A stretch of 64,000 nt of DNA from Nesterenkonia alkaliphila (GTDB lineage Bacteria; Actinomycetota; Actinomycetes; Actinomycetales; Micrococcaceae), in NCBI RefSeq assembly GCF_009758175.1, contig NZ_WRPM01000098.1:1-64000 (forward strand), given 5' to 3'. Below are positions 1-64,000 of the stretch, piece after piece. The translations under genes were made by a program, and so were the position numbers. Numbering within the stretch: position 1 is the first letter of the stretch; each line of letters begins with the position of its first letter. The notes below the pieces were generated by a model, which worked only from the letters and a program-made list of their open reading frames with translations, searched no databases and was not told where the DNA came from.

Positions 1-108
1 ACCCGCCGAGCACGAGCGAAACTCACCGAAATGGCAAGCTAAATCAGAGACGGACCACTAGCTGATGATACGGGTGTGCTGCAGCAGTAGACGCTTAGAT
101 GCATTGCT

Positions 109-1143
109 TTAGGCGTGCTGGCCGGCGCAAGCCGGCCGAGAGCCGAGCGGGGTCTCCCCGCCGGCGGGACCAGCACAGAACCGCCGGATCGCGCGAGCCA
201 ACTGGGCAGGCTTCTCGTAGTGGATGAGGTGGCCGCAGCCGCGGATCACCTCAAGGCGCGCCTCAGGCAGGGCATCACGCAGGGCTCGCAGCCCTGCGGG
301 GGTGCTCAGATTATCCTTGGCTCCGGCGGCCAGCAGGGTGGGCAACCGGAGCTGCTGAGCATAGTCGGCCACAGTGTGCCTGCTGGAGGCGTGATAGGAC
401 TCCAGCAGCGTCCGCCGGTCCGAGTAGCTGCCGAAGAACTGCCGATGCTGATCCTTCGCAAAGGCGCTCAGTTCGGGGTCCCAACCTACACTCAGGGTGA
501 GGTTCATCACCTCGAGTACGGCGGCGGAGCGCAGCACCGCATCGGCTGCTGGCTCGGGAAGCGCCTGGCAGAGCCGGTAGTAGGCCTCCACTGCCGCAGC
601 ACCGGGCAGCAGCCGGCCGCGGAAGATGCTCTGGCTGATCGGGGCGCTGAGCACCAGCCGGTCCCATTCCCGCTGATGGGCAGCCAGATGAGCAGCGCAG
701 ACGATCGTCCCGAAGGAGTGCCCCAGCAGGGTATCGCCGCGCCCCAGTCTGAGCTCGGCCGCCAGAGCCTCCACCAAACCGGCGTAGACCTCCACCCGCT
801 GCTGTACCCGCTCCCCGGAAGAGCTGCGCACCGGGGCGGTGGCCCCGAAGCCCGGCAGATCAGGAACCCACACCTCGAACTCCGGCAGCGCGTCAGCGAT
901 CAGCTGCATTCCGTGGTGATCGCCCCGGAAACCGTGAATCATCAGCAGGCGTGGCGGCGGGGAGGACGACGCCGCGGCGGCATACTTCCACACCGCCACC
1001 TCGGTGCTCAGCCGCGTCCCGCCCAGGGGGAAGCGGACCGTCACCATCTGCGGCTCAGCCTGCCGGCGCGGGTACCCCACCCAGCTGGTGGGCAGGAAAC
1101 GGGGCTGGGGCGGCGTCGTACTCTGTGTTTTTCCCATCAGCAT
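109..1143 (-). CDS. alpha/beta hydrolase
   Basis: A predicted serine hydrolase of the alpha/beta-hydrolase fold, 344 residues, probably cytoplasmic because no signal peptide is visible. The early strand-turn LLMIHGFRGDHHG gives the oxyanion-hole HG, GHSFG near residue 141 is the nucleophile elbow, and GCGHLIHYEKP near the C-terminus carries the catalytic histidine. DLPGFGAT follows the usual second strand of this fold. The N-terminal ~30 residues are low in conserved features, so a later start is possible. It is divergent from leuS, with only about 70 bases between the two starts, so the promoters must lie back to back. The substrate cannot be told from sequence; esterase, epoxide hydrolase-like or lactonase activity are all open. 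Confidence 0.85.
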   Translation of the reverse strand: MLMGKTQSTTPPQPRFLPTSWVGYPRRQAEPQMVTVRFPLGGTRLSTEVAVWKYAAAASSSPPPRLLMIHGFRGDHHGMQLIADALPEFEVWVPDLPGFGATAPVRSSSGERVQQRVEVYAGLVEALAAELRLGRGDTLLGHSFGTIVCAAHLAAHQREWDRLVLSAPISQSIFRGRLLPGAAAVEAYYRLCQALPEPAADAVLRSAAVLEVMNLTLSVGWDPELSAFAKDQHRQFFGSYSDRRTLLESYHASSRHTVADYAQQLRLPTLLAAGAKDNLSTPAGLRALRDALPEARLEVIRGCGHLIHYEKPAQLARAIRRFCAGPAGGETPLGSRPACAGQHA

Positions 1144-1216
1144 CAGAGTAACTGCGGCAGGGAAGCACTAGACTGTGCTGAGTCGAAATTCCCGTGAATC
1201 TTTGAGGTGCGCACCT

Positions 1217-3694
1217 GTGAGCGAAACCGCTGAAAAGCAGTCCTATGACTTCCGGACGATCGAGGCCAAATGGCTGCCGTTCTGGGTCCAGGACGGGACC
1301 TTTGTGGTCGATCCCGCCGATGAGCGGCCCCAGAAGTATGTCTGCGATATGTTCCCCTACCCCTCCGGGGACCTGCATATGGGCCACGCCGAGGCCTTCG
1401 CGATCGGTGATGTGGCCGCCCGCTACGCCCGGCTGCGCGGCTATAACGTGCTGCACCCGATCGGCTGGGACTCCTTCGGGCTGCCTGCGGAGAACGCCGC
1501 AATCAAGAACAATGCCCACCCTGCCGAGTGGACCTACACCAATATCGAGACCCAGGCGGCCAGTTTCAAGCGCTACGGGATCAGTGCCGACTGGTCCACC
1601 CGGCTGCACACCTCAGACCCCGAGTACTACCGGTGGACCCAGTGGCTGTTCCTGAAGTTCTACGAGCAGGGCCTGGCCTACCGCAAGGACTCACCGGTCA
1701 ACTGGTGCCCCAGCTGCCAGACCGTGCTGGCCAATGAGCAGGTGGTCGGCGAGGGAGTCTGCGACCGCTGCGGCACCCCGGTGACCAAGAAGGCCCTGAA
1801 CCAGTGGTACTTCAAGATCACCGACTACGCCGACCGGCTGCTCGATGATATGGACCAGCTCAAGGGCGCCTGGCCCGAGCGGGTGCTGGCCATGCAGCGC
1901 AACTGGATCGGCCGCTCCGAGGGCGCCCATGTGGACTTCCCCGTCGAGGGCGGGCACACCGTCACCGTATTCACCACCCGGCCGGACACCATCTTCGGGG
2001 CCACCTTCTTTGTGGTGGCCGCCGATGCGGATCTGGCCGCACAACTGGTCACGGAGGAGCAGCGGGCCGCCCTGGAGGAGTACCGGGAGCAGCTGAAATC
2101 GGTCTCCGAGATCGAGCGGCAGTCCGCCGACCGGAAGAAGACCGGGGTGTTCCTAGGCGTGCACGCCACCAATCCGGCCACCGGGGCCAAGATGCCGGTC
2201 TACGCCACTGACTACGTGCTGGCCGACTACGGCACCGGGGCGGTGATGGGCGTGCCCGGGCAGGATCAGCGGGACTGGGAGTTCGCCAAGGCCTTCGATC
2301 TGCCGATCGTGCGCACTGTGCAGCCCCCAGCCGAGTTCGAGGGCGAGGCTTTCACCGGCGAGGGACCGGCCATCAACTCCGCAAACTCCGAGATCTCCCT
2401 GGACGGGCTGGAGGTCGAGGAGGCCAAGGCCCGGATCATCGACTGGTTGGAGTCCAAGGGTGCCGGACGGGCCACCACCAACTACCGGCTGCGCGACTGG
2501 CTGCTCTCCCGCCAGCGGTTCTGGGGGGCACCGATCCCGGTGATCCACTGCCCGGACTGCGGCGAGGTGCCGGTGCCCGAGGACCAGCTGCCGGTGCAGC
2601 TGCCCACCGAGGCCAAGGGTGAGGACCTGCGGCCCAAGGGCAAGTCGCCCCTGGCAGGTCTGAACGACTGGGTCACCGTGGATTGCCCGGCCTGCGGTGC
2701 CACCGCCACCCGGGACACCGACACTATGGACACCTTTGTGGATTCCTCCTGGTACTACCTGCGCTATGTGGACCCGAAGAACACTCAGGCCCCCTTCGAC
2801 GTGGAGAAGGTCAATGCGCGGCTGCCGGTTGACCAGTACGTGGGCGGGGTGGAGCATGCCATCCTGCACCTGCTGTACTCCCGGTTCTTCACCAAGGTGC
2901 TCTACGACATGGGCCTGGTGAACTTCACCGAGCCCTTCAAGGCGCTGATGAACCAGGGGCAGGTGCTCAACGGCGGCAAGGCGATGTCCAAGTCCCTGGG
3001 CAACGGGGTGGACCTGGCCGAGCAGATGGATGAGTACGGGGTCGACGCCGTCCGGCTCACCATGGTCTTCGCCTCGCCACCGGCCGATGACGTGGACTGG
3101 GCAGATGTCTCCCCGGCCGCCAGCCAGAAGTTCCTGGGCCGGGCCTGGCGGCTGGCCCAGGACGTCACCAGTGCCCCCGGCACTGACCCGGCCGCCGGTG
3201 CTGCCGGCTTGCGTGCGATCACCCACCGCACTATCGCAGATGCCCAGTCCCTGCTCGATGATCAGAAGTACAACGTGGTCATCGCCCGGATCATGGAACT
3301 GGTCAATGCCGCCCGCAAGGAGATCGACTCCGGTGCCGGAGCCGGGGATCCCGCGGTGCGCGAGGCCGCAGAGGTCACGGCCCAGATCCTCTCCCTGGTG
3401 GCGCCCTACACCGCAGAGGATATGTGGCAGATGCTGGGCCACGATCCCTCGGTGGCGAACTCCGCCTGGCCCGCCTATGAGGAGTCGCTGCTGGTGGAGG
3501 ACACGGTCACCGCGGTGGTGCAGGTCAAGGGCAAGCTGCGCGACAAGCTGGAGGTCCCCGCCGATATCAGTGCAGAGGACCTGGAGGCCCAGGCCCTGGC
3601 GCTGCCGAAGATCCAGCGCTACATCGAGGAGGACGGCGGAGTCCGCAAGGTGATCGTACGGGCTCCCAAACTTGTCAACGTGGTAACGGGTTGA
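1217..3694 (+). CDS. leuS: leucyl-tRNA synthetase
   Basis: Class I aminoacyl-tRNA synthetase that charges tRNA-Leu in the cytoplasm. The HIGH-type signature HMGH sits in [14 protein letters not shown] near residue 53, and the KMSKS-type loop is KAMSKSLGN near residue 588. Between them is the CP1 editing domain, with the zinc-ribbon-like WCPSC/CDRCG and CPDCG/CPACG cysteine pairs. I chose the GTG at 1217 because GAGGTG at 1204-1209 is a good ribosome site and because [11 protein letters not shown] is the usual N-terminus of the family. An in-frame GTG at 1175 would add 14 residues with no support. The length of 825 residues is normal for bacterial LeuRS. The gene stands alone; the following DegV gene starts 13 bases downstream and may be co-transcribed. 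Confidence 0.97.
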
Positions 3695-3707
3695 ACAGTA
3701 CTCTGCT

Positions 3708-4697
3708 GTGATGCTTGAGCCCTGGATCCAGGCACTGGACGCCGAGCTGCACGCCCGGCGGGCAGAGCTGCCGGGACGCAAGCCCAATCTGCGGCGCACC
3801 CGGGGCCGGATCGCGGTGGTCACCGATGCTGCCTGCGCGCTTCCGGTGGACCCCGCCACCGGCCGGCTGCAGCTGGGCCTGCTCGGTGAACAGATCGAAG
3901 TGGTGCCGATCCCGGTGATGATCGAAACCGGCCCGCGCAGCGAGATCTACCCAGAGGCCTCGCCGGAACTGGTTCGGGACCTGCCGCTGGCCCTGGCCCA
4001 GGGCCTGCCGGTGCGCACCTCACGGCCCTCCCCGGGCCGGATCGCTGAGACCTATCAGCAGTTGCACCGTGAAGGATTCGCCGCAGTGGTCTCGGTGCAC
4101 CTGGCCGCCAACCTCTCCGGAACCTGCGACGCCGCCCGGCTGGCCGCAGACCAGGCAGCCCTGCCAGTTACTGTGCTGGACTCCCAGCAGGCAGGCCTGG
4201 CCCTGGGCCAGGCAGTGATTCAGGCGGCGCTGAGTGCTCGGCTGGGCGGGAGTCAGGAACAGGTGGCAACCGCTGCCCAGGCAGCTGCGGCCTCCTCATA
4301 CTCGGTCTTCGCGGTCCCCAGCCTGGAACAGCTGCGCCGCGGCGGCAGAATCAACCCCTTAGCCTCACTCTTCGGCACGATGATCCGGATCAAGCCGGTA
4401 CTGCAGCTGCGCGCCGGAGAGATTCAGCTGCTGGAACGGGCCCATTCGATGCAGCGGGCCTCGGCAAGGATGATTGCGCTGGCCGCTGAGCGCGCCGCAG
4501 ATGTGGACCGGGCGCTGATTGGCGTGCAGTGCTGCGGAAACCCGGAACAGGCCGCCGAGCTGGCCCAGGCCCTGCAGCCGCACTCGGCTCAGCCGGTGCC
4601 CGTCGTGGAGCTCCCGCCTGGATTGGCCGCGCATCTGGGCCTAGGCGCTCTGGGAGTCTGTGTCACCAGCGCTGTGCCTCACAGCCCTAACACTTAG
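3708..4697 (+). CDS. DegV family fatty-acid-binding protein
   Basis: DegV/FakB family protein, about 329 residues, expected to bind a single fatty acid in a buried cleft. In Firmicutes the partner is the kinase FakA; no partner is visible here. The family hallmarks are the N-terminal IAVVTDAACALP strand, the VRTSRPSPGR loop, HLAANLSGTCDAA (SGT lipid-headgroup loop) and the C-terminal RRGGRINPLASLFGTMIRIKP stretch with its conserved GGR..IKP, after which the lid helices follow. An unusual ~35-residue N-terminal extension rich in Arg precedes the first strand. GTG at 3708 or ATG at 3711 could both be the start. It sits 13 bases after leuS and may share its transcript. The role in this organism is unknown. 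Confidence 0.88.
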   Translation: MMLEPWIQALDAELHARRAELPGRKPNLRRTRGRIAVVTDAACALPVDPATGRLQLGLLGEQIEVVPIPVMIETGPRSEIYPEASPELVRDLPLALAQGLPVRTSRPSPGRIAETYQQLHREGFAAVVSVHLAANLSGTCDAARLAADQAALPVTVLDSQQAGLALGQAVIQAALSARLGGSQEQVATAAQAAAASSYSVFAVPSLEQLRRGGRINPLASLFGTMIRIKPVLQLRAGEIQLLERAHSMQRASARMIALAAERAADVDRALIGVQCCGNPEQAAELAQALQPHSAQPVPVVELPPGLAAHLGLGALGVCVTSAVPHSPNT

Positions 4698-4799
4698 AGT
4701 TTTCCCCAACTGCCCCGGCTGGGCGGCGGACACGCCGCGCGCTCCTCACAGCGGGTGATCCGCACCCGGCCGGTGCGCCCTGGTGCCTAGCGTGAGGCC

Positions 4800-5540
4800 A
4801 TGCAGCCTGACCCTCCCCGTGGTGAACTCAGCAGGGATGCCGGCGACCCGGAGGCGCTGCTGAGCCGCCGTGAGCGGCTGCGCGCCGAACGCCTACAGCA
4901 GCATGCGGCCCCCGCCCGGATCAGCCTCCGTGCCGGTGCAGTGACCGTAGCCGTGGCTGCTCTGCTCAGCTGGGCCGCCGTCTCCTGGGTGACGGGCCGT
5001 CCGGAGACCGCTGAGCTGCCCGAACCGCCAACCCTGGACAGCACCGCGGAGCAGCGGCCTCAGGAGCGTCCCGGCGGGTCCGGGGAGGAGTCGCCCGCGG
5101 TAGTGGTGGTCCACGTGGCCGGTGCTGTGGCACAGCAGCAGGTTGTGGAGCTGGAACCGGGAGACCGGGTAGCAGATGCCGTGGAGGCTGCCGGCGGCTT
5201 CACGGAGGAGGCAGCCCTGCACGGGCTCAATCTCGCCGCTGAGGCCCAGGACGGTTCCTTGGTCTATGTGCCCACCACTGAGGAGCTGGCAAGCGGGGAC
5301 CATCCTCCCCCGACAGGCGGCACAGAGGACGCCGCGGGGCAGGAGAGTGCGGTGATCAATATCAACACTGCTGAAGCCGGTCAGCTGGAACAGCTGCCAG
5401 GAATCGGCCCAGCCCTGGCGCAGCGGATCATCACCTACCGGGAAAGCCACGGAGGATTCAGCTCCCTGGAGGAGCTGGCCGCAGTGAGCGGCATCGGCCC
5501 GGCGATCATTGAGAACATCGCCGAACAGGTCACCTGGTGA
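4800..5540 (+). CDS. comEA: ComEA family DNA-binding competence protein
   Basis: Membrane-anchored receptor for incoming double-stranded DNA in natural transformation. The order is: a charged cytoplasmic N-terminus, one transmembrane helix around residues 40-60 (VTVAVAALLSWAAVSWVTG), a low-complexity acidic linker, an SLBB domain (GDRVADAVEAAGGFTEEA) near residues 120-155, and a C-terminal pair of helix-hairpin-helix motifs (LPGIGPALAQRI and VSGIGPAIIENI) that bind DNA. The opening NINTAEAGQLEQLPGIG is the ComEA signature. Its 246 residues fit actinobacterial members. The stop is three bases before comEC, so the two are an operon. Confidence 0.95.
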   Translation: MQPDPPRGELSRDAGDPEALLSRRERLRAERLQQHAAPARISLRAGAVTVAVAALLSWAAVSWVTGRPETAELPEPPTLDSTAEQRPQERPGGSGEESPAVVVVHVAGAVAQQQVVELEPGDRVADAVEAAGGFTEEAALHGLNLAAEAQDGSLVYVPTTEELASGDHPPPTGGTEDAAGQESAVININTAEAGQLEQLPGIGPALAQRIITYRESHGGFSSLEELAAVSGIGPAIIENIAEQVTW

Positions 5541-5543
5541 CCC

Positions 5544-7961
5544 ATGAACGAGCGGGAACCTCTGGACCTGCGGCTGCTGCCGGCAGCGATCAGCTGCTGG
5601 GCCGCTGCCCTGCTGGCGGTGCACAGTACCGCGGCGGGTTCACTGCGCTTGGCCGCGGCACTGGGGCTGCTGGCCGTCGTGGCACTGCTTCTGCTGCCGC
5701 TGGGCAGGCGCTCCCCGCGCATCGCTGCAGTGCTGCCGCAGCTGCTGCTCTGCGCCGGCCTGGCAGCCGGGGTGGTGCTCTCTGCCGCCCAGACCCACTA
5801 CGGCCATCAGGCCTCCGGCTGGAACCAGGCGGTGGAATCGGAGGCTCCGGTGGAAGTCACATTCCGGGTCACCCGCGACTCCCATCCCTTCACGCCCCGC
5901 GGGGATCAACAGGCAGGGTACCGGACCGAGGCGGTGGTGATCAGCCACCGCAGCCCCGGCGCTGAACACGAACGCAGCGTCACGGCAGAAGTGCTGATCT
6001 TCAGTGATGCTGAGCTGCGCGCTGGTCACCGGTACCGGGCACTGGTGAGCGCTGCGCCCACTGCCAGCGGAGATCGCACCACAGCGCTGCTGCGCAGCTT
6101 CGGGGACCAGAGCCCGCAGCAGTTGCCCCCGGATGCGCGCAGCCGGGCCCATGAGGTGTTCAACGAGCTGCGCAGCGCCACCCGAGACCATTCTCGCCAC
6201 GGCGTCGGGGATGCTCCTGCCCTGCTGCCCGGGGTGATCCTGGGCGATCGTTCCGGGATGAGCCCGGAGCTCACCGAGGCCATGCGGGTATCAGGTCTCA
6301 CCCATCTGACAGTGGTCAGCGGCACACATACCTCATTGGTTCTCGGCGCCCTGCTGGGCCTAGCCAGGATGATGCGCATGCCCCGTTGGGGAACCGTGCC
6401 GCTGCTGTTGGTCGGGCTGCTGCTGTTCGTGATGCTGGTCCAACCCGCCCCCAGCGTCATCCGGGCCAGTGTCATGGGTGCCATCGGCGCGCTGGCCGTC
6501 TTCGCAGGCCGGGGCCGGGCCTCCTCTGCGCTGCTGCTGAGCACTGTGATTCTGCTGCTGGGGTTCTCACCCTGGTTCGCTGTGCAGGCGGCCTTCCAGC
6601 TCTCTGTGGCCGCCACCCTGGGAATCGTGCTGATCGGTGCCCGGCTCAACGATTGGTTTAGCCTGCGCCTGCCCCGGATCATCTCCGGTCCACTGGCCCT
6701 GGCAGTCTCGGCCCAGCTGTTGGTCACCCCGGTGCTGCTTCCGCTGTCAGAAGGTGTGACGCTCTACAGTGTGCCGGCGAATATCGTGGCCGCCCCGCTG
6801 CTTCCGCTGGCGACCATTCCCGGCACTCTGGCCGCGGTGGTGTCCACCACGCTTCCCTGGGGCTCGGCCGGCCTGCTCTGGCTTGCCGGCTTCCCGGCAG
6901 CCGGCATCGCCGCGGTCGGCAGAACCACCGCGGAGCTTCCGCAGGCCTTGGCGCCTTGGCCGGAAGGACCCTGGGGGTGGGTGCTGGCCGGACTCTACAC
7001 TGCGGCCGCAGTGGTCCTGAGCCGCCTGGTGATCACCGCTCGGCGGCGGCCGGGGTGGTCAGAGGCACTGCTGCTCAGTGCCGCAGCCGGCGGACTGGCA
7101 GCGGTGATCATCCCGGGTGCCGTCCTCTGGGGCCTGCTGGGCGGAGGCGGACCCCCGCAGCATTGGCGATTCGCGCTCTGCGATGTGGACCAGGGCGACA
7201 TGCTGGTCATCCGCACCGGTGAGGACGCTGCGGTGGTGGTGGATGCGGGGGAGGAACCGGCTGCGGCCGCGGCCTGTCTGCGGCAGCTGGAGGTGAACCA
7301 GGTACCGATGCTGATGATCACCCATGACCATCTGGACCATTACGGCGGCACCGCCGGGGTCTACCAGGTCGCCCAGATCCATCAGATCCTCTACTCAGGA
7401 ACCTCCGGCTGGAGTGTCCTGGATGCCGTGGCGGAGACTGACGGACTGGTGCTGGAGGTCCCGGAGCGCCGCGCCGAGCTGGGTGAGACACTCGAGGATC
7501 ACCGTGACTACCCAGTGACCTGGAGCGTTTGGTCTGCACCCGACTACCACCCCAACCCCAATGACAACTCCTTGGTGGTGGCATTCGAGCTCTGGGATGC
7601 ACAAACGCCAGCAGGCGCAGTCGGATCCGCGAAAAATCCGCTGCGCCTGCTGGCGCTGGGTGATCTCGAGGAGGAGATCGCCGCTGTGCTGCTCGCCCGG
7701 GGTGGGCTGCCGCAGCATATTGATGTGCTGAAGGTTTCCCACCATGGGGCTGCCAACGGTGGAACTGAACTGCTGGAGCATGCCCAGCCCGAGGTTGCCC
7801 TGATCGGAGTGGGGGAGCAGAACAGCTACGGTCATCCCGCGGAGGAGATTCTCCGTACGCTCCAGGACCTGGGGGCCGCCGTGTACCGCACTGATCTGCA
7901 CGGCACGGTGGTCTTCAGCATGACCCCGGAGGGTCTGGAGGCCGTCTCTATCAGCCGGTGA
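5544..7961 (+). CDS. comEC: ComEC/Rec2 family competence membrane channel
   Basis: Polytopic membrane protein thought to carry single-stranded DNA across the membrane during transformation. Three parts are visible: an N-terminal DUF4131-like region with several hydrophobic helices, a central competence domain with many membrane spans (PGVILGDRSGMSPELTEAMR and LTHLTVVSGTHTSL are the conserved ComEC core), and a C-terminal metallo-beta-lactamase domain with DVDQGDMLVI, the metal motif THDHLDHYGG near residue 593, and a later VSHHGAANG. The MBL domain is probably the nuclease that degrades the non-transported strand. The length of 805 residues is typical. It follows comEA by three bases. The pair alone does not show that the organism is competent; the comG-type pilus genes are not in this window. 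Confidence 0.95.
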   Translation: MNEREPLDLRLLPAAISCWAAALLAVHSTAAGSLRLAAALGLLAVVALLLLPLGRRSPRIAAVLPQLLLCAGLAAGVVLSAAQTHYGHQASGWNQAVESEAPVEVTFRVTRDSHPFTPRGDQQAGYRTEAVVISHRSPGAEHERSVTAEVLIFSDAELRAGHRYRALVSAAPTASGDRTTALLRSFGDQSPQQLPPDARSRAHEVFNELRSATRDHSRHGVGDAPALLPGVILGDRSGMSPELTEAMRVSGLTHLTVVSGTHTSLVLGALLGLARMMRMPRWGTVPLLLVGLLLFVMLVQPAPSVIRASVMGAIGALAVFAGRGRASSALLLSTVILLLGFSPWFAVQAAFQLSVAATLGIVLIGARLNDWFSLRLPRIISGPLALAVSAQLLVTPVLLPLSEGVTLYSVPANIVAAPLLPLATIPGTLAAVVSTTLPWGSAGLLWLAGFPAAGIAAVGRTTAELPQALAPWPEGPWGWVLAGLYTAAAVVLSRLVITARRRPGWSEALLLSAAAGGLAAVIIPGAVLWGLLGGGGPPQHWRFALCDVDQGDMLVIRTGEDAAVVVDAGEEPAAAAACLRQLEVNQVPMLMITHDHLDHYGGTAGVYQVAQIHQILYSGTSGWSVLDAVAETDGLVLEVPERRAELGETLEDHRDYPVTWSVWSAPDYHPNPNDNSLVVAFELWDAQTPAGAVGSAKNPLRLLALGDLEEEIAAVLLARGGLPQHIDVLKVSHHGAANGGTELLEHAQPEVALIGVGEQNSYGHPAEEILRTLQDLGAAVYRTDLHGTVVFSMTPEGLEAVSISR

Positions 7962-7965
7962 GGAC

Positions 7966-8730
7966 TCAGTTCCCGGACTCGTCCTCGTCCTCGTTATCCT
8001 CAGTCTCGAGGACCGGGAGCTTGAGCTCATCGCCCACGTAGATCAGGTTGGGATCCTCGATCTCCTCATAGTTGGCGCCCCACAGGTCCTGCCACTCGAT
8101 CCCCAGCTCCTCGGCGATGGAGGCCAGGGAATCGCCCGGCTGCACTTCGTAGGTCTCCTCGGAGGTCTCCACATCAGTGTTCGGCTCGGCGGAGTAGGCG
8201 CCGGCCCACTGCCAGGAGGGGGTCTCCGGCTCGGCCTCGGGCTGCGGAGCCGGCTGGGACTGCTGCTCAGGCTGGCTCTGCTGCTGCTGGGGCTGCGGGG
8301 CAGGCTGGGACTGCTGCTGCTGAGGCTGGCTCTGCTGCTGCTGCGGCTGTGGAGCCGGAGTGGAGCTGCCGCCGCTGGGGCTGCCGGAGAGGCCCAGCTG
8401 AGCTGAGCAGGAGGGCCACTGGCCCCAGCCGTAGCGGGCCTGCAGCTCGGTGGCCACGGCGATCTGCTGCTCACGGGTGGCCTGGTGCGGGTACTCGGCG
8501 TACTGCTGGCCGCCCATGGCGTCCCAGGTGGACTTCATGAACTGCAGTCCGCCGTAGAAGCCGTTGCCGGTGTTGATGGACCAGTTGCCGCCGGACTCGC
8601 ACTGAGCCAGTCGGTCCCAGTCGCTGGAGGCGTTGGCCATAGGTGCCTGGGCCACAACGGCGCCGCCGGCCAGAGCCGCAGCTGCCACGGAGGTGCCCAG
8701 GAGCTTCTTGAAAGTCTTAGTTGTCTTCAT
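7966..8730 (-). CDS. resuscitation-promoting factor (Rpf) with LysM domain
   Basis: Secreted peptidoglycan-lytic transglycosylase of the Rpf family, which stimulates regrowth of dormant actinobacteria. Residues 1-34 are a signal peptide (Lys-rich start, Ala/Gly/Val core, cleavage probably after ANA). Residues 36-110 form the Rpf domain: WDRLAQCESGGNWSINTGNG holds the catalytic Glu (in CESGG), and YGGLQF and YPHQATREQQI are conserved. A Gln/Pro/Ser-rich spacer of about 60 residues follows. A LysM domain (YEVQPGDSLASIAEELGI) near residues 195-243 should bind cell-wall glycan. The C-terminus is acidic. The gene is convergent with comEC with only four bases between stops. No recognisable c-di-AMP riboswitch precedes it. 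Confidence 0.94.
   Translation of the reverse strand: MKTTKTFKKLLGTSVAAAALAGGAVVAQAPMANASSDWDRLAQCESGGNWSINTGNGFYGGLQFMKSTWDAMGGQQYAEYPHQATREQQIAVATELQARYGWGQWPSCSAQLGLSGSPSGGSSTPAPQPQQQQSQPQQQQSQPAPQPQQQQSQPEQQSQPAPQPEAEPETPSWQWAGAYSAEPNTDVETSEETYEVQPGDSLASIAEELGIEWQDLWGANYEEIEDPNLIYVGDELKLPVLETEDNEDEDESGN
8241..8358. repeat. imperfect tandem repeat encoding Gln/Pro/Ser spacer
   Basis: This part of the rpf gene is a run of near-copies of CTGCTGCTG-rich units (minus strand: QQQQSQP, PAPQPQQQQ) repeated about five times. It codes for a flexible, probably wall-spanning linker between the Rpf catalytic domain and LysM. Such codon repeats tend to change copy number between strains. Confidence 0.8.
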
Positions 8731-8970
8731 AGGTATTCGGTCCTCACTGAGGTTGTTGATTCTGCCAGTGCTGGTGTGTGACGCGATGGAAAGGTCACAG
8801 AAACATCACTTCGGAATGTCCGCAGTCCAGTAAAGAGTCTCAAAATGATCACGTCAAACCTGCGGGTGACTCCCAGGTAACCACAAGTTCCCCGGAAACA
8901 CGGGGATGCAGCGGCGTTATCATCCTGTGATCTTAGTTTCTGTGACTTTACTGTGAATCTGTGTGGCGGC

Positions 8971-10224
8971 TTAGTCCACGGGCTCCCGCACAGTAGGGCA
9001 GCTCATGCATCGTGGGCCGCCTCGGCCACGCCCCAGCTCGCCTCCGGGAACCTCTATGACCTCGATCCCGGACTCTCGCAGAAAAGCATTGGAGGTGGGC
9101 GTACGGTCATAGGTGATCACCGCGCCGGGGGCCACGGCCAGGGCATTGCAGCCGTCGTCCCACTGCTCCCGGGCCGCAGAGTGCACATCCTGCTCTGCGG
9201 TGAGGATCCGTAGTCCATGTAGGCCCAGCGCTTCGGCAATCGCCCGGTGTGCCCCGCCCGGGGGATGATCGGCAATGTTGAGCTCCACCTCCGCTGGCTC
9301 GCTCTGGCTGCTCCGCGGGGTAAGCGTGTAGGAGGCCAACTCGCCGAGGCCTGCATACTCGATGAAGGAACGCTCATCCACCATGGTCATCACCGTGTCC
9401 AGGTGCATGAAGGAGCGCGCCTTGGGCAAATCCAGGGCCACCACCCGGTCTGCTGCACCGGCGGCGAAGAGTCGCTCGGCCAGCCGCTCCACTCCCTGTG
9501 GAGTGGTGCGTTCGCTCATCCCCACCAGCACGGCGCCATTGCCGATCACCAGCACATCGCCGCCCTCCACAGTGGCCTGACCATCAGTGAGCCCGTCCGA
9601 CCAGCGGGAAAACTTGGCGGACGCGAACTGCGGGTGCCAGCGGTAGATCGCCTCATAGGTGACCGCCTCCCGCATCCGGGCAGGCTTCTGCATCGAGTTC
9701 ACCGCCACCCCGCCGTAGACCCAGCATGAGGCGTCCCGGGCGAAGAGATGATTCGGCAGCGGGGCCACCACCAGGTCATCCGGGCCCAGCGAGTGCAGCA
9801 CCACCGAGCGCGGCTCATCGGTGAGCTCCAGCAGCTCGCGCTTGGTCAGCCCGCCGATGACCAGCTCGGCTAAGGCAGCCTCGTCCAGTCCTGCGGCCAC
9901 CTCTCTCAGTAGCGGCGCAGCAGCTGGCCCGTAGACCCGCTCATCGAAGGTGTGGTCCAGTACGAAGTCTTTGGCCTCAGGCACGGCCAGGCTCTGCCGC
10001 AGCAAGGCGTCCAGGTGCAACACCTCGGCCCCAGCGGACTCTAGAGCCGCGGAGAACTGATCATGTTCCTCCTGGGCCCGGCGGACCCACAGCAGGTCGT
10101 CGAAGAGCAGCTCTTCCTTAGTCTCCGGGGTCAGGCGCAACAGTTCAGTGCCCGGCCGGTGCACAATCACCTGCCGCAGCTGACCGACTTCAGAGCCCAC
10201 ATACATCTCAGTCATGCAGTTCAT
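8971..10224 (-). CDS. arcA: arginine deiminase
   Basis: Hydrolyses L-arginine to citrulline and ammonia in the cytoplasm. The guanidino-modifying fold is clear: the N-terminal VGSEVGQLRQVIVHRPG, then LPNHLFARDASCW (substrate-binding FxRD), TVEGGDVLVIG, the catalytic histidine in SFMHLDTVMT and the nucleophilic cysteine at the end in GRGRGGPRCMSCP. The full length (417 residues) matches the family. ATG at 10215 may be the real start, as GGGAG lies ten bases before it while it almost touches the ATG at 10224. No arcB, arcC or arcD lies next to it, so citrulline must be used elsewhere, or the enzyme serves ammonia production against acid. Three TGTGA direct repeats lie between this gene and rpf. 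Confidence 0.96.
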   Translation of the reverse strand: MNCMTEMYVGSEVGQLRQVIVHRPGTELLRLTPETKEELLFDDLLWVRRAQEEHDQFSAALESAGAEVLHLDALLRQSLAVPEAKDFVLDHTFDERVYGPAAAPLLREVAAGLDEAALAELVIGGLTKRELLELTDEPRSVVLHSLGPDDLVVAPLPNHLFARDASCWVYGGVAVNSMQKPARMREAVTYEAIYRWHPQFASAKFSRWSDGLTDGQATVEGGDVLVIGNGAVLVGMSERTTPQGVERLAERLFAAGAADRVVALDLPKARSFMHLDTVMTMVDERSFIEYAGLGELASYTLTPRSSQSEPAEVELNIADHPPGGAHRAIAEALGLHGLRILTAEQDVHSAAREQWDDGCNALAVAPGAVITYDRTPTSNAFLRESGIEVIEVPGGELGRGRGGPRCMSCPTVREPVD

Positions 10225-10269
10225 GCTCCCATAGCCGGGCTCCCCTGCGAGTTTCAGGGCTGCTAGGGC

Positions 10270-10707
10270 CTAGGCCTTGGGATGGTGCTCCCGCTTGGGC
10301 CGTAGGCCCGGGCGCACTTTGAGCCGCTCCGCCTCGAAGAACTCCAGCTCGAACCAGCCCCGGTAGCCGAACAGCGGTCCTGTCCGCTCATTGGCGATTG
10401 TGACCGAGATCCTGAACCGCCCGGTCCGCTCCTCGAAGTGCTCGCGGATCGTGGCATCGGCGGAGATGAATCCAGGCACCGCCTCATCGGGCGGCGGGAG
10501 ACAGCGCCACTACCCGGAGCCGAAAGCCTCAACCCGGGCAGCACGGTAGTGGCGTATCCGAAGGGCACAGTCTTGGGTGTGCTCCCAGTGTTTGTCCAAA
10601 GGTGCTCGGATGAGAGTCTCCACGTAGTTGCGCCGTCCCAGGGTACACGGCAGCCACACTTCCCAGTGCTCACGGCGCGGGACTGTAGCGCGTGCGGAAA
10701 TGTCCAA
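10270..10707 (-). pseudogene. decayed SRPBCC/DUF4166-type gene
   Basis: Pieces of one protein family appear in different minus-strand frames in the expected order. A first piece reads YVETLIRAPLDKHWEHTQD (10510-10707), as at the start of SRPBCC-fold proteins. A second, in another frame, reads FGYATTVLPGLRLSAPGSG (within 10520-10570). A third reads TGRFRISVTIANERTGPLFG, then YRGWFELEF (10270-10479), like the C-terminal DUF4166 domain often joined to that fold. The middle of the expected protein, well over 100 residues, is missing. This shows at least two frame changes plus a large internal deletion. The family assignment is from memory of these motifs. The remnant lies between arcA and an AAA_14 ATPase. 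Confidence 0.7.
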
Positions 10708-10806
10708 TGAAGAAGATGCTCATAGTCCAGTGAGAATCCTGCTATTAGTTCAGTTGTGGAACTGCTGGAGGTTCATTAGAAGGGATGCTCAAGGTACATT
10801 ACAGGT

Positions 10807-12057
10807 ATGAGCTATCGACCGAGGACCCTTGACGTCCAACTGGATGAGCTCCTTAAGATGGCACCTGCCATCGCGATCGAAGGCCCTAAGGGCGTGGGGA
10901 AGACAGCGACCGCGAGACGTCGGGCGACGTCGGCATGGATGTTGGACGACGAGGATCAGCGGGCTCTGCTGAGTGCAGATTCGTCGTTCTCGCGCAGCAC
11001 TGGGGGAACTGTGCTGATCGATGAATGGCAGAAACTGCCTCAGGTATGGGATGCAGTCCGCCGTCAAGTAGATGACCAGGCGCCACCGGGTCGTTTCCTG
11101 CTGACTGGCAGCGCCACACCGGTCTCTAGCCAGGGAACTCACAGCGGGGCGGGACGAATCCTGTCTCTGCGCATGAGGCCGATGGCATTGTATGAAAGAG
11201 GAGAAGTTTCCCCGTCGGTGAGCCTGAAGGAGCTGCTGGGGGAGGGGGAGGCGGTGGTCGAGGGTTCCACTGATTTTAGGGCCGCTGATTATATGGAGGC
11301 CGTGGCCGCCAGCGGATTCCCCGGCATCACGTCACGCCCAGCGCTCTATCGCGAAGACCTGCTCGAAACCTATGTGCAGCGGGTCATTGACCGCGATCTT
11401 CCCGAGCTTGGCTTCGCCTCCCGTCGGCCTGAAGTCCTTCGACGTTGGCTTGCAGCCTATGCCGCAGCCTCTTCCAGTCCTGCCAAATACTCGGAGATCT
11501 TAGATGCCACCACTGCCGGAGATGGGCATCAGCCGGCCAAGGGAACGACGATCACGTACCGAGACCATCTGACTCAGCTCTGGCTCCTAGATCCGACGCC
11601 GGGGTGGAGCCCAAGCCTCAATCCATTTGCGCGGCTGCAGCAGGCGCCTAAGCATCAGCTTGCGGATCCAGCATTGGCGGCCCGTTTGCTGAATCTCAAT
11701 GCGATGAGGCTCTCCTCACCACGGGGAGCGCATATGGCAGGGCCGTTGTTTGAGTCCCTGGCGAGCTTGAGTGTGAAAGTGGCAGCCGAAGCAGCTCGGG
11801 CGCGGGTGGGGCATCTTCGCACCCGAAACGGGGATCACGAGGTTGATCTGATCGTGGAGGGACGTGGGGGTCAGGTCGTCGGAATCGAGGTCAAGCTCTC
11901 AGCCTCTGTGGAACCCAACGATGTGAAGCACCTATTGTGGCTGAAGGAACAGCTCAAGGATGAGATAGCAGATCTCGTAGTCCTGACTACAGGTAAATAC
12001 GCCTACCGGCGAGAGGACGGCATTGCGGTTGTTCCGCTGGCGCTGCTCGGGGCATAG
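10807..12057 (+). CDS. AAA_14 / DUF4143 ATPase
   Basis: A 416-residue ATPase of the type with an N-terminal AAA_14 domain and a C-terminal DUF4143 domain. The Walker A is GPKGVGKTATA near residue 27, Walker B is VLIDEW near residue 75, and the sensor-like LLTGSATP follows. DUF4143 starts near residue 125 (GEVSPSVSLKELL). The C-terminus has EVDLIVEG and GIEVKLS, which look like the D...ExK core of a PD-(D/E)XK nuclease-like fold. These proteins are widespread, patchily distributed and poorly understood; stress or defence roles have been proposed. AT-richer codons than leuS, the adjoining pseudogene and the lack of partners suggest acquisition. The start ATG follows a weak ribosome site. Confidence 0.85.
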   Translation: MSYRPRTLDVQLDELLKMAPAIAIEGPKGVGKTATARRRATSAWMLDDEDQRALLSADSSFSRSTGGTVLIDEWQKLPQVWDAVRRQVDDQAPPGRFLLTGSATPVSSQGTHSGAGRILSLRMRPMALYERGEVSPSVSLKELLGEGEAVVEGSTDFRAADYMEAVAASGFPGITSRPALYREDLLETYVQRVIDRDLPELGFASRRPEVLRRWLAAYAAASSSPAKYSEILDATTAGDGHQPAKGTTITYRDHLTQLWLLDPTPGWSPSLNPFARLQQAPKHQLADPALAARLLNLNAMRLSSPRGAHMAGPLFESLASLSVKVAAEAARARVGHLRTRNGDHEVDLIVEGRGGQVVGIEVKLSASVEPNDVKHLLWLKEQLKDEIADLVVLTTGKYAYRREDGIAVVPLALLGA

Positions 12058-12132
12058 GACGGCCCGCCCCCGGTTGATCGACTTCGTCTTACGCGAGGGC
12101 CGTTTCTGCCCGGTGGCGTATCGGATCAGGAG

Positions 12133-13734
12133 GTGCGTATCGATCAGCGGCAGGGACCTGATGTATTCGCCGCGCTGGCGGAGCATAGACTCGTCACTGT
12201 GAGTGATCAGCAGACTGACGTCCGGCTTGCCCGTTTTGTCCCGGAAACTCTCGAGGATTTCCAGCGGGTGGAGCGCCTGCCGGAGTTCCGCGCTGACCTG
12301 GAGCGGATCAGATTCTCACCCTATTTCTCACGCCTCTCGGCGGTCACCCAGGTGATCTCGCAGACCGGCGCCGGGCTGGCCATCCACAACCGGCTGACCC
12401 ATTCGCTGAAGGTGGCAGCCGTGGCCCGGGCGATGGCGGTCTCACTGGCCGCTGCTGAGGGACAGGCCCGCCAGACCCTGGAGCGCCTGGGCGGCTGCCA
12501 CCCGGTGGTGGTTCAGGCCGCAGCCTGCGCCCATGACGTCGGCCACCCGCCGTTCGGGCATCTGGGGGAGCAGACTCTGGACAGGCTGGCCCGGGAGCTG
12601 TTCGGGCTCTCCGAGGGGTTTGAGGGCAACGCCCAGTCCTTCCGGATCCTCACCCGCCTGGACCAGTACAACCGCGCCGACGCTGGGCTCAACCTGACTG
12701 CGGCAGTACGCTCCGCAGTGCTGAAGTACCCGTGGATCCGTGCAGAGGGGATCGGCCGGCCGGCCGGGCCGCAGACCGAGCGCGGGCTGTCCCCAGATGC
12801 TGCCGGGGCGCGGAAGTTTGCCGCCTACACCCTGGACCGGCACCAGATGATCCAAGCCCGGTCCGCATATCCACAGATCAAAGAGCACCAGCAGACAGTG
12901 GAATGTTCCGTGATGGACATTGCCGATGACATCGCATACTCCCTGCACGATCTGGATGACTTCTACCGCGCCGGTCTGCTCAACCAGGCTGCGATCTCCG
13001 CAGAGTTCAAAGCCTGGCGCACCGGGCGCGCCGAACTGGCCGGTGTGGACCGGACTGAGCTGGAGCGCACTATGCGCGTGCCGGGCCGTTCCCTGGAACT
13101 GCTCTGGCGCCGCCTGCACACCAAGGACGGCTGGATCGCTAATGTGGAGGTCTTCGCCTCGGCGGTGGACCGGGTCAATGAGGACGTAGTGGAGGGGCTG
13201 CTGTTGGCACCTTTCGACGGCTCCCGAGACTCCGAGCGAGCGCTGGGGGCCTTCACCGCCACCTGGATCAGCCATCTGCAGAGCTCGGTGGAGGTCCACG
13301 CTGAGCCGCATGTGCGCTCCGGGCATGTCAGTCTCAGCCAGGCTGCCTGGCATGAGGTGGCGGTGCTGAAGTTCCTCCATGAGCGGTTCATCCTGGACCG
13401 GGCCGATCTCACGGTGTACCAGCGGGGCCAGGCCCGGCTGCTGGAGCGCATCGTGCGGGGTTTCGCCGCCTGGTTGCAGGATGCTCACGATATCCGCCGG
13501 GCGCCCCGGCGGCTCCTGGACCTGGTGGAGTTGGCCGAGCAGGATATCTTCCGGCTGCGCCAAGAGGCTCCTGAGCTATTGGATGCCGCCGATGAACCCA
13601 CGCTGCGCCGGCAGGCAGTGGGCCGCGGCATCATCGACTACGTGGCCTCACTCACCGATGCCCAGGCCACCTCCCTGGACGCTCTGCTTACCGGAACCTC
13701 TGAGCGGCTCTGGGAGGCTGGGCAGGGGCTCTAG
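12133..13734 (+). CDS. dgt: deoxyguanosinetriphosphate triphosphohydrolase-like protein
   Basis: HD-domain dNTP triphosphohydrolase expected to cut dGTP or other dNTPs to nucleoside and triphosphate, so tuning dNTP pools. Metal-binding signatures are HNRLTHSLKVA, the central AHDVGHPPFGHLGE near residue 133, and the later MDIADDIAYSLHDLDDFY. The length (533) fits the larger actinobacterial type. The given GTG start is preceded by CAGGAGG, but that site is too close to be used cleanly; a GTG at 12199 (VSDQQTDVRLARF) may be the true start. The final ~90 residues are less conserved. It lies 75 bases after the AAA_14 gene with a different codon style, which suggests its own promoter. Confidence 0.92.
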   Translation: MRIDQRQGPDVFAALAEHRLVTVSDQQTDVRLARFVPETLEDFQRVERLPEFRADLERIRFSPYFSRLSAVTQVISQTGAGLAIHNRLTHSLKVAAVARAMAVSLAAAEGQARQTLERLGGCHPVVVQAAACAHDVGHPPFGHLGEQTLDRLARELFGLSEGFEGNAQSFRILTRLDQYNRADAGLNLTAAVRSAVLKYPWIRAEGIGRPAGPQTERGLSPDAAGARKFAAYTLDRHQMIQARSAYPQIKEHQQTVECSVMDIADDIAYSLHDLDDFYRAGLLNQAAISAEFKAWRTGRAELAGVDRTELERTMRVPGRSLELLWRRLHTKDGWIANVEVFASAVDRVNEDVVEGLLLAPFDGSRDSERALGAFTATWISHLQSSVEVHAEPHVRSGHVSLSQAAWHEVAVLKFLHERFILDRADLTVYQRGQARLLERIVRGFAAWLQDAHDIRRAPRRLLDLVELAEQDIFRLRQEAPELLDAADEPTLRRQAVGRGIIDYVASLTDAQATSLDALLTGTSERLWEAGQGL

Positions 13735-13750
13735 AGGTCCCGCGTGCGGC

Positions 13751-14473
13751 TCAGCCGGGGCGCTGCGGCCGGCTTTCCCTGGTCCAGGTGTGCAGCAGAT
13801 AGCCGTAGCTGAGCCCGGTGGCCTCCGGATGCGCGGCCAGCCACGGTCCGGCGGTCTCGCCGAACTCCAGATACAGCACATCTTCGAAGTCCTGCCGGGA
13901 GCCGAACTCCCAGGAGCTCATCACTGGCGTGGTCACCGCCCCGCGCTCGGCCCACCAGCGGGTGGAGTAGTCTCCATGGCCCTGAGCCTGGGACCCGGGG
14001 CTGGCCTGCAGAAGCTCGGCGAACTGGCCGCTGAGGCTGTCATTGTCGACGACCACCAGCCGGCCCCCGGGCTTGAGCACCCGCTGCACCTCCCGCAGCC
14101 CCGGCTCCGGATCGAAGTGCCGGCTGGGGAAGAAGTAGGCGAAGCGGGCATGGACCACATCCGCACTGGCATCAGGCAGCGGAAGGTGCTCGGCGGAGCC
14201 GTGGAGCATTTCGGCGGATGAGTCCCGGGCGCGGGCCAGCGGCAGCAGATCCTCATCCGGCTCCACCGCGATCAGCCTCCCGGCGGCGTGATACGCCGGA
14301 AGCCAGTAGCCGGAGCCGCAGCCGAGGTCCACCAGGGTCCTCCCCGCCCAGGGTGCTGCCTGCTCCAGAGCTGTCCAGAGCGCACCGTCGGGGTCCATGG
14401 CTTGGTTCTCCAGCTCATAGAGCTGCGGGTCTCCGCGCTGGTTGGCGGCGCGGATGAAGTCCGGCAGAGTCAT
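13751..14473 (-). CDS. class I SAM-dependent methyltransferase
   Basis: A small Methyltransf_11-type enzyme, 240 residues. VDLGCGSGYWLPAYHAAG is the SAM-binding glycine-rich motif I, AVEPDEDLL is the acidic loop that holds the ribose, and ADVVHARFAYFF plus VLKPGGRLVVVDNDS form motifs II and III. I start it at the ATG at 14473 (MTLPDFIRAANQRGD), because the longer open frame to 14584 overlaps the promoter and leader of the divergent flavin oxidoreductase. The methyl acceptor cannot be inferred. It converges on dgt with a gap of 16 bases and has no operon partner. Confidence 0.85.
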   Translation of the reverse strand: MTLPDFIRAANQRGDPQLYELENQAMDPDGALWTALEQAAPWAGRTLVDLGCGSGYWLPAYHAAGRLIAVEPDEDLLPLARARDSSAEMLHGSAEHLPLPDASADVVHARFAYFFPSRHFDPEPGLREVQRVLKPGGRLVVVDNDSLSGQFAELLQASPGSQAQGHGDYSTRWWAERGAVTTPVMSSWEFGSRQDFEDVLYLEFGETAGPWLAAHPEATGLSYGYLLHTWTRESRPQRPG

Positions 14474-14571
14474 ACCGGCCAGTCTGGCACGGCCGGGCGG
14501 CGGGAATGGAGTCTGGCGCCCAACGCTTTCAGCTAGATGGAAACCGCCCCAGCAAAGGAGACCGCACCCCG

Positions 14572-15651
14572 ATGAGCCCCGCACCTGCCCTTTTCGAGCC
14601 GATCACCCTGCGCAGCCGCACCATTCGCAACCGGATCTGGATCCCGCCGATGTGCCAGTACTCGGCCCAGGCCCGGGACGGGGTGGCCACGGACTGGCAT
14701 CTGGCTCACCTAGGCGCCTTCGCCAGGGGAGGGGCCGGGGCGGTGATTGTGGAGGCCACCGGTGTCACCCCCGAGGGGCGGATCTCCCCGGAGGATCTCG
14801 GGCTGTGGAACGATGCCCAGGAGCAGGCCTTGGCCCGGATCGTGGAGTTCATGCATTCCCAGGGCGCGGCAGCCGGAATCCAGTTGGCCCATGCTGGCAG
14901 GAAGGCCTCCACCTACAGTCCATTCGTCGAGGGCTCCGGCAGTGTCCCCCAGCAGGAGGGCGGCTGGACAACTCTGGCACCCTCAGCGGTGGCCTACCCG
15001 GGCCTTGCTGAGCCTAAGGAGCTGACTCAGGAAGGCATCAGCGCAATCATCCAGGCCTTTGCCGACTCCGCGGAACGTGCCCTGCGCGCCGGCTTCGACA
15101 TCATCGAGGTCCACGCAGCCCACGGCTACCTGCTGCATGAGTTCCTCTCCCCGCTGAGCAACTTCCGCCAGGACGCCTATGGCGGCTCCCTGGAGAACCG
15201 GGCCAGGCTTGTGCTGGAGGTTGCCGAGGCGGTCCGCTCCCGCATCGGCGAAGAGATCCCGCTGCTGGTCAGGGTCTCAGCCACTGACTGGACTGAGGAA
15301 GGTCTCACTTTGGAGGAGACAGTGCAGGTGGTGGGTTGGCTCAAGGAGCGCGGTGTGGACCTCATCGATGTCTCATCCGGGGCCAATGCGCCAATCCGTT
15401 TCCCCATCGGCCCCGGCTATCAGGTGCCGCTGGCCGCCAGCATCAGGGAACAGGCGGAGATCCCCACCGCGGCTGTCGGACTGATCACTGAGTCGGTGCA
15501 GGCTGAGCACATTGTGTTCACCGGCCAGGCCGATGTGGTGCTCATCGGCCGTGAGGCTCTGCGCGATCCGCACTTCCCGCTGCGCACCGCCCAGCATTTT
15601 GGGCATCGGCCTGACTACCTGCCTGTCCAGTACGAGCGTGCCTACCGGTAG
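14572..15651 (+). CDS. NADH:flavin oxidoreductase, Old Yellow Enzyme (YqjM-like)
   Basis: FMN-dependent ene-reductase that reduces activated C=C bonds of enones, quinones or nitro compounds with NAD(P)H. The TIM-barrel starts at PALFEPITLRSRTIRNRI; PPMCQYSA holds the flavin-tuning cysteine typical of the YqjM class; the substrate-binding His pair is in EVHAAHGYLLHEFLSP; NFRQDAYGGSLENRARL is the conserved middle motif; and ADVVLIGREALRDPHFP binds phosphate. ATG at 14572 follows AAAGGAG by 11 bases. The length of 359 matches the class. The nitroreductase just downstream suggests a shared role in detoxifying electrophiles or quinones, though each could have its own promoter. Confidence 0.95.
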   Translation: MSPAPALFEPITLRSRTIRNRIWIPPMCQYSAQARDGVATDWHLAHLGAFARGGAGAVIVEATGVTPEGRISPEDLGLWNDAQEQALARIVEFMHSQGAAAGIQLAHAGRKASTYSPFVEGSGSVPQQEGGWTTLAPSAVAYPGLAEPKELTQEGISAIIQAFADSAERALRAGFDIIEVHAAHGYLLHEFLSPLSNFRQDAYGGSLENRARLVLEVAEAVRSRIGEEIPLLVRVSATDWTEEGLTLEETVQVVGWLKERGVDLIDVSSGANAPIRFPIGPGYQVPLAASIREQAEIPTAAVGLITESVQAEHIVFTGQADVVLIGREALRDPHFPLRTAQHFGHRPDYLPVQYERAYR

Positions 15652-15769
15652 TCGGCTGCTCGGCCACCGGCGGCCCCGTTGTGATTCTGCCGACACTGCG
15701 GAAGAACCCCGCCAGTGCCGGAGTTCCCCACTGGTGACCCCTTGAATAGGCTCACCTGAAGGAGAACCT

Positions 15770-16390
15770 GTGACCGCTCAGACCGCGGAGAAGACCCTTG
15801 ACCGCCCGGCCATCGACACCCTGTTCGCTGGCCGGCACACCACAAACACTTTCACCGACGCCCCGGTGGACCCCGAGCTGGTCCAGGCAGCTTACGACGA
15901 CGCCCGCTTCGCCCCGGTCTCCATGAACTCCCAGCCGCTGCGGCTCACCCTGGTGAGTCGGGGCGAGTCCCGGCAGAAGCTGGTGGAGCACATGATGGGC
16001 GGCAATAAGGCTAAGACCGCTGCGGCCCCGCTGAGTCTGGTGATCGCCTATGAGCCGAACTGGCACCTGAACATGGACGAGCTGTTCCCCGCCGTGCCCG
16101 GAGTCAAGGAGAACTTCGCCTCCCAGCCGGAGAACCGGCACGGGATGGGCCGGGACAATGCCTTCATCCAGTTCGGCTATCTGCTGCTGGCGCTGCGCGC
16201 CCACGGCCTGGAGGTCGGCCCGATGACCGGGATCGACGCCGCCGGGATCGACCAGGACTTCCATGCTGAGAACGGCTGGAAGGCCATCGCGGTGGTCAAC
16301 CTGGGCCATGCCCCGGCACCTGAGGACGAGCTGGCTCAGTACCCCCGCAGCACACGCTTGGACTTTGCCGAGGTCAGCCAGACCCGCTGA
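15770..16390 (+). CDS. nitroreductase family protein (RutE/HadB-like)
   Basis: FMN-dependent oxidoreductase of the nitroreductase fold, 206 residues, closest in pattern to the malonic-semialdehyde-reductase (RutE-like) group. The N-terminal FAGRHTTNTFTDAPVDP carries the FMN-phosphate Arg, ARFAPVSMNSQPLRL is the conserved SxxNxQP segment, and NAFIQFGYLLLALRAHGL and GIDAAGID complete the fold. No other rut genes are near, so the substrate is unknown and a general nitro/quinone reductase is equally likely. The GTG start is set by AAGGAG at 15759-15764. A TAGGCT element at 15747-15752 could be its -10 box. A strong hairpin terminator follows the stop. Confidence 0.88.
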   Translation: MTAQTAEKTLDRPAIDTLFAGRHTTNTFTDAPVDPELVQAAYDDARFAPVSMNSQPLRLTLVSRGESRQKLVEHMMGGNKAKTAAAPLSLVIAYEPNWHLNMDELFPAVPGVKENFASQPENRHGMGRDNAFIQFGYLLLALRAHGLEVGPMTGIDAAGIDQDFHAENGWKAIAVVNLGHAPAPEDELAQYPRSTRLDFAEVSQTR

Positions 16391-16402
16391 AGCAAGAACC
16401 GG

Positions 16403-16446
16403 AAAGGGCCGCTGACTGAGGAAAATTCCTCAGTCAGCGGCCCTTT
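16403..16446 (+). terminator. strong intrinsic terminator after nitroreductase gene
   Basis: Perfect inverted repeat: the arm AAAGGGCCGCTGACTGAGG and its complement flank a short AAAATT loop, followed by TTTT. At 19 paired bases it is the cleanest hairpin in the window. It works in both directions by symmetry. The base composition falls just beyond it, so it marks the edge of the core chromosome on this side. Confidence 0.92.
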
Positions 16447-16449
16447 TCT

Positions 16450-16917
16450 ATGGGGTCCCTGCGTAGAAAGTTCTCAAACCCCACCCCGAAGCTGAAATCG
16501 TTGATTTCTCGCTGGAAACGAGGGGTATACCGGGTATCGCAGCGGGCCGATAATACCCCGATTCACGACGTACGAGGGCCTTGCGTAAGGAGGATTGGAA
16601 AACCTCAAACCTTTCTCACCCCCGCAGAAGTAGATCGACTTGTCGACGATTACCTCACTGGTTTCAGCGTCGGATACCTCGCTCAGAAGTATGGTGTGCA
16701 CCGTGCAACCGTCTCGAAGCATCTCACCCGGAGCAACGTCGTGCGCCGCCAGCACGGCCTCACAATCGAGGAAGCCGCAGAGATAGTGAAGCTGCACGGC
16801 GGTGGCATCTCAATGCGCGCTATCTCACGCACTCTCGGTGTCGACCGTAAGCAGGTTCGCATCTCCTTAGTCGCAGCTGGTGCACTCGTCGATCAAGCCT
16901 CGACTATGAGAATTTAA
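16450..16917 (+). CDS. helix-turn-helix protein of resolvase-like type
   Basis: A small DNA-binding protein, up to 155 residues. The clear domain begins near residue 54: FLTPAEVDRLVDDYLTGFSV, then YLAQKYGVHRATVSKHLTR is a classic HTH, and a second one is MRAISRTLGVDRKQVRISL. This looks like the C-terminal HTH region of serine recombinases or an orphan HTH protein common in Micrococcales; no catalytic recombinase domain is present. The first ~50 residues are doubtful: there is no ribosome site before ATG 16450, while AAGGAGG lies at about 16586 with no good start after it in frame. TTG at 16501 is an alternative. The gene overlaps the end of the opposing ankyrin remnant by four bases. Its lower GC marks the island edge. 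Confidence 0.6.
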   Translation: MGSLRRKFSNPTPKLKSLISRWKRGVYRVSQRADNTPIHDVRGPCVRRIGKPQTFLTPAEVDRLVDDYLTGFSVGYLAQKYGVHRATVSKHLTRSNVVRRQHGLTIEEAAEIVKLHGGGISMRAISRTLGVDRKQVRISLVAAGALVDQASTMRI

Positions 16918-17582
16918 ACGAAGCCTTCCTCGACAAGCACACAACCGCTCTCGGTAATGACATGGGCCTGGCCTGAACCGCCAACGACTCGGCTCCAACT
17001 CTCAACCAGCAATCGACCCTTGAATATCGACATCGAGAAGCCGCCGTACATACCTGGATAACCAAAGTACAGATTGTCCAATGTCTCCAACGCGATGATC
17101 TCGGAAGGGATTGGCCGAATCTTTAGGGCTCCAAAGACTCGGTACGTTCCTGAATCAGTTCAGATAGGTACTTGTCCCATGCAGCAAACTTTCGCAAACT
17201 CGTTGTCGCTCAGATCACGCACGGTCAGCGCATCAGCAAGATGCTGATGATTGCGTTTCAAAGCAATATCGATTGGACGATCGCCTTCAGCGTTCCGTAA
17301 CGAACGCCATGCTCCGCGGCGGATGAGTTCATCCACGACCTCCGATGAGGCGCCGAGCCAAACTGCCTGGTGAAGTGGTGTGAACCAAGAGTCACCAGCG
17401 ATTCTCCATTGATTTGCGCTCAGAAATCGCTCTCGATCAAGAAGACGAAATACCGCCTCCCAATTGCCGACTTTGGCAACGTCCGCAAGACGATTGATGT
17501 TGTCGACGTGACTCTCCCTGAGAAGTCCCGCCTCTATCACGCCTGGCCAATCAACTTCCAACTGCCACCCTACGCTCGACAT
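16914..17582 (-). pseudogene. frameshifted ankyrin-repeat gene
   Basis: Minus-strand remnant of a small ankyrin protein. Residues from WFTPLHQAVWLGASSEVVDE to RPIDIALKRNHQHLADAL form an ankyrin-type repeat in the first open part (to 17160). The same frame resumes after a TGA at 17162-17160 as FGALKIRPIPSEIIALETL, then YFGYPGMYGGFSMS, SWSRVVGGSGQAHVI and a C-terminal VEEGFV stop at 16914; this tail is familiar from bacterial ankyrin-domain proteins. Between them the neighbouring frame reads more sensibly, AAWDKYLSELIQERT, so the gene probably holds two compensating shifts, one near GCGAAAGTTT (about 17190) and one near 17140. It is low in GC compared with the flanks. Confidence 0.7.
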
Positions 17583-17928
17583 TCGGACGGTGTAACCAGA
17601 ACTACTGCTGCCGGATCTACATCACTTGCCGTTGCAAGAGTCGGCAACTCGGCAGAATCAAGACCAGCAAGTTCAAGTGCTGCCTGTCCAGCTAAGTGAG
17701 CCGAACGCACAGACGGGACTGCTGCACGGATAGGTGACAGTTCTAGTCACGCCGCCAGTGCGACGGCACTCGATCTCCTCTGCAACCCGTCAGACCTTGA
17801 CCGAACCTTTTGCGACCGGCGCACGGCAAAGTAGCGCTTGGTACTTCTCAACGGCTTCTGCCATTCGCTCTACAAGTCTGGGTCGGAAGACGAACTGCTT
17901 GAAGGTCGGTGAGTAAAGGCAGTAGCGC
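17583..17928. other. gene-poor, decayed stretch
   Basis: No intact gene is visible. Two minus-strand fragments look protein-like. One, ending at 17570 and open from 17746, reads ELSPIRAAVPSVRSAHLAG and continues to DVDPAAVVLVTPSE; it overlaps the start of the ankyrin remnant by about 13 bases. The other, near 17790-17916, reads FKQFVFRPRLVERMAEAVEK. Neither has a recognisable family or a good start. The stretch is probably debris of lost genes on the left side of the metal island. Confidence 0.5.
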
Positions 17929-18155
17929 GGCGATCTGCGGAGCGCTGTCGATGTGATCCGACTCTGACGCAAGACGCTCGGCACCATCAAGACGAACCTG
18001 TCTTGGGCGTTCGCCTATAACGTGGCAGCGATTCCGGTCGCAGCGTTCGGTATGCTCAACCCAATGCTCGCCGGCGATGGCGTTCTCGAGCGTCTTCGTC
18101 GTTGGCAACAGCCTGCGTCTGCGCGGCTTCACGTCCGTCACCAAGCAGGCTGCCT
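17929..18155 (+). pseudogene. 3' remnant of a copper (CopA-type) P-type ATPase
   Basis: The plus strand keeps the last ~75 residues of a P1B-ATPase. From 17929 it reads GDLRSAVDVIRL, then a TGA at 17965-17967 where a serine codon (TCA to TGA) is expected, then RKTLGTIKTNLSWAFAYN and VAAIPVAAFGMLNPMLAG. A frame change near 18070 leads to AMAFSSVFVVGNSLRLRGF and a stop at 18153-18155. These are the closing hinge and last two membrane helices of CopA-like pumps. The rest of the gene is absent. It lies 40 bases before the intact CopB-like pump, so the island once carried a further copper pump. Confidence 0.8.
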
Positions 18156-18195
18156 AGCACACCGGGCCCGGTCGCCCAGCCGAGAGAAGACACCC

Positions 18196-20307
18196 ATGAC
18201 GAAGCCACACGCGGGCCACGGGCACGACCACGGGCCTCACAGTGGCCACGAGCACCATGAGCGCACTGGGCACGAGGATCACGATGGTCACGCTGGCCAT
18301 ATGGGCCACTGCGGTCACGGCGGCCACGGCGATCATGTGGCACAGTTTCGGCGCCTGTTCTGGGTGAATCTCGTGCTCGCGGTGCCAGTCGTCGCGTTCT
18401 CGCCAATGTTTGCCATGATCCTCGGCTATTCAGTACCAGGCTGGGCCACCTTGATCGCACCTGTTATCGGCACCGTGATGTATGTCTGGGGCGGCTCCCC
18501 ATTCTTGACGGGCGCGGTGAGCGAAATCAAGGCCCGCAAACCGGGCATTATGCTGCTGATCGCCCTGGGCATCACCGTGGCCTTCCTCGCATCGTGGGGC
18601 GCAACACTCGGGCTGTTGCATCACGAGCTCGAATTCTGGTGGGAACTCGCGCTGCTGGTGGTCATTATGCTGCTCGGGCACTGGATCGAGATGCGTTCGC
18701 TCGCCCAGACCACTTCTGCGCTCGACTCCCTCGCGGCGCTTTTGCCCGACGAAGCCGCGCGGGTCGAGGGTGAAACGGCCGTCACGGTGAGCCCGGCGGA
18801 GTTGCGCGTTGATGATCTCGTGATCGTGCGCCCGGGCGGCAGCGTGCCGGCCGACGGCATGATTGTTGACGGACGTGCGGCCATGGATGAATCGATGATC
18901 ACCGGCGAATCGCACCCCGCGACCCGCAGCGAGGGCGATGCGGTGACCGCCGGCACGGTCGCGACCGATTCGGGGCTGCGAGTCAGAGTCACCGCCATCG
19001 GAGACGACACGACACTTGCCGGCATCAACCCACTCGTCGCCGACGCACAGAACTCGTCGTCTCGTGCGCAGCGCATCGCCGACCGGGCTGCAGGGTGGCT
19101 GTTCTGGTTCGCCCTCGCCGCAGCGGTCATCACCGCGATCGTTTGGATGCTCGTGGGCGACCCAGATGCGGCCGTGATGCGCACCATTACCGTGCTAGTG
19201 ATCGCCTGCCCGCACGCGTTCGGCTTGGCGATTCCGCTCGTGGTTTCCATCGCCACCGAGCGCGCGGCTCGCGGCGGGGTGCTCGTGAAAGATCGTCTCG
19301 CGCTCGAGACGATGCGCCAAGTCGACGCGGTGCTCTTCGACAAGACGGGCACACTCACCAAGGGCGAACCGGTTGTCACCGGTGTCGCGCCAGTCGGCGA
19401 TGTTGACGAGCACGCCCTGCTGGCCCTGGCCGCCGCGGCCGAGGCCGACAGCGAGCACCCCCTCGCCAAAGCGATCGTCGCCGCGGCGAGCGACCGAGGC
19501 CTCAGCCTTGCACCCGCCACCGGGTTCTCTTCTTCACCGGCGGTTGGCGTCACCGCCACCGTGGCCGGCCACGAGATTCAGGTCGGTGGGCCCCGGCTTC
19601 TGGAAGAAACCGGGCAGCCCGAGATCGGTGCAGCCGATGCCTGGCGGGCCGACGGTGCCATCATTCTGCATGTCGTTCGTGACGGAATCATGATCGGCGG
19701 GCTGAAGCTCGCCGATGAGATTTGCCCGGAGTCGCGCGATGCCCTCGCCGCACTGCATCGGCTCGGTGTTGAGGTCGTGATGATCACCGGTGACGCTGCA
19801 GCCGTCGCGGGGGAGGTTGCTCGCGAACTCGGTATCGACCGTGTGTTCGCGGGCGTGCGCCCCGAAGATAAGGCCGCAAAGGTGGCCGAGTTGCAGCACG
19901 AAGGCACGGCTGTCGCGATGGTCGGCGACGGTGTCAACGATGCCCCCGCCCTCGCGCAAGCCGATGTTGGTATCGCTATCGGGGCGGGCACCGATGTGGC
20001 GATCGCGTCGGCAGGGGTGATCCTCGCCAGCTCTGACCCGCGTTCGGTGCTCTCAGTGATCGAACTCTCACGTGCTGCCTACCGCAAGATGAAACAGAAC
20101 CTGTGGTGGACGGCCGGGTACAACCTGATTTCGGTGCCGCTTGCCGCCGGTGTGCTCGCCCGCGTCGGGTTCGTGCTGCCGATGTCGGTCGGAGCGATTC
20201 TGATGTCGCTGTCGACGATCGTCGTGGCGCTGAATGCCCAGCTCTTGCGCCGCATCGATCTCAGCCCAGAAGCCAGCACTCGCGCCGTGCTCGAACGCAC
20301 GAACTGA
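18196..20307 (+). CDS. copB: CopB-type heavy-metal P-type ATPase (CPH motif)
   Basis: Membrane pump of the P1B-3 class, expected to export copper or silver. The first ~50 residues are a His-rich metal-binding tail (repeated GH/HGHDHG). Eight membrane helices are expected; the transport motif in the sixth is ACPHAFGLAIP near residue 337, the CPH form that defines CopB-like pumps. TGES in the actuator domain, DKTGTLTKG near residue 381 (phosphorylated Asp), the HP of the nucleotide domain in SEHPLAKA, and VGDGVNDAPALA are all intact. I start at ATG 18196, after GAGAGAAG; a longer open frame from 18022 only reads through the decayed copA tail. A CsoR-like repressor follows 24 bases later, so the pair is probably an autoregulated unit. 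Confidence 0.93.
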   Translation: MTKPHAGHGHDHGPHSGHEHHERTGHEDHDGHAGHMGHCGHGGHGDHVAQFRRLFWVNLVLAVPVVAFSPMFAMILGYSVPGWATLIAPVIGTVMYVWGGSPFLTGAVSEIKARKPGIMLLIALGITVAFLASWGATLGLLHHELEFWWELALLVVIMLLGHWIEMRSLAQTTSALDSLAALLPDEAARVEGETAVTVSPAELRVDDLVIVRPGGSVPADGMIVDGRAAMDESMITGESHPATRSEGDAVTAGTVATDSGLRVRVTAIGDDTTLAGINPLVADAQNSSSRAQRIADRAAGWLFWFALAAAVITAIVWMLVGDPDAAVMRTITVLVIACPHAFGLAIPLVVSIATERAARGGVLVKDRLALETMRQVDAVLFDKTGTLTKGEPVVTGVAPVGDVDEHALLALAAAAEADSEHPLAKAIVAAASDRGLSLAPATGFSSSPAVGVTATVAGHEIQVGGPRLLEETGQPEIGAADAWRADGAIILHVVRDGIMIGGLKLADEICPESRDALAALHRLGVEVVMITGDAAAVAGEVARELGIDRVFAGVRPEDKAAKVAELQHEGTAVAMVGDGVNDAPALAQADVGIAIGAGTDVAIASAGVILASSDPRSVLSVIELSRAAYRKMKQNLWWTAGYNLISVPLAAGVLARVGFVLPMSVGAILMSLSTIVVALNAQLLRRIDLSPEASTRAVLERTN

Positions 20308-20331
20308 GCTCACGCAGCCCAGGATCAGCAC

Positions 20332-20643
20332 ATGTCATCAACCACTGAATCGCACGCGTCGCACCATGGGTATATCGGCGATAAGAAGCGCTACCTGCAG
20401 CGCATGAAACGAATCGAAGGTTTGGCCCGGGGCATCGCGAACATGATCGACGAAGAGCACTACTGTATCCACATTCTGACCCAGGTCAGTGCGCTCACCC
20501 GCTCGCTGCAGGGGGTGGCGACGGGGCTGCTCGATGATCACCTGAAGCACTGTGTGCTCGATGCCGCCAAGCTTAGCGACGAGGCCGCCCACGAGAAGAT
20601 TCAGGAGGCCACTGCCGCGGTCAACCGGCTGATCCGATCGTGA
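20332..20643 (+). CDS. csoR: CsoR-family metal-sensing repressor
   Basis: Four-helix DUF156 transcriptional repressor that leaves DNA when it binds Cu(I). Cys45, His70 and Cys74 (YCIHILTQ and HLKHCVLD) have the spacing of the known Cu(I) ligands of CsoR (C-x24-H-x3-C), and the N-terminal KKRYLQRMKRIEGLARGI is the conserved DNA-contact helix. The length of 103 residues is normal. It lies directly after the CopB-type pump, which it should control; no operator was identified with certainty because the copA tail fills the upstream region. It converges on the next ATPase with a 22-base gap. Confidence 0.93.
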   Translation: MSSTTESHASHHGYIGDKKRYLQRMKRIEGLARGIANMIDEEHYCIHILTQVSALTRSLQGVATGLLDDHLKHCVLDAAKLSDEAAHEKIQEATAAVNRLIRS

Positions 20644-20665
20644 CTGTGTGAGTCGGCCTCGCGGG

Positions 20666-22591
20666 TTAGCCTACCGGCACTTCCCGCCGAGCAGGGCTCT
20701 CGCGCCGCGCACCCCGGTGCGCTCGGAGCGCGCGGAGCGCCGACAGAATGGCCACAAGGTCAACAATCTCTTGCAGCAGCGCTCCCACCACCGCCGGCAA
20801 ATAGCCGAATGCGGCGACGAGCATCAAACCGACTGAGATGATGATGCCCATCCAGATCGACTGCAGGGCGATCTGCACCGTGCGCCGCGAGACATAGGCC
20901 ACATCTGCCACTCGCGCGATGTCGTTCGAGGTGATCACCGCCGCTGCTGACTCGCTCGCGACCGTTGCACCCCTGCCCGCCATCGCAACACCGACGTCGG
21001 CGGCCGCCAGCACCGGGGCATCATTGATCCCATCGCCGACCATGAGTACGGGTCTCGGCCGCATCGCCTGCACAATCCGCACCTTGGTCTGGGGAGTGGT
21101 CTCAGCGTGCACCGTCTGAATGTCGACCGCGTGTGCGACAGACTCCGCGGTCGACGTGATATCACCGGTCACCATCGCGATCTCGGCTACGCCTGCTCGG
21201 CGAAGACGGGACACCGTGTCTGCAGACTGCTCACGAATCGGGTCGGACAAGATGATCACTCCGGCGAGCTCGTCACCGACCGATACGTAGACGGCCGTCT
21301 CCCCAGCTGAGAGTACGGGTCGATCGATCGGCCCGGTCACCTCTTCGATAAATGAGGGTTTGCCCACTCGCACCGAGGTGCCGTCTGCCAGGGAGGCGAG
21401 GACACCGTTTGTTGCCACCTCGTCGGCCGTCACCACTTCGGGAAGCTCAAGTTGCTGTGTGCGTGCCGATGCCACGATCGGATCGGCGAACACGTGCACG
21501 GAGTACTGCTCGGCGGCGGCCGCGAGCTGCAGCGTCTCGTCTACGGTGCGAGCAGCAGGGTGAATCTCGACGACGTCGGCTTTACCTTCGGTCAAGGTGC
21601 CGGTCTTGTCGAATGCGACTGCACGGACCCGGGCGAGCACCTCTAACACGCCACCGTCTTTGATGATGACGTTGAGCTTTGCCGCGGAACTCATCCCGCC
21701 CATGAACGCGACCGGGGTGGCGATGAGCAGCGGGCACGGCGTCGCCACGACGAGCACCTCGGCAAACCGCACCGGGTCCCCGCTGAGAAACCACGCGAAG
21801 CCCGCAATCAGCAATGACACAATGGTGAACGGCACCGCATAACGGTCGGCGAGTCGCACCATCGGTGCCCGGGAGTCCACGGCCTCCTCGACCAACCGTA
21901 CGATCGAGGCGTAGTTCGAATCGGCTGCCACCTTCTGCGCGCGCATCGTGAAGCTCGTCGTGCTGTTGACCGTTCCAGAAAGCAGTGGGTCGCCCGCGTG
22001 GTAGTTCACCGGGACCGGTTCACCGGTCACGGATGATTCATCAATCGTCGCGTGATTCGATAGGAGCACCCCGTCGACGGGGAGGATCTCTGAGGAGCGC
22101 ACCAGCAGTTCGTCGCCGACTTTCACCTCTTCGATCGCGATGCGTTCGACCTCACCTGTTACCGGGTGAATTCGACCCGCGAATGCTGGGGCTCGGCTCA
22201 ACAGTTGGTCGAGTTCTCGGCTCGCGCGGCGAGCGGCGAGGTCTTCGAGTGCTTCCCCTCCGGTGAGCATCAACGCGATGATGAGCCCCGCGACATATTC
22301 CTGTACGGCGAGTGTCGCGATCATGGCGATGACCGCAAGAATGTCGAGCCCCCAATGCCCGCGCATCAGATCTTTGAACATGTCGATCGCGGTGATCACG
22401 ATCACGATACCGAGCACCAAGTATGCGGTGACCCCGAGAGCCATCTCTGCGCCGGTCAGCCAGAGCATAACCCCGGTCGCCAAACCGGCGAGCACGAACA
22501 TCATGAGCTTGCGGTTACGAAGAAATTCCCCCGTCGATGACATTGCGTGTGACGCTTCGGAGGTACGTGGGGCGATGGTCTGGGCTGGCAC
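20666..22591 (-). CDS. heavy-metal P-type ATPase (TPCPLLIA type)
   Basis: A 641-residue P1B-type metal pump with a short N-terminus and no HMA or His-rich domain. The membrane motif is ATPCPLLIATP near residue 282 (a CPC motif in a form common to a group of short actinobacterial pumps). TGEPV, DKTGTLTEG near residue 328, and VGDGINDAPVLAAADVG are intact, so it should be active. The usual HP dipeptide of P1B-ATPases is seen less clearly (YSVHVFADPIV), which sets it apart from the other two pumps here. It starts 10 bases after the Crp/Fnr gene and is the last gene of the leftward run. The metal is not predictable with certainty. Confidence 0.9.
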   Translation of the reverse strand: MPAQTIAPRTSEASHAMSSTGEFLRNRKLMMFVLAGLATGVMLWLTGAEMALGVTAYLVLGIVIVITAIDMFKDLMRGHWGLDILAVIAMIATLAVQEYVAGLIIALMLTGGEALEDLAARRASRELDQLLSRAPAFAGRIHPVTGEVERIAIEEVKVGDELLVRSSEILPVDGVLLSNHATIDESSVTGEPVPVNYHAGDPLLSGTVNSTTSFTMRAQKVAADSNYASIVRLVEEAVDSRAPMVRLADRYAVPFTIVSLLIAGFAWFLSGDPVRFAEVLVVATPCPLLIATPVAFMGGMSSAAKLNVIIKDGGVLEVLARVRAVAFDKTGTLTEGKADVVEIHPAARTVDETLQLAAAAEQYSVHVFADPIVASARTQQLELPEVVTADEVATNGVLASLADGTSVRVGKPSFIEEVTGPIDRPVLSAGETAVYVSVGDELAGVIILSDPIREQSADTVSRLRRAGVAEIAMVTGDITSTAESVAHAVDIQTVHAETTPQTKVRIVQAMRPRPVLMVGDGINDAPVLAAADVGVAMAGRGATVASESAAAVITSNDIARVADVAYVSRRTVQIALQSIWMGIIISVGLMLVAAFGYLPAVVGALLQEIVDLVAILSALRALRAHRGARRESPARREVPVG

Positions 22592-22601
22592 GGTGCTGTT
22601 C

Positions 22602-23330
22602 TCAGTCTCTCTTCGAGAGGGTTGAGAGTGCGGTGAGCGCGGTCACATCAGTGATCGTGATCCGCCCCTGTTCCTGTTGTGAGATCACCCCGGTGTCGGT
22701 GAGTTTGCGAAGTTGCCGACTGAGGGACTCTGGTGTCGTGGACAGGAGCGAAGCGATGTCCTTCTTTGCGAGCGGCAGCGTCACGTCGATGGCTCCTCGC
22801 GGCCCTGGCGTCGCAGGGAGCGAGAGCAGGTAATCGGCGAGACGAGAGCTCACGTTTCCGAAGATGACAGAAGCCAGCCGCGCCTCAGTATCATCCAAGC
22901 GCTGACTCACTCCTTGCAGCATGCGCAGCCCGATGCTCGGATGCTTCTCGACGAGACGCCCGAGATCGGCATGACGGAACACGCACAGTTCGGTATGCAC
23001 GAGCGCTTCTGCTGCGTGATCGGGTCTCGTGCCGGTGAGAAACGCGGATTCTCCGATGAAGTCGCCCGGACCGAGGACCCGGATCACCTGCTCGTGCCCA
23101 GCCGCACTTGTACGAGCGATCTTCACCTGACCGGTGTGCACCACCATCAACTGCGACATATCCGAGCCTGCTGTATACGCCTGCTCGACAGCGTCTAATC
23201 GGACGGTACGTGCAAATCCCGCAACTTCCACTTGCTGCGCATGTGTGAGCCCTTGAAACAGCGGTACACGGGCCACGCAGAGATCATTTGCTGGATCAGC
23301 ATCCACATCGGTTGAAACAGCCAACGGCAT
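22602..23330 (-). CDS. Crp/Fnr-family transcriptional regulator
   Basis: A 242-residue regulator: a cyclic-nucleotide-binding-like beta barrel (residues 25-140, VRVLGPGDFIGESAFLTGT is its core), a dimer helix, and a C-terminal winged helix (DIASLLSTTPESLSRQLRKL). The recognition helix has E-x-x-S-R, the pattern FNR uses to read TTGAT half-sites. Only one Cys (LCVARVP) is near the N-terminus, so the four-Cys Fe-S sensor of E. coli FNR is not present. I start at ATG 23330; a longer frame upstream has non-coding character. The start directly abuts a fourfold GAAGG repeat that doubles as the ribosome site. It is co-transcribed with the pump downstream and may control the whole run through an FNR-like box at 27857. 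Confidence 0.9.
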   Translation of the reverse strand: MPLAVSTDVDADPANDLCVARVPLFQGLTHAQQVEVAGFARTVRLDAVEQAYTAGSDMSQLMVVHTGQVKIARTSAAGHEQVIRVLGPGDFIGESAFLTGTRPDHAAEALVHTELCVFRHADLGRLVEKHPSIGLRMLQGVSQRLDDTEARLASVIFGNVSSRLADYLLSLPATPGPRGAIDVTLPLAKKDIASLLSTTPESLSRQLRKLTDTGVISQQEQGRITITDVTALTALSTLSKRD

Positions 23331-23350
23331 CCTTCCCTTCCCTTCCCTTC
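23331..23350 (-). repeat. four perfect 5-bp repeats at the ribosome site of the Crp/Fnr gene
   Basis: On the plus strand CCTTC occurs four times without a break, ending exactly at the start codon; on the coding strand this is GAAGG x4 then ATG. Each unit is a Shine-Dalgarno-like sequence, so gain or loss of a unit would change the spacing and strength of translation start. This is the layout of a slippage-tuned gene. Confidence 0.75.
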
Positions 23351-23383
23351 TAGTATGGCGACTCGTGGCACAACACACGCGCT

Positions 23384-24052
23384 TCAGCTGAAGCCAGGGG
23401 TGGCGCGTGCAGTGATGTACGCGTGTGGCGTCCGCGGGTTCGAGCGCTGCCCGATCACCTCGAACCCGGCGTAGGTGAGGGCTTCGACCATTTTGTTCAT
23501 CGGCCACCGGTATGCGGCGGCGATCGGATGGTCGAATGCCTCCCGCCGCGGCCCCGCGAAAAAGGACATCAGCAGCGATCCGCCGTCACCCAGCCGAGTG
23601 CGCAGTGTTGCGAGCGCGTGTAGGAGCTCTTCTGAGCTCATGTGAATGGTCGAATACCAGGCGAGGATCCCGCCCCAGCGGGTCTCGCAACGGGCGAGAT
23701 CTTCGATGGAATCGTGATGGAACACAACCGCGGGATGTCTGGCTCGGGCAATCGTGATGAGGCGATCCGATGGCTCGAGCCCTTCCACCGTGTGTCCGAG
23801 GCGTGCGAGGCGACCGGTCCAACGCCCGGTACCCGCGCCGACATCAAGAATGGGGCCATCGACTGCCGCGGCCCACGGCTCGATGACCGCACGGTCAGGG
23901 TCATCCGGTGAGATCTCGGCGCCGAGAATGCCCTCGATATCAACCTCAGGCGACCCGTATGCATCGGCCACCCGGTTTATTGAGGCCACAGGATCAGACG
24001 TCCGTGCTGCTGTGAATACGGCGTCCGTCGGTGCCTCAGGCCGCTGGGTCAT
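23384..24052 (-). CDS. class I SAM-dependent methyltransferase
   Basis: A 222-residue methyltransferase with ILDVGAGTGRWTGRLARLGH as the SAM-binding loop near residue 70, VEGLEPSDRLI as the acidic ribose-binding strand, GGILAWYSTIHMS as motif II and LGDGGSLLMSFFAG as motif III. It lies within the metal-pump run: its ATG overlaps the stop of the preceding oxidoreductase (four bases shared), so translation is coupled. A methylated metal or metalloid product is conceivable but there is no Cys-rich ArsM signature, so the substrate is unknown. Confidence 0.87.
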   Translation of the reverse strand: MTQRPEAPTDAVFTAARTSDPVASINRVADAYGSPEVDIEGILGAEISPDDPDRAVIEPWAAAVDGPILDVGAGTGRWTGRLARLGHTVEGLEPSDRLITIARARHPAVVFHHDSIEDLARCETRWGGILAWYSTIHMSSEELLHALATLRTRLGDGGSLLMSFFAGPRREAFDHPIAAAYRWPMNKMVEALTYAGFEVIGQRSNPRTPHAYITARATPGFS

Positions 24053-24954
24053 GGTTCGATGATCACTTTGCCGGCAGTGCGCCCAGCCTCCACCATGGCG
24101 ACGGCCTCCGCAGCCCGATCGAGACTGTACCGGTCCGTCACCTGCGGGTCGACGAGACCGTACTGGGCGACGCCGGTGACCTTCTCGAGCCCTTCACGCG
24201 TGCGCACCACCGCTACGCCACCGAGTTGCTGCACGGTGGTCGGGTCTGCGGTACTGATGATGACGCTCGGGTCTTTGGCGACGACCGCGAGATCACGAAG
24301 CGCCTGCCCACCGACCAGGTCGATGAGCACATCAACACCCTCCGGCGCGATGGCACGCACCCGGTCAGCCGCACCCTCCCCGGAGGCAACGAACGTCGCA
24401 CCGGTCGACTCCACCAGTTCCTGCTTCGCTGCACTGGCCACACCGATGACCGTGAACTTGTGCACATTGCCGATCTGCGCCGCCATCAGCCCGACCCCAC
24501 CTCCGGCGCCAAGAATCAGCATCGTCTGACCAGGTTCCAGCTCGATCTGATGCGTCACGTCATACGCAGTCGCCCCTGCGACAGGCAGTGCTGCAGCGTC
24601 AGCAAAGGAAAGCTCTTCGGGCTTCTGGACGGTTTGTGCCGCATCCAACACCGTGTGCTTCGCGAACGTTCCCTGTCCTTTGGCCGCGAGGCCGAGCACC
24701 ATGTCACCGACAGCGAAGTTCTCGACCTCTGCGCCTACGGCGGTGACGACACCGGAGGCCTCTCGGCCCATCGGTGCGGGAAGCGGCCAGTGGGAGCCCA
24801 TCTGCCCCGCACGGATCTTCCAGTCAGCAGGGTTCACCCCGGCCGCTTTCACTTCGATCGCGAGCTCTCCAGGCCCAGGCGCCGGAGCGGGGCGTTCAAC
24901 GAGTTCCTGCGTCTCGGGGCCGCCATAGGCGGCGAAGACCAGCGCTTTCGACAT
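24049..24954 (-). CDS. NADP-dependent MDR-family quinone oxidoreductase-like
   Basis: A zinc-free medium-chain dehydrogenase/reductase of 301 residues. N-terminal GroES-like half: VKAAGVNPADWKIRAGQMG and GREASGVVTAVG; Rossmann half: LILGAGGGVGLMAAQIG for NADP binding; and the typical end EAGRTAGKVIIEP. The structural-zinc cysteines are absent, as in quinone oxidoreductases. It may clear reactive quinones or aldehydes made under metal or redox stress. It is the fourth gene of the leftward metal run and overlaps the methyltransferase. Confidence 0.9.
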   Translation of the reverse strand: MSKALVFAAYGGPETQELVERPAPAPGPGELAIEVKAAGVNPADWKIRAGQMGSHWPLPAPMGREASGVVTAVGAEVENFAVGDMVLGLAAKGQGTFAKHTVLDAAQTVQKPEELSFADAAALPVAGATAYDVTHQIELEPGQTMLILGAGGGVGLMAAQIGNVHKFTVIGVASAAKQELVESTGATFVASGEGAADRVRAIAPEGVDVLIDLVGGQALRDLAVVAKDPSVIISTADPTTVQQLGGVAVVRTREGLEKVTGVAQYGLVDPQVTDRYSLDRAAEAVAMVEAGRTAGKVIIEP

Positions 24955-24989
24955 TATTGACTTCTCCTCATTCTCCAGGTGAGTGCCAC

Positions 24990-25421
24990 TTACGTGGTTG
25001 CCTGTGGCGGAGCGTCTTCACCCGAAGCCTCTGCCGCATCAGCGAGTTCCTTCGTGGCATACTCCGCGTCAATTGCGTGCTCCGGAGGTGAATAGACGGT
25101 GTAGAGCACCAAAGGCTCATCGCCAGTGTTGCGGAAGTTGTGGCGAGTACCGGCCGGGACAGCGCACAGGTCGCCAGCATCAACGGTGTGCGTCTCGCCG
25201 TCAAGGTCGGCCTCTCCGCTGCCCGACACAAAACTCAGCAACTGGTCGGTGGTGTCATGCACCTCGTCGCCGATCTCCCCGCCCACCGGAATCGTCATCG
25301 CAACGAGTTGGGAATGCTTTCCCGTCCAGAGCACCTGACGAAAATTCGTGTTTGCTTTCGCGACCTCGTCGATGATGAAGTGCGTCGCCTTCTCGCCGAC
25401 GCTGAACTGGTTCTCACTCAT
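24990..25421 (-). CDS. cupin-domain protein
   Basis: A 143-residue single-cupin protein. The two cupin motifs are recognisable: a degenerate first one near GGEIGDEVHDTTDQLLSFVS (E...H for metal) and the second at VPAGTRHNFRN (P-G-x-x-H-N). The C-terminal third is charged and probably flexible. It lies 15 bases after the CPG-type pump and 35 before the oxidoreductase, so belongs to the same transcript. Cupins of this size are often metal-bound dioxygenases or isomerases, or simply small-molecule binders; no closer assignment is possible. Confidence 0.85.
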   Translation of the reverse strand: MSENQFSVGEKATHFIIDEVAKANTNFRQVLWTGKHSQLVAMTIPVGGEIGDEVHDTTDQLLSFVSGSGEADLDGETHTVDAGDLCAVPAGTRHNFRNTGDEPLVLYTVYSPPEHAIDAEYATKELADAAEASGEDAPPQATT

Positions 25422-25436
25422 GTGTGTGGTCCTTTC

Positions 25437-27476
25437 TTAAGATGGAAGTTCGGATGAACTCTGGGCCGTGGCTGGTTCGACCGGGCGGCCTGTTTCATGT
25501 GCGGCTCGGGCGCGTTCACTCCTCGACAACGCAGTGGCTCCTTGGGTGTTGCGCAGCAGGCGCATCGCGTTGAGGATTACGATGAGCACCGATCCCTCGT
25601 GCACGAGCATGCCGATAGCCATCGTGACACCCCCTGCGAAGACCCCGACGAGCAGCACGACAACGGTGATGAGCGCGATCCAGATGTTCTGGCGCATGAC
25701 GTTCACGGTGCGTTTGGCGAGGCTGATTGCTTCGGGCAGTTTCAAGAGGTTGTCGCCCATCAGGGCAATGTCTGCCGTCTCCACGGCCACCGCTGAGCCC
25801 GCTGCACCCATGGCAACACCAATGTCGGCGGTCGCGAGGGCCGGGGCGTCGTTCACGCCGTCGCCCACCATCGCGACCGTGTGCCCCTCGCGCTGCAACC
25901 GCGCGACAGCGTCGAGCTTGTCCTCGGGTAGCAACGAAGCATGGATCTCATCGATACCGACCGCCTCACCGATGGCTTCGGCGACAAGGCGCGTATCTCC
26001 GGTGAGCATCACCACCTTCTGCACCCCGCTAGCGTGCAAGCGCCTGATCATCTCGGGGGCATCCTCGCGGATCGTATCTGCGACACCGATTACGCCAAGC
26101 ACGCTCTCATCGACCGCGACAATCATGGGGGTCTTGCCTGCCGCTGCCAGTTTGTTCGCAGCCACAGCCGCCCCCGCGTCGTTCACGATCCCGTACTGTT
26201 CGAGCAGCGGCACGTTACCGATGAGTACCCGCTTGCCGTGAGCGTCGGCCACGATCCCCTTGCCCACGACCGGTGTGACCGATCCCGGAAGGCCCTCGGG
26301 GGCCACTCCTTCTTCTCGTGCGGTGTCGAGGATCGGGAGGGCAAGTGGGTGCTCGGACCCTGCTTCTGCGGCGGCTGCCCAGCGAAGCACCTCGCGCCGA
26401 TCCGCTTCAGGATTGAGCACAACGATGTCGGTGAGTACCGGGCGGCCCTCGGTGAGAGTCCCCGTCTTATCGACTGCGACGGCCGAGATCTTGGCCGAGG
26501 TTTCGAGGTACTCGCCGCCCTTGATGAGAATCCCGTTGCGGGCCGAGCGGCCGATTCCCGCTACGATCGCCACGGGAATCGAGATGACGAGCGCGCCCGG
26601 GCAACCGATCACGAGCAACGTGAGGCCGAGCACTACGTCACCAGAGATGAGGCCCGCCGCAAGCGCGAGTACCATCACCGCGGGCGTGTACCACTTCGAG
26701 AATCGGTCGATGAATGCCTGCGTTTTCGCTTTCGCATCCTGCGCTTCTTCGACACGGTGAATGATGCGCGCGAGCGTCGTGTCGGCTCCGATGCCGGTCG
26801 CCATGACCTGTAGGAATCCGCCCCGCGAGATCGTGCCCGCAAACACGTGATCTGACTTCGTCTTTTCGACAGGGATCGACTCACCCGTGATCGATGCCTC
26901 GTCGATCGCTCCGGTGCCTGACACGACCTGCCCGTCGACGGGAACTTTCGCTCCGTTCTTTACGAGCACGATCTCGCCCATGCGCACCTGATGTGCGGCG
27001 ATCTCGACCTGCTCACCGTCGCGCATCACGACTGCAACGTCGGGGGCCACCGCGACCAACTCAGCGAGCGCTGCACGGGTCTTGTTCATCGTGCCGGCTT
27101 CGAGTGCGTGACCGATCGCGAAGAGGAACGTCACGGCGGCAGCTTCCCAGAAGTTGCCGATGAGTGTCGCGCCGATCGCTGCAATCGATACGAGCAGGTC
27201 GATACTGATGAACTTTACGAGCAGTGCCCGGACGGCCTTCACGACGATTCCGTACCCCGCGACAATTGCTGCGGCGAGCATGAACGCGTTCGCAAGGGTA
27301 AACACATGACCAGAACCGTGGGCGTGTTCGCCAGCGTCGATCCACCATTGCGGACCGACCGTGACGTTCCAGCTGCCGCCGAAGAGCTTTTCGACGCCGA
27401 ACGACACGAGAATGAGGAGGCCCGAGACAACGGGAATGAACCAGTTGCCATACCGCCACTTACGGAACGCGTTCAC
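25437..27476 (-). CDS. heavy-metal P-type ATPase with CPG motif
   Basis: A 679-residue P1B-type pump. The N-terminus has membrane helices from residue ~10 and a short His-containing loop (DAGEHAHGSGH). TGESIPVEKTKSD (actuator), DKTGTLTEG near residue 337, GSEHPLALP (HP locus) and VGDGVNDAPALATADIG are intact. The transport motif is IGCPGALVIS near residue 292: the second Cys of the usual CPC is a glycine. Other pumps with CPG exist as a minor group, but their metal is not settled. It follows the HMA-protein gene by about 50 bases and heads the cupin-oxidoreductase-methyltransferase-regulator-pump run. Confidence 0.9.
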   Translation of the reverse strand: MNAFRKWRYGNWFIPVVSGLLILVSFGVEKLFGGSWNVTVGPQWWIDAGEHAHGSGHVFTLANAFMLAAAIVAGYGIVVKAVRALLVKFISIDLLVSIAAIGATLIGNFWEAAAVTFLFAIGHALEAGTMNKTRAALAELVAVAPDVAVVMRDGEQVEIAAHQVRMGEIVLVKNGAKVPVDGQVVSGTGAIDEASITGESIPVEKTKSDHVFAGTISRGGFLQVMATGIGADTTLARIIHRVEEAQDAKAKTQAFIDRFSKWYTPAVMVLALAAGLISGDVVLGLTLLVIGCPGALVISIPVAIVAGIGRSARNGILIKGGEYLETSAKISAVAVDKTGTLTEGRPVLTDIVVLNPEADRREVLRWAAAAEAGSEHPLALPILDTAREEGVAPEGLPGSVTPVVGKGIVADAHGKRVLIGNVPLLEQYGIVNDAGAAVAANKLAAAGKTPMIVAVDESVLGVIGVADTIREDAPEMIRRLHASGVQKVVMLTGDTRLVAEAIGEAVGIDEIHASLLPEDKLDAVARLQREGHTVAMVGDGVNDAPALATADIGVAMGAAGSAVAVETADIALMGDNLLKLPEAISLAKRTVNVMRQNIWIALITVVVLLVGVFAGGVTMAIGMLVHEGSVLIVILNAMRLLRNTQGATALSRSERARAAHETGRPVEPATAQSSSELPS

Positions 27477-27527
27477 GAATGTGCCGCCTTTCGAATTGGT
27501 GAACTTAGTGCGTTAGGAGCCGTTTGG

Positions 27528-27764
27528 CTAGAACGCGGCGGCCTTCGACTTATAGCCGGCCTTATCGACAGCAGCAATGAGATCGTCGACGGAACTTCTT
27601 GTCTCATCGTGGTCGATCTCAACGCGACCCGAGGCGAAGTGCACCGTCACGTTCTCGACGCCATCGAGCTTGCCGACCTGCTTCTCGATCTTGGTCACGC
27701 ACGACGGGCACGAGAAACCCTCGGCACGCAGCAGAGTGTGGGTGGTGTCAGTAGCATTCGCCAT
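27528..27764 (-). CDS. HMA-domain metal chaperone (CopZ-like)
   Basis: A 78-residue heavy-metal-associated domain with the metal site GFSCPSCVTKIEKQV near residue 17-20 (CxxC) and the alternating strand-helix pattern of CopZ/Atx1. It probably hands soft metal ions to the pump that follows. ATG 27764 is chosen because GAGAGGAC precedes it and because the upstream part of the longer frame has no homologous character. It is the first gene of the leftward seven-gene run; an FNR-like box lies about 93 bases upstream. Confidence 0.9.
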   Translation of the reverse strand: MANATDTTHTLLRAEGFSCPSCVTKIEKQVGKLDGVENVTVHFASGRVEIDHDETRSSVDDLIAAVDKAGYKSKAAAF

Positions 27765-27856
27765 GATTTGTCCTCTCGCGTCACCCCGAAACGGGGATCG
27801 ACCAGGAGGTTCCTGGCCTTCACGACCCAGACTACTGCGTTGATAGAACCTCATCC

Positions 27857-27870
27857 TTGACGTAGATCAA
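27857..27870. promoter_or_regulatory. FNR/Crp-type operator
   Basis: TTGAC-GTAG-ATCAA differs at one base from the FNR consensus TTGAT-N4-ATCAA. It lies upstream of the HMA gene that opens the leftward metal run. The run itself encodes a Crp/Fnr regulator whose recognition helix has the E-x-x-S-R pattern expected to read exactly this site. The link is inference, but the two clues agree. Confidence 0.65.
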
Positions 27871-27945
27871 GTCGTGCTCGGAGCTCCTCTCTGTGGCTCA
27901 CCAGCTACTTGGGTGCTGTGAGTCGCTTCTTGGTTGATCTGCTGG

Positions 27946-28147
27946 GCGCCATGAAGGTCTACAAGACCGAACTGATCCGTCAGCAAGGCCCTGGCGGACG
28001 GTCGAGCAGGTCGAGCTTGCGACCCTCGAATACGTGTGGTGGTGGAACCATGAGCGGCTCCACGGGGAACTCGATATGCGTACTCCGATCGAGGTCGAAC
28101 AGGCGTACTACGCTGAAACCGAGACGCTTCTGTCACCGACCGGCTGA
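27946..28147 (+). mobile_element. 3' remnant of an IS3-family transposase (orfB end)
   Basis: The plus strand reads AMKVYKTELIRQQG, then after a one-base loss near 27990 (GGCCCTGG) continues in the next frame as RTVEQVELATLEYVWWWNHE, RLHGELDMRTPIEVEQAYYAE and a stop at 28145-28147. This is the end of the rve integrase domain of IS3-type transposases (ETELIR..GPWR..E.AT.EYV.W.N..RLHG). The rest of the insertion sequence is absent. The remnant lies at the right side of the metal island, between it and tRNA-His. Confidence 0.87.
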
Positions 28148-28307
28148 CAGGGAAACCGGTCGGAACAAGAACCAGGCCAATTCAAAATGCTTCTTCCTGC
28201 CAAGCGTAGAGACCAAGGCGCCCGTCTTCGAGCGGATGCAAAGGAAGAGCTGCACTCAGCTCGGGCTGCACCATCATCGGCTCGGGGGCCGCTGAAGCGA
28301 AGAAGAA

Positions 28308-28366
28308 GGGAGAGGCTCAAACCGGACAAAGAGTGGAGACTCTTGTCGAGGGTTTGAACCTCTCCC
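28308..28366. terminator. long hairpin immediately downstream of tRNA-His
   Basis: GGGAGAGGCTCAAACC and GGGTTTGAACCTCTCCC pair with one mismatch or G-T, with an inner pairing of GACAAAGAGT against ACTCTTGTC. The structure ends four bases before the tRNA-His CCA end (which is read leftward), so it is best read as the tRNA terminator or processing signal. A short A/T-rich tail on the left (CTTCTTCTTCG on the minus strand) supports this. Confidence 0.6.
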
Positions 28367-28369
28367 ATT

Positions 28370-28446
28370 TGGGGTGAGCGACGGGGCTTGAACCCGCGAC
28401 CCTCGCGACCACAACGCGATGCTCTACCAGCTGAGCTACGCCCACC
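28370..28446 (-). tRNA. tRNA-His (GTG anticodon)
   Basis: The minus strand folds into a full cloverleaf: acceptor GTGGGCG with CGCTCAC, D arm GCTCAGCTGGTAGAGC, anticodon stem TCGCG/CGCGA with the loop TTGTGGT (anticodon GTG), and T arm GCGGGTTCAAGCCCCGT. An extra G precedes the acceptor opposite discriminator C73, the special -1 pair of tRNA-His. CCA is encoded. It lies next to the metal island's right edge. Confidence 0.96.
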
Positions 28447-28542
28447 ATGTGCTTCTCCGGGAGCAGAGCCCCGGGTGAAAGCAACCAATACATCATACAC
28501 CTGAAACGTCTCCAGAGCGACTTCAGTGCCGCTGCCGGGAGA

Positions 28543-29121
28543 TCAGCGCAGCATCTGCTCCCGGTAGTGCTTCAGTTCCGCGATCGAATCTCTAATATCA
28601 CCCATTGCCCGGTGGTTGCCGGTCTTCTTGGGAGCGGCCGCTTTGACCTCCGGATACCAGCGGGCAGCCAGCTCCTTGAGCGTGGAGACATCAATGATCC
28701 GATAGTGCAGGTACTCGGTCAGCGTGGGCATACCTAGCCTCAAAAACGCCTTATCCGCATGCACGGTGTTACCGGCCAAGGGGGCCACCCGGGCCTCCGG
28801 AACCCAGGCCTGCACATACTCCAGGACCTTCTTCTCCGCAGTCTCCAGGGCGATGCCGTCCTCTAGCTCAGCCAGCAGCCCGGAGGAGGTGTGCATCTCG
28901 CGCACCACTTTCTCCATCCCGGCCAGTGCCTGCGGGTCAGGGCGGATCACCACATCCACGCCCTCGCCCAGCACGTTGAGGTCGGCATCGGTGACCAGAG
29001 CGGCCACCTCGATCAGCACGTCCCGCTCTGGGCTCAGTCCGGTCATCTCGCAGTCGATCCACACCATCCGGCCGGACCAGTCACCCCCGCCTGCGGGGCT
29101 CTGAGCAGTCGTTTCAGTCAC
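28543..29121 (-). CDS. orn: oligoribonuclease
   Basis: 3'-5' exonuclease that degrades the last 2-5 nucleotide RNA fragments (including pGpG) in the cytoplasm. The DEDDh catalytic residues are visible: WIDCEMTGL (ExoI, D and E), NTVHADKAFL (ExoII, D) and TGNHRAMGDIRDSI (ExoIII, H and D). The length of 192 residues is standard. It is divergent from the mannosyltransferase gene with about 55 bases between starts. The C-terminus ends at YREQMLR. Confidence 0.96.
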   Translation of the reverse strand: MTETTAQSPAGGGDWSGRMVWIDCEMTGLSPERDVLIEVAALVTDADLNVLGEGVDVVIRPDPQALAGMEKVVREMHTSSGLLAELEDGIALETAEKKVLEYVQAWVPEARVAPLAGNTVHADKAFLRLGMPTLTEYLHYRIIDVSTLKELAARWYPEVKAAAPKKTGNHRAMGDIRDSIAELKHYREQMLR

Positions 29122-29175
29122 GGAGCACCACTCTACTACCCGGCTGGGACCCCTGGCGGGCGTAAACTCAGGCAG

Positions 29176-30684
29176 GTGAACACAGCGCCGCGCGGAGTCA
29201 TCCTCTATGGCCTGCTCGGCTCCCTGCTGATCCTGTTCGGCTCACTCGGTGCGGGCTGGTTGGTCACCGACTCCCCGCTGAACCGCTGGGACCCCGTTAT
29301 TTGGATGCGAGCCGAGGTGGGCGGCGTCGTGCTCTCGGTGACCGCGCTGACCGCAGGCTGCTGGGTTCTGCTCCATGCCTGGCTGCGGCTGAAGCACGCA
29401 ATCGACCAGGACGCCGCCCGCCGAACTGCGCTGCGCACTGTCACCTCGGCTGCCCTCATCTGGTCCGCCCCGCAGCTGCTGGCAGCACCCATCTTTTCCC
29501 GGGACGTGTTCGCCTACCTCAATCAGGGCAGGCTGGTGCTGATGGGGGAGAACCCCTACACCACCGGAGTCTCCGCTCTGGAGAACTGGTTCCAGCTGGG
29601 CACCGACCAGCTGTGGGCCGAGGACCCCACACCCTATGGGCCGCTGTTCCTGTGGATAGGTGCAGGAGTGATGGATATCACCGGGGAGTCCGCGGAGCTG
29701 GCCATCCTGCTCTTCCGGTTGGTCTGCGCTGCGGGGATGGCGCTGATCCTGGTCATGGTGCCGCTGCTGGCCCGGATGCTGGGCGCTGATCCGGCCAAGG
29801 CCCAATGGGTGGCCTCGGCCAACCCGCTGCTGATCATCAGCTTCATCTCCAGCGTGCACAATGACGCCCTGATGGTGGGACTGGCCCTGGCGAGCACCTG
29901 GCTGGCCCTGCGCGCAGGGCGATGCACCGGCTCCGCCCACCTGCTGCTGGGACTGGCCGCCGTGCTGCTGATGGTGGCCTCCATCGGCACTAAGCTCATT
30001 ACCCTGGTGATGCTTCCCTTCATCGCTCTGCTCTGGGCGGGACCGGCCGCCGGCTGGGTCAAGAGGTTCATCTACTGGGGTCTCACCGCGGCACTGGCCG
30101 GGGCAGCCCTACTGGGTATCGGCGCGGCCGGCGGCTATGGCCTGGACTGGATCATCGTGCTGGCCGGTGCCGGCTCCGGAGCCAGCTTCTGGGCCCCGCT
30201 GGCCATTCTGGCCACCCCTTTCGCTGTGCTGCTCCTACTGCTGGGTCAGTCCCCGGATGCCGCCTATGACCTGGCCAGCCTGATCGGCCGCCTGGCAGCG
30301 GTGGCAGTCGTTCTATTCCTGATGTTCTGGGGTTCCGGCCACCGGATCTACCACCGGATGATGTGGGCCTTTGCTGCAGTAGTGCTGCTCTCCCCGCTCA
30401 TCCAGCCCTGGTACCTGCTGTGGATCCTGCCGCTGTTCGCCGCCGCTGGGGCGCTGACTGGGCCCTCCAGGCGCTGGCCTCTGATCCTGACCGTGGCCGG
30501 CACCGGTTTCTTCCTGGCCCAGGGGGCCGCCGACCAGCTGTTTATCCACCAGTTCCTGGAGCTGGGCAGCGCTATGGTGATCCTTTCGGTGGGGGTCTCC
30601 GTGCTCAGCGCCACAATCATCTGGTTCACCGATTCCCGGGCCCGCTCGGTAGTGTTAAGCAGTGCCCCACAGCCCGCCCGATAA
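29176..30684 (+). CDS. mptB: MptB-like alpha-1,6-mannosyltransferase (first copy)
   Basis: Polytopic GT-C glycosyltransferase, 502 residues with about 12 hydrophobic helices, expected to add mannose from polyprenyl-phosphate-mannose to a lipomannan or similar chain on the outer membrane face. The conserved outer loop is FSRDVFAYLNQGRLVL followed by GENPYTTG and PTPYGPLFL, then SVHNDALMVG; these match the actinobacterial MptB family. The catalytic acidic residue is likely in RD of FSRDVF. GTG 29176 is used because the upstream part of the open frame is antisense to orn. Its end overlaps the next gene by 23 bases, so they are translationally coupled. Confidence 0.88.
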   Translation: MNTAPRGVILYGLLGSLLILFGSLGAGWLVTDSPLNRWDPVIWMRAEVGGVVLSVTALTAGCWVLLHAWLRLKHAIDQDAARRTALRTVTSAALIWSAPQLLAAPIFSRDVFAYLNQGRLVLMGENPYTTGVSALENWFQLGTDQLWAEDPTPYGPLFLWIGAGVMDITGESAELAILLFRLVCAAGMALILVMVPLLARMLGADPAKAQWVASANPLLIISFISSVHNDALMVGLALASTWLALRAGRCTGSAHLLLGLAAVLLMVASIGTKLITLVMLPFIALLWAGPAAGWVKRFIYWGLTAALAGAALLGIGAAGGYGLDWIIVLAGAGSGASFWAPLAILATPFAVLLLLLGQSPDAAYDLASLIGRLAAVAVVLFLMFWGSGHRIYHRMMWAFAAVVLLSPLIQPWYLLWILPLFAAAGALTGPSRRWPLILTVAGTGFFLAQGAADQLFIHQFLELGSAMVILSVGVSVLSATIIWFTDSRARSVVLSSAPQPAR

Positions 30685-32323
30685 CCGGTTTTCGCGCGCC
30701 GCCGACGCCGCCCGTGAGGCCCTCGGCAGCTTCCGCGGCACCTCCTGGCTGATTGGCGGGGCGGAGGGTCAGGTCTCACACACGCTGCGGCAGGGCTTGT
30801 TGGCTGCGCTGATGATCATGGTCGGCTCCTGGGGGGTGGGTTGGCTGGTGATGGTCCCCGGCTCCTGGCTCCAGCTGCACCAATGGCTGCTGCCGGTGCG
30901 TACCACCACCAGCGGGGTGATCGCCTGCGCAGTGCTGCTGGTGTTTGGCGCCCTGCTGCTGCTGCGCTCCTGGCTGCGACTCTCCCAGCGGATCACCGGA
31001 TGGGAGGACCCGGCGGCGCTGCCCACTATGCGCAAGGCTGTGCTGCTCTGGGGTGCCCCACTGCTGGCCTGCTTCCCCATCTTCTCCCGCGATGTCTTCT
31101 CCTATCTGGCCCAAGGCGGCCTGCTGCAGGCCGGCCAGAACCCCTATGAGGCCGGAGTCTCCGAACTGCCCGGCTGGTACGGCATCGGCGCCGATGAGCT
31201 CTGGGCCGAATCGCCCTCACCCTACGGCCCGCTGTTCCTAATGTTGGCCCGGGGCATCTGGTTCATCTCCGCCGGCACCCCGGAGCTGGCCGTGCTGCTG
31301 TTCCGCGCGCTCTCGGTGTTCGGACTGGCCCTGATGCTGCTGATCATCCCGATGCTGGCCCGGGCCTTCGGCTCCCAGCCCGCCTGGGCGATCTGGCTGT
31401 GCCTGCTGAACCCGCTGAGCCTGATCGTATTCATCCCCGCTGCGCATAATGACGCCCTGATGATGGGCCTGGCCCTGGCCGGCATCTGGTACGCCCTGCG
31501 CCGGCGCCGGTTGGCCGCCTGGTTGCTGCTGATCGCCGCGGTAGCGATCAAACCGGTGGCCATGGTGCTGCTGCCCTTCGCAGTGCTGCTGCCCCTGGAC
31601 CGCACCGGGAGCTATCTGCACCGGATCCGGGAATGGGTGCTGGCCGGGGGGCTGGCCGCCGGGCTCCTGTTCGGCGGCGGCTGGCTGATCGGCGTGGGCA
31701 CCGGCTGGTTCACCACCGCCCTGGGCGCCGGGGCTGAGGCGTTCCAGGCAGCCCCGGTCGGACTGCTCGGGCTGGGCCTGGGCTGGCTCACCGAGACCGC
31801 TGGCGGGCCAGCCCAGGAGGTCACAGCAACCGTCATCTACACCGCGGCCCGGATCTTCTCCGCAGTGGTGCTCACCGTGCTGCTGCTGAGCCGGCGGCTG
31901 GGCAATCCAGTGCTGTGGGCGGCCTATGGACTCACGGTGGTCATCCTCACCTCCTCAATCATCCAGCCCTGGTACGTGCTCTGGCTGCTGCCGCTCTACG
32001 CAGTGGTCCACGTATACCGCGGCCGGGTGATGATGCTGGTGACCCTGCTGATCACCCTGATGACCCTGCTGGCCATGGTGGGTCAGCTTTCAGTGGCCCA
32101 GTGGCTGGACAGCGTGCTGGTGCAGCTGATCGCACTGGCGGTGGCCGCCGGGTATCTGATCTATATCGTGCTGCTGGACCCCAATACTGCCGCCATGTTC
32201 CGGCTGCGGGAAGACTCGGAGCGGTGGAACTCCGCTGACGGCTGGTTGCGGCTGCGCAGGCTCTCCACCCCGGACACCTCCTGGTCCGCACCCAGCCTCA
32301 TCCAGCAGACGGAGCGCATATGA
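30662..32323 (+). CDS. MptB-like alpha-1,6-mannosyltransferase (second copy)
   Basis: A second GT-C mannosyltransferase, 553 residues, clearly a relative of the gene before it: FSRDVFSYLAQGGLL, GQNPYEAGVSEL, SPSPYGPLFL and AAHNDALMMG line up with it at the same positions. It has a ~45-residue cytoplasmic N-terminus and a ~35-residue C-terminal tail rich in charged residues that the first copy lacks. The pair may extend different parts of one glycan, or the two may act as a heterodimer. The GTG start lies inside the end of the first copy; ATGA joins its stop to the following GT87 gene. Confidence 0.88.
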   Translation: MPHSPPDNRFSRAADAAREALGSFRGTSWLIGGAEGQVSHTLRQGLLAALMIMVGSWGVGWLVMVPGSWLQLHQWLLPVRTTTSGVIACAVLLVFGALLLLRSWLRLSQRITGWEDPAALPTMRKAVLLWGAPLLACFPIFSRDVFSYLAQGGLLQAGQNPYEAGVSELPGWYGIGADELWAESPSPYGPLFLMLARGIWFISAGTPELAVLLFRALSVFGLALMLLIIPMLARAFGSQPAWAIWLCLLNPLSLIVFIPAAHNDALMMGLALAGIWYALRRRRLAAWLLLIAAVAIKPVAMVLLPFAVLLPLDRTGSYLHRIREWVLAGGLAAGLLFGGGWLIGVGTGWFTTALGAGAEAFQAAPVGLLGLGLGWLTETAGGPAQEVTATVIYTAARIFSAVVLTVLLLSRRLGNPVLWAAYGLTVVILTSSIIQPWYVLWLLPLYAVVHVYRGRVMMLVTLLITLMTLLAMVGQLSVAQWLDSVLVQLIALAVAAGYLIYIVLLDPNTAAMFRLREDSERWNSADGWLRLRRLSTPDTSWSAPSLIQQTERI

Positions 32324-33669
32324 GACCCGCCCCGCTCTCGGCACGGACTGTGCTCATTCTGCTTACGGCCACGGCATTCGCAGCGCTGCTCTCGGTTTTG
32401 GCCGTGCAGTGGTGCCGGATCAACGGCTGGACGGACCCGCAGCAGCACCTGGCCATGTGCTACTCCGACTTCCCGCTGCTCTTCGCCGAACGGGGCCTGG
32501 CCGATGGGGCCTTCCCCTTCATCACCCCCGTTGCACCGGAGCAGACCATGGAGTACCCAGTGCTGATCGGCGCAGTGGCGGGGCTGATCGCTGCTGTCAT
32601 CCCGGGACAGGGCGCGGCCGCGGAACGGATCCTGGCCTTCCATGACCTCAACCACCTGGCGGTCATCGGCTGCTGGGCCGGGCTGGTGCTGCTGACCGCC
32701 GCCGCCCTGCCGACATCACGACGCCGCCACGCCCTCCTCGTTGCCCTGGCACCGGGGATCATCCTCACCGTCTCCATCAACTGGGATATGTGGGCGGTGG
32801 CCCTTGGCGCCGCCGCCCTGCTGGCCTGGGGCAGGCACCGCCCGGTGCTGGCCGGGGTGCTGATTGGGCTGGGCACGGCGATGAAGCTCTACCCGCTGCT
32901 GTTCCTGGGGGCGATCATCGTACTGTGCCTGCGTACCGGGAAGTACCGGCCGCTGGGCGGCGTCGTAGTCTCGGCAGCGCTGAGCTGGCTGGCGGTGAAT
33001 CTGCCTTTTATGCTCTCCCAGCCGCAGCAGTGGCGGCTCTTCTATGAGTTCTCCTCCGCCCGGGAGCCCGGGTTCTCCTCCGTGTGGCTGGCCCTGGCTC
33101 CCACTGGATGGTCGGGGGAGACCTTCTCCCTGCTCTCCAATGGGCTGTTCCTGCTGTGCTGCATCGCGATCGCCTGGCTGGGCCTTGCCGCCCCTGTCCG
33201 GCCCAGTACCGCGCAGCTGAGCCTGTTGATTGTGGGCTGCTTTGTGCTGTTGGGGAAGGTCTACTCACCACAGTTCGTGATCTGGCTGGTCCCGCTGGTG
33301 GTGCTGGCTGTGCCGCAGGTCAGGGTGTTCCTCATCTGGCAGGCCGCGGAGGTCTTCCACTGGGCCAGTGTGTGGCTGATCAGCGCCAAGATCACTGCCG
33401 AGGCCGGTGGTGGGGACTTCGGGCAGGGCCACTATCTGTTCGAGACGCTCTACGGGCTGGGCATCGCCGCCCATATGATTGCGCTGATCTGGGTGCTGGG
33501 GCTGGTGGTCCGCGATATGCTACGCCGGCCGGAGTGGAACTCGGGGCGGGGCTCGGATCAGGGCTCGGAGCCGGATCCACTGGCCGGGCCCACCGCCGAA
33601 CAACCCGATGTCTTCACCCTCCCCGGGTTCAGGCGGAGACTCGCCTCCCAGGAGGCCGGCCGTGATTGA
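32320..33669 (+). CDS. GT87 (DUF2029) glycosyltransferase
   Basis: A 449-residue membrane protein of the GT87/DUF2029 family of polyprenyl-phosphate-dependent mannosyltransferases. About ten hydrophobic helices are visible; WTDPQQHLAMCYSDFPLLF and MEYPVLIG mark the first outer loop, VSINWDMWAVALGAAALL and GTAMKLYPLLF are typical of the family. The long last segment (from residue ~405) is polar. It is coupled to the second MptB copy (ATGA overlap) and completes a three-gene glycan operon. The AEC-carrier start lies inside its last eight bases. Confidence 0.85.
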   Translation: MRPAPLSARTVLILLTATAFAALLSVLAVQWCRINGWTDPQQHLAMCYSDFPLLFAERGLADGAFPFITPVAPEQTMEYPVLIGAVAGLIAAVIPGQGAAAERILAFHDLNHLAVIGCWAGLVLLTAAALPTSRRRHALLVALAPGIILTVSINWDMWAVALGAAALLAWGRHRPVLAGVLIGLGTAMKLYPLLFLGAIIVLCLRTGKYRPLGGVVVSAALSWLAVNLPFMLSQPQQWRLFYEFSSAREPGFSSVWLALAPTGWSGETFSLLSNGLFLLCCIAIAWLGLAAPVRPSTAQLSLLIVGCFVLLGKVYSPQFVIWLVPLVVLAVPQVRVFLIWQAAEVFHWASVWLISAKITAEAGGGDFGQGHYLFETLYGLGIAAHMIALIWVLGLVVRDMLRRPEWNSGRGSDQGSEPDPLAGPTAEQPDVFTLPGFRRRLASQEAGRD

Positions 33670-34639
33670 GATGCTCACCGTCATCGCGCCCCTGTTCGCG
33701 ATCATCCTGCTGGGCTTCGGGGCAGGCTTCGCGCCCCGGCTGCTGCAGGCCTCCCCGCATCTGAACGCCTTCGTGTTCTACTTCGCCCTGCCGGGCTTCA
33801 TCTACACCACGATCATCTCCGCACCCCCGGTGGGGCACTTCCCCTGGGCGATGCCTCTGGTGGTGCTGGTGGTCACGCCCACACTGGCGATCGGACTCTA
33901 CTACCTCAGCCGGGCCATGGGCGGGCTCAGCCGCGACCTGGCGGCCCCGGTCTCGCTGGCTGGCAGCTTCGGCAACGTGGGCTACTTCGGCATCCCGATC
34001 TCCATTGGCCTGCTGGGTCCCGAGGCCGGGCTCACCGCCGGGGTGGTGCATATGGTGCACAACATCTTCTTCATGAACGGCTACCCGCTGGTGCGCACCG
34101 CGGTGCGCACCCGGGAGCGCGAGGGCGCGGCGGCCAGCTTCGGGGACCTCATGAGCCGCCAGCTCTGGCCGATCCTGCGCCGGGGTCTGGTGCTCAACCC
34201 GGTGTTCTGGTTCATGGGACTCTCACTGCTGGTGGTGCTGACCCCCTTCAGCATGCCCGAACTGTTCGACGAACCGGTGGCCATGCTTGGGACAACCGCT
34301 GTGCCGCTGGCGCTGTTCTGCGTGGGCCTGGCCCTGCATCCGGCGCTTCAGGGAGTTCGCAGCGGAGCAGTGCCGGTGCTGCCCATTGCCATCGGCACCG
34401 CCGCCAAGCTGGCCGTGCTGCCCGTGCTGACCTGGCTGGCCCTGCTGCCGTTCTACGAGCAGCTGGGCCCGGTCTGGGCAGGCACACTGATCATCCTGGC
34501 CGCCACGCCATCCTCCACCACGGCGTTCATCTTCTCCGAGACCTACGACGGCGACGGACGGATGGCCGCCGCGCTGCTGGTGGCCACCACCGCAGTCTCC
34601 CTGCTCACCCTGCCCCTGGTTGCTGCCCTGCTCCTTTAG
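33662..34639 (+). CDS. AEC family transporter
   Basis: An auxin-efflux-carrier-type permease of 325 residues with ten expected helices in two inverted fives. Recognisable segments are PLFAIILLGFGAGF at the start, FALPGFIYTTI, SFGNVGYFGIPISIGLLGPE (the conserved GNxGxxGxP crossover) and ATPSSTTAFIFSETYD near the end. Bacterial members carry dicarboxylates or amino-acid-like acids; no substrate can be read here. GTG 33662 is supported by AGGAGG at 33650-33655. It overlaps the GT87 gene by eight bases, so is likely the fourth gene of that operon, although its role in glycan synthesis is not obvious. Confidence 0.88.
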   Translation: MIEMLTVIAPLFAIILLGFGAGFAPRLLQASPHLNAFVFYFALPGFIYTTIISAPPVGHFPWAMPLVVLVVTPTLAIGLYYLSRAMGGLSRDLAAPVSLAGSFGNVGYFGIPISIGLLGPEAGLTAGVVHMVHNIFFMNGYPLVRTAVRTREREGAAASFGDLMSRQLWPILRRGLVLNPVFWFMGLSLLVVLTPFSMPELFDEPVAMLGTTAVPLALFCVGLALHPALQGVRSGAVPVLPIAIGTAAKLAVLPVLTWLALLPFYEQLGPVWAGTLIILAATPSSTTAFIFSETYDGDGRMAAALLVATTAVSLLTLPLVAALLL

Positions 34640-34769
34640 ACCCCTCAACCACGTAATGCAATTAGGTCATTTGGATGTTGCGTATAGTAGTGTCTCGGAC
34701 TTTCCACCGGAGAGCCCGCACTACGCACCCAAGGGCCCACAGATGTTACTTGGAAAGGAACACCTACCT

Positions 34770-35822
34770 ATGACTCGCACAACACGCGCGGCTCTGGCCC
34801 TCACGGCCGCAGCGGCCTTGGTGCTCACCGCTTGCGGGGACAACGGCGGCGGCGACAGCAACGGCAACGGCGCCGACTCCGCAGAAGCCGGCAGCCTTGT
34901 GCTGTACTCAGGGCGCAATGAGGAACTCATCCAGCCGCTGATTGACCAGTTCGAGGAGGAGAGCGGCATCGAGGTCAGTGTCCGTTACGGCGACACTGCC
35001 GAGCTGGCCGCCCAGCTCATCGAGGAGGGTCAAGCCACCCCCGCAGATGTATTCCTCGCCCAGGACGCTGGAGCCCTGGGCGCAGTAGCCCAGGAGGGGC
35101 TCTTCGCAGAACTCGACCAGGAGCTGCTGGTGCAGGTGCCTGAGATCTACCGGGACAACGGCAATAGTTGGGTAGGTCTCTCAGGACGGCTGCGGACCCT
35201 GATCTACAACACCGATCTGGTGGAGGAGTCCGAGCTTCCGGAGACAGTTGCCGAGCTGACCGGCCCCGAATATGCCGGCCGGGTGGGGATTGCCCCCACC
35301 AACGCCTCCTTCCAGGCTTTCGTCACTGGCTTCCGCATCTCAGAAGGGGATCAGACGGCACAGCAGTGGCTCTCCGATCTGGCCGGCAATGACCCGCAGT
35401 ACCGTGACCGCAACGGCCCGATCGTCTCCGATGTGATCGACGGTGCCCTGGAGATGGGCCTGGTTAATCACTATTACCTCTACGCCCAGGCCGCTGAGCG
35501 CGGTGTGGAGCCTGAGGAGCTGCCCGCGGCCAACCACCTCTTCGGCGATGGCGATATCGGTGCGCTGATGAATGTCACCGGCGCCGGGGTCTTCGATGCG
35601 CAGAATCAGGGCGCAGTGGACTTACTGGAGTACCTTCTCTCTGAGGAGGGCCAGCAGTACTTTGTGGAGGAGACCGCCGAGTACGCCATGGTGGAAGGAT
35701 TCGAGGCACCGGCAGGACTGCCCCCTCTGCAGGAGCTCGATGTCCCGGATATCGACCTGAACCAGCTGGAGGACCTGGAAACCACCATCCAGATGATCAC
35801 CGAGGCAGGGCTGGCGGGATAA
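34770..35822 (+). CDS. Fe(III) ABC transporter substrate-binding lipoprotein
   Basis: A 350-residue FbpA-type ferric-iron binding protein anchored as a lipoprotein. The N-terminus MTRTTRAALALTAAAAL with lipobox LTAC is a type II signal; a Gly/Asn-rich linker follows. LVLYSGRNEELIQPLIDQFE is the family's first strand and the tyrosine pair in LVNHYYLYAQ is the usual Fe(III) ligand site. AAAGGAA precedes the ATG by nine bases. It starts a three-gene importer (binding protein, permease, ATPase). A half-match to the iron box (TTAGGT at about 34662) lies upstream but is too weak to call. Confidence 0.93.
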   Translation: MTRTTRAALALTAAAALVLTACGDNGGGDSNGNGADSAEAGSLVLYSGRNEELIQPLIDQFEEESGIEVSVRYGDTAELAAQLIEEGQATPADVFLAQDAGALGAVAQEGLFAELDQELLVQVPEIYRDNGNSWVGLSGRLRTLIYNTDLVEESELPETVAELTGPEYAGRVGIAPTNASFQAFVTGFRISEGDQTAQQWLSDLAGNDPQYRDRNGPIVSDVIDGALEMGLVNHYYLYAQAAERGVEPEELPAANHLFGDGDIGALMNVTGAGVFDAQNQGAVDLLEYLLSEEGQQYFVEETAEYAMVEGFEAPAGLPPLQELDVPDIDLNQLEDLETTIQMITEAGLAG

Positions 35823-35930
35823 CCCATCACTGCACTTTCTGAACCTGCTACGCAGCAGGCCGCCCAGAACTATCCGTCGGGCGGCCTGGCTGCGAGCGCG
35901 GCAAAGCAGCGCAGAACACGGCCCTCCGGG

Positions 35931-37460
35931 GTGCCCTGGTGGTTGGCGGCACTGGCCTGTCTGACCACTGGTGTGGCCTTGCTGCCGCTGTTCTACCTAG
36001 GCGTGCGGGCAGCACAGTATCCGGCCGCTGATTTCCTGGCCGCGGTGTTCAGCGAGCGCAGCGCCCGCCTGGCCACAGCCTCGCTGGCGCTGACCGCAGT
36101 GGTGACCGTGCTGTGTCTGGTCATCGGGGTGGGGCTGGCGGTGCTGGTGACCCGCACCACCCTGCCGGGGCGGCGCAGTCTGGCGGTGGCCGCGGCCCTG
36201 CCACTGGCGATCCCAAGCTATGTGGCGGCCTTCGGCTGGCAGTCGATGAACCACCTGGTCAGCCCAGGCACCACCTTTGAGGGCTTCTTCGCCGCCACTG
36301 TGGTGATCACCTCCGTGACCTACCCCTATGTGTTCCTGCCCGCCGCCGCAGCTCTGCTCCGGGTGGATCCGGCCCAGGAGGAGGCGGCCCGCGCCCTGGG
36401 CCGCGGCCCGGTGAACACCTTCTTCAGCGTGACTGTCCGCCAAGCGGCACCGGCAATCACCTCCGGCGGACTGCTCTGCGCCATCTACGTAATAGCCGAC
36501 TTCGGCGCAGTCTCCATTCTGCGGGTCGATACCTTCACCCGGGCCGTGTTCACCAGCTTCTCCATGGGATTCGACCGGCTCGGCGGGATCGCGCTGTCCT
36601 CTGTGCTGCTGGTGCTGACCATGGTGGTGCTGGTGGTGGAGGGCCGGTTCCGCCGCACCTCCACCCGGTACGCCACCGTGGGCAGCGGGGCCGCCGCCCC
36701 GGCAATGCGGCTGAGCATCGGCCGCTGGGCTGCGCCGGCCCTGATCTTGGCATGGGGCACAGTGCTCACCGCGCTGGCAGTGCCCGGTGCGGCCCTGGCC
36801 TATTGGGCCTATCGGGGGGTGTCAACACCGGGATCACTGGCCGAGGTGGGCGGGGCCTTTATGAACTCCCTATGGGTGGCGGCCCTGGGTGGGGCGGCCA
36901 CTACGGCGCTGGCCATTCCGCTGGCGGTCTACATTGCCCGCCGGCCCTCCCGGCTGGCCCGCAGCTTGGAGCGCCTGGCCTATCTGGCGCACTCTCTGCC
37001 CGGCGTAGTGGTCGGGCTCTCGGTGGTGATGCTGGGCATCTCGGTGTTGACCGGGCTCTATCAGAGCATGTGGCTGCTGGTGCTGGCCTACTGCACACTG
37101 ATGCTGCCGCTGGCCCTGGGCCCGGCAGTGGCTGCCGCCCTCAGCGCACCGCCGGAGCTGGAGGAGGCCGCCCGGGCCCTGGGCAAACCCACCCTCATCG
37201 CCTATCTGCGCATTACGCTGCCGCTGATGGCCCCGGGCATCGGCTCCGGATTCCTGCTGGTGATGCTCACTGTGGTCAAGGAGCTGCCAGCCACCCTGAT
37301 GCTGCGCCCCACCGGATTCGATACCCTTGCCACCAGACTATGGACCTATACCGGCAATGAGTCCTTTGCCGCGGCCGCACCGTTTGCTGTGCTGCTGGTG
37401 ATGCTGGCCGCCATTCCGGCCTGGCTGATGATCTCCCGACTGCTCAAGGAGGAGAAGTGA
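35931..37460 (+). CDS. Fe(III) ABC transporter permease (FbpB type)
   Basis: A fused permease of 509 residues with two copies of the binding-protein-dependent transport domain, ~12 helices. The two EAA loops that dock on the ATPase are EEAARALGRGPVNTFFSVTV (first half) and EEAARALGKPTLIAYLRITL (second half). The start is unsure: GTG 35931 has no good ribosome site and begins right at the first helix, whereas the same frame is open back to the stop of the preceding gene (PSGGLAASAAKQRRTRPSG) without any ATG, GTG or TTG. It overlaps the ATPase gene by four bases. Confidence 0.92.
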   Translation: MPWWLAALACLTTGVALLPLFYLGVRAAQYPAADFLAAVFSERSARLATASLALTAVVTVLCLVIGVGLAVLVTRTTLPGRRSLAVAAALPLAIPSYVAAFGWQSMNHLVSPGTTFEGFFAATVVITSVTYPYVFLPAAAALLRVDPAQEEAARALGRGPVNTFFSVTVRQAAPAITSGGLLCAIYVIADFGAVSILRVDTFTRAVFTSFSMGFDRLGGIALSSVLLVLTMVVLVVEGRFRRTSTRYATVGSGAAAPAMRLSIGRWAAPALILAWGTVLTALAVPGAALAYWAYRGVSTPGSLAEVGGAFMNSLWVAALGGAATTALAIPLAVYIARRPSRLARSLERLAYLAHSLPGVVVGLSVVMLGISVLTGLYQSMWLLVLAYCTLMLPLALGPAVAAALSAPPELEEAARALGKPTLIAYLRITLPLMAPGIGSGFLLVMLTVVKELPATLMLRPTGFDTLATRLWTYTGNESFAAAAPFAVLLVMLAAIPAWLMISRLLKEEK

Positions 37461-38500
37461 GCCCTGCTGGAGACTCGGGCACCCTGCAGCTGACCGGCAT
37501 CAGCCACCGCTACGGCGCTCACCAGGTGCTGCACAATGTGACCCTGGAATGCCCGGCGGGCACGGCCACCGCGATTGTGGGGCCCTCCGGCTCCGGCAAG
37601 ACCACCCTGCTGCGCACCGCCGCCGGATTCCTCACGCCCAGTCAGGGGCAGGTGATGCTGGACGGCACCGATATCACCTCCCGGCCGGCCCACCGCCGGT
37701 CGATCGGCCTGGTGTCACAGGACGGGGCGCTGTTCCCGCATCTGAGCGTGGGCCGCAATATCGGCTTTGGCCTGCCCCGGGGTCAGCGTGGCGGTAGCCG
37801 GATCGGCGAGCTGCTGGACCTGGTCAGCCTGCCCGCCGACTACGCGGACCGCCGCCCAGACCAGCTCTCCGGCGGTCAGCGCCAGCGAGTGGCCCTGGCC
37901 CGGGCACTGGGCAGGCGGCCCCAGATCATTCTGTTGGACGAACCCTTCTCCGCCTTGGACGCCGGGCTGCGCGAACGCACCCGAAAAGCAGTGCAGAAGG
38001 TGCTGCGCTCCACCGGGACCACCGCCCTGCTGGTCACCCACGACCAGGATGAGGCGCTCTCCTTTGCCGACTCCGTGGCAGTGATTCAGGAGGGGACTCT
38101 GCGGCAGGCCGGAGCCCCGGAGAACATCTATAACCTGCCCGCCGACTTAGCCACCGCCCGGTTCCTCGGTGAGGCAGTGGTGCTGGAGGGCCAGGTATCG
38201 GCAGGCTGGGCCGAATGCGCCCTCGGCAGGGTCCCGCTGCGCAATGAGTCGCCCACCGGTTTTGTTCACCTGCTGCTGCGCCCGGAGCAGATCGAAGTCA
38301 CCGAGCCGGAGCAGGGCATCCTGGGCCTGGTGCTGGACGCCGACTACTTCGGCCATGACACCACAGCGGTGGTCCGGCTGCACGGCAGCCAGGAGGAGAT
38401 CCGAGTCCGTCAGCTGAACACCCAGCCCCTGGAACCGGGAGAAACTATCGGGCTGCGCGTCACCGGCGCCGCAGTGGCCTACCCGCCCGGCGGCCACTGA
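37457..38500 (+). CDS. Fe(III) ABC transporter ATPase (FbpC type)
   Basis: The 347-residue ATP-binding subunit that powers the importer. Walker A is GPSGSGKTT near residue 43, the Q-loop is VSQDGALFP, the signature is LSGGQRQRVALARAL, Walker B is IILLDEPFSALD and the switch His is in LLVTHDQDE. After residue ~240 a TOBE-like domain follows (GEAVVLEG ... LLLRPEQIEV), as in FbpC/PotA proteins. The start GTG overlaps the permease stop (GTGA). The stop is followed by the TPP riboswitch of the next gene. Confidence 0.95.
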   Translation: MSPAGDSGTLQLTGISHRYGAHQVLHNVTLECPAGTATAIVGPSGSGKTTLLRTAAGFLTPSQGQVMLDGTDITSRPAHRRSIGLVSQDGALFPHLSVGRNIGFGLPRGQRGGSRIGELLDLVSLPADYADRRPDQLSGGQRQRVALARALGRRPQIILLDEPFSALDAGLRERTRKAVQKVLRSTGTTALLVTHDQDEALSFADSVAVIQEGTLRQAGAPENIYNLPADLATARFLGEAVVLEGQVSAGWAECALGRVPLRNESPTGFVHLLLRPEQIEVTEPEQGILGLVLDADYFGHDTTAVVRLHGSQEEIRVRQLNTQPLEPGETIGLRVTGAAVAYPPGGH

Positions 38501-38513
38501 TACTGTAGCTGCA

Positions 38514-38585
38514 CAGCACGGGGTGCTCCTGACCAGGGGCTGAGAACACACCCGTCGAACCTGTGAGTTAGCACTTGCGAAGGGA
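38514..38585 (+). promoter_or_regulatory. TPP riboswitch
   Basis: Conserved THI-box parts in order: ACGGGGTGCTC (P1/P2 start), GGGGCTGAGAACACACCC (the CUGAGA pyrimidine-sensing loop), CGAACCTG, GTTAGCACTTGCGAAGGGA (the pyrophosphate-sensing arm). The closing GAAGGGA overlaps the ribosome site of thiD, so thiamine pyrophosphate should block translation start. A short P3 arm is typical of actinobacteria. Confidence 0.96.
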
Positions 38586-38591
38586 ATGCTC

Positions 38592-39449
38592 ATGGCGGCC
38601 TCTGTTCCGAATATCCTCTCCATCGCCGGCACCGACCCCACCGGGGGTGCAGGCATCCAGGCTGATCTGAAATCTTTCGCCGCCCATGGCGGCTACGGGA
38701 TGAGCGTGGTCACCGCACTGGTTGCCCAGAACACTCAAGGGGTCCGTGAGATCCACGCCCCGCCGGTGCAGTTTTTGCGCGCCCAGCTCAGCGCAGTCAG
38801 CGATGACGTCACCGTTCACGCCGCCAAGACCGGCATGCTCGGCACCACCGCCATCATCGACACCGTCGCGCAGTGGTGGGATGAAACCTACCGGAGCACC
38901 AATAACGACGCCGCCGGGAACAGTTCACCAGTGACCGCACCAGTTCTGGTGGTGGACCCGGTGATGGTGGCCACCAGCGGCCACCGGCTGCTGGAGGCTG
39001 AGGCTGAGGCCTCCCTGATCGGATTCCTGCACCGGGCAGATCTGATCACCCCCAATGTGCCCGAACTGGCCATCCTGGCCGGAGCCGAACCTGCGGGATC
39101 ATCCGCGGAGCTGATCCGCCAGGCCGAGCAGGTGGCCGATGCTCACCATACGGTGGTGCTGGCCAAGGGCGGGCATATGAACCAGCCCACTGTCACCGAC
39201 ACTCTGGTGTTCCCGGCAGTTGCCGGCCGCCGGGCCCAGGCCTACTCAGTGAGCACCCCGCGGGTGGAGACCACCAATACCCACGGCACCGGCTGCTCGG
39301 TCTCTGCGGCCTTCGCCGCCCTTCGCGCCCGCGGTCTGGACTGGGAGCAGTCCCTGGATGTGGTCAAGGAGTGGATGCAGCGCGCCCTTGAGGGCGCGCA
39401 GCGGCTGGATGTGGGCCGCGGCAACGGCCCCATCAACCACTTCCCCTAA
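38592..39449 (+). CDS. thiD: hydroxymethylpyrimidine/phosphomethylpyrimidine kinase
   Basis: Phosphorylates HMP and HMP-P to the diphosphate used for thiamine synthesis. The ribokinase-like fold shows SIAGTDPTGGAGIQADLKSF at the N-terminus (substrate and Gly motif), KTGMLGT, VVDPVMVATSGH, LITPNVPEL and the anion-hole/catalytic THGTGCSVSAAFAA near residue 235. ATG 38592 lies six bases after AAGGGA and is preferred over ATG 38586, which touches it. The TPP riboswitch directly upstream confirms the pathway. No other thi genes are beside it, so it may act in HMP salvage. The length of 285 is normal. Confidence 0.96.
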   Translation: MAASVPNILSIAGTDPTGGAGIQADLKSFAAHGGYGMSVVTALVAQNTQGVREIHAPPVQFLRAQLSAVSDDVTVHAAKTGMLGTTAIIDTVAQWWDETYRSTNNDAAGNSSPVTAPVLVVDPVMVATSGHRLLEAEAEASLIGFLHRADLITPNVPELAILAGAEPAGSSAELIRQAEQVADAHHTVVLAKGGHMNQPTVTDTLVFPAVAGRRAQAYSVSTPRVETTNTHGTGCSVSAAFAALRARGLDWEQSLDVVKEWMQRALEGAQRLDVGRGNGPINHFP

Positions 39450-39497
39450 AGCTGATGTTGAGCCAACCTGCAGGTCATCGGCTTACCTTCAGGGCCC

Positions 39498-41192
39498 ATG
39501 GAGCCAACACCATCAGCATCCGCTACCCCGGCCACTCTCCGCCCAGTCTCCGTCATGGCTGCCGCGGGCCTGCTGCTCACAGCCTGCGGGCCGGTGGAGC
39601 AGCAGGCGCCGGAACCCGATCCTGAGGAGGATATCCCCGGCCAGCAGCTCGAGGAGGATGAGGCCCCCGAGGCCGCTGAGGAGCCCGCGGAGGAGGATCC
39701 CGAACCCGCCCCTCACCTTCAGCAGCAGGGGGTCAGTGCCGGTAATGAGCTGGCCGTGGACGCTGCTGAGGAGATCTTCGACCAGGGCGGCAATGCGGTG
39801 GACGCGGCCGTGGCGGCGTCATTCGCCATTGCCACCGTTGAGCCGGTGGCCTCCGGTATCGGCGGCGGAGGTTCGGTGATCCTGGCCGGCCCGGAGGGTG
39901 AACCGGTCTTCTACGACTACCGCGAGGTGGTCAATAATGACGGCGAGATCCCGGAGACAGATATCGGGATCCCGGGGTTCGTTGCCGGGATGGGGCAGCT
40001 GCACGAGGACTACGGGGAACTGGACTGGGAGCAGGTGCTGGCGCCAGCCATCGACCTGGCTGAGCAGGGCTTTGAGGTGACCGAATATCACGCTGACCGG
40101 ATTAACACCGGCAGCGGACCGGAATACCTGGCAGAGAACGAGGCCTATTTCCCCGACGGGTCTCCGCTGCAGGCCGGGGACACGCTCATCCAGCCGGAGC
40201 TGGCCGAGACCATGCAGCAACTCTCCGATGCCGGCTGGCAGGACTTCTACACCGGTGAGCTGGCCCAGTCCCTGGCCGATCAGGTCGACGGGGTGGATCA
40301 GCAGTCCTTGGCGGACTATGAGGTGATCACCGCAGAGCCGGCCGTGGGGGAGGTGGGCGAGTATCAGGTGGTCTCCGCAGCCCCCGCGCTGCCCGGTGCG
40401 GCACTGATCCAGATGCTCCAGGTGGCCCAGACGCAGGGAGCAGACCAGGCCGAGCCAGGCTCTGCCGAATATATCGATGCGCTCTCCCAGGCCTGGGCGG
40501 TGGGGGAGGAGACCATCCGCAACGATCTGGGCGACCCGAATTTTGTTGATGTTCCGGTCGAGGAGCTGACCGACCCCGAGGCTAATGCCCAGGTGGAGGT
40601 CAACGGCCAGGCCGCCGCAGAGCCGCAGACCCCGGCCCAGGACGGTAATACCACACATCTGGTGGTCATAGATGAGGATGGCCTGATGGTCTCGATGACC
40701 AACACCGTCACAGACTTCTGGGGCTCGGGGGTCGCGGTGGACGGCTACTTCATGAACAATGCGCTCTACCGCTTCCAGGACATCGATTCACCGGCCAACC
40801 AGCCAGAACCCGGCCGGCGCAGCGTCACCTGGTCCAACCCCACTATGGTGCTCGACGCTGAGGGCCGCCCGGTGCTGGGCATCGGCACCCCGGGCGGCAT
40901 CCAGATTGTGCCCACAACCGGGCATGTGCTGGCCCAGTGGATCTTCCATGGAGAGCAGCTGCAGGAGGCAGTGGCGGCCCCGCGCTTCCGCGGTGACGGG
41001 GACACTGTCCGGCTGGAGGCCGGCCATCCGGCGGAGGTGATCACAGAGCTGGAGGAGATGGGCTGGAGCTACGAGGAGTCGGAGCCCAACGTCTGGGGCT
41101 CCATCCAAGCATTGCAGATCGACTACGAGACCGGTGAGATCACCGGCGCCGATGATCCCCGCCGCGACGGCGCGCATCGGGTCCTGGACTGA
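39498..41192 (+). CDS. ggt: gamma-glutamyltransferase lipoprotein
   Basis: Hydrolyses or transfers the gamma-glutamyl group of glutathione-like or poly-gamma-glutamyl compounds outside the cell. The N-terminus has a signal segment with lipobox LLTAC (residues ~25-31), then a striking Glu/Asp/Pro-rich linker (~residues 35-75). The proenzyme core has NAVDAAVAASFAIATVEP and SGIGGGG; the autocleavage and nucleophile threonine is in GNTTHLVVIDEDG near residue 390; the glutamate-binding SMTNTVTDFWGSG and GTPGGIQI are intact. It has 564 residues, a usual length. Free thiols in this lineage are mycothiol, so the natural substrate may be an amino-acid source rather than glutathione. Confidence 0.93.
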   Translation: MEPTPSASATPATLRPVSVMAAAGLLLTACGPVEQQAPEPDPEEDIPGQQLEEDEAPEAAEEPAEEDPEPAPHLQQQGVSAGNELAVDAAEEIFDQGGNAVDAAVAASFAIATVEPVASGIGGGGSVILAGPEGEPVFYDYREVVNNDGEIPETDIGIPGFVAGMGQLHEDYGELDWEQVLAPAIDLAEQGFEVTEYHADRINTGSGPEYLAENEAYFPDGSPLQAGDTLIQPELAETMQQLSDAGWQDFYTGELAQSLADQVDGVDQQSLADYEVITAEPAVGEVGEYQVVSAAPALPGAALIQMLQVAQTQGADQAEPGSAEYIDALSQAWAVGEETIRNDLGDPNFVDVPVEELTDPEANAQVEVNGQAAAEPQTPAQDGNTTHLVVIDEDGLMVSMTNTVTDFWGSGVAVDGYFMNNALYRFQDIDSPANQPEPGRRSVTWSNPTMVLDAEGRPVLGIGTPGGIQIVPTTGHVLAQWIFHGEQLQEAVAAPRFRGDGDTVRLEAGHPAEVITELEEMGWSYEESEPNVWGSIQALQIDYETGEITGADDPRRDGAHRVLD

Positions 41193-41221
41193 GGCGCCCT
41201 CCTGGGTGCTCAGCACCGCCG

Positions 41222-41263
41222 GTTTCGGGTTCTCAAGGCTGTTTACTGCCTCAGAACCCGAAA
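41222..41263. terminator. bidirectional terminator between ggt and the alarmone synthetase gene
   Basis: GTTTCGGGTTCT pairs with AGAACCCGAAAA; inside it AGGC pairs with GCCT around TGTTTACT. It lies between convergent genes and has T- and A-runs on the proper sides, so it can serve both. Confidence 0.8.
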
Positions 41264-41291
41264 ACAGCGGATCTCAGCGGAGGCGGGCGCA

Positions 41292-42200
41292 TCAATTGCT
41301 GCGGTTCTGGAGGTCCTGCCAGGTAAACGGTGGGGTGTTGGAGTCTGAAGGTGCCGAGGCGTCGTCGTTGCCTCTGAACCAGTGGGCCGGATCAGGCCGG
41401 TCGGAGGGAGTGGGCCCGGTGGCACCTTGGCCCGAATGCGGTGCCTGTTCGCGCAGGGCGGTGACCTTGTCCCGGATCTCCGCCATCTGCTTGTCCAGGG
41501 CGGCCGCCTGCACGGCCGCTTCGCGCAGCTCGTCCAGGATGTCGGAGGGCACCTCGCCCTCATAGGTGTAGTAGATCTTATGCTCCAGAGAGGCCCAGAA
41601 GTCCATGGCCACAGTGCGGATCTGCACCTCCACGTAGACGAACTCGGTGCGGTTGGACAGATACACCGGCACCTGGAGGATCACATGCAGGGACTGGTAA
41701 CCATTGGGCTTGGGTGAGCGGATGTAGTCCTTGACCTCCACCACCCGCAGATCCGGCTGGGAGCAGAGCATCTCGGCCACCCAATAGGCATCAGAGACAA
41801 AGCTGCAGGTGATCCGGATGCCGGCGATATCGCGGATCGCATGCCGGATGGACTCCAGGTTCGCCTCCACCCCATAGCGCTGGACCTTGTCCAGGATCCG
41901 CTCCAGGGCCTTCAGCCGGTAGTTGACGTGCTCGATGGGGGAGTAGTCGCGAGTGTGCTCGAACTCCTCACGCAGCACATTGATTTTGGTGAGCACCTCA
42001 TCCATGCCGAACTTATAGTGCAGCTGGAACTCGGTGAGCTGGCGCCGGACATCAATCATCCGGTCCACCGCCCCGGGCTGGCCGTTTGCGTCTGCGTTGG
42101 AGTTCAGCTGCGTCAGCAGCTGCCGGTACAGGTCAACATCGGTCTTCTTGACCAACGCATCGGCTTCGATCTCCTCGGTAGGCGTGAGACCAGCGGACAT
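41292..42200 (-). CDS. GTP pyrophosphokinase (small alarmone synthetase-like)
   Basis: A 302-residue protein with a RelA/SpoT synthetase domain but no HD hydrolase, TGS or ACT domain. It should make (p)ppGpp or pGpp. Synthetase hallmarks are RIRHAIRDIAGIRITCSF-like DIAGIRI near residue 130, VKDYIRSPKPNGYQSLHVIL (ATP-binding and the GYQSLH motif) and EVQIRTVAMDFWASLEHKI with the catalytic Glu in EVQIRT. An N-terminal ~95 residues of helices and a variable Gln/Pro/Asn C-terminus flank it. GAGGAGT precedes the ATG by six bases. It is divergent from glpD. Family assignment is secure; whether it is constitutive or regulated is not visible. Confidence 0.92.
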   Translation of the reverse strand: MSAGLTPTEEIEADALVKKTDVDLYRQLLTQLNSNADANGQPGAVDRMIDVRRQLTEFQLHYKFGMDEVLTKINVLREEFEHTRDYSPIEHVNYRLKALERILDKVQRYGVEANLESIRHAIRDIAGIRITCSFVSDAYWVAEMLCSQPDLRVVEVKDYIRSPKPNGYQSLHVILQVPVYLSNRTEFVYVEVQIRTVAMDFWASLEHKIYYTYEGEVPSDILDELREAAVQAAALDKQMAEIRDKVTALREQAPHSGQGATGPTPSDRPDPAHWFRGNDDASAPSDSNTPPFTWQDLQNRSN

Positions 42201-42334
42201 AGATGACTCCTCATCGGGTTAGGTCAACGGTGCAACGTTGAAACAGCAGTTCCTCTGACGTCCAGTCTCGACCCTAGTGGGGCTTTCTGTGAAGAGGCTA
42301 GGAGGTCACGATCCGAGCACATCTGCCGATGGCT

Positions 42335-42340
42335 TAGGCT
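42335..42340 (+). promoter_or_regulatory. possible -10 box of leaderless glpD mRNA
   Basis: TAGGCT lies six bases before the GTG start of glpD. With the usual -10-to-start distance, transcription would begin at the start codon itself, giving a leaderless mRNA, which is common in actinobacteria. No strong ribosome site is present upstream of this GTG, which supports the idea. Confidence 0.45.
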
Positions 42341-42346
42341 GAAAGG

Positions 42347-44146
42347 GTGAAGCCCAAGCCGCTGAACGCAGCATCCCGCAATGAAGCCCTGGCCCGCCTG
42401 AAAGCCACTGCCGATCCGGAGGGCGAGCCCCTTGACGTACTGGTGATCGGCGGTGGCGTAGTGGGCGCGGCCGCCGCGTTTGACGCTGCCGGCCGGGGCC
42501 TGCGCACCGGTCTGGTTGAGGCCAGGGACTTCGGCGAGGGCACCAGCTCCAGGTCGTCAAAACTGGTCCACGGTGGGCTTCGCTACCTGCAGATGCTCGA
42601 CTTCAAGCTGGTGGCCGAGGCGCTGCGCGAACGCGACCTGCTGCTGCGCCGCCTGGCCCCGCACCTGGTGCGGCCGCTGCCGTTCATCTTCCCCTTCGAC
42701 AAGCCTGTGCTGGACCGGGCGTTCATCGGCTCCGGAGTCACCCTCTACGACACTCTGGCCTCCGGCTCCTCGTTCCTGCGCGGGGCGCGCGGGCGGGCCG
42801 TACCCTTCCACCGGCACCTGGGCCGGGCCGGGCTGCGTGAACGCTTCCCCGCCCTGGATGCCGAGCGGTACCACGGCGCCCTGGAGTACTACGACGCCCA
42901 AGTCGATGATGCCCGGCTGGTGCTCACCCTGGCCCGGAGCGCGCACAGCCTGGGTGCGGCCGTGACCTCCCGCACCGAGGCGGTGGAGTACCTGCGAGCA
43001 GCCACCCCGGAGAACAGCGCTGCGGAACCGGAACGGATCACCGGGGTGCGCCTGCTCGACCACCTCACCGGGGAGACCTTCGAGGCCTATGCCAAGGAGA
43101 TCATCCTAGCCGCCGGGGTCTGGACCGGGCAGGCCCAGGAGGCCGCCGCCACCGAATCCGGACTGAAAGTGCTGGCCTCCAAGGGCATCCACATCACCGT
43201 TCCCCGGGAGCGGATCAGCGCCGAGGGCACAGTGGGCATCATCACCCAGACGGAGAAGTCGGTGCTGTTCCTGATCCCACTGCGCGATGTGTGGGCCATA
43301 GGCACCACCGACACCGCCTGGCACGGGGCCGTGGACTCCCCGGCGGCCACCTCCGCAGATATCGACTATGTCTTGGAGCACGCCAATGCGGTGCTCGGCG
43401 AAGACCTCACCCGGGAGGATGTGCTGGCCACCTGGGCCGGACTGCGGCCTCTGGTGCAGCCGGTGGCCACCGATGAGTCAGCCTCTACCAGGGTCTCAAG
43501 GGAGCACACCGTGATGCAGCTGGCCCCCGGGCTGACCGGCATCGCCGGCGGCAAACTCACCACCTACCGGGTGATGGCCGAGGATGTGGTGAACTTCGCC
43601 GCCGAGGGCAGCTTCAAGGACCGTGCCTCGATCACCCACGCTCTGCCGCTGCTGGGCGGGCAGGGCTACGGCGAATGGGTGGATCAGACCGAGGATCTCA
43701 CCGCGCGCTACGGCTGGGACCATGACCGGGTGGACCGGCTGCTCAACCGCTATGGATCCCTGCTTGCTGAGCTGCTCGAGCTGATCGAGCAGGACCCGAG
43801 CCTGGGCAGCCCACTTGAGCAGGCGCCGTCGTACCTGCGTGCTGAGATCGCCTATGCCGCCCAGTATGAGGGTGCGATGCACCTGGACGATCTGCTCTCC
43901 CGGCGCACCCGACTGGTGCATGAGACCGCCGACCGCGGCCTGGCCGCCCTGGAGGAGATCCTGCAGATCGCAGCCCCGCTGCTGGGCTGGGACACGGAGC
44001 GGGCAGAGGCCGAACGCAGCGCCTACACCTCCTATGTAGAAGCCGTGCGCGCCGCAGAGCAGGTCCAGGACGACGCCGCGGCCGCCGAGCTGATCGCCGC
44101 CAGTTACCCGGTGCCCGGGCAGAACGTGGAGGCGTACCCGCTATGA
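42347..44146 (+). CDS. glpD: aerobic glycerol-3-phosphate dehydrogenase
   Basis: FAD flavoprotein at the membrane surface that oxidises sn-glycerol-3-phosphate to DHAP and feeds electrons to quinones. The N-terminal FAD motif is [37 protein letters not shown] is the conserved GlpD segment; [16 protein letters not shown] and [14 protein letters not shown] are the substrate- and FAD-site motifs. The C-terminal DAO_C domain ends near residue 560. The length is 599. The stop overlaps the glpK start (ATGA), so both are made from one transcript. No glpR or glpF is adjacent. Confidence 0.96.
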
Positions 44147-45660
44147 GCAGCTCTGAGACCAGCGAGTACATCCTCTCCATCGACCAGGGCACCACCTCCA
44201 CCCGGGCGGTGGTCTTCGACCACACCGGGCAGATCCTGGCCTCTGCACAGAAGGAGCACACCCAGCACTTCCCGCAGGCCGGATGGGTGGAGCATGACGC
44301 AGTCGAAATCTGGCAGAACACCCAAGAAATGATCAGCGGGGCGTTGACCGAGGGCGGGGTGACTCCGGAGCAGATCAAGGCCCTGGGCATCACCAACCAG
44401 CGTGAGACCACTGTGGTGTGGGACAGGGCCACTGGCGAGCCCATCCACCGAGCGCTGGTCTGGCAGGACACCCGTACCCAGGCGATCATCGATGAGCTCG
44501 CCGCTGACGGCGGCACCGAGAGGTTCAAGGAACGGGCCGGTCTGCCGCTTGCCACCTACTTCTCTGGGCCCAAGATCCGCTGGGTGCTCGACCAGGTGCA
44601 GGGCGCCCGGGAGCGCGCTGAGGCCGGCGAACTGCTCTTCGGCACTATGGACACCTGGTTGGTATGGAACCTCACCGGCGGCACCGAGGGTGGGGTGCAC
44701 ATTACCGATGTCACCAATGCCTCACGGACCCTGCTGATGAACATCGACACCCTGGACTGGAACCCGGAGATCTGCGCGGCGATCGGGGTGCCTGAGGCGG
44801 TGCTGCCGCAGATCCGCAGCTCCTCGGAGGTCTATGCAGAATGCGCTGAGTCCAGTGGGATCCCCGGCGTGCCGATTGCAGGCATCCTGGGTGATCAGCA
44901 CGCTGCCACAGTGGGCCAGGCCTGCTTCGAGCCTGGGCAGGGCAAGAATACTTATGGCACCGGAAACTTCATGCTCATCAACACTGGGCACGAGCCGGTG
45001 CACAACGATCAGGGGCTGCTCACCACACTGGCGTATAAGTTCGGGGCCCAGCCTCCGGTCTACGCCCTGGAAGGTTCTATCGCGGTCACCGGCTCACTGA
45101 TCCAGTGGCTGCGCGACAACCTGGGGCTGATCAGCAGCGCTGCCGAGTCCGAGGACCGGGCCGAGAACGTCAAGGACCACGGGGGTGCCTATATTGTGCC
45201 GGCCTTCTCCGGTCTCTTCGCCCCCTACTGGCGCCCCGAGGCCCGCGGGGTGATCGTGGGTCTGACCCGCTATGTCACCGCAGATCACCTGTGCCGGGCC
45301 GCCCTGGAATCGGTGGCCTTCCAGTCCGCCGAGGTGGTGGAGGCGATGAACGCCTCGGCACCCGAGGACCTCACCGAGCTGAAAGTGGACGGAGGCATGG
45401 TGGTCAACGAAACTCTGATGCAGTTCCAGGCCGACCTCCTCGGGGTGGATGTGGTCCGCCCCGAGGTCATCGAGACCACGGCCCTGGGCGCGGCCTACGC
45501 GGCAGGCCTGGCCACCGGCTACTGGGCCTCCACCGATGAGCTCACCAGCAACTGGCGCGAGGGCCGGCGCTGGCGCCCCACTATGGACCAGGACGCCCGC
45601 AGCCACCGCCTCACCGAATGGCGCAAGGCCGTGGAGCGGAGCTTTAACTGGGTGGACTGA
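44143..45660 (+). CDS. glpK: glycerol kinase
   Basis: Phosphorylates glycerol to sn-glycerol-3-phosphate, the substrate of the gene before it. FGGY-family marks: [16 protein letters not shown] (phosphate loop), [15 protein letters not shown]-like [28 protein letters not shown] (active-site WQD), and [19 protein letters not shown] in the C-terminal half. The length is 505, as expected. ATG 44143 overlaps the glpD stop by four bases. Control by fructose-1,6-bisphosphate or EIIA-Glc contacts cannot be judged. Confidence 0.97.
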
Positions 45661-46025
45661 CTGAGTCCGTCCCCGTCCTAAAGCTACGGAGCCCGCGGAG
45701 CATTTCGGCGTAGTGCCGCGTAAAAGGAACAGCGGCCGGAGCCGAAGATGCGAAGAGAGAGGGCTCCGCAGAATACGACACGCGGAGCGTCAGATTAATT
45801 TTTCTGGGGATAGAACTGTGCACAGCTGTGGAGAGGCGAGCCGGCGGCGTCGTACTTCCCCGCCCTGGTGCCGAACACACCATCCACAGCCGTTGTGCAC
45901 AGGCAGTGGATAACTACACTGGTGTGAGTACAGCATCTTGTGGCTACTGACTTAAGCCGACACAAGATGTAGTATTGAAGAGTCTTCACAGCCCCCGGAA
46001 CTACCTGAGGAAAGGAACCTTCCCC
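45661..46025 (+). other. intergenic control region before nrdHIEF
   Basis: No gene is visible in these 365 bases. The right half holds, in order, near-matches to DnaA boxes (TTGTGCACA at 45893-45901 and, inverted, AGTGGATAA at 45905-45913, complement TTATCCACT) and two NrdR-like boxes at 45930-45975. GAGGAAAGGAA just before 46026 is the nrdH ribosome site. The left half shows nothing recognisable. Confidence 0.6.
45930..45975. promoter_or_regulatory. paired NrdR-like boxes
   Basis: ACAGCATCTTGTGGCT (45930-45945) and ACACAAGATGTAGTAT (45960-45975) resemble the palindromic NrdR site, one in each orientation, with starts 30 bases apart, about three helical turns. NrdR is the dATP/ATP-responsive repressor of ribonucleotide reductase genes; paired sites at this spacing before nrd operons are its known pattern. 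Confidence 0.8.
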
Positions 46026-46277
46026 ATGAGCGTCACCGTCTACACCAAGCCCGCCTGCGTGCAGTGCAACGCCACCTACCGCGCGCTGGACAAGAACGGC
46101 GTCACCTACAAGACCGTTGATATCTCCCAGGACGCTGAGGCCCTGGAGCGGGTTCGCGCACTCGGTTACATGCAGGCCCCTGTGGTGATCACCGAATCCG
46201 ACCACTGGTCCGGATTCCGGCCCGATAAGATCTCCGAGCTCTCCGCTGCTGCAGCACCCCAGGCCGCCGCAGCCTGA
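46026..46277 (+). CDS. nrdH: glutaredoxin-like NrdH
   Basis: An 83-residue thiol electron donor for the class Ib ribonucleotide reductase. [16 protein letters not shown] holds the CxxC redox site (CVQC), and the conserved tail [12 protein letters not shown] is the NrdH family mark for use with thioredoxin reductase. AGGAAAGGAA precedes the ATG. It opens the nrdHIEF operon and lies just after the paired NrdR-like boxes. Confidence 0.97.
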
Positions 46278-46701
46278 CCACCCCTACGGGAGCCAGTATG
46301 CTCACCTCCGCCAGGCTGATCTACTTCTCCTCGGTGTCGAACAACACCCACCGGTTCGTGGAGAAGCTCGGCCTGCCCGAGGGGGAGGCGGCCAGACTGC
46401 CGGTGCACACCGGGGCTGAGACCCTGACGGCCACAGAGCCCTATGTGCTGATCCTGCCGACATACGGGGCCAATGGCGGCAGGGGATCGGTGCCCAAGCA
46501 GGTCATCAAGTTCCTCAACGTGGAGTCCAATCGGAGGCTGCTGCGAGGCGTGATCGGCGCGGGCAACACTAATTTTCACGAAAGCTACTGCATTGCCGGT
46601 GACATCGTCGCCGCCAAATGCAATGTGCCGCACCTGTACAGGTTCGAGCTGATGGGCACTCCAGAGGATGTGTCCAAAGTCCACAAGGGATTGGAAGAGT
46701 T

Positions 46702-49966
<3,265 letters not shown>

Positions 49967-50025
49967 GAGACGAGGGTTGGGCATTCTGAGTCACTGACTG
50001 ACCCAGACGCCCATCAGGGTCCTTG

Positions 50026-50066
50026 AAGGCCTGGATCTGCATGCTTCTGCAGGTCCAGGCCTTTTT
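50026..50066 (+). terminator. intrinsic terminator of nrdHIEF
   Basis: AAGGCCTGGA pairs with TCCAGGCCTT around an inner CTGCATGCTTCTGCAG, followed by TTTTT. It closes the nrd operon and is the last recognisable core-chromosome feature before the conjugative element. Confidence 0.9.
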
Positions 50067-50124
50067 CGTGTCCCCTCCCAACGAAACAGAGGAGGACCGA
50101 GATGACCATCAGAAGCCGCCCAGT

Positions 50125-50312
50125 GGGGCACGCCGAGGGCACGGGCACACCTACCAGATGGGTAAGGGAGTCTTTGCCACCCGGAATTTGGGGTCGGCAT
50201 GCCCGCGAGGTCGTGCCCCAGCGTGCCCTCCAGGGTACTCGCAAGGGCTCTGGATCCCCAGGATTACAGGGATCTTGCCGCGTGTGCTCTGCGAGGGGCA
50301 CGGAGGGGCACG
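50125..50312. repeat. three pairs of GGGGCACG-type repeats, probable integrase arm sites
   Basis: Short repeats come in pairs with starts 10-11 bases apart: GGGGCACG at 50125 and AGGGCACG at 50136; inverted CGTGCCCC at 50212 and CGTGCCCT at 50222; GGGGCACG at 50295 and again at 50305. They lie immediately before the tyrosine integrase gene, where arm-type integrase or excisionase sites are expected. An imperfect dyad GATCCC/GGGATC (50253-50274) lies between the last two pairs. The att core itself should lie to their left, between the nrdF end and 50125, but could not be pinned down. Confidence 0.6.
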
Positions 50313-50352
50313 ACGGCCCGGGACAGTCCGTACGAGGTCACCGGAGGGTACG

Positions 50353-51678
50353 ATGAGCACCACCACGAAGAAGCAGACACCTGCCACCCGACGTGAGTCC
50401 TGGGGGAGACTGCGCAAGCTCCCCTCCGGCCGTTGGCAGGCCCGCTATCCGGCCCCGGATGGGCAGATGTACCCGGCTCGGACCGAGGACGATAAGCCGC
50501 TGACGTTTCTGACCAAGACCGATGCCCGCACGTGGTTGGCCGGGATGCATACCAAAATCGCCCGGGAGGACTGGGCGCCCCCAGCCGTGGTGGCAGCTCG
50601 CCGTCGTGCCGAGGCAGAAGCCGAGAAAGCACAGGCCCTGGGGTTCGCCGAGTATTCGGAACGGTGGATGGAGATGATCCGCACACGGCCAGGTCGTAGC
50701 GGCAAGAAGCGCGCCCCAGCGACTATTCGGGACTATCAGGGCAAGGTCACCGGGTATCTGGTGCCTGAGTTCGGTGACACTCCGGTGCGGGATATCGATG
50801 AAGCTCGGATACAGGTGATGACTGAGCGGTTGGATAAGATCCCTTCGCCGTTGAATCCGAACTCGAAATTCAACGGGGTCACCAGGCCGGTGCTGATCGT
50901 GTTGATGATGATTCTTCGGCAAGCAGCCAGAGACGGGATCATTCGGGTAGTACCGAACGTCTCAGTTCCCAAGCAGGAACCAGTCCGCCATGACATCGAC
51001 CACTCCCCGGAGGAGGACGTGGCCACCCCCGAGCAGGTCGAAGGCCTCTACGAGGAATTGCCCGATCTCTACAGCATTATGGCGCTGCTTGCTGCCTGGT
51101 GTCAGTTACGTCGCGGGGAGGGCCTTGGGCTTCAGCGCCGGGATATCCAATGGCAGCGTGACGGCAGCGCGATTCTTCACGTGCGGCGGCAGCTGAACGC
51201 GAACACCGGTGACTACACCGATCCCAAGAGTGAGGCCGGCAAACGCTCACTCAGTATCCCGAAGATCATGATCGACCGGCTGAGAAAGCACATGGAGGAC
51301 AACGTCGCATCCGAGGCTAAGGCCCCAGTCGTTCCGACCAACGTTCAAGGAAGTGTGCCCTTGTCCAATACACGATGGGGATACGTATGGGCCGAGGCCC
51401 GAGACGCGGTGAAGAGCCTGCCTAACTACTTCCGTTTCCATGATCTGCGGCATACCGGCTTGACCATCTTCGCCCAGGAAGGAGCAACACTGGCCGAGTT
51501 GATGCGTCGTGGCGGACACTCAGATATTCGTGTGGTGATCCGCTACCAGCACGCCACCATGACCAGAGATAGGGAGCTCGCTGACCGGATGAGTGATCAC
51601 GTCGCCGCCAGTATCGCCGCGGCCAAGAAGAAGAAGGAAGAAGCAGAGACGTCTTCGGACAGCCCAGGACACCTATGA
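50353..51678 (+). CDS. int: tyrosine-type site-specific integrase
   Basis: A 441-residue phage/ICE integrase. The N-terminal arm-binding region has the AP2-like WGRLRKLPSGRWQARYPAPDG; a SAM-like core-binding domain follows (residues 100-215); the catalytic domain has Arg in QLRRGEGLGL near residue 253, HDLRHTG near 362, GGHSDI near 389 and the tyrosine nucleophile in IRYQHATMTRDRELA near 398. All active-site residues are present, so it should work. ATG 50353 follows CGGAGGG; the long open frame before it is not coding. It sits at the left end of the conjugative element and reads inward, with a small excisionase behind it. Confidence 0.96.
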   Translation: MSTTTKKQTPATRRESWGRLRKLPSGRWQARYPAPDGQMYPARTEDDKPLTFLTKTDARTWLAGMHTKIAREDWAPPAVVAARRRAEAEAEKAQALGFAEYSERWMEMIRTRPGRSGKKRAPATIRDYQGKVTGYLVPEFGDTPVRDIDEARIQVMTERLDKIPSPLNPNSKFNGVTRPVLIVLMMILRQAARDGIIRVVPNVSVPKQEPVRHDIDHSPEEDVATPEQVEGLYEELPDLYSIMALLAAWCQLRRGEGLGLQRRDIQWQRDGSAILHVRRQLNANTGDYTDPKSEAGKRSLSIPKIMIDRLRKHMEDNVASEAKAPVVPTNVQGSVPLSNTRWGYVWAEARDAVKSLPNYFRFHDLRHTGLTIFAQEGATLAELMRRGGHSDIRVVIRYQHATMTRDRELADRMSDHVAASIAAAKKKKEEAETSSDSPGHL

Positions 51679-51709
51679 GGTGAAGCAACAACTAAAAGGA
51701 GGTACTGCC

Positions 51710-51910
51710 ATGGTTCAACACGAGACCACCCCGGGACCGAGGCTGGTGTCACTGGCCGAGGCCGCAGAGCAGTTTGGAGTCTCGGTTAAGACACTCCGGC
51801 GACGAATCGCTGACGGGACCGTTCACGGATACCGCGTCGGACGGCTCATCCGAGTCGACCTGGACGAACTCCATGAGCGATTGCTCGTTGAGATCCCTTC
51901 GGTGAGGTAG
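51710..51910 (+). CDS. xis: excisionase-like HTH protein
   Basis: A 66-residue winged-helix DNA-binding protein of the excisionase/MerR-like type: LVSLAEAAEQFGVSVKTLRR then IADGTVHGYRVGRLIRVDLDEL. It likely directs the integrase to excise the element. AAAGGAGG lies seven bases before the ATG, the best ribosome site in this region, and it begins 31 bases after int. A strong terminator follows, so int and xis form a unit. Confidence 0.92.
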   Translation: MVQHETTPGPRLVSLAEAAEQFGVSVKTLRRRIADGTVHGYRVGRLIRVDLDELHERLLVEIPSVR

Positions 51911-51919
51911 TCGACACCC

Positions 51920-51963
51920 ACACGAAGGGGGACGCACCCATGGGGGCGCGTCCCCCTTCGTGT
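51920..51963 (+). terminator. strong terminator after xis
   Basis: ACACGAAGGGGGACGC pairs perfectly with GCGTCCCCCTTCGTGT around ACCCATGGGGGC. The stem is 16 bases. A long T-run is lacking, but the symmetry suggests it stops transcription from both sides. Confidence 0.85.
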
Positions 51964-52069
51964 CTAGGCACCGCCGCCGTCGTCCTTCCCCTGATCAACA
52001 TGGCAGGCTAACGAGCCGTCCTCGCCCCTTGTGATCTGCGAACGAGACGATCCGCTATGCCCTCGTGAC

Positions 52070-52405
52070 CTATGCCGTTGCCGGTTGCACGGATTCTCTG
52101 CGATCGTTCCGAGTGAGACGGATTCGAATAAGGTACACGACACTGATGGGCCCCATAATCAGGAACTTGAACGCTGACCAGAGGCAGGCCAGGACGATGA
52201 GGTGGAGCCAGCCAGGGGCGCCGGCGTCGATCAAAGTGGTGCACCAGTAGGCAACGGCGAAGTATGGGATGGCCAGGCCCATGGCGGGGATGCCCCATTT
52301 GAGGCCCTGACGGGTGCGGATGCGATCGAGGATGATGTTGCTGGGCATCCATGCGCGAAGAAACACGCCGGTGTGAATGCTGGCGATCCAGATGAGACGA
52401 AGCAT
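52070..52405 (-). CDS. small membrane protein (annotated elsewhere as sulfate permease-like)
   Basis: A 111-residue protein with an N-terminal MLRLIWIASIHTGVFLRAWM and two strong hydrophobic helices (WGIPAMGLAIPYFAVAY and WLHLIVLACLWSAFKFLIMG), plus a basic tail. Proteins of this pattern occur in actinobacterial conjugative elements and are often loosely named sulfate permease; they are far too short for a transporter of that class, so I treat the function as unknown. ATG 52405 is chosen because GGGAGGA lies just before it. It is convergent with xis, separated by the terminator. Confidence 0.75.
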   Translation of the reverse strand: MLRLIWIASIHTGVFLRAWMPSNIILDRIRTRQGLKWGIPAMGLAIPYFAVAYWCTTLIDAGAPGWLHLIVLACLWSAFKFLIMGPISVVYLIRIRLTRNDRRESVQPATA

Positions 52406-52633
52406 GACGGAGTCCTCCCTTACGGACGGCGACGTCACGTAGGAATGGACTCACCCGGCCTGTTGTCCCCGGGGTCGTCAACCACCAGCCTGAAGCTAGC
52501 AGCGCAGCTAATAGGGTATCGCCGTAGCTCTGAGTCTACGTGGCCTTACGGTCTCATGTGAAGAGCTCCGGAGGGCCCGGTCCTATGCGGTTGGTTTGGT
52601 GTGCACCTGTGCCGTGAAGGGAGGGCACCGGTC

Positions 52634-53362
52634 ATGGCAGAAGTCTATGGACAGTTGGCGTTCGACTTTGATGAGTTAGCCCGGGAGGAAGCCCGCGCGC
52701 AGGTCGATCAATGGCGGGACGCACCACTGCACTTCACCAGCGAGTATTACTCTCCACACGAGTTGGAGGAAGCGTTCGCGCACTGGACGTTTCTCAACGG
52801 GAACTTCGACTCCTATCGACGTAGCCATATGTGGCATCGTGGGATCGCCCATGAGCAACAGACTGTGCTGGGCGATCATAGTGGGGAGATGTTCAGCGCT
52901 GATCTCAGGTCAGACCGTGGTCACCTGGGCCCGGGGGAGCTGCTGGCGCAGATGATTTGCGAACCCTGCGACTGGCACGTGATCACCGCTGACGAGAACG
53001 CTGCGGTGGAGGCGTGGCACGATCATGCTCTGCCGGGCTGGCGAGCGCTGCCGGTAGTGCCTGCACAGATTAAAGTCCGTCATGAGTCAGGCCTGACCAC
53101 GGTCGCGAAGACGTGGATCGCCGAACGCTACCCAGCCGATATGCAGGTCCACGGGGCCCCGATCATCACTGAACGCAGCCCCGTGGGCACCCGCCATGTG
53201 CCAAGCTATTCACCGTGGGGCGGCTATGACCTCTCCTCGACAGCTCTCGATACACCAGCCGCACCACGAGGCTCCTCCAGAACAGTCCGCCGTGAGCTCC
53301 CCGATTTCGCTGGACCGCGGCCCTGTGTGACGTCCGATAGGGGTCGTGGTCTTGGTGACTGA
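52634..53362 (+). CDS. DUF6349-like ICE protein
   Basis: A 242-residue cytoplasmic protein rich in Trp and His: FAHWTFLNGNFDSYRRSHMW, EPCDWHVITADENAAVEAWH and GWRALPVVPA are the strongest conserved-looking segments. This set resembles proteins I know as the DUF6349 family of actinobacterial mobile elements. The C-terminal 50 residues (from SPWGGYD) are disordered in character. No catalytic motif is recognisable. GGAGGG precedes ATG 52634 by about nine bases. It is convergent with the DUF4913-like gene, separated by a hairpin. Confidence 0.72.
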   Translation: MAEVYGQLAFDFDELAREEARAQVDQWRDAPLHFTSEYYSPHELEEAFAHWTFLNGNFDSYRRSHMWHRGIAHEQQTVLGDHSGEMFSADLRSDRGHLGPGELLAQMICEPCDWHVITADENAAVEAWHDHALPGWRALPVVPAQIKVRHESGLTTVAKTWIAERYPADMQVHGAPIITERSPVGTRHVPSYSPWGGYDLSSTALDTPAAPRGSSRTVRRELPDFAGPRPCVTSDRGRGLGD

Positions 53363-53376
53363 CGGGCACCGACGTG

Positions 53377-53417
53377 GGGGAGGGTTGCAGCAACGTCGTT
53401 ATGCTGCGACCCTCCCC
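53377..53417. terminator. hairpin between convergent element genes
   Basis: GGGGAGGGT TGCAGCA pairs with TGCTGCG ACCCTCCCC around ACGTCGTTA (one mismatch). There is no T-run; its position between convergent stops supports a two-way terminator. Confidence 0.6.
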
Positions 53418-53431
53418 GTGGATGTGTGTGG

Positions 53432-54049
53432 TTAGGTGACTTCTCCGGTTTGTGGGTTGAGACTGGCGTAGAACTCGTCTTCTTTGGCTTTGCGGCGGGC
53501 CACATCGTCGAGGACGAACTCCACGAAGTCCTCATCCCGGTTCTCGATCGGGGCTTCTTCGACCGCATCGGCGGGATCTTCCCCCGGCCAGGCGGTTTGC
53601 CGGGTGGGCCGGTCCCGGTCCAGCCGTGTCCCCGAGGCTTGGACCCAATCGCGCAGGCGTTGGCGTGCTTCGGCGAAGTCTCGGTGCCAGCCAATGGGCG
53701 CGGACCCGTTTTGTTCAGGGTCGTAGGCACAGAGCCAGTGGGTGTGCAGGGCGGAGAGTTCCCACACCAGTTCCGAGTGTCGATGCCACATCGGAGGGAT
53801 GACACTGACAGGCAGCCCGTAGGTCTGCCGGAGCCAGTTCACCCACGCGTTGAGCTCCAGCCACTGCAGCTCTGCCTGCTCGGAGGAGAGCAGGTTCCAA
53901 TTGATCGGCCCGGGCGGCTCATCCAAGGCCGGTCCCGTCCCAGCCGCACCGGGAGGTGACTCTGTGCTGGCAGGGTCCTCTGGTTCGGGCTCGTCGATCT
54001 GGGGTGGATCTTCTGGGCCGGGGGTGAGATCCTCGTCGTCTTCGCTCAT
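53432..54049 (-). CDS. DUF4913-like protein
   Basis: A 205-residue protein with an acidic, Pro-rich N-terminal tail (residues 1-50) and a helical core: LELNAWVNWLRQTYGLPVS, IPPMWHRHSELVWELSALHT and GWHRDFAEARQRLRDWV. This W-rich core matches the DUF4913 domain found in Actinobacteria conjugative elements; its function is unknown. It is the last gene of the leftward transfer run and begins 13 bases after the end of ssb. ATG 54049 is preferred to the longer frame that overlaps ssb. Confidence 0.75.
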   Translation of the reverse strand: MSEDDEDLTPGPEDPPQIDEPEPEDPASTESPPGAAGTGPALDEPPGPINWNLLSSEQAELQWLELNAWVNWLRQTYGLPVSVIPPMWHRHSELVWELSALHTHWLCAYDPEQNGSAPIGWHRDFAEARQRLRDWVQASGTRLDRDRPTRQTAWPGEDPADAVEEAPIENRDEDFVEFVLDDVARRKAKEDEFYASLNPQTGEVT

Positions 54050-54062
54050 GGTGATGGTCTCC

Positions 54063-54542
54063 TCACTGGCCCATTGCCGCGTGCTGAGGTGGCTGCTGGG
54101 CCGGCCGCTGCGGTGGTTCGAACGCCTGGTTCTGCGTGCGGCTCTGATCCACACTGACCGGCTGCTGGCCCACCGCCTCCTGCTGGGGCGTGCGATCAAC
54201 ACTCACTCTGCTGCGGGCAGCGTCGGGGCCGATCTTCTTGGCGACGAATTCTTCACCGCCGCGCTGCTGGCCCTCTTTTTCATAGGCGTACTCGCGCACA
54301 TACCCGTCAGCGACGAAGGGATCGCCCTTCTCGAAAAGATCAGCTGCTCGTTCAGCGGTCTTGCGATAGACCACCAGGTTGTGGAACGAGGGCTCCAGCT
54401 GGGTGAAGGAGCCGTCGTCCTCGCGGCGGTAGTGTTCGATGCCCATCCGGGCGTAGAGCCGGGCCACCCCCTGTTGCCCATAGGTCAGTTGTGGATCGGT
54501 GGCGATGAAGCCTGATACTGACTGACCGGTCTTGATAGCCAT
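54063..54542 (-). CDS. ssb: single-stranded DNA-binding protein
   Basis: A 159-residue OB-fold protein: SVSGFIATDPQLTYGQQGVARLYARMGIEHYR is long first strand, FHNLVVYRKTAERAADLFEKGDPF and VADGYVREYAYEKEG form the rest. A Gln/Pro-rich flexible tail follows, without the acidic DDDIPF tip used by cellular SSB to recruit partners. This suits an element-encoded SSB that protects the transferred strand. The ribosome site GGAGGAGGAAGG is strong. It lies between the giant methylase-helicase and the DUF4913-like gene. Confidence 0.88.
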   Translation of the reverse strand: MAIKTGQSVSGFIATDPQLTYGQQGVARLYARMGIEHYRREDDGSFTQLEPSFHNLVVYRKTAERAADLFEKGDPFVADGYVREYAYEKEGQQRGGEEFVAKKIGPDAARSRVSVDRTPQQEAVGQQPVSVDQSRTQNQAFEPPQRPAQQPPQHAAMGQ

Positions 54543-54665
54543 GGCCCTTCCTCCTCCTCGTGTGTTCAGTCCAATGGCGACCTGTGGTGATCGCTCCTAT
54601 GAGGAAGGTGCGCATCCCCGGACACCTCAGGACCCGGTGGTCACGGGCCGGTATGACGAGAAGGC

Positions 54666-57600
54666 TCAGAGGCCGGGAGCGGGGCGGCCCGCGCCTGAGG
54701 CAGGGGAGTACTGTTGAGCAGGCTGTGGTGGTGTGCGCTCAGCGCTGGGGCTTACCCCCATGGCCGGTTCGTGTCCTCGCACCGCCGCCACATCCAGGTC
54801 CTGTCCCGGACGGGCACTGTCTTGTTCGCCCTCGGGCGTGGTCTCGTCCTGGCCGCCGATGGCTGCCTCGACCTCAGCGAGATCGCGCTCGGCAGTGGCC
54901 AGTGCCTCGGTGTGCTTGAAGGGTTTGCCGATCCGGGCGGTGGCATCAGCCAGAGTCTGTTCGGCCCCGGCCAGCTCGGTCCGGGCCTTCTCCAGTGTGG
55001 TCTCGGTGCCAGCCAGTCGGTTCTCGAGGCGCTGGATAAGCCCCACACCGCCTTCCAGCACAGCGGAGGACTCGACGGTGAAGCTGCTACGGGGCAGGCC
55101 GTGCAGTCCCAGGGTGACGGCGGGTCGTCCTCCCATTTGTGGGTGCGTTTCCACGGTGATGTCGAAGCCGCTGATGGAGCCAAGGGTGCCGTATTCGCGG
55201 CTTCGGTGAGTGGGCGCATACTGGATACCGGCCCGCTGGGCCCAGGTAGCGACGGCCTGTCCGGCATCGGCGCGTGAGTCGACGCTTCTCCCGTCGATGG
55301 TGATGGTGAAGTTCTCCCCGGAGGTATCGGTGATCCGAGGCAGCGCGGCTTCGAGTCCGGCAATGTCCTCCGTGTACCGGTCGATGTCTCGGGTGGTGCT
55401 CTCGCGGGTGTGGGTGAGCATCGACTCGTTCCGCGAGTGGGCTCGCTCCAGTCGTCGCAGGCGGGTGACCTCGTTCTGCAGGGTGGATTGCTCCAGCAGC
55501 AGGGGGTTGCCGGAGCTGATGGCTTTGGCTTCGGCGGCTGAGAGGGCGGCGGAGTCGATTTCTTCGACCTCGCGGGTATCCAGGGATCCGCGCATCAGTT
55601 GGCTGATGAACCGGGCTTTGCGCTCGACTCCTTGCCACATGTAGGAATCAAAGGACCGTTCGGTCACCAGCCGGACGATTCCGACCTCGGAGTTCTGGTT
55701 GCCCTGGCGCAGGATCCGGCCCTCGCGCTGAGCGATGTCCGAGGGTCGCCACGGACAATCCAAGTGATAGAGAGCCACCGCGCGTGCTTGCACGTTTGTG
55801 CCCACACCCATTTTCTCGGTCGAACCGATCAGGACCGAGATGTGCCCTGCACGGGCGGCGGCGAAGAGCCGTGCTTTGTCGGCATCGGTCTTGGCTTCGT
55901 GCATGAACCGGATGGACTCACCGGGGATGCCCCGCAGAATCAGCTGACTGGCCAGCTCGTCGTAGGCGTTCCATCGGGTCGGGTTGGGGGTGCCGATATC
56001 GGAGAAGACCAGCTGCAATCCCCCACGGACCGGGCTAGGCTCTCCGGTGATGGAGTCGAGGTACTCGTTGTCTTTGTTCTGTTCCCATACCCGGTGAATG
56101 GCATCAGCGGCGACATCGACTTTGCTCGGCCCCGAGGGGCCGTCCTCACCGACCAGGCGCACATCCAGGGCGGCTTTGCGGCCATCGGTGGTGATGGTGA
56201 GCATATTGTCCTCACTGGGGTCCACCGCCTTGGCTGCGACCCGCTCTGCCCGCTCACCGAGCTGGTCAACGAAGTCCTCCAGCTCGACGGTGGGCTGGAC
56301 GACCGTGGTTTCTGCTACCCGGGCACCATCCGAGCGGGCTACGATCTGTGGGACCGGTAGGTTGAGGTCTTCAGCAGTTTGCACATCGGCGAAGACCGAC
56401 CACATGCGCAGCATCTCGGGCACATTGGTGAACCGGGCGAACCGGGTCTTCATCCGGAATCCGGACCCTGTCGGCGACATCTCCATCTGCGTCAGGGTCT
56501 GGCCGAAGGTCGCCGCCCACGCATCAAAGGACTCCAGCCCCGCGTCCCGCAGCAAGTCTGGTCGCAGATACTTCTGCATCACGTAGGCCTCGGTGACCGA
56601 GTTCGAGATCGGGGTGGCGGTCATCCCGGTGACCACTCTCTCGCGGTCTTGAGAGCGGAGGTAGTCCAGCTTCATATCCAGATCCGAGGCCCGGGAAGAG
56701 CCCTCGATGGCGGCATCGCGGATATTGGAGTCGGTGGAGAGGTTCTTATACATGTGCATCTCATCGACGACCAGGTAGTCGATACCGGTGTCTTCGAAGC
56801 ACACGCCGGCGTCCCTGCCGGTATCCAGGCGGTCTTTGAGTTTGTTCTCCAGGTTCGCCAGCTTGCGCTGCAGGCGTTTGACGGTCATGAAGTCGTCTGT
56901 CTCCGCGGTGGAGACCACCTTCCGCAGCTCATCGACCTGGGCTTGGATGTAGGCCTGCTGTGTCTCTTCTTGGAGGGGGACTTTCGAAAACGCCGATTGG
57001 GTCATCACCAGGGCATCCCAGTCATTGGCTGCCGCGCGGGCGACGAACTGGCGGCGCTGATCAGCGGTGACGTCCTTGGAGGAGGCTGCCAGGATGCGTG
57101 CCTGCGGGTAGATTTGCAGCCATTCCCGGGAGAACTGCTCCAACATGTGGTTCGGGACCACCACCAGGGGCTTGGAGATCAGGCCCATCCGGCGCATCTC
57201 CATCACGCCCATGATCGACTCGGCGGTCTTGCCCGCCCCGACTTCGTGGAACAAGCCGGCTGCCGGTTCGCTGACCATCCGTGCCACCGCCGCCCGCTGA
57301 TGCGGCCTGGGGGTGAACGTCGCCGAGAGTCCGGGCAGGGTCAAAAAGTCCCCGGCGCTGGTGTAGTCGCGTAAGACCAGGTTGTTGAACGTGTGGTTGT
57401 AGGTATCGACCAGGGACTTCGACCGGGCAGGATCTTCCCACACCCACTCGGCGAATCGCTCCTGCAATGCGGTGGCCTTCTCCTGGGCGGCCGTGGTCTC
57501 AGTGGGGTTGAGGATCTGCTGAGGCCTGCCGTCGGGACCGTCGATCTTGTCATAGACCAGCAGGGTGCGCTGTTCCATCACCGCCTGGGCGATATCCGGT

Positions 57601-60521
57601 GCCGGTCGGCGTTCGGTGCCCCACTCACTGGTCGATAGCAGACCAGCACGACCGCCGCGGACCTCCCACATTCCCGAGGTGGGGTTCTCCACCCGCACAT
57701 CTGGGGTGCGCAGGGTCTCCTGAAGGAACTGCTGATGGATCTCTGGGCTGATCCAGACCGCACCTAAGCGCGCGCTGATCTCCTCGATGCCGAGATCCTC
57801 AGGCTGGACCCGGGTGAGTGCCTCGACATTGACCTGAAAGGAGGGGTCCTGTTCGGCTCGGTCTTTGGCTGCGGCGAGTTTTTCGCGGACGTTACCGGAG
57901 AGGTATTGCGGGGCATGCACCAGATCCCCGGTTGCCGGATCGGTGTAGGCCAGGTCCGCCAAGGAACTGCGGGCTTCGGCTTCATCGGTGCCCAGCAGAT
58001 CAGCGATGATGGGCAGGTCAATACCGCCGGTGCGGTCCAAGCTGACCGCGACCGCATCGGTCGGTGTCTCCACACCTTGGACCTCGGCTCGTGGGGCGAC
58101 GACTCGCTGGCTGAGCATCGCGGCCGGGCTGGCGGTCTGCTCGGCGTCGTCGAAGACCTCCAAGGCCAGGACCAGGGCGCCGAAAGGATCCCCACGCAAC
58201 AGGCGGATCGGGGTGGGCACGATCCGGGCGTAGGTGTCCTTCCCTGTTTCGTTTTGTCGGCCGGTGCGTCGGAGGCTGTAGCGGTTCAACGGCCCATAGG
58301 TGCCCAGATACTTCTGGTATTGCCGGCGCAGATCCTCACGGGTCTCGGTGATCTCCTCGGTGTCGTCGGCGGTGGCCGCTTCCAACTCGAGCAGCCCGGC
58401 GGCGGTATCGCGCAGCTTCAGCAGAGCCTGCATCTCGCGGGTCGCGTTCTTGGGCACTTTTAGCGGTTCCACGGAGGCTCCGACGACTGTGCCGAACTGC
58501 CCGGCCTCGGTGTTCACGATGGACCCATCCCACTGCTGTGGTGCCGACCCGGTGGTCGCCACGACGCGCTGCGGGGTAGGGTCAGTGCGCTCGGTCATCA
58601 CCTGACCTGCCCGGCGGGCTGTGAATGCGAGTCCCTCCAGCACCGTGTGCAGACGGTCAGGCAGATCATCGATCTCACCGGTGACAGTCAGGGTCTCGGC
58701 CCCGTACATCCCATGTCCGGTCTCCAGGTTGCCGAGCACATGGTCGGGGTGCTCATCGAAGTACCGGTTGATCTTCACCCGGGTCCCGTCCAGGGTGATC
58801 GGGGTGACCGTTTCCCACAGGTCATCGGCCGGCGGCTCGCCCTCAGCGCGGCGGCGGAAGATCAACAGATCGGTGATCGCCTCTGTGCCCGCGGTGCGTC
58901 GGTGTGCCCCGGTGGGCAGACGCACCGCTCCGACCAGGTCAGCCAGCAGGTTCATCTCCCGCCTGGCCCCGGGGTTTTGGGCATCGAGGGTGTAGTGGGA
59001 ACTCAGGGCTGCCACCAGCCCTCCGGGCCGGGTCAGGTGCAGGGATTTGAGCAGCACATGATTGTGGATGCTGTGCTTATTCGGGTTGTGCACCGGGTCA
59101 TAGAGGCTGATCTTGCCGAAGGGCACATTGCCGATTGTCATATCGAAGCTGGACTCCGGGACGCGGAAGTCGGCGAAGGAGGCGGCGTGGATCTGCGCGT
59201 GTGGGTAGAGGCCCTGGCTAATTGCGGCCGTGACCGGGTCCAGCTCCACCCCTGTCATCTGCGCCTGAGGCGGTGCCAGGCCCAGGAAGGTGCCGGACCC
59301 GCTGCCGGGTTCGAGTACCTGGCCACCGGTGAACCCCAGCGATCGGGTGGCCTGCCAGATCTCTGCGGCGATGCGAGGATCCGTGTAGTGAGCGTTCAAG
59401 GTGGTGCGTTCAGCGGCCTGGAACTCTTCCTCGCTGAGCAGGCCCTGTAGCTGGGTTTTTTCGGCCTCCCATTGGTCTTTGCGGGGATCGAAGACCTCCG
59501 GGATGGCACCCCAGGACGACCACCGGGCCAGCACCTGCTGTTCTTCGACGGTGGCTGGCCGCTGCTGGTCTTTGAGGCTGCGCACCAGGCCGATGGCGTC
59601 GATATTGGCCTGGAACCGGGCCCTCGCCCCGCTGGGCACCCCAGGATGGGCGGTGGGATCGAACCGTGGCGCATCCGGGGCGGCAGATCCCTCGGGATCG
59701 CTCTCAGGTGGTTCGTGGTCCTCGGAGGTGGTTAGCGGATTTCGCGCTGGAACCGCTGATTCGCTGCCTCGGTCAGCACCTGCTGGTGCTCCCGGGCGTA
59801 CTGGGCCGGGATCTCCGCGGCCAGCAGGCCCTCGAGGAACCAGAGCGGCACCGCCCAGTCCATCGCCTTCTGCTCCAGCTCCACGGTCGAATGCACCGGG
59901 TAGGGGGAGTCCTGGATCCCCTCGGCCCAGCGAATCAGATTCTCGTCGGCCGCCCGGGTCTCCTCCCACTCCTGGCGTGCCTCGGGAAGAGACAGGCTCG
60001 GGTCGCGAATCCACACCATCTGGTTCATCACGACCTCCTCGGCGATCCGGCGGGCCGTCATCTTCGAGGCCACCTGGTCTACGTAGCTGCCCCCATTGTC
60101 TCCCAAAGAGCCCGCCGTCTCCACCCTCAGGGAGGGGCTGGTCTCCAGCTGGGCGGTCAACTCGCTGATTTGAGTCGCGATTTCCGCGCCCATCTCGGTG
60201 AAGAACCTCTCCGAATCCTCGATCGCTTCCAGCTGCTGCGGGGCGTGCTGGGCCCAGTGGTTCTGCGCGGTCCTGCCGTAGTGATTCACCAGAGGTCTCT
60301 CCTTCCAGATCAGACCCACCTCGCTGCGGGATTGCCACGTCCGGGCCAGGTACGTCCGCTTCCGACGGGTCAGGTTCGGCGAGCCCTGCTTGCGTGGGCT
60401 CGGTTGCGGCCTCATTGGGGGTATTGCGTTCGGTTTCGGCTTCGGCGTCGGTCTCAGAGAGACCCCACAGGTCGAACTCCAGCTGGCCAGGTACGGCGGC
60501 CTGTCTGCGGCGGCGTGCCAT
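54666..60521 (-). CDS. N6-adenine methylase / SNF2-type helicase fusion (DarB-like)
   Basis: A giant protein, 1951 residues from ATG 60521 (MARRRRQAAVPGQLEFDLWG). Residues ~330-560 are an adenine-methylase-type Rossmann domain: GGQVLEPGSGSGTFLGLAPP binds SAM and TIGNVPFGKI near 464 stands where methylases have (N/D)PP(Y/F). Residues ~1060-1640 are a superfamily 2 helicase: GAGKT near 1095, VVDEMHMYKNL near 1252, GMTATPISNS near 1300 and REGRILRQGNQN near 1598. A coiled coil closes it (1640-1830). Such fusions on phages and conjugative elements are named N12-class methylases or DarB-like antirestriction proteins. Residues ~80-265 lie over another protein-like frame (59732-60289) and are Gly/Pro/Arg-rich with weak coding character, so the exact N-terminus is unsure. 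Confidence 0.85.
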   Translation of the reverse strand: MARRRRQAAVPGQLEFDLWGLSETDAEAETERNTPNEAATEPTQAGLAEPDPSEADVPGPDVAIPQRGGSDLEGETSGESLRQDRAEPLGPARPAAAGSDRGFGEVLHRDGRGNRDSNQRVDRPAGDQPLPEGGDGGLFGRQWGQLRRPGGLEDDGPPDRRGGRDEPDGVDSRPEPVSSRGTPGVGGDPGGRRESDSLGRGDPGLPLPGAFDRGAGAEGDGLGGAALVPRGPAGRGDPGPVRPGAPAGADRGSESAVPARNPLTTSEDHEPPESDPEGSAAPDAPRFDPTAHPGVPSGARARFQANIDAIGLVRSLKDQQRPATVEEQQVLARWSSWGAIPEVFDPRKDQWEAEKTQLQGLLSEEEFQAAERTTLNAHYTDPRIAAEIWQATRSLGFTGGQVLEPGSGSGTFLGLAPPQAQMTGVELDPVTAAISQGLYPHAQIHAASFADFRVPESSFDMTIGNVPFGKISLYDPVHNPNKHSIHNHVLLKSLHLTRPGGLVAALSSHYTLDAQNPGARREMNLLADLVGAVRLPTGAHRRTAGTEAITDLLIFRRRAEGEPPADDLWETVTPITLDGTRVKINRYFDEHPDHVLGNLETGHGMYGAETLTVTGEIDDLPDRLHTVLEGLAFTARRAGQVMTERTDPTPQRVVATTGSAPQQWDGSIVNTEAGQFGTVVGASVEPLKVPKNATREMQALLKLRDTAAGLLELEAATADDTEEITETREDLRRQYQKYLGTYGPLNRYSLRRTGRQNETGKDTYARIVPTPIRLLRGDPFGALVLALEVFDDAEQTASPAAMLSQRVVAPRAEVQGVETPTDAVAVSLDRTGGIDLPIIADLLGTDEAEARSSLADLAYTDPATGDLVHAPQYLSGNVREKLAAAKDRAEQDPSFQVNVEALTRVQPEDLGIEEISARLGAVWISPEIHQQFLQETLRTPDVRVENPTSGMWEVRGGRAGLLSTSEWGTERRPAPDIAQAVMEQRTLLVYDKIDGPDGRPQQILNPTETTAAQEKATALQERFAEWVWEDPARSKSLVDTYNHTFNNLVLRDYTSAGDFLTLPGLSATFTPRPHQRAAVARMVSEPAAGLFHEVGAGKTAESIMGVMEMRRMGLISKPLVVVPNHMLEQFSREWLQIYPQARILAASSKDVTADQRRQFVARAAANDWDALVMTQSAFSKVPLQEETQQAYIQAQVDELRKVVSTAETDDFMTVKRLQRKLANLENKLKDRLDTGRDAGVCFEDTGIDYLVVDEMHMYKNLSTDSNIRDAAIEGSSRASDLDMKLDYLRSQDRERVVTGMTATPISNSVTEAYVMQKYLRPDLLRDAGLESFDAWAATFGQTLTQMEMSPTGSGFRMKTRFARFTNVPEMLRMWSVFADVQTAEDLNLPVPQIVARSDGARVAETTVVQPTVELEDFVDQLGERAERVAAKAVDPSEDNMLTITTDGRKAALDVRLVGEDGPSGPSKVDVAADAIHRVWEQNKDNEYLDSITGEPSPVRGGLQLVFSDIGTPNPTRWNAYDELASQLILRGIPGESIRFMHEAKTDADKARLFAAARAGHISVLIGSTEKMGVGTNVQARAVALYHLDCPWRPSDIAQREGRILRQGNQNSEVGIVRLVTERSFDSYMWQGVERKARFISQLMRGSLDTREVEEIDSAALSAAEAKAISSGNPLLLEQSTLQNEVTRLRRLERAHSRNESMLTHTRESTTRDIDRYTEDIAGLEAALPRITDTSGENFTITIDGRSVDSRADAGQAVATWAQRAGIQYAPTHRSREYGTLGSISGFDITVETHPQMGGRPAVTLGLHGLPRSSFTVESSAVLEGGVGLIQRLENRLAGTETTLEKARTELAGAEQTLADATARIGKPFKHTEALATAERDLAEVEAAIGGQDETTPEGEQDSARPGQDLDVAAVRGHEPAMGVSPSAERTPPQPAQQYSPASGAGRPAPGL
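59732..60289 (-). CDS. overprinted TnpV-like protein inside the methylase-helicase frame
   Basis: A 185-residue reading frame, in a different frame on the same strand as the giant gene. GTG 60289 follows GAAGGAG at nine bases. The sequence is balanced and protein-like: NHYGRTAQNHWAQHAPQQLE, FFTEMGAEIATQISELTAQLE, SYVDQVASKMTARRIAEEV and WAVPLWFLEGLLAAE. The HYGRTAxxHW...FF..xGxxI..QI..L pattern recalls small proteins called TnpV on actinobacterial and Firmicute elements. Third codon positions are strongly G/C here, while the giant frame over the same bases gives low-complexity Gly/Pro/Arg. I think this frame is the real one for this stretch. Whether both are translated is open. Confidence 0.65.
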   Translation of the reverse strand: MNHYGRTAQNHWAQHAPQQLEAIEDSERFFTEMGAEIATQISELTAQLETSPSLRVETAGSLGDNGGSYVDQVASKMTARRIAEEVVMNQMVWIRDPSLSLPEARQEWEETRAADENLIRWAEGIQDSPYPVHSTVELEQKAMDWAVPLWFLEGLLAAEIPAQYAREHQQVLTEAANQRFQREIR

Positions 60522-60588
60522 CACCCCCACCCCCACATCTCACGAACGGGCGCGGGGGAGCAGGGGCGTGTAGGTACTGGGTGTGGGG

Positions 60589-62367
60589 TCATGGGCTCTC
60601 TCGCAGCAAGTCTTCGACACCCGAACGGGCCTCCTTCAGCTCGGCGGCGTCCCGGCGTGTCGTCCAGGCCTTCAGATCGGTGACGATCGGCGGTGCTGCC
60701 CGCAGCAAGGTAATCCCCGTGCCAAAGGGCAGGGTGCGGATCTTCTCCGGTGGGAACACTGCGACCCGGCGCACCGAGCGTTGGGAGGACCGTGACCCGT
60801 AGTCGCTGATAGTGATCGAGTCGGTTTCCTCGTCACGTTCTCCGATCAGCGCCGAGAGGTCCTGGAGGTCTCTGGAGTTCGAGCCGCCACCGAGGATGAT
60901 CTTGACGATGCTCGCGTCCCAGATGGCATTGGCCTGGTTCTCATTCCACTTATCCCTGGCCTGGGCCATCGACTGCAACACCGGCATGCTGGTGATCCCG
61001 CTACCGCCACCTTCAGCCATCAACGTCGGCAACGAGGGCAACGGCGCGAGGTTGCCGATCTCATCCAGAGCCAGCAACACCGGTGGGTCCAGACGAGCGC
61101 CGGGGGAGCGGGCCGCGATCCGGCGAGCGGTCTCGATGAGGTCCTCGACGAACGCAGCGACCAGGGCCGCGGAGGCTCCGGCACCGGCACCGGTGGCCAG
61201 CAGGTAGAGGGTCCCCGAGCCGGTGAGAAACTCCTCGGGGTCGAAGGACTCACCAGGGCCAGGGCTGACCGCATCCAACACCCTCGGGTCAGCCAGTGCG
61301 GACAGGGCCAGGCTCACACCCTGCCAGATCGAATCCCGGGTCCGCGGGTCCGAGTCGATCATCGCCGCCAGCGAGTCTGCCCACCCGCCAGCGGCCTGGG
61401 TGGAGTTGGTCAGAATCGCCACCGCATCAGCGGCCGCCGAGGGGTCCAGCGTCCACCGATAGAGCTCAGAAGGCGGACGCCCATCCAAGGCCGCGGCATG
61501 TAACAATGCTTGCAAGGCCGTGCGGGTCTTGCCCTCCCAGAACCCACCGGAATCCACCCCACCGGAGCCCAGGCCGGTGGAGGCGGCCAGCCCGGCCGCC
61601 CGGATCATCGCGGTCAAGGGGTCTTCGCAGCCGCGGATCGGGGACCAGCGCAGCCCCGAGGGCAGCCCCTGGGCTAAGTGCTGGGGATCGAAGATCGCCA
61701 CCGGCCCGTGCTTTTCGCGGGCTCGCAGGGTCGCGGTGACGTTATCCGGGCGGGTGCTGGTGGTCACCACGGCACCGGGGGCATCGAGGATCGCCGGGAT
61801 CACCAGATGCAGGCCCTTACCCGAGCGCGGTGGGCCCACAATCAGGATCGAATCCTCCACTGAGGCCCAGACCTCATGGCCCCGCGAGTGACCCAGGCGG
61901 TAGCCCACCTCCTCGGCCGAGGGGGCCTCAAGGGAGGGCCGCAGGGTCTCGGCCCGAGACAGCAGAGCCTTACCCGAAGCGGTGGTAGCGACCTCGTGCT
62001 TGGTGGCAGCCCCGGGAGTGCGCCGGGGATCGGACTCGGTTGCCTCGCTGTGTCGGCGCAGACGCCGCCACACCCAGACCCCGGCCCAGGCCAAACCGGC
62101 CAGCAACAAGCCGGTGACCAGCCAATACAGGATCGGATTCAATCCGGCAGATTCCAACGCCTGTCCGGGGTCCGCGGGGTTGAACAGAACCCCGATGCCT
62201 GCCCCCAGCCCTGCCTGGGGCTGGGATGTTCCGGAGAAGAAGGCCGCGATCGAGCCGCTGGCCCGCAGGATCAGGGTGAACCCGAAGAGGCCGATGAGCC
62301 CGAGCATCGCCGCATTGGTCAGCTCATCACCGAACGATCCGGTCTGCCGATTGGCCGGGCTGCTCAT
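60589..62367 (-). CDS. type IV coupling protein (TraG/VirD4-like)
   Basis: The ATPase that links the DNA-protein complex to the conjugation channel. The 592-residue protein has N-terminal hydrophobic helices (AAMLGLIGLFGFTLILRASG and ILYWLVTGLLLAGLAWAG), Walker A GPPRSGKG near residue 180, Walker B VLLALDEIGNLAPLP near 434, and a TraG/VirD4 C-terminal part (LQSMAQARDKWNENQANAIW, IILGGGSNSRDLQDLSALIGE). The methylase-helicase gene begins about 70 bases after it. Its ATG overlaps the stop of the gene before it (ATGA), so that gene is coupled to it. No relaxase or VirB4 is seen before the window ends. Confidence 0.92.
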   Translation of the reverse strand: MSSPANRQTGSFGDELTNAAMLGLIGLFGFTLILRASGSIAAFFSGTSQPQAGLGAGIGVLFNPADPGQALESAGLNPILYWLVTGLLLAGLAWAGVWVWRRLRRHSEATESDPRRTPGAATKHEVATTASGKALLSRAETLRPSLEAPSAEEVGYRLGHSRGHEVWASVEDSILIVGPPRSGKGLHLVIPAILDAPGAVVTTSTRPDNVTATLRAREKHGPVAIFDPQHLAQGLPSGLRWSPIRGCEDPLTAMIRAAGLAASTGLGSGGVDSGGFWEGKTRTALQALLHAAALDGRPPSELYRWTLDPSAAADAVAILTNSTQAAGGWADSLAAMIDSDPRTRDSIWQGVSLALSALADPRVLDAVSPGPGESFDPEEFLTGSGTLYLLATGAGAGASAALVAAFVEDLIETARRIAARSPGARLDPPVLLALDEIGNLAPLPSLPTLMAEGGGSGITSMPVLQSMAQARDKWNENQANAIWDASIVKIILGGGSNSRDLQDLSALIGERDEETDSITISDYGSRSSQRSVRRVAVFPPEKIRTLPFGTGITLLRAAPPIVTDLKAWTTRRDAAELKEARSGVEDLLRESP

Positions 62368-62951
62368 ACAAGCCCCCGCAGCTCGACTCGACCGGAGGCT
62401 CGCCCGTAGAGAAGAACGATCTCTGCGACCTTGATGCGGCCTTTGGGCACAGTGATCTCGGCCGTGCCGTCCTCATCAGCGGCAGCTTCGCTGGCCACGA
62501 CCGCCACGGCCACGCTCTCTCCAGGGGCGAAACCCGCAGCCTGAATCGTGGGGGGCTTCTTTGAGGGTTTCGACTTCTCACCGGCAGGCTTCGAACGGTC
62601 TGTCGTCTCGAGGGAACGAGGAGGCGTGCGCCGGGGTGCTGCCTGGATGATGTCGGTGAAGGTGGTGCCATCGGTCTCAGAAATCTCCACCCGCACTGTG
62701 CGCGAACGGTCCTCGGTGACCGCATCCAGCAGGCCCCCCAGGTCTGCCCTGACCCATGACGTTTTGCCTTCTGGGGGCGGATACTCCTCCCCGTCCACGG
62801 TGACCCGTAGTCGCCCGCGGTCTTCGACGATGATCCGGGCATACGGCAGCGTCACCGGAGCCTCAACCGGGACGCCACCAGCGGTGGCATCGTTTGAGAG
62901 GGCGTTTTCGCTGGCGTGACTGTGCGCAGTGGAGTGTGTGGAGCGGCTCAT
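62364..62951 (-). CDS. hypothetical conjugative-element protein
   Basis: A 195-residue protein without a family I can name. The N-terminus is Ser/His-rich. LPYARIIVEDRGRLRVTVDG and TSWVRADLGGLLDAVTEDR form a compact beta-rich start, RTVRVEISETDGTTFTDI follows, then a Pro/Lys/Ser linker. The end AEIVLLYGRASGRVELRGL looks like a second small beta domain. The first gene of the leftward transfer run, it overlaps the coupling-protein start by four bases, which ties it to DNA transfer. GTG 62966 is another possible start. Confidence 0.65.
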   Translation of the reverse strand: MSRSTHSTAHSHASENALSNDATAGGVPVEAPVTLPYARIIVEDRGRLRVTVDGEEYPPPEGKTSWVRADLGGLLDAVTEDRSRTVRVEISETDGTTFTDIIQAAPRRTPPRSLETTDRSKPAGEKSKPSKKPPTIQAAGFAPGESVAVAVVASEAAADEDGTAEITVPKGRIKVAEIVLLYGRASGRVELRGLV

Positions 62952-63061
62952 GCCGGACAGGTGCACATCAGCACTACTCGCGGTTCACGTGAGCTCTCCG
63001 TTCGGCCTCGAACTGCGGTGCGAGGACGCGTCAGGGGTGCCCGTTAGGCTGCAAACATGAG

Positions 63062-63079
63062 CCTGATCAACCGATCAGG
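63062..63079. promoter_or_regulatory. palindromic operator candidate in the divergent element promoter region
   Basis: CCTGATC and GATCAGG flank AACC. It lies about 20 bases past TTAGGCT (63044-63050), a likely -10 box, in the 155-base region between divergent genes. A repressor site here could govern both the transfer run and the gene to the right. Confidence 0.45.
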
Positions 63080-63106
63080 GGAGGCTGGCTTCAATGGGGA
63101 GGGCCG

Positions 63107-63897
63107 ATGCTGACCGCACTACTTGACGGAACACAGGAATGGGAAGCTCGCCAGGTGGCACGGCTTCCCGATGATCGGGTCGATGCACTCCGTGCGCGAT
63201 GGATCTGCATCGGGTGTAAGAACAAGGCCTACTATGCGAGCCGAAGTCGTAATGGCAGGCCACCCTTGTTCGGTTCGCACTATCGTTCCGAGGATTGCCC
63301 GGAACAAACCAAGAGCGGCACAACCGAAGAGGCAGGATGGGAGACTGAGGTCGAGCTCATTGCTAATGACGCGTCCCGATTGATTCTGCGTTTGGATCGT
63401 CCCGAGGAGCAGAGAACCCAACGCCGGGTCCGCGCCGGAGCAAACGATGAGGTCGCTCGACGCCACACCGCCACCGGATCAGGGCAGTCACGTCAGGACC
63501 AGAGCCACAGGCTTGCACCTCTCTTGGACCGTCTGCGCCGTGATCCAGGTTTCCGTGAGGACACTCGCCCTTTCCGCCTCGGTGGTGGCACCTGGACCAC
63601 TGTTCGTGAGGTCTGCATTCACGCCGGTGAGTTCACCGAGGACGACCTGTACCAGCAGGTCATTGTCTGGGGGACGGCAACTGGCTCAACTCCGGGCCCA
63701 TGCGCCGCCAGATGCCCTCAATTCGACTCTCCGATAGGAATCTCAGCACTGTTCTGGACAAAGCCAAAGTCGAAGATGCCGAAGACCTTGCCCAATGGTC
63801 GTTCATCGTGGTCGGCGCCTTCGAACCCAACAGGCACGGCACCCCCTATGTGAAACCCCGGGCCTACGAAGTGGCGTTCCTGACGCCACGAGGATGA
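63107..63897 (+). pseudogene. conserved-looking element gene with a G-run frameshift
   Basis: The first frame (63107 to about 63670) reads WICIGCKNKAYYASRSRNGR, PPLFGSHYRSEDCPEQT (a zinc-type Cys/His cluster) and VELIANDASRLILRLDRPEEQ. It continues to GTWTTVREVCIHAGEF and DDLYQQVIVWG. Near the G5 run at 63669-63673 the sense moves one frame: with one more G it would read WGDGNWLNSGPMRRQMPS, then VLDKAKVEDAEDLAQWSFIV and the natural stop at 63897. So a single base lost from a G6 run broke it, or the base was lost in sequencing. No function is known to me. GGGGAGGG precedes the start. Confidence 0.65.
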
Positions 63898-64000
63898 CCC
63901 CACGGTGTGAGGACCCGGAGACGGTGGTTCGGCAGGTCTCGGCTATCCGTGCTGCCCGTGGCGAAATGCATTGATGATCGTGCCCGCCGGGTGCGGACTA

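Follow-up and report, generated by a model that had tools for sequence, protein, structure and literature searches.

A predicted TnpV-like gene nested within the reading frame of a DarB-like methylase-helicase gene in Nesterenkonia alkaliphila and related loci

The window analysed here, a stretch of 64,000 nucleotides from Nesterenkonia alkaliphila, carries a giant gene coding for a predicted DNA methylase and SWI2/SNF2 helicase, and entirely within it a second, much smaller open reading frame (Table 1). As the first-pass annotation had proposed, the same bases are open in two minus-strand frames. The inner frame reads VNHYGRTAQNHW...QREIR up to its stop codon, and the giant frame runs from its ATG to its own stop without interruption across all bases of the inner gene. 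The inner gene has a ribosome site, AAGGAG, at a spacing of 9 nt from its GTG start codon, and no canonical Shine-Dalgarno sequence was found before the giant start in the window. Over the overlap, the G+C content at third codon positions is 0.89 in the inner frame versus 0.42 in the giant frame, in agreement with the earlier impression that the inner frame favours G or C at this position.

Table 1. Positions of genes and sequence features at the locus, in window coordinates.
Feature	Position	Strand	Remark
DarB-like DNA methylase / SWI2-SNF2 helicase, full frame, 1951 aa	54666..60521	-	ATG 60521, stop 54666
Predicted nested TnpV-like gene, GTG start, 185 aa, +1 to giant frame	59732..60289	-	
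AAGGAG, Shine-Dalgarno sequence of nested gene	60299..60304	-	read from sequence
QLEFDLWG, giant residues 13-20, recurring N-terminal motif, possibly sliding-clamp-motif-like	60462..60485	-	
Giant N-terminal segment outside overlap: basic tail, motif, acidic stretch	60290..60521	-	
Giant residues 78-264, Gly/Pro/Arg-rich, over nested gene	59732..60290	-	
Methylase region, conserved, source of profile A2	58950..59648	-	
VirD4/TraG-type coupling protein, directly upstream of giant	60589..62367	-	67 nt gap to giant start
Single-strand binding protein, downstream of giant	54063..54542	-	
Tyrosine integrase, possibly part of same integrated element	50023..51678	+	

In Pfam searches, the giant protein matched SNF2-rel_dom and Helicase_C above the cut-off and Methyltransf_25 below it, and the part following the overlap matched the DarB-like antirestriction family phrog_10089 with 1374 bits. 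With an N6-type methylase (below the Pfam cut-off) and a SWI2/SNF2 helicase joined in one protein, the giant is of the kind described as the DarB-like methylase-helicase dyad of polyvalent proteins (PMC5512222), a paper whose main text contains neither the term TnpV nor the term 'overlapping'. The start of the giant outside the overlap, which had looked real at first reading, begins with MARRRR..GQLEFDLWG in the window, and a MARRRR..QLxFDLW-type start recurs in the helicase frame of relatives; many giants possess a basic tail followed by a motif of the QLxFDLW or QLSLESLW type in that frame. Peptides that bind the sliding clamp follow the consensus QLxLF (PMC4549789), and only few giant N-termini fit it strictly. 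A looser clamp-like pattern, drawn up post hoc, was present in 43 of 53 giant N-termini, absent from 10, and matched by 2% of shuffled sequences. Based on these patterns, the N-terminal motif is possibly a candidate binder of the sliding clamp. A six-base Shine-Dalgarno sequence was seen at the giant start in only 9 of 61 rows, with starts chosen by a script that favoured those bearing such a sequence. When the N-termini of six Bacillota-type giants were scanned with Pfam, an ArdC domain was matched below the cut-off in one (L097) and in none of the other five.

The product of the inner frame had been labelled TnpV-like. A homologue search with this frame returned relatives with 57, 61 and 59% identity, but the window protein itself gave no match to Pfam TnpV (PF14198), neither above the curated cut-off nor at all. 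The label holds at the family level: five of the 11 members of the family to which the window protein belongs (A1) matched PF14198, with a best E-value of 2e-5, and hhalign aligned A1 with canonical TnpV (A5) over 83 columns with a probability of 94.9% and an E-value of 4e-8. The Bacillota nested genes L088, L089, L094, L098 and L102 matched PF14198 above the cut-off. By profile comparison, the actinobacterial nested family is a relative of TnpV. A structure model of TnpV had a mean pLDDT of 57, and neither a Foldseek search with this model (best E 4.2) nor a profile search of the PDB (best E 0.076) yielded a convincing match; the nested product is modelled as a small, predicted helical TnpV-like protein. 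There was no match when viral_contigs was scanned with A1, when the phages collection was searched with the Microbacterium inner protein, or when plasmids was searched with the inner protein of L076.

At fourfold sites, corrected for base composition, conservation was higher in the inner gene than in the helicase: the mean kappa was 0.33 for the inner gene versus 0.19 for the helicase and was higher for the inner gene in 22 of 29 pairs, a modest excess obtained with chosen pairs from 20 loci that share members. In most pairs, the overlapped giant residues showed lower conservation than the inner protein did, and no confident structure was predicted for residues 78-264. This part of the giant is probably a disordered linker under low constraint. 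One might speculate that the open frame serves the run-through of ribosomes from the upstream ATG, which would occlude or couple the synthesis of TnpV, and that the linker residues themselves are idle. Such a role, which is compatible with coding in both frames, would fit the weak conservation of the linker sequence, its lack of a confident predicted structure and the location of the inner Shine-Dalgarno sequence within the giant frame. The N-terminal motif recurs, however, and could only matter if it is linked to the enzyme, and we consider this explanation possible but rather unlikely.

Comparison of homologous loci revealed the nesting in relatives of the window locus, including a second copy in the same N. 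alkaliphila genome, whose inner protein is 57% identical, and loci in Microbacterium, Brevibacterium and many other actinobacteria. In Microbacterium lacticum DSM 20427 (L006), which carries the pair, the helicase frame ends early. On Bacillota plasmids, the inner gene of the nested pair is canonical TnpV (PF14198), and on sequence grounds the nesting is common to Actinomycetota and Bacillota. A gene at the same place and in the same frame is present in the single Pseudomonadota locus examined, on a plasmid of P. putida (L090), and in the single Campylobacterota locus, on a plasmid of C. jejuni (L103); these two inner genes are 38% identical over 71 residues and have no PF14198 match, and their kinship to TnpV is unproven. 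At the level of the inner gene, a relative at 91% was found in the laboratory strain P. putida DOT-T1E. Helicase relatives that lack a nested TnpV were also found (L069-L071 and L092).

Given the inner protein and the codon use of the helicase, the window's giant frame would be expected to contain 3.9 stops; none is seen (P of none 0.011). The giant frame is likewise without a stop in all 42 distinct TnpV-like open reading frames, which were collected by a search on the inner frame only; the weak matches L003 and L004 (E 6.6e-4 and 9.4e-4) were absent from the profile search and lie outside the 42. For the 40 that were simulated, 114.8 stops were expected and none was observed, and their remaining alternative frame contained 225 stops. 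L011 and the second copy in L045 had too little helicase sequence for simulation and are also without a stop. The expected count of 6.5 for L041 is inflated by the odd codon use of its helicase frame (GC3 0.58). Control windows within the helicase were open in 34 of 173 cases. In 21 further loci, 123.3 stops were expected and again none was seen, with 10-16 expected in each AT-rich locus, such as 14.3 in Virgibacillus (33% GC), 16.0 in C. jejuni (27% GC) and 11.4 in E. wangshanyuanii (34% GC). In this second set, the TTG start used for L102 probably lies upstream of the true one, and the starts of L079, L080 and L085 were set one codon late. The loci are not independent, as close relatives occur within both simulated sets, and a shuffle test on the whole giant was not significant for Subdoligranulum (P 0.07), L098 (P 0.14) and Cohnella (P 0.37). 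L101, which is open only to its cut end and has no methylase match, was excluded from the nested count. TnpV genes without a neighbouring methylase match (L096, L099 and L100) contain 4, 9 and 7 stops in the corresponding frame, observed counts that alone are meaningful here as the expected ones were based on 2-15 codons of usage. These stops indicate that the TnpV protein alone does not force the giant frame open.

These counts bear on the reading that the two genes stand in tandem, with the helicase starting at about 59731 or further downstream and the openness of its frame before that point as a by-product of GC-rich codon use. The first-pass annotation had offered a helicase start after 59732, and many annotations agree: 13 of 25 annotated nested records show a tandem layout, with the helicase start downstream of the inner gene, and none of the 25 contains both genes at full length. 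In addition, giant codons begin at position 3 of the inner codons, so that a stop requires a T at the third codon position, and the probability of no stop is 0.1-0.5 in many GC-rich loci, where openness by itself says little. A tandem arrangement nevertheless leaves the in-frame MARRRR..QLxFDLW peptide unexplained, as well as the absence of stops where about 115 and about 123 were expected, and loci with 27-38% GC are open as well. Based on the stop simulations and the stops in the solitary TnpV genes, we rejected tandem genes with a chance-open frame as highly improbable.

Of 62 rows, 59 have a start codon at the expected position of the inner gene, and 55 of these 59 also have a four-base piece of the Shine-Dalgarno sequence before it. 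This argues against programmed frameshifting, in which a +1 or -1 shift would join the upstream peptide to TnpV, or TnpV to the helicase, as fusion proteins. The frames are indeed one apart and the segments lie end to end, but frameshifting leaves the openness of the giant frame across the whole inner gene unexplained and seems hardly credible. The idea that the window itself contains a recent one- or two-base frameshift, or an assembly error, by which a formerly independent TnpV-like gene became fused with the helicase, has in its favour the first impression of two half-real frames, nothing further. It was dismissed as practically negligible because the nesting recurs in dozens of relatives, among them the second copy, Microbacterium and Brevibacterium. 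The inner frame as a non-coding shadow was rejected in view of its homologues, its own Shine-Dalgarno sequence and the Pfam TnpV matches in Bacillota.

It is very probable that two genuine protein genes share the same strand, the small TnpV-like one being nested at +1 within the giant DarB-like methylase-helicase gene. We propose that one mRNA serves both frames, with the giant translated from the upstream ATG and the TnpV-like protein from the internal Shine-Dalgarno sequence, +1 to the giant frame. In many actinobacterial elements, the linker would tie the clamp-motif-like N-terminus to the enzyme, and in the Bacillota giants it would come after a longer N-terminal region, which is weakly ArdC-like in one of the six scanned. 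The giant might be involved in the protection or processing of transferred DNA, and TnpV could be a small co-expressed accessory, whose dosage relative to the giant would be fixed by its own ribosome site. We speculate that tnpV once separated an upstream N-terminal segment from the methylase-helicase, and that these two were fused via read-through of tnpV in another frame. As TnpV exists without an adjoining methylase-helicase, it is more likely the giant's linker than the TnpV-like gene that arose later, by overprinting; the nested gene is probably the older member of the pair. The earlier suggestion of an overprinted gene would be right in that two real genes overlap, as the missing stops and the recurrence indicate, but its direction is probably the reverse. 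In the Streptococcus suis elements described in PMC9815147, TnpV likewise lies within the span of the snf2 gene of a conjugative element; there, snf2 is interrupted by elements of about 11-13 kb, whereas in the loci described here the snf2-type frame is unbroken and continues across tnpV. Such insertions may hint at the origin of the nesting. We somewhat favour the view that tnpV within the methylase-helicase gene is an ancient nested pair, spread over at least two, perhaps four phyla on a very large number of conjugative plasmids and integrated elements. On this view, the nesting is itself functional: it links production of the accessory with that of the giant and overlays an older gene with a disordered tether. 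The pair would have been overlooked because gene callers shorten the helicase or omit the inner gene.

To our knowledge, fully nested genes that are maintained over long evolutionary times are rare in bacteria. Same-strand nested genes include Rz1 in Rz, comS in srfA and rpmH in rnpA of Thermus, which likewise lie completely within a different frame and have an internal start of their own; those are other genes, and the pair described here is spread among plasmids and integrated elements from two or more phyla. An overprinted orphan gene of E. coli also codes for a second protein in an alternative frame, but is presented as recent (PMC4683798), whereas the nested pair recurs across phyla. TnpV of Tn4451-type mobilisable transposons belongs to the same family (PF14198) as the nested genes, but the nested gene lies inside another gene, and the window protein has 185 aa compared with 112-117; the role of TnpV in excision is a postulated one (PMC3158075). 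A literature search of titles and abstract openings, exclusive of subscription journals and preprints, gave no description of the tnpV/methylase-helicase nesting. If both products are made, the annotations of many conjugative plasmids have the helicase start wrong or miss a gene, and an N-terminal motif that recurs in this antirestriction-like enzyme has remained concealed. The pair could also serve as a simple system in which to test why nesting persists, with an inner gene that is probably older and an outer linker that is probably overprinted. A methylase search found this protein family encoded in 1,221 of 72,556 plasmid records, a count that covers the family with or without the nested gene.

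In the window, a TnpV-like ORF (the inner gene) is entirely enclosed by the frame of a DarB-like methylase-helicase (the giant) on the same strand. The codons of the giant start on the third base of the inner codons, so that a stop in the giant frame requires a T in an inner third position. The first-pass annotation had credited the inner frame with a ribosome site and G/C-rich third positions, and both are borne out: AAGGAG precedes the GTG start, and third-position G+C over the overlap is 89% in the inner frame versus 42% in the giant frame. Past the overlap, the giant matches the Pfam SNF2 and helicase-C domains above cut-off and PHROG 'DarB-like antirestriction' with 1374 bits. No tRNA was found in a search of positions 45000-64000.

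The nested pair and neighbouring features in the window
Feature	Position	Strand	Remarks
Inner ORF, TnpV-like	60289-59732	-	185 codons, VNHYGRTAQNHWAQHAPQQ...RFQREIR, GTG start
SD (Shine-Dalgarno) of inner gene, AAGGAG	nine bases 5' of GTG	-	
Giant frame	ATG 60521 to 54666	-	1951 residues
VirD4/TraG-type coupling protein	upstream of giant		
SSB	downstream of giant		
Tyrosine integrase	50023-51678		

The homologous loci, whose comparison had been suggested earlier, have the same nesting. This genome has a further, diverged element carrying the pair on another contig (G000:C8:80801-81349), its inner protein being 57% identical to that of the window, and close relatives were found in Microbacterium lacticum and Brevibacterium sp. 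(loci L006 and L007). At all three loci, a peptide like MARRRR..PPGQLEFDLWGL begins 5' of the inner gene, in a frame that crosses the inner gene stop-free into the helicase. In L006 (11200-14245), the Microbacterium helicase frame terminates early and is followed by two ORFs, which we take to be transposase-like; this helicase is probably interrupted.

A profile built from an alignment of 11 inner proteins matched in 16 of 396 genomes of the order, 14 of 394 of the class and 12 of 57 of one genus, these sets overlapping in part. Together with plasmid records, this gave 42 distinct TnpV-like ORFs (E up to 1e-3), counting that of the window. The search examined the inner frame only; the giant frame is stop-free across the inner gene in all 42. 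Two weak matches that the profile did not recover (L003, L004) were excluded. At locus L045, two consecutive TnpV-like ORFs (888-1208 and 1501-1770) lie upstream of a single helicase, and both are stop-free in the frame starting at the third codon base.

The chance of such an open frame was estimated by recoding the inner protein with synonymous codons drawn according to the helicase codon use of the same locus. At the 40 loci whose helicase sequence sufficed, this predicts 114.8 stops in the giant frame, against none observed; the product of single-locus probabilities, ~10^-55.6, is too strong a figure, the loci being related. For comparison, the third frame of these 40 loci had 225 stops versus 165 expected, and 34 of 173 helicase control windows of equal length were stop-free in the corresponding frame. 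At 21 additional loci, 123.3 giant-frame stops were expected and again none was observed. The strongest cases are AT-rich, with 16.0 stops expected in C. jejuni, 14.3 in Virgibacillus, 14.2 in E. faecalis (start uncertain), 11.4 in Enterococcus wangshanyuanii and 9.9 in Monoglobus; several GC-rich loci are singly uninformative (for example, 0.9 each in Amycolatopsis and Streptomyces L086). When synonymous codons of whole giants were shuffled and open stretches of at least the observed length counted, 0 of 1000 shuffles reached that length for C. jejuni and Virgibacillus. P values at the other loci were: Monoglobus, 0.014; E. wangshanyuanii, 0.03; E. faecalis, 0.042; Subdoligranulum, 0.072; the viral-collection contig L098, 0.14; and Cohnella, 0.37. 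In three TnpV genes without a methylase match in the fetched stretches (L096, L099, L100), the corresponding frame is interrupted by 4, 9 and 7 stops; their codon-use sample was almost nil and expected counts were not used.

In Bacillota, the nested gene is a canonical TnpV, with matches to Pfam PF14198 in Cohnella (1e-30), Virgibacillus (2e-21), E. wangshanyuanii (5e-15) and E. faecalis (5e-7), and also in Monoglobus and Subdoligranulum the nested gene is of this kind. The methylase profile matches the giants of these six loci and of L098, as well as L076 and L103 (C. jejuni). A Cohnella-like TnpV occurs in 30 plasmid records; in four of the five whose frames were read it is nested, the exception being Pusillibacter (L096). 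Among four viral-collection contigs, L098 carries a nested canonical TnpV, L101 has a giant frame open to its cut end, and the frame is closed in L099 and L100. In the latter two (L099 5992-6339 and 6953-8584; L100 2441-2887 and 3438-4964), TnpV lies near ORFs that by eye resemble type I restriction-modification subunits.

Starting from the helicase side, the methylase profile A2 at E 1e-20 matched in 14 of the order's 248 genomes searched and in 5 of 246 of the phylum. Of the 19 loci obtained, 16 carry a nested TnpV-like ORF, many of them already among the loci of the inner-gene search; L069, L070 and L071 do not. L069 has a different, 257-codon ORF in the same relative frame (giant+1, 361-1132, counted from where the giant's open frame begins). 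Irrespective of nesting, the methylase region occurs in 1,221 of 72,556 plasmid records. Sixteen plasmid loci were picked for variety among the matches listed: a nested ORF in the same relative frame is present in 14 and absent from one (Acetobacter, L092), and the record of the remaining one (L091) breaks off within the locus. The inner ORFs of L083, L084 and P. putida L090 were not matched by the TnpV profile. Those of L090 and C. jejuni L103 sit in the same place and frame and share 38% identity over 71 residues; neither resembles the TnpV profile. By tblastn, relatives of the inner protein occur in plasmid records of Pseudomonadota (49) and of Campylobacter and Helicobacter (212), with frames read in one record of each group. 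Of the 25 rows shown for the Campylobacter and Helicobacter plasmids (H176-H200), 17 name only 'SNF2-related protein' or 'N-6 DNA methylase' as the feature there.

Nested loci from 25 plasmid records with annotation were compared; gene entries are missing from the PLSDB table, and the originals may hold more. None has both genes at full length: 13 have the inner gene and a helicase beginning past its end, two (L010, L081) a helicase beginning within it, one (L014) the inner gene with a fragmented helicase, six the giant without the inner gene, and three the inner gene only, within the stretch shown.

We read both frames as very probably coding, and the pair as old. In most compared pairs, conservation is higher for the inner protein than for the overlapped residues of the giant. 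At fourfold-degenerate sites, with base composition allowed for, mean kappa was 0.33 in the inner gene versus 0.19 in the helicase, and conservation was higher in the inner gene in 22 of 29 pairs chosen from 20 loci, which supports constraint on the inner gene, the support being limited because pairs share members. Structure prediction with three sequences modelled the inner protein entirely as helices, moderately confident for residues 1-50, and gave no confident structure for the overlapped part of the giant N-terminus; a Foldseek search found nothing.

Because TnpV also occurs without an adjoining methylase-helicase, the linker of the giant was probably overprinted on an inner gene that is the older of the two. 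Read-through of tnpV would have joined an upstream N-terminal segment to the methylase-helicase. In Streptococcus suis, TnpV-carrying elements sit inserted in snf2 genes (PMC9815147), which may hint at how tnpV arrived inside the giant. By analogy with DarB (PMC5512222), the giant may act on incoming DNA, protecting or processing it. An excision role has been postulated for TnpV of Tn4451 (PMC3158075). Nesting could be maintained as a tether, for coupled synthesis, or both. Among the titles and opening lines of abstracts listed by literature searches, none describes tnpV nested in a methylase-helicase.

Of 62 rows, 59 have a start codon where the inner gene begins, and 55 of these 59 have a four-base SD piece by a lenient criterion. 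AAGGAG or AGGAGG precedes the giant start in 9 of 61 rows, from a script that favoured starts with an SD; the window's giant start has none of this type. In many giants of actinobacteria, the N-terminus opens with a short basic tail and a motif such as QLEFDLWG, QLSLESLW, QVDLFEYLF or QPDLFSLF. A loose pattern, written after seeing the sequences, fits 43 of 53 N-termini versus 2% of shuffled peptides. The motif is similar to the sliding-clamp consensus QLxLF (PMC4549789), and we infer from this likeness that it may bind the clamp. In the Bacillota giants, the N-terminal region is longer; among six such N-termini scanned, L097 matches ArdC-N below cut-off and the other five gave no ArdC-N or other match. 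The short N-terminal motif may be common to several proteins of these elements. In the window, a DUF6349 protein (52601-53362, +) opens with a similar motif (MAEVYGQLAFDFDE), and sequence like this start lies near 15582 (-) of the Brevibacterium locus L007.
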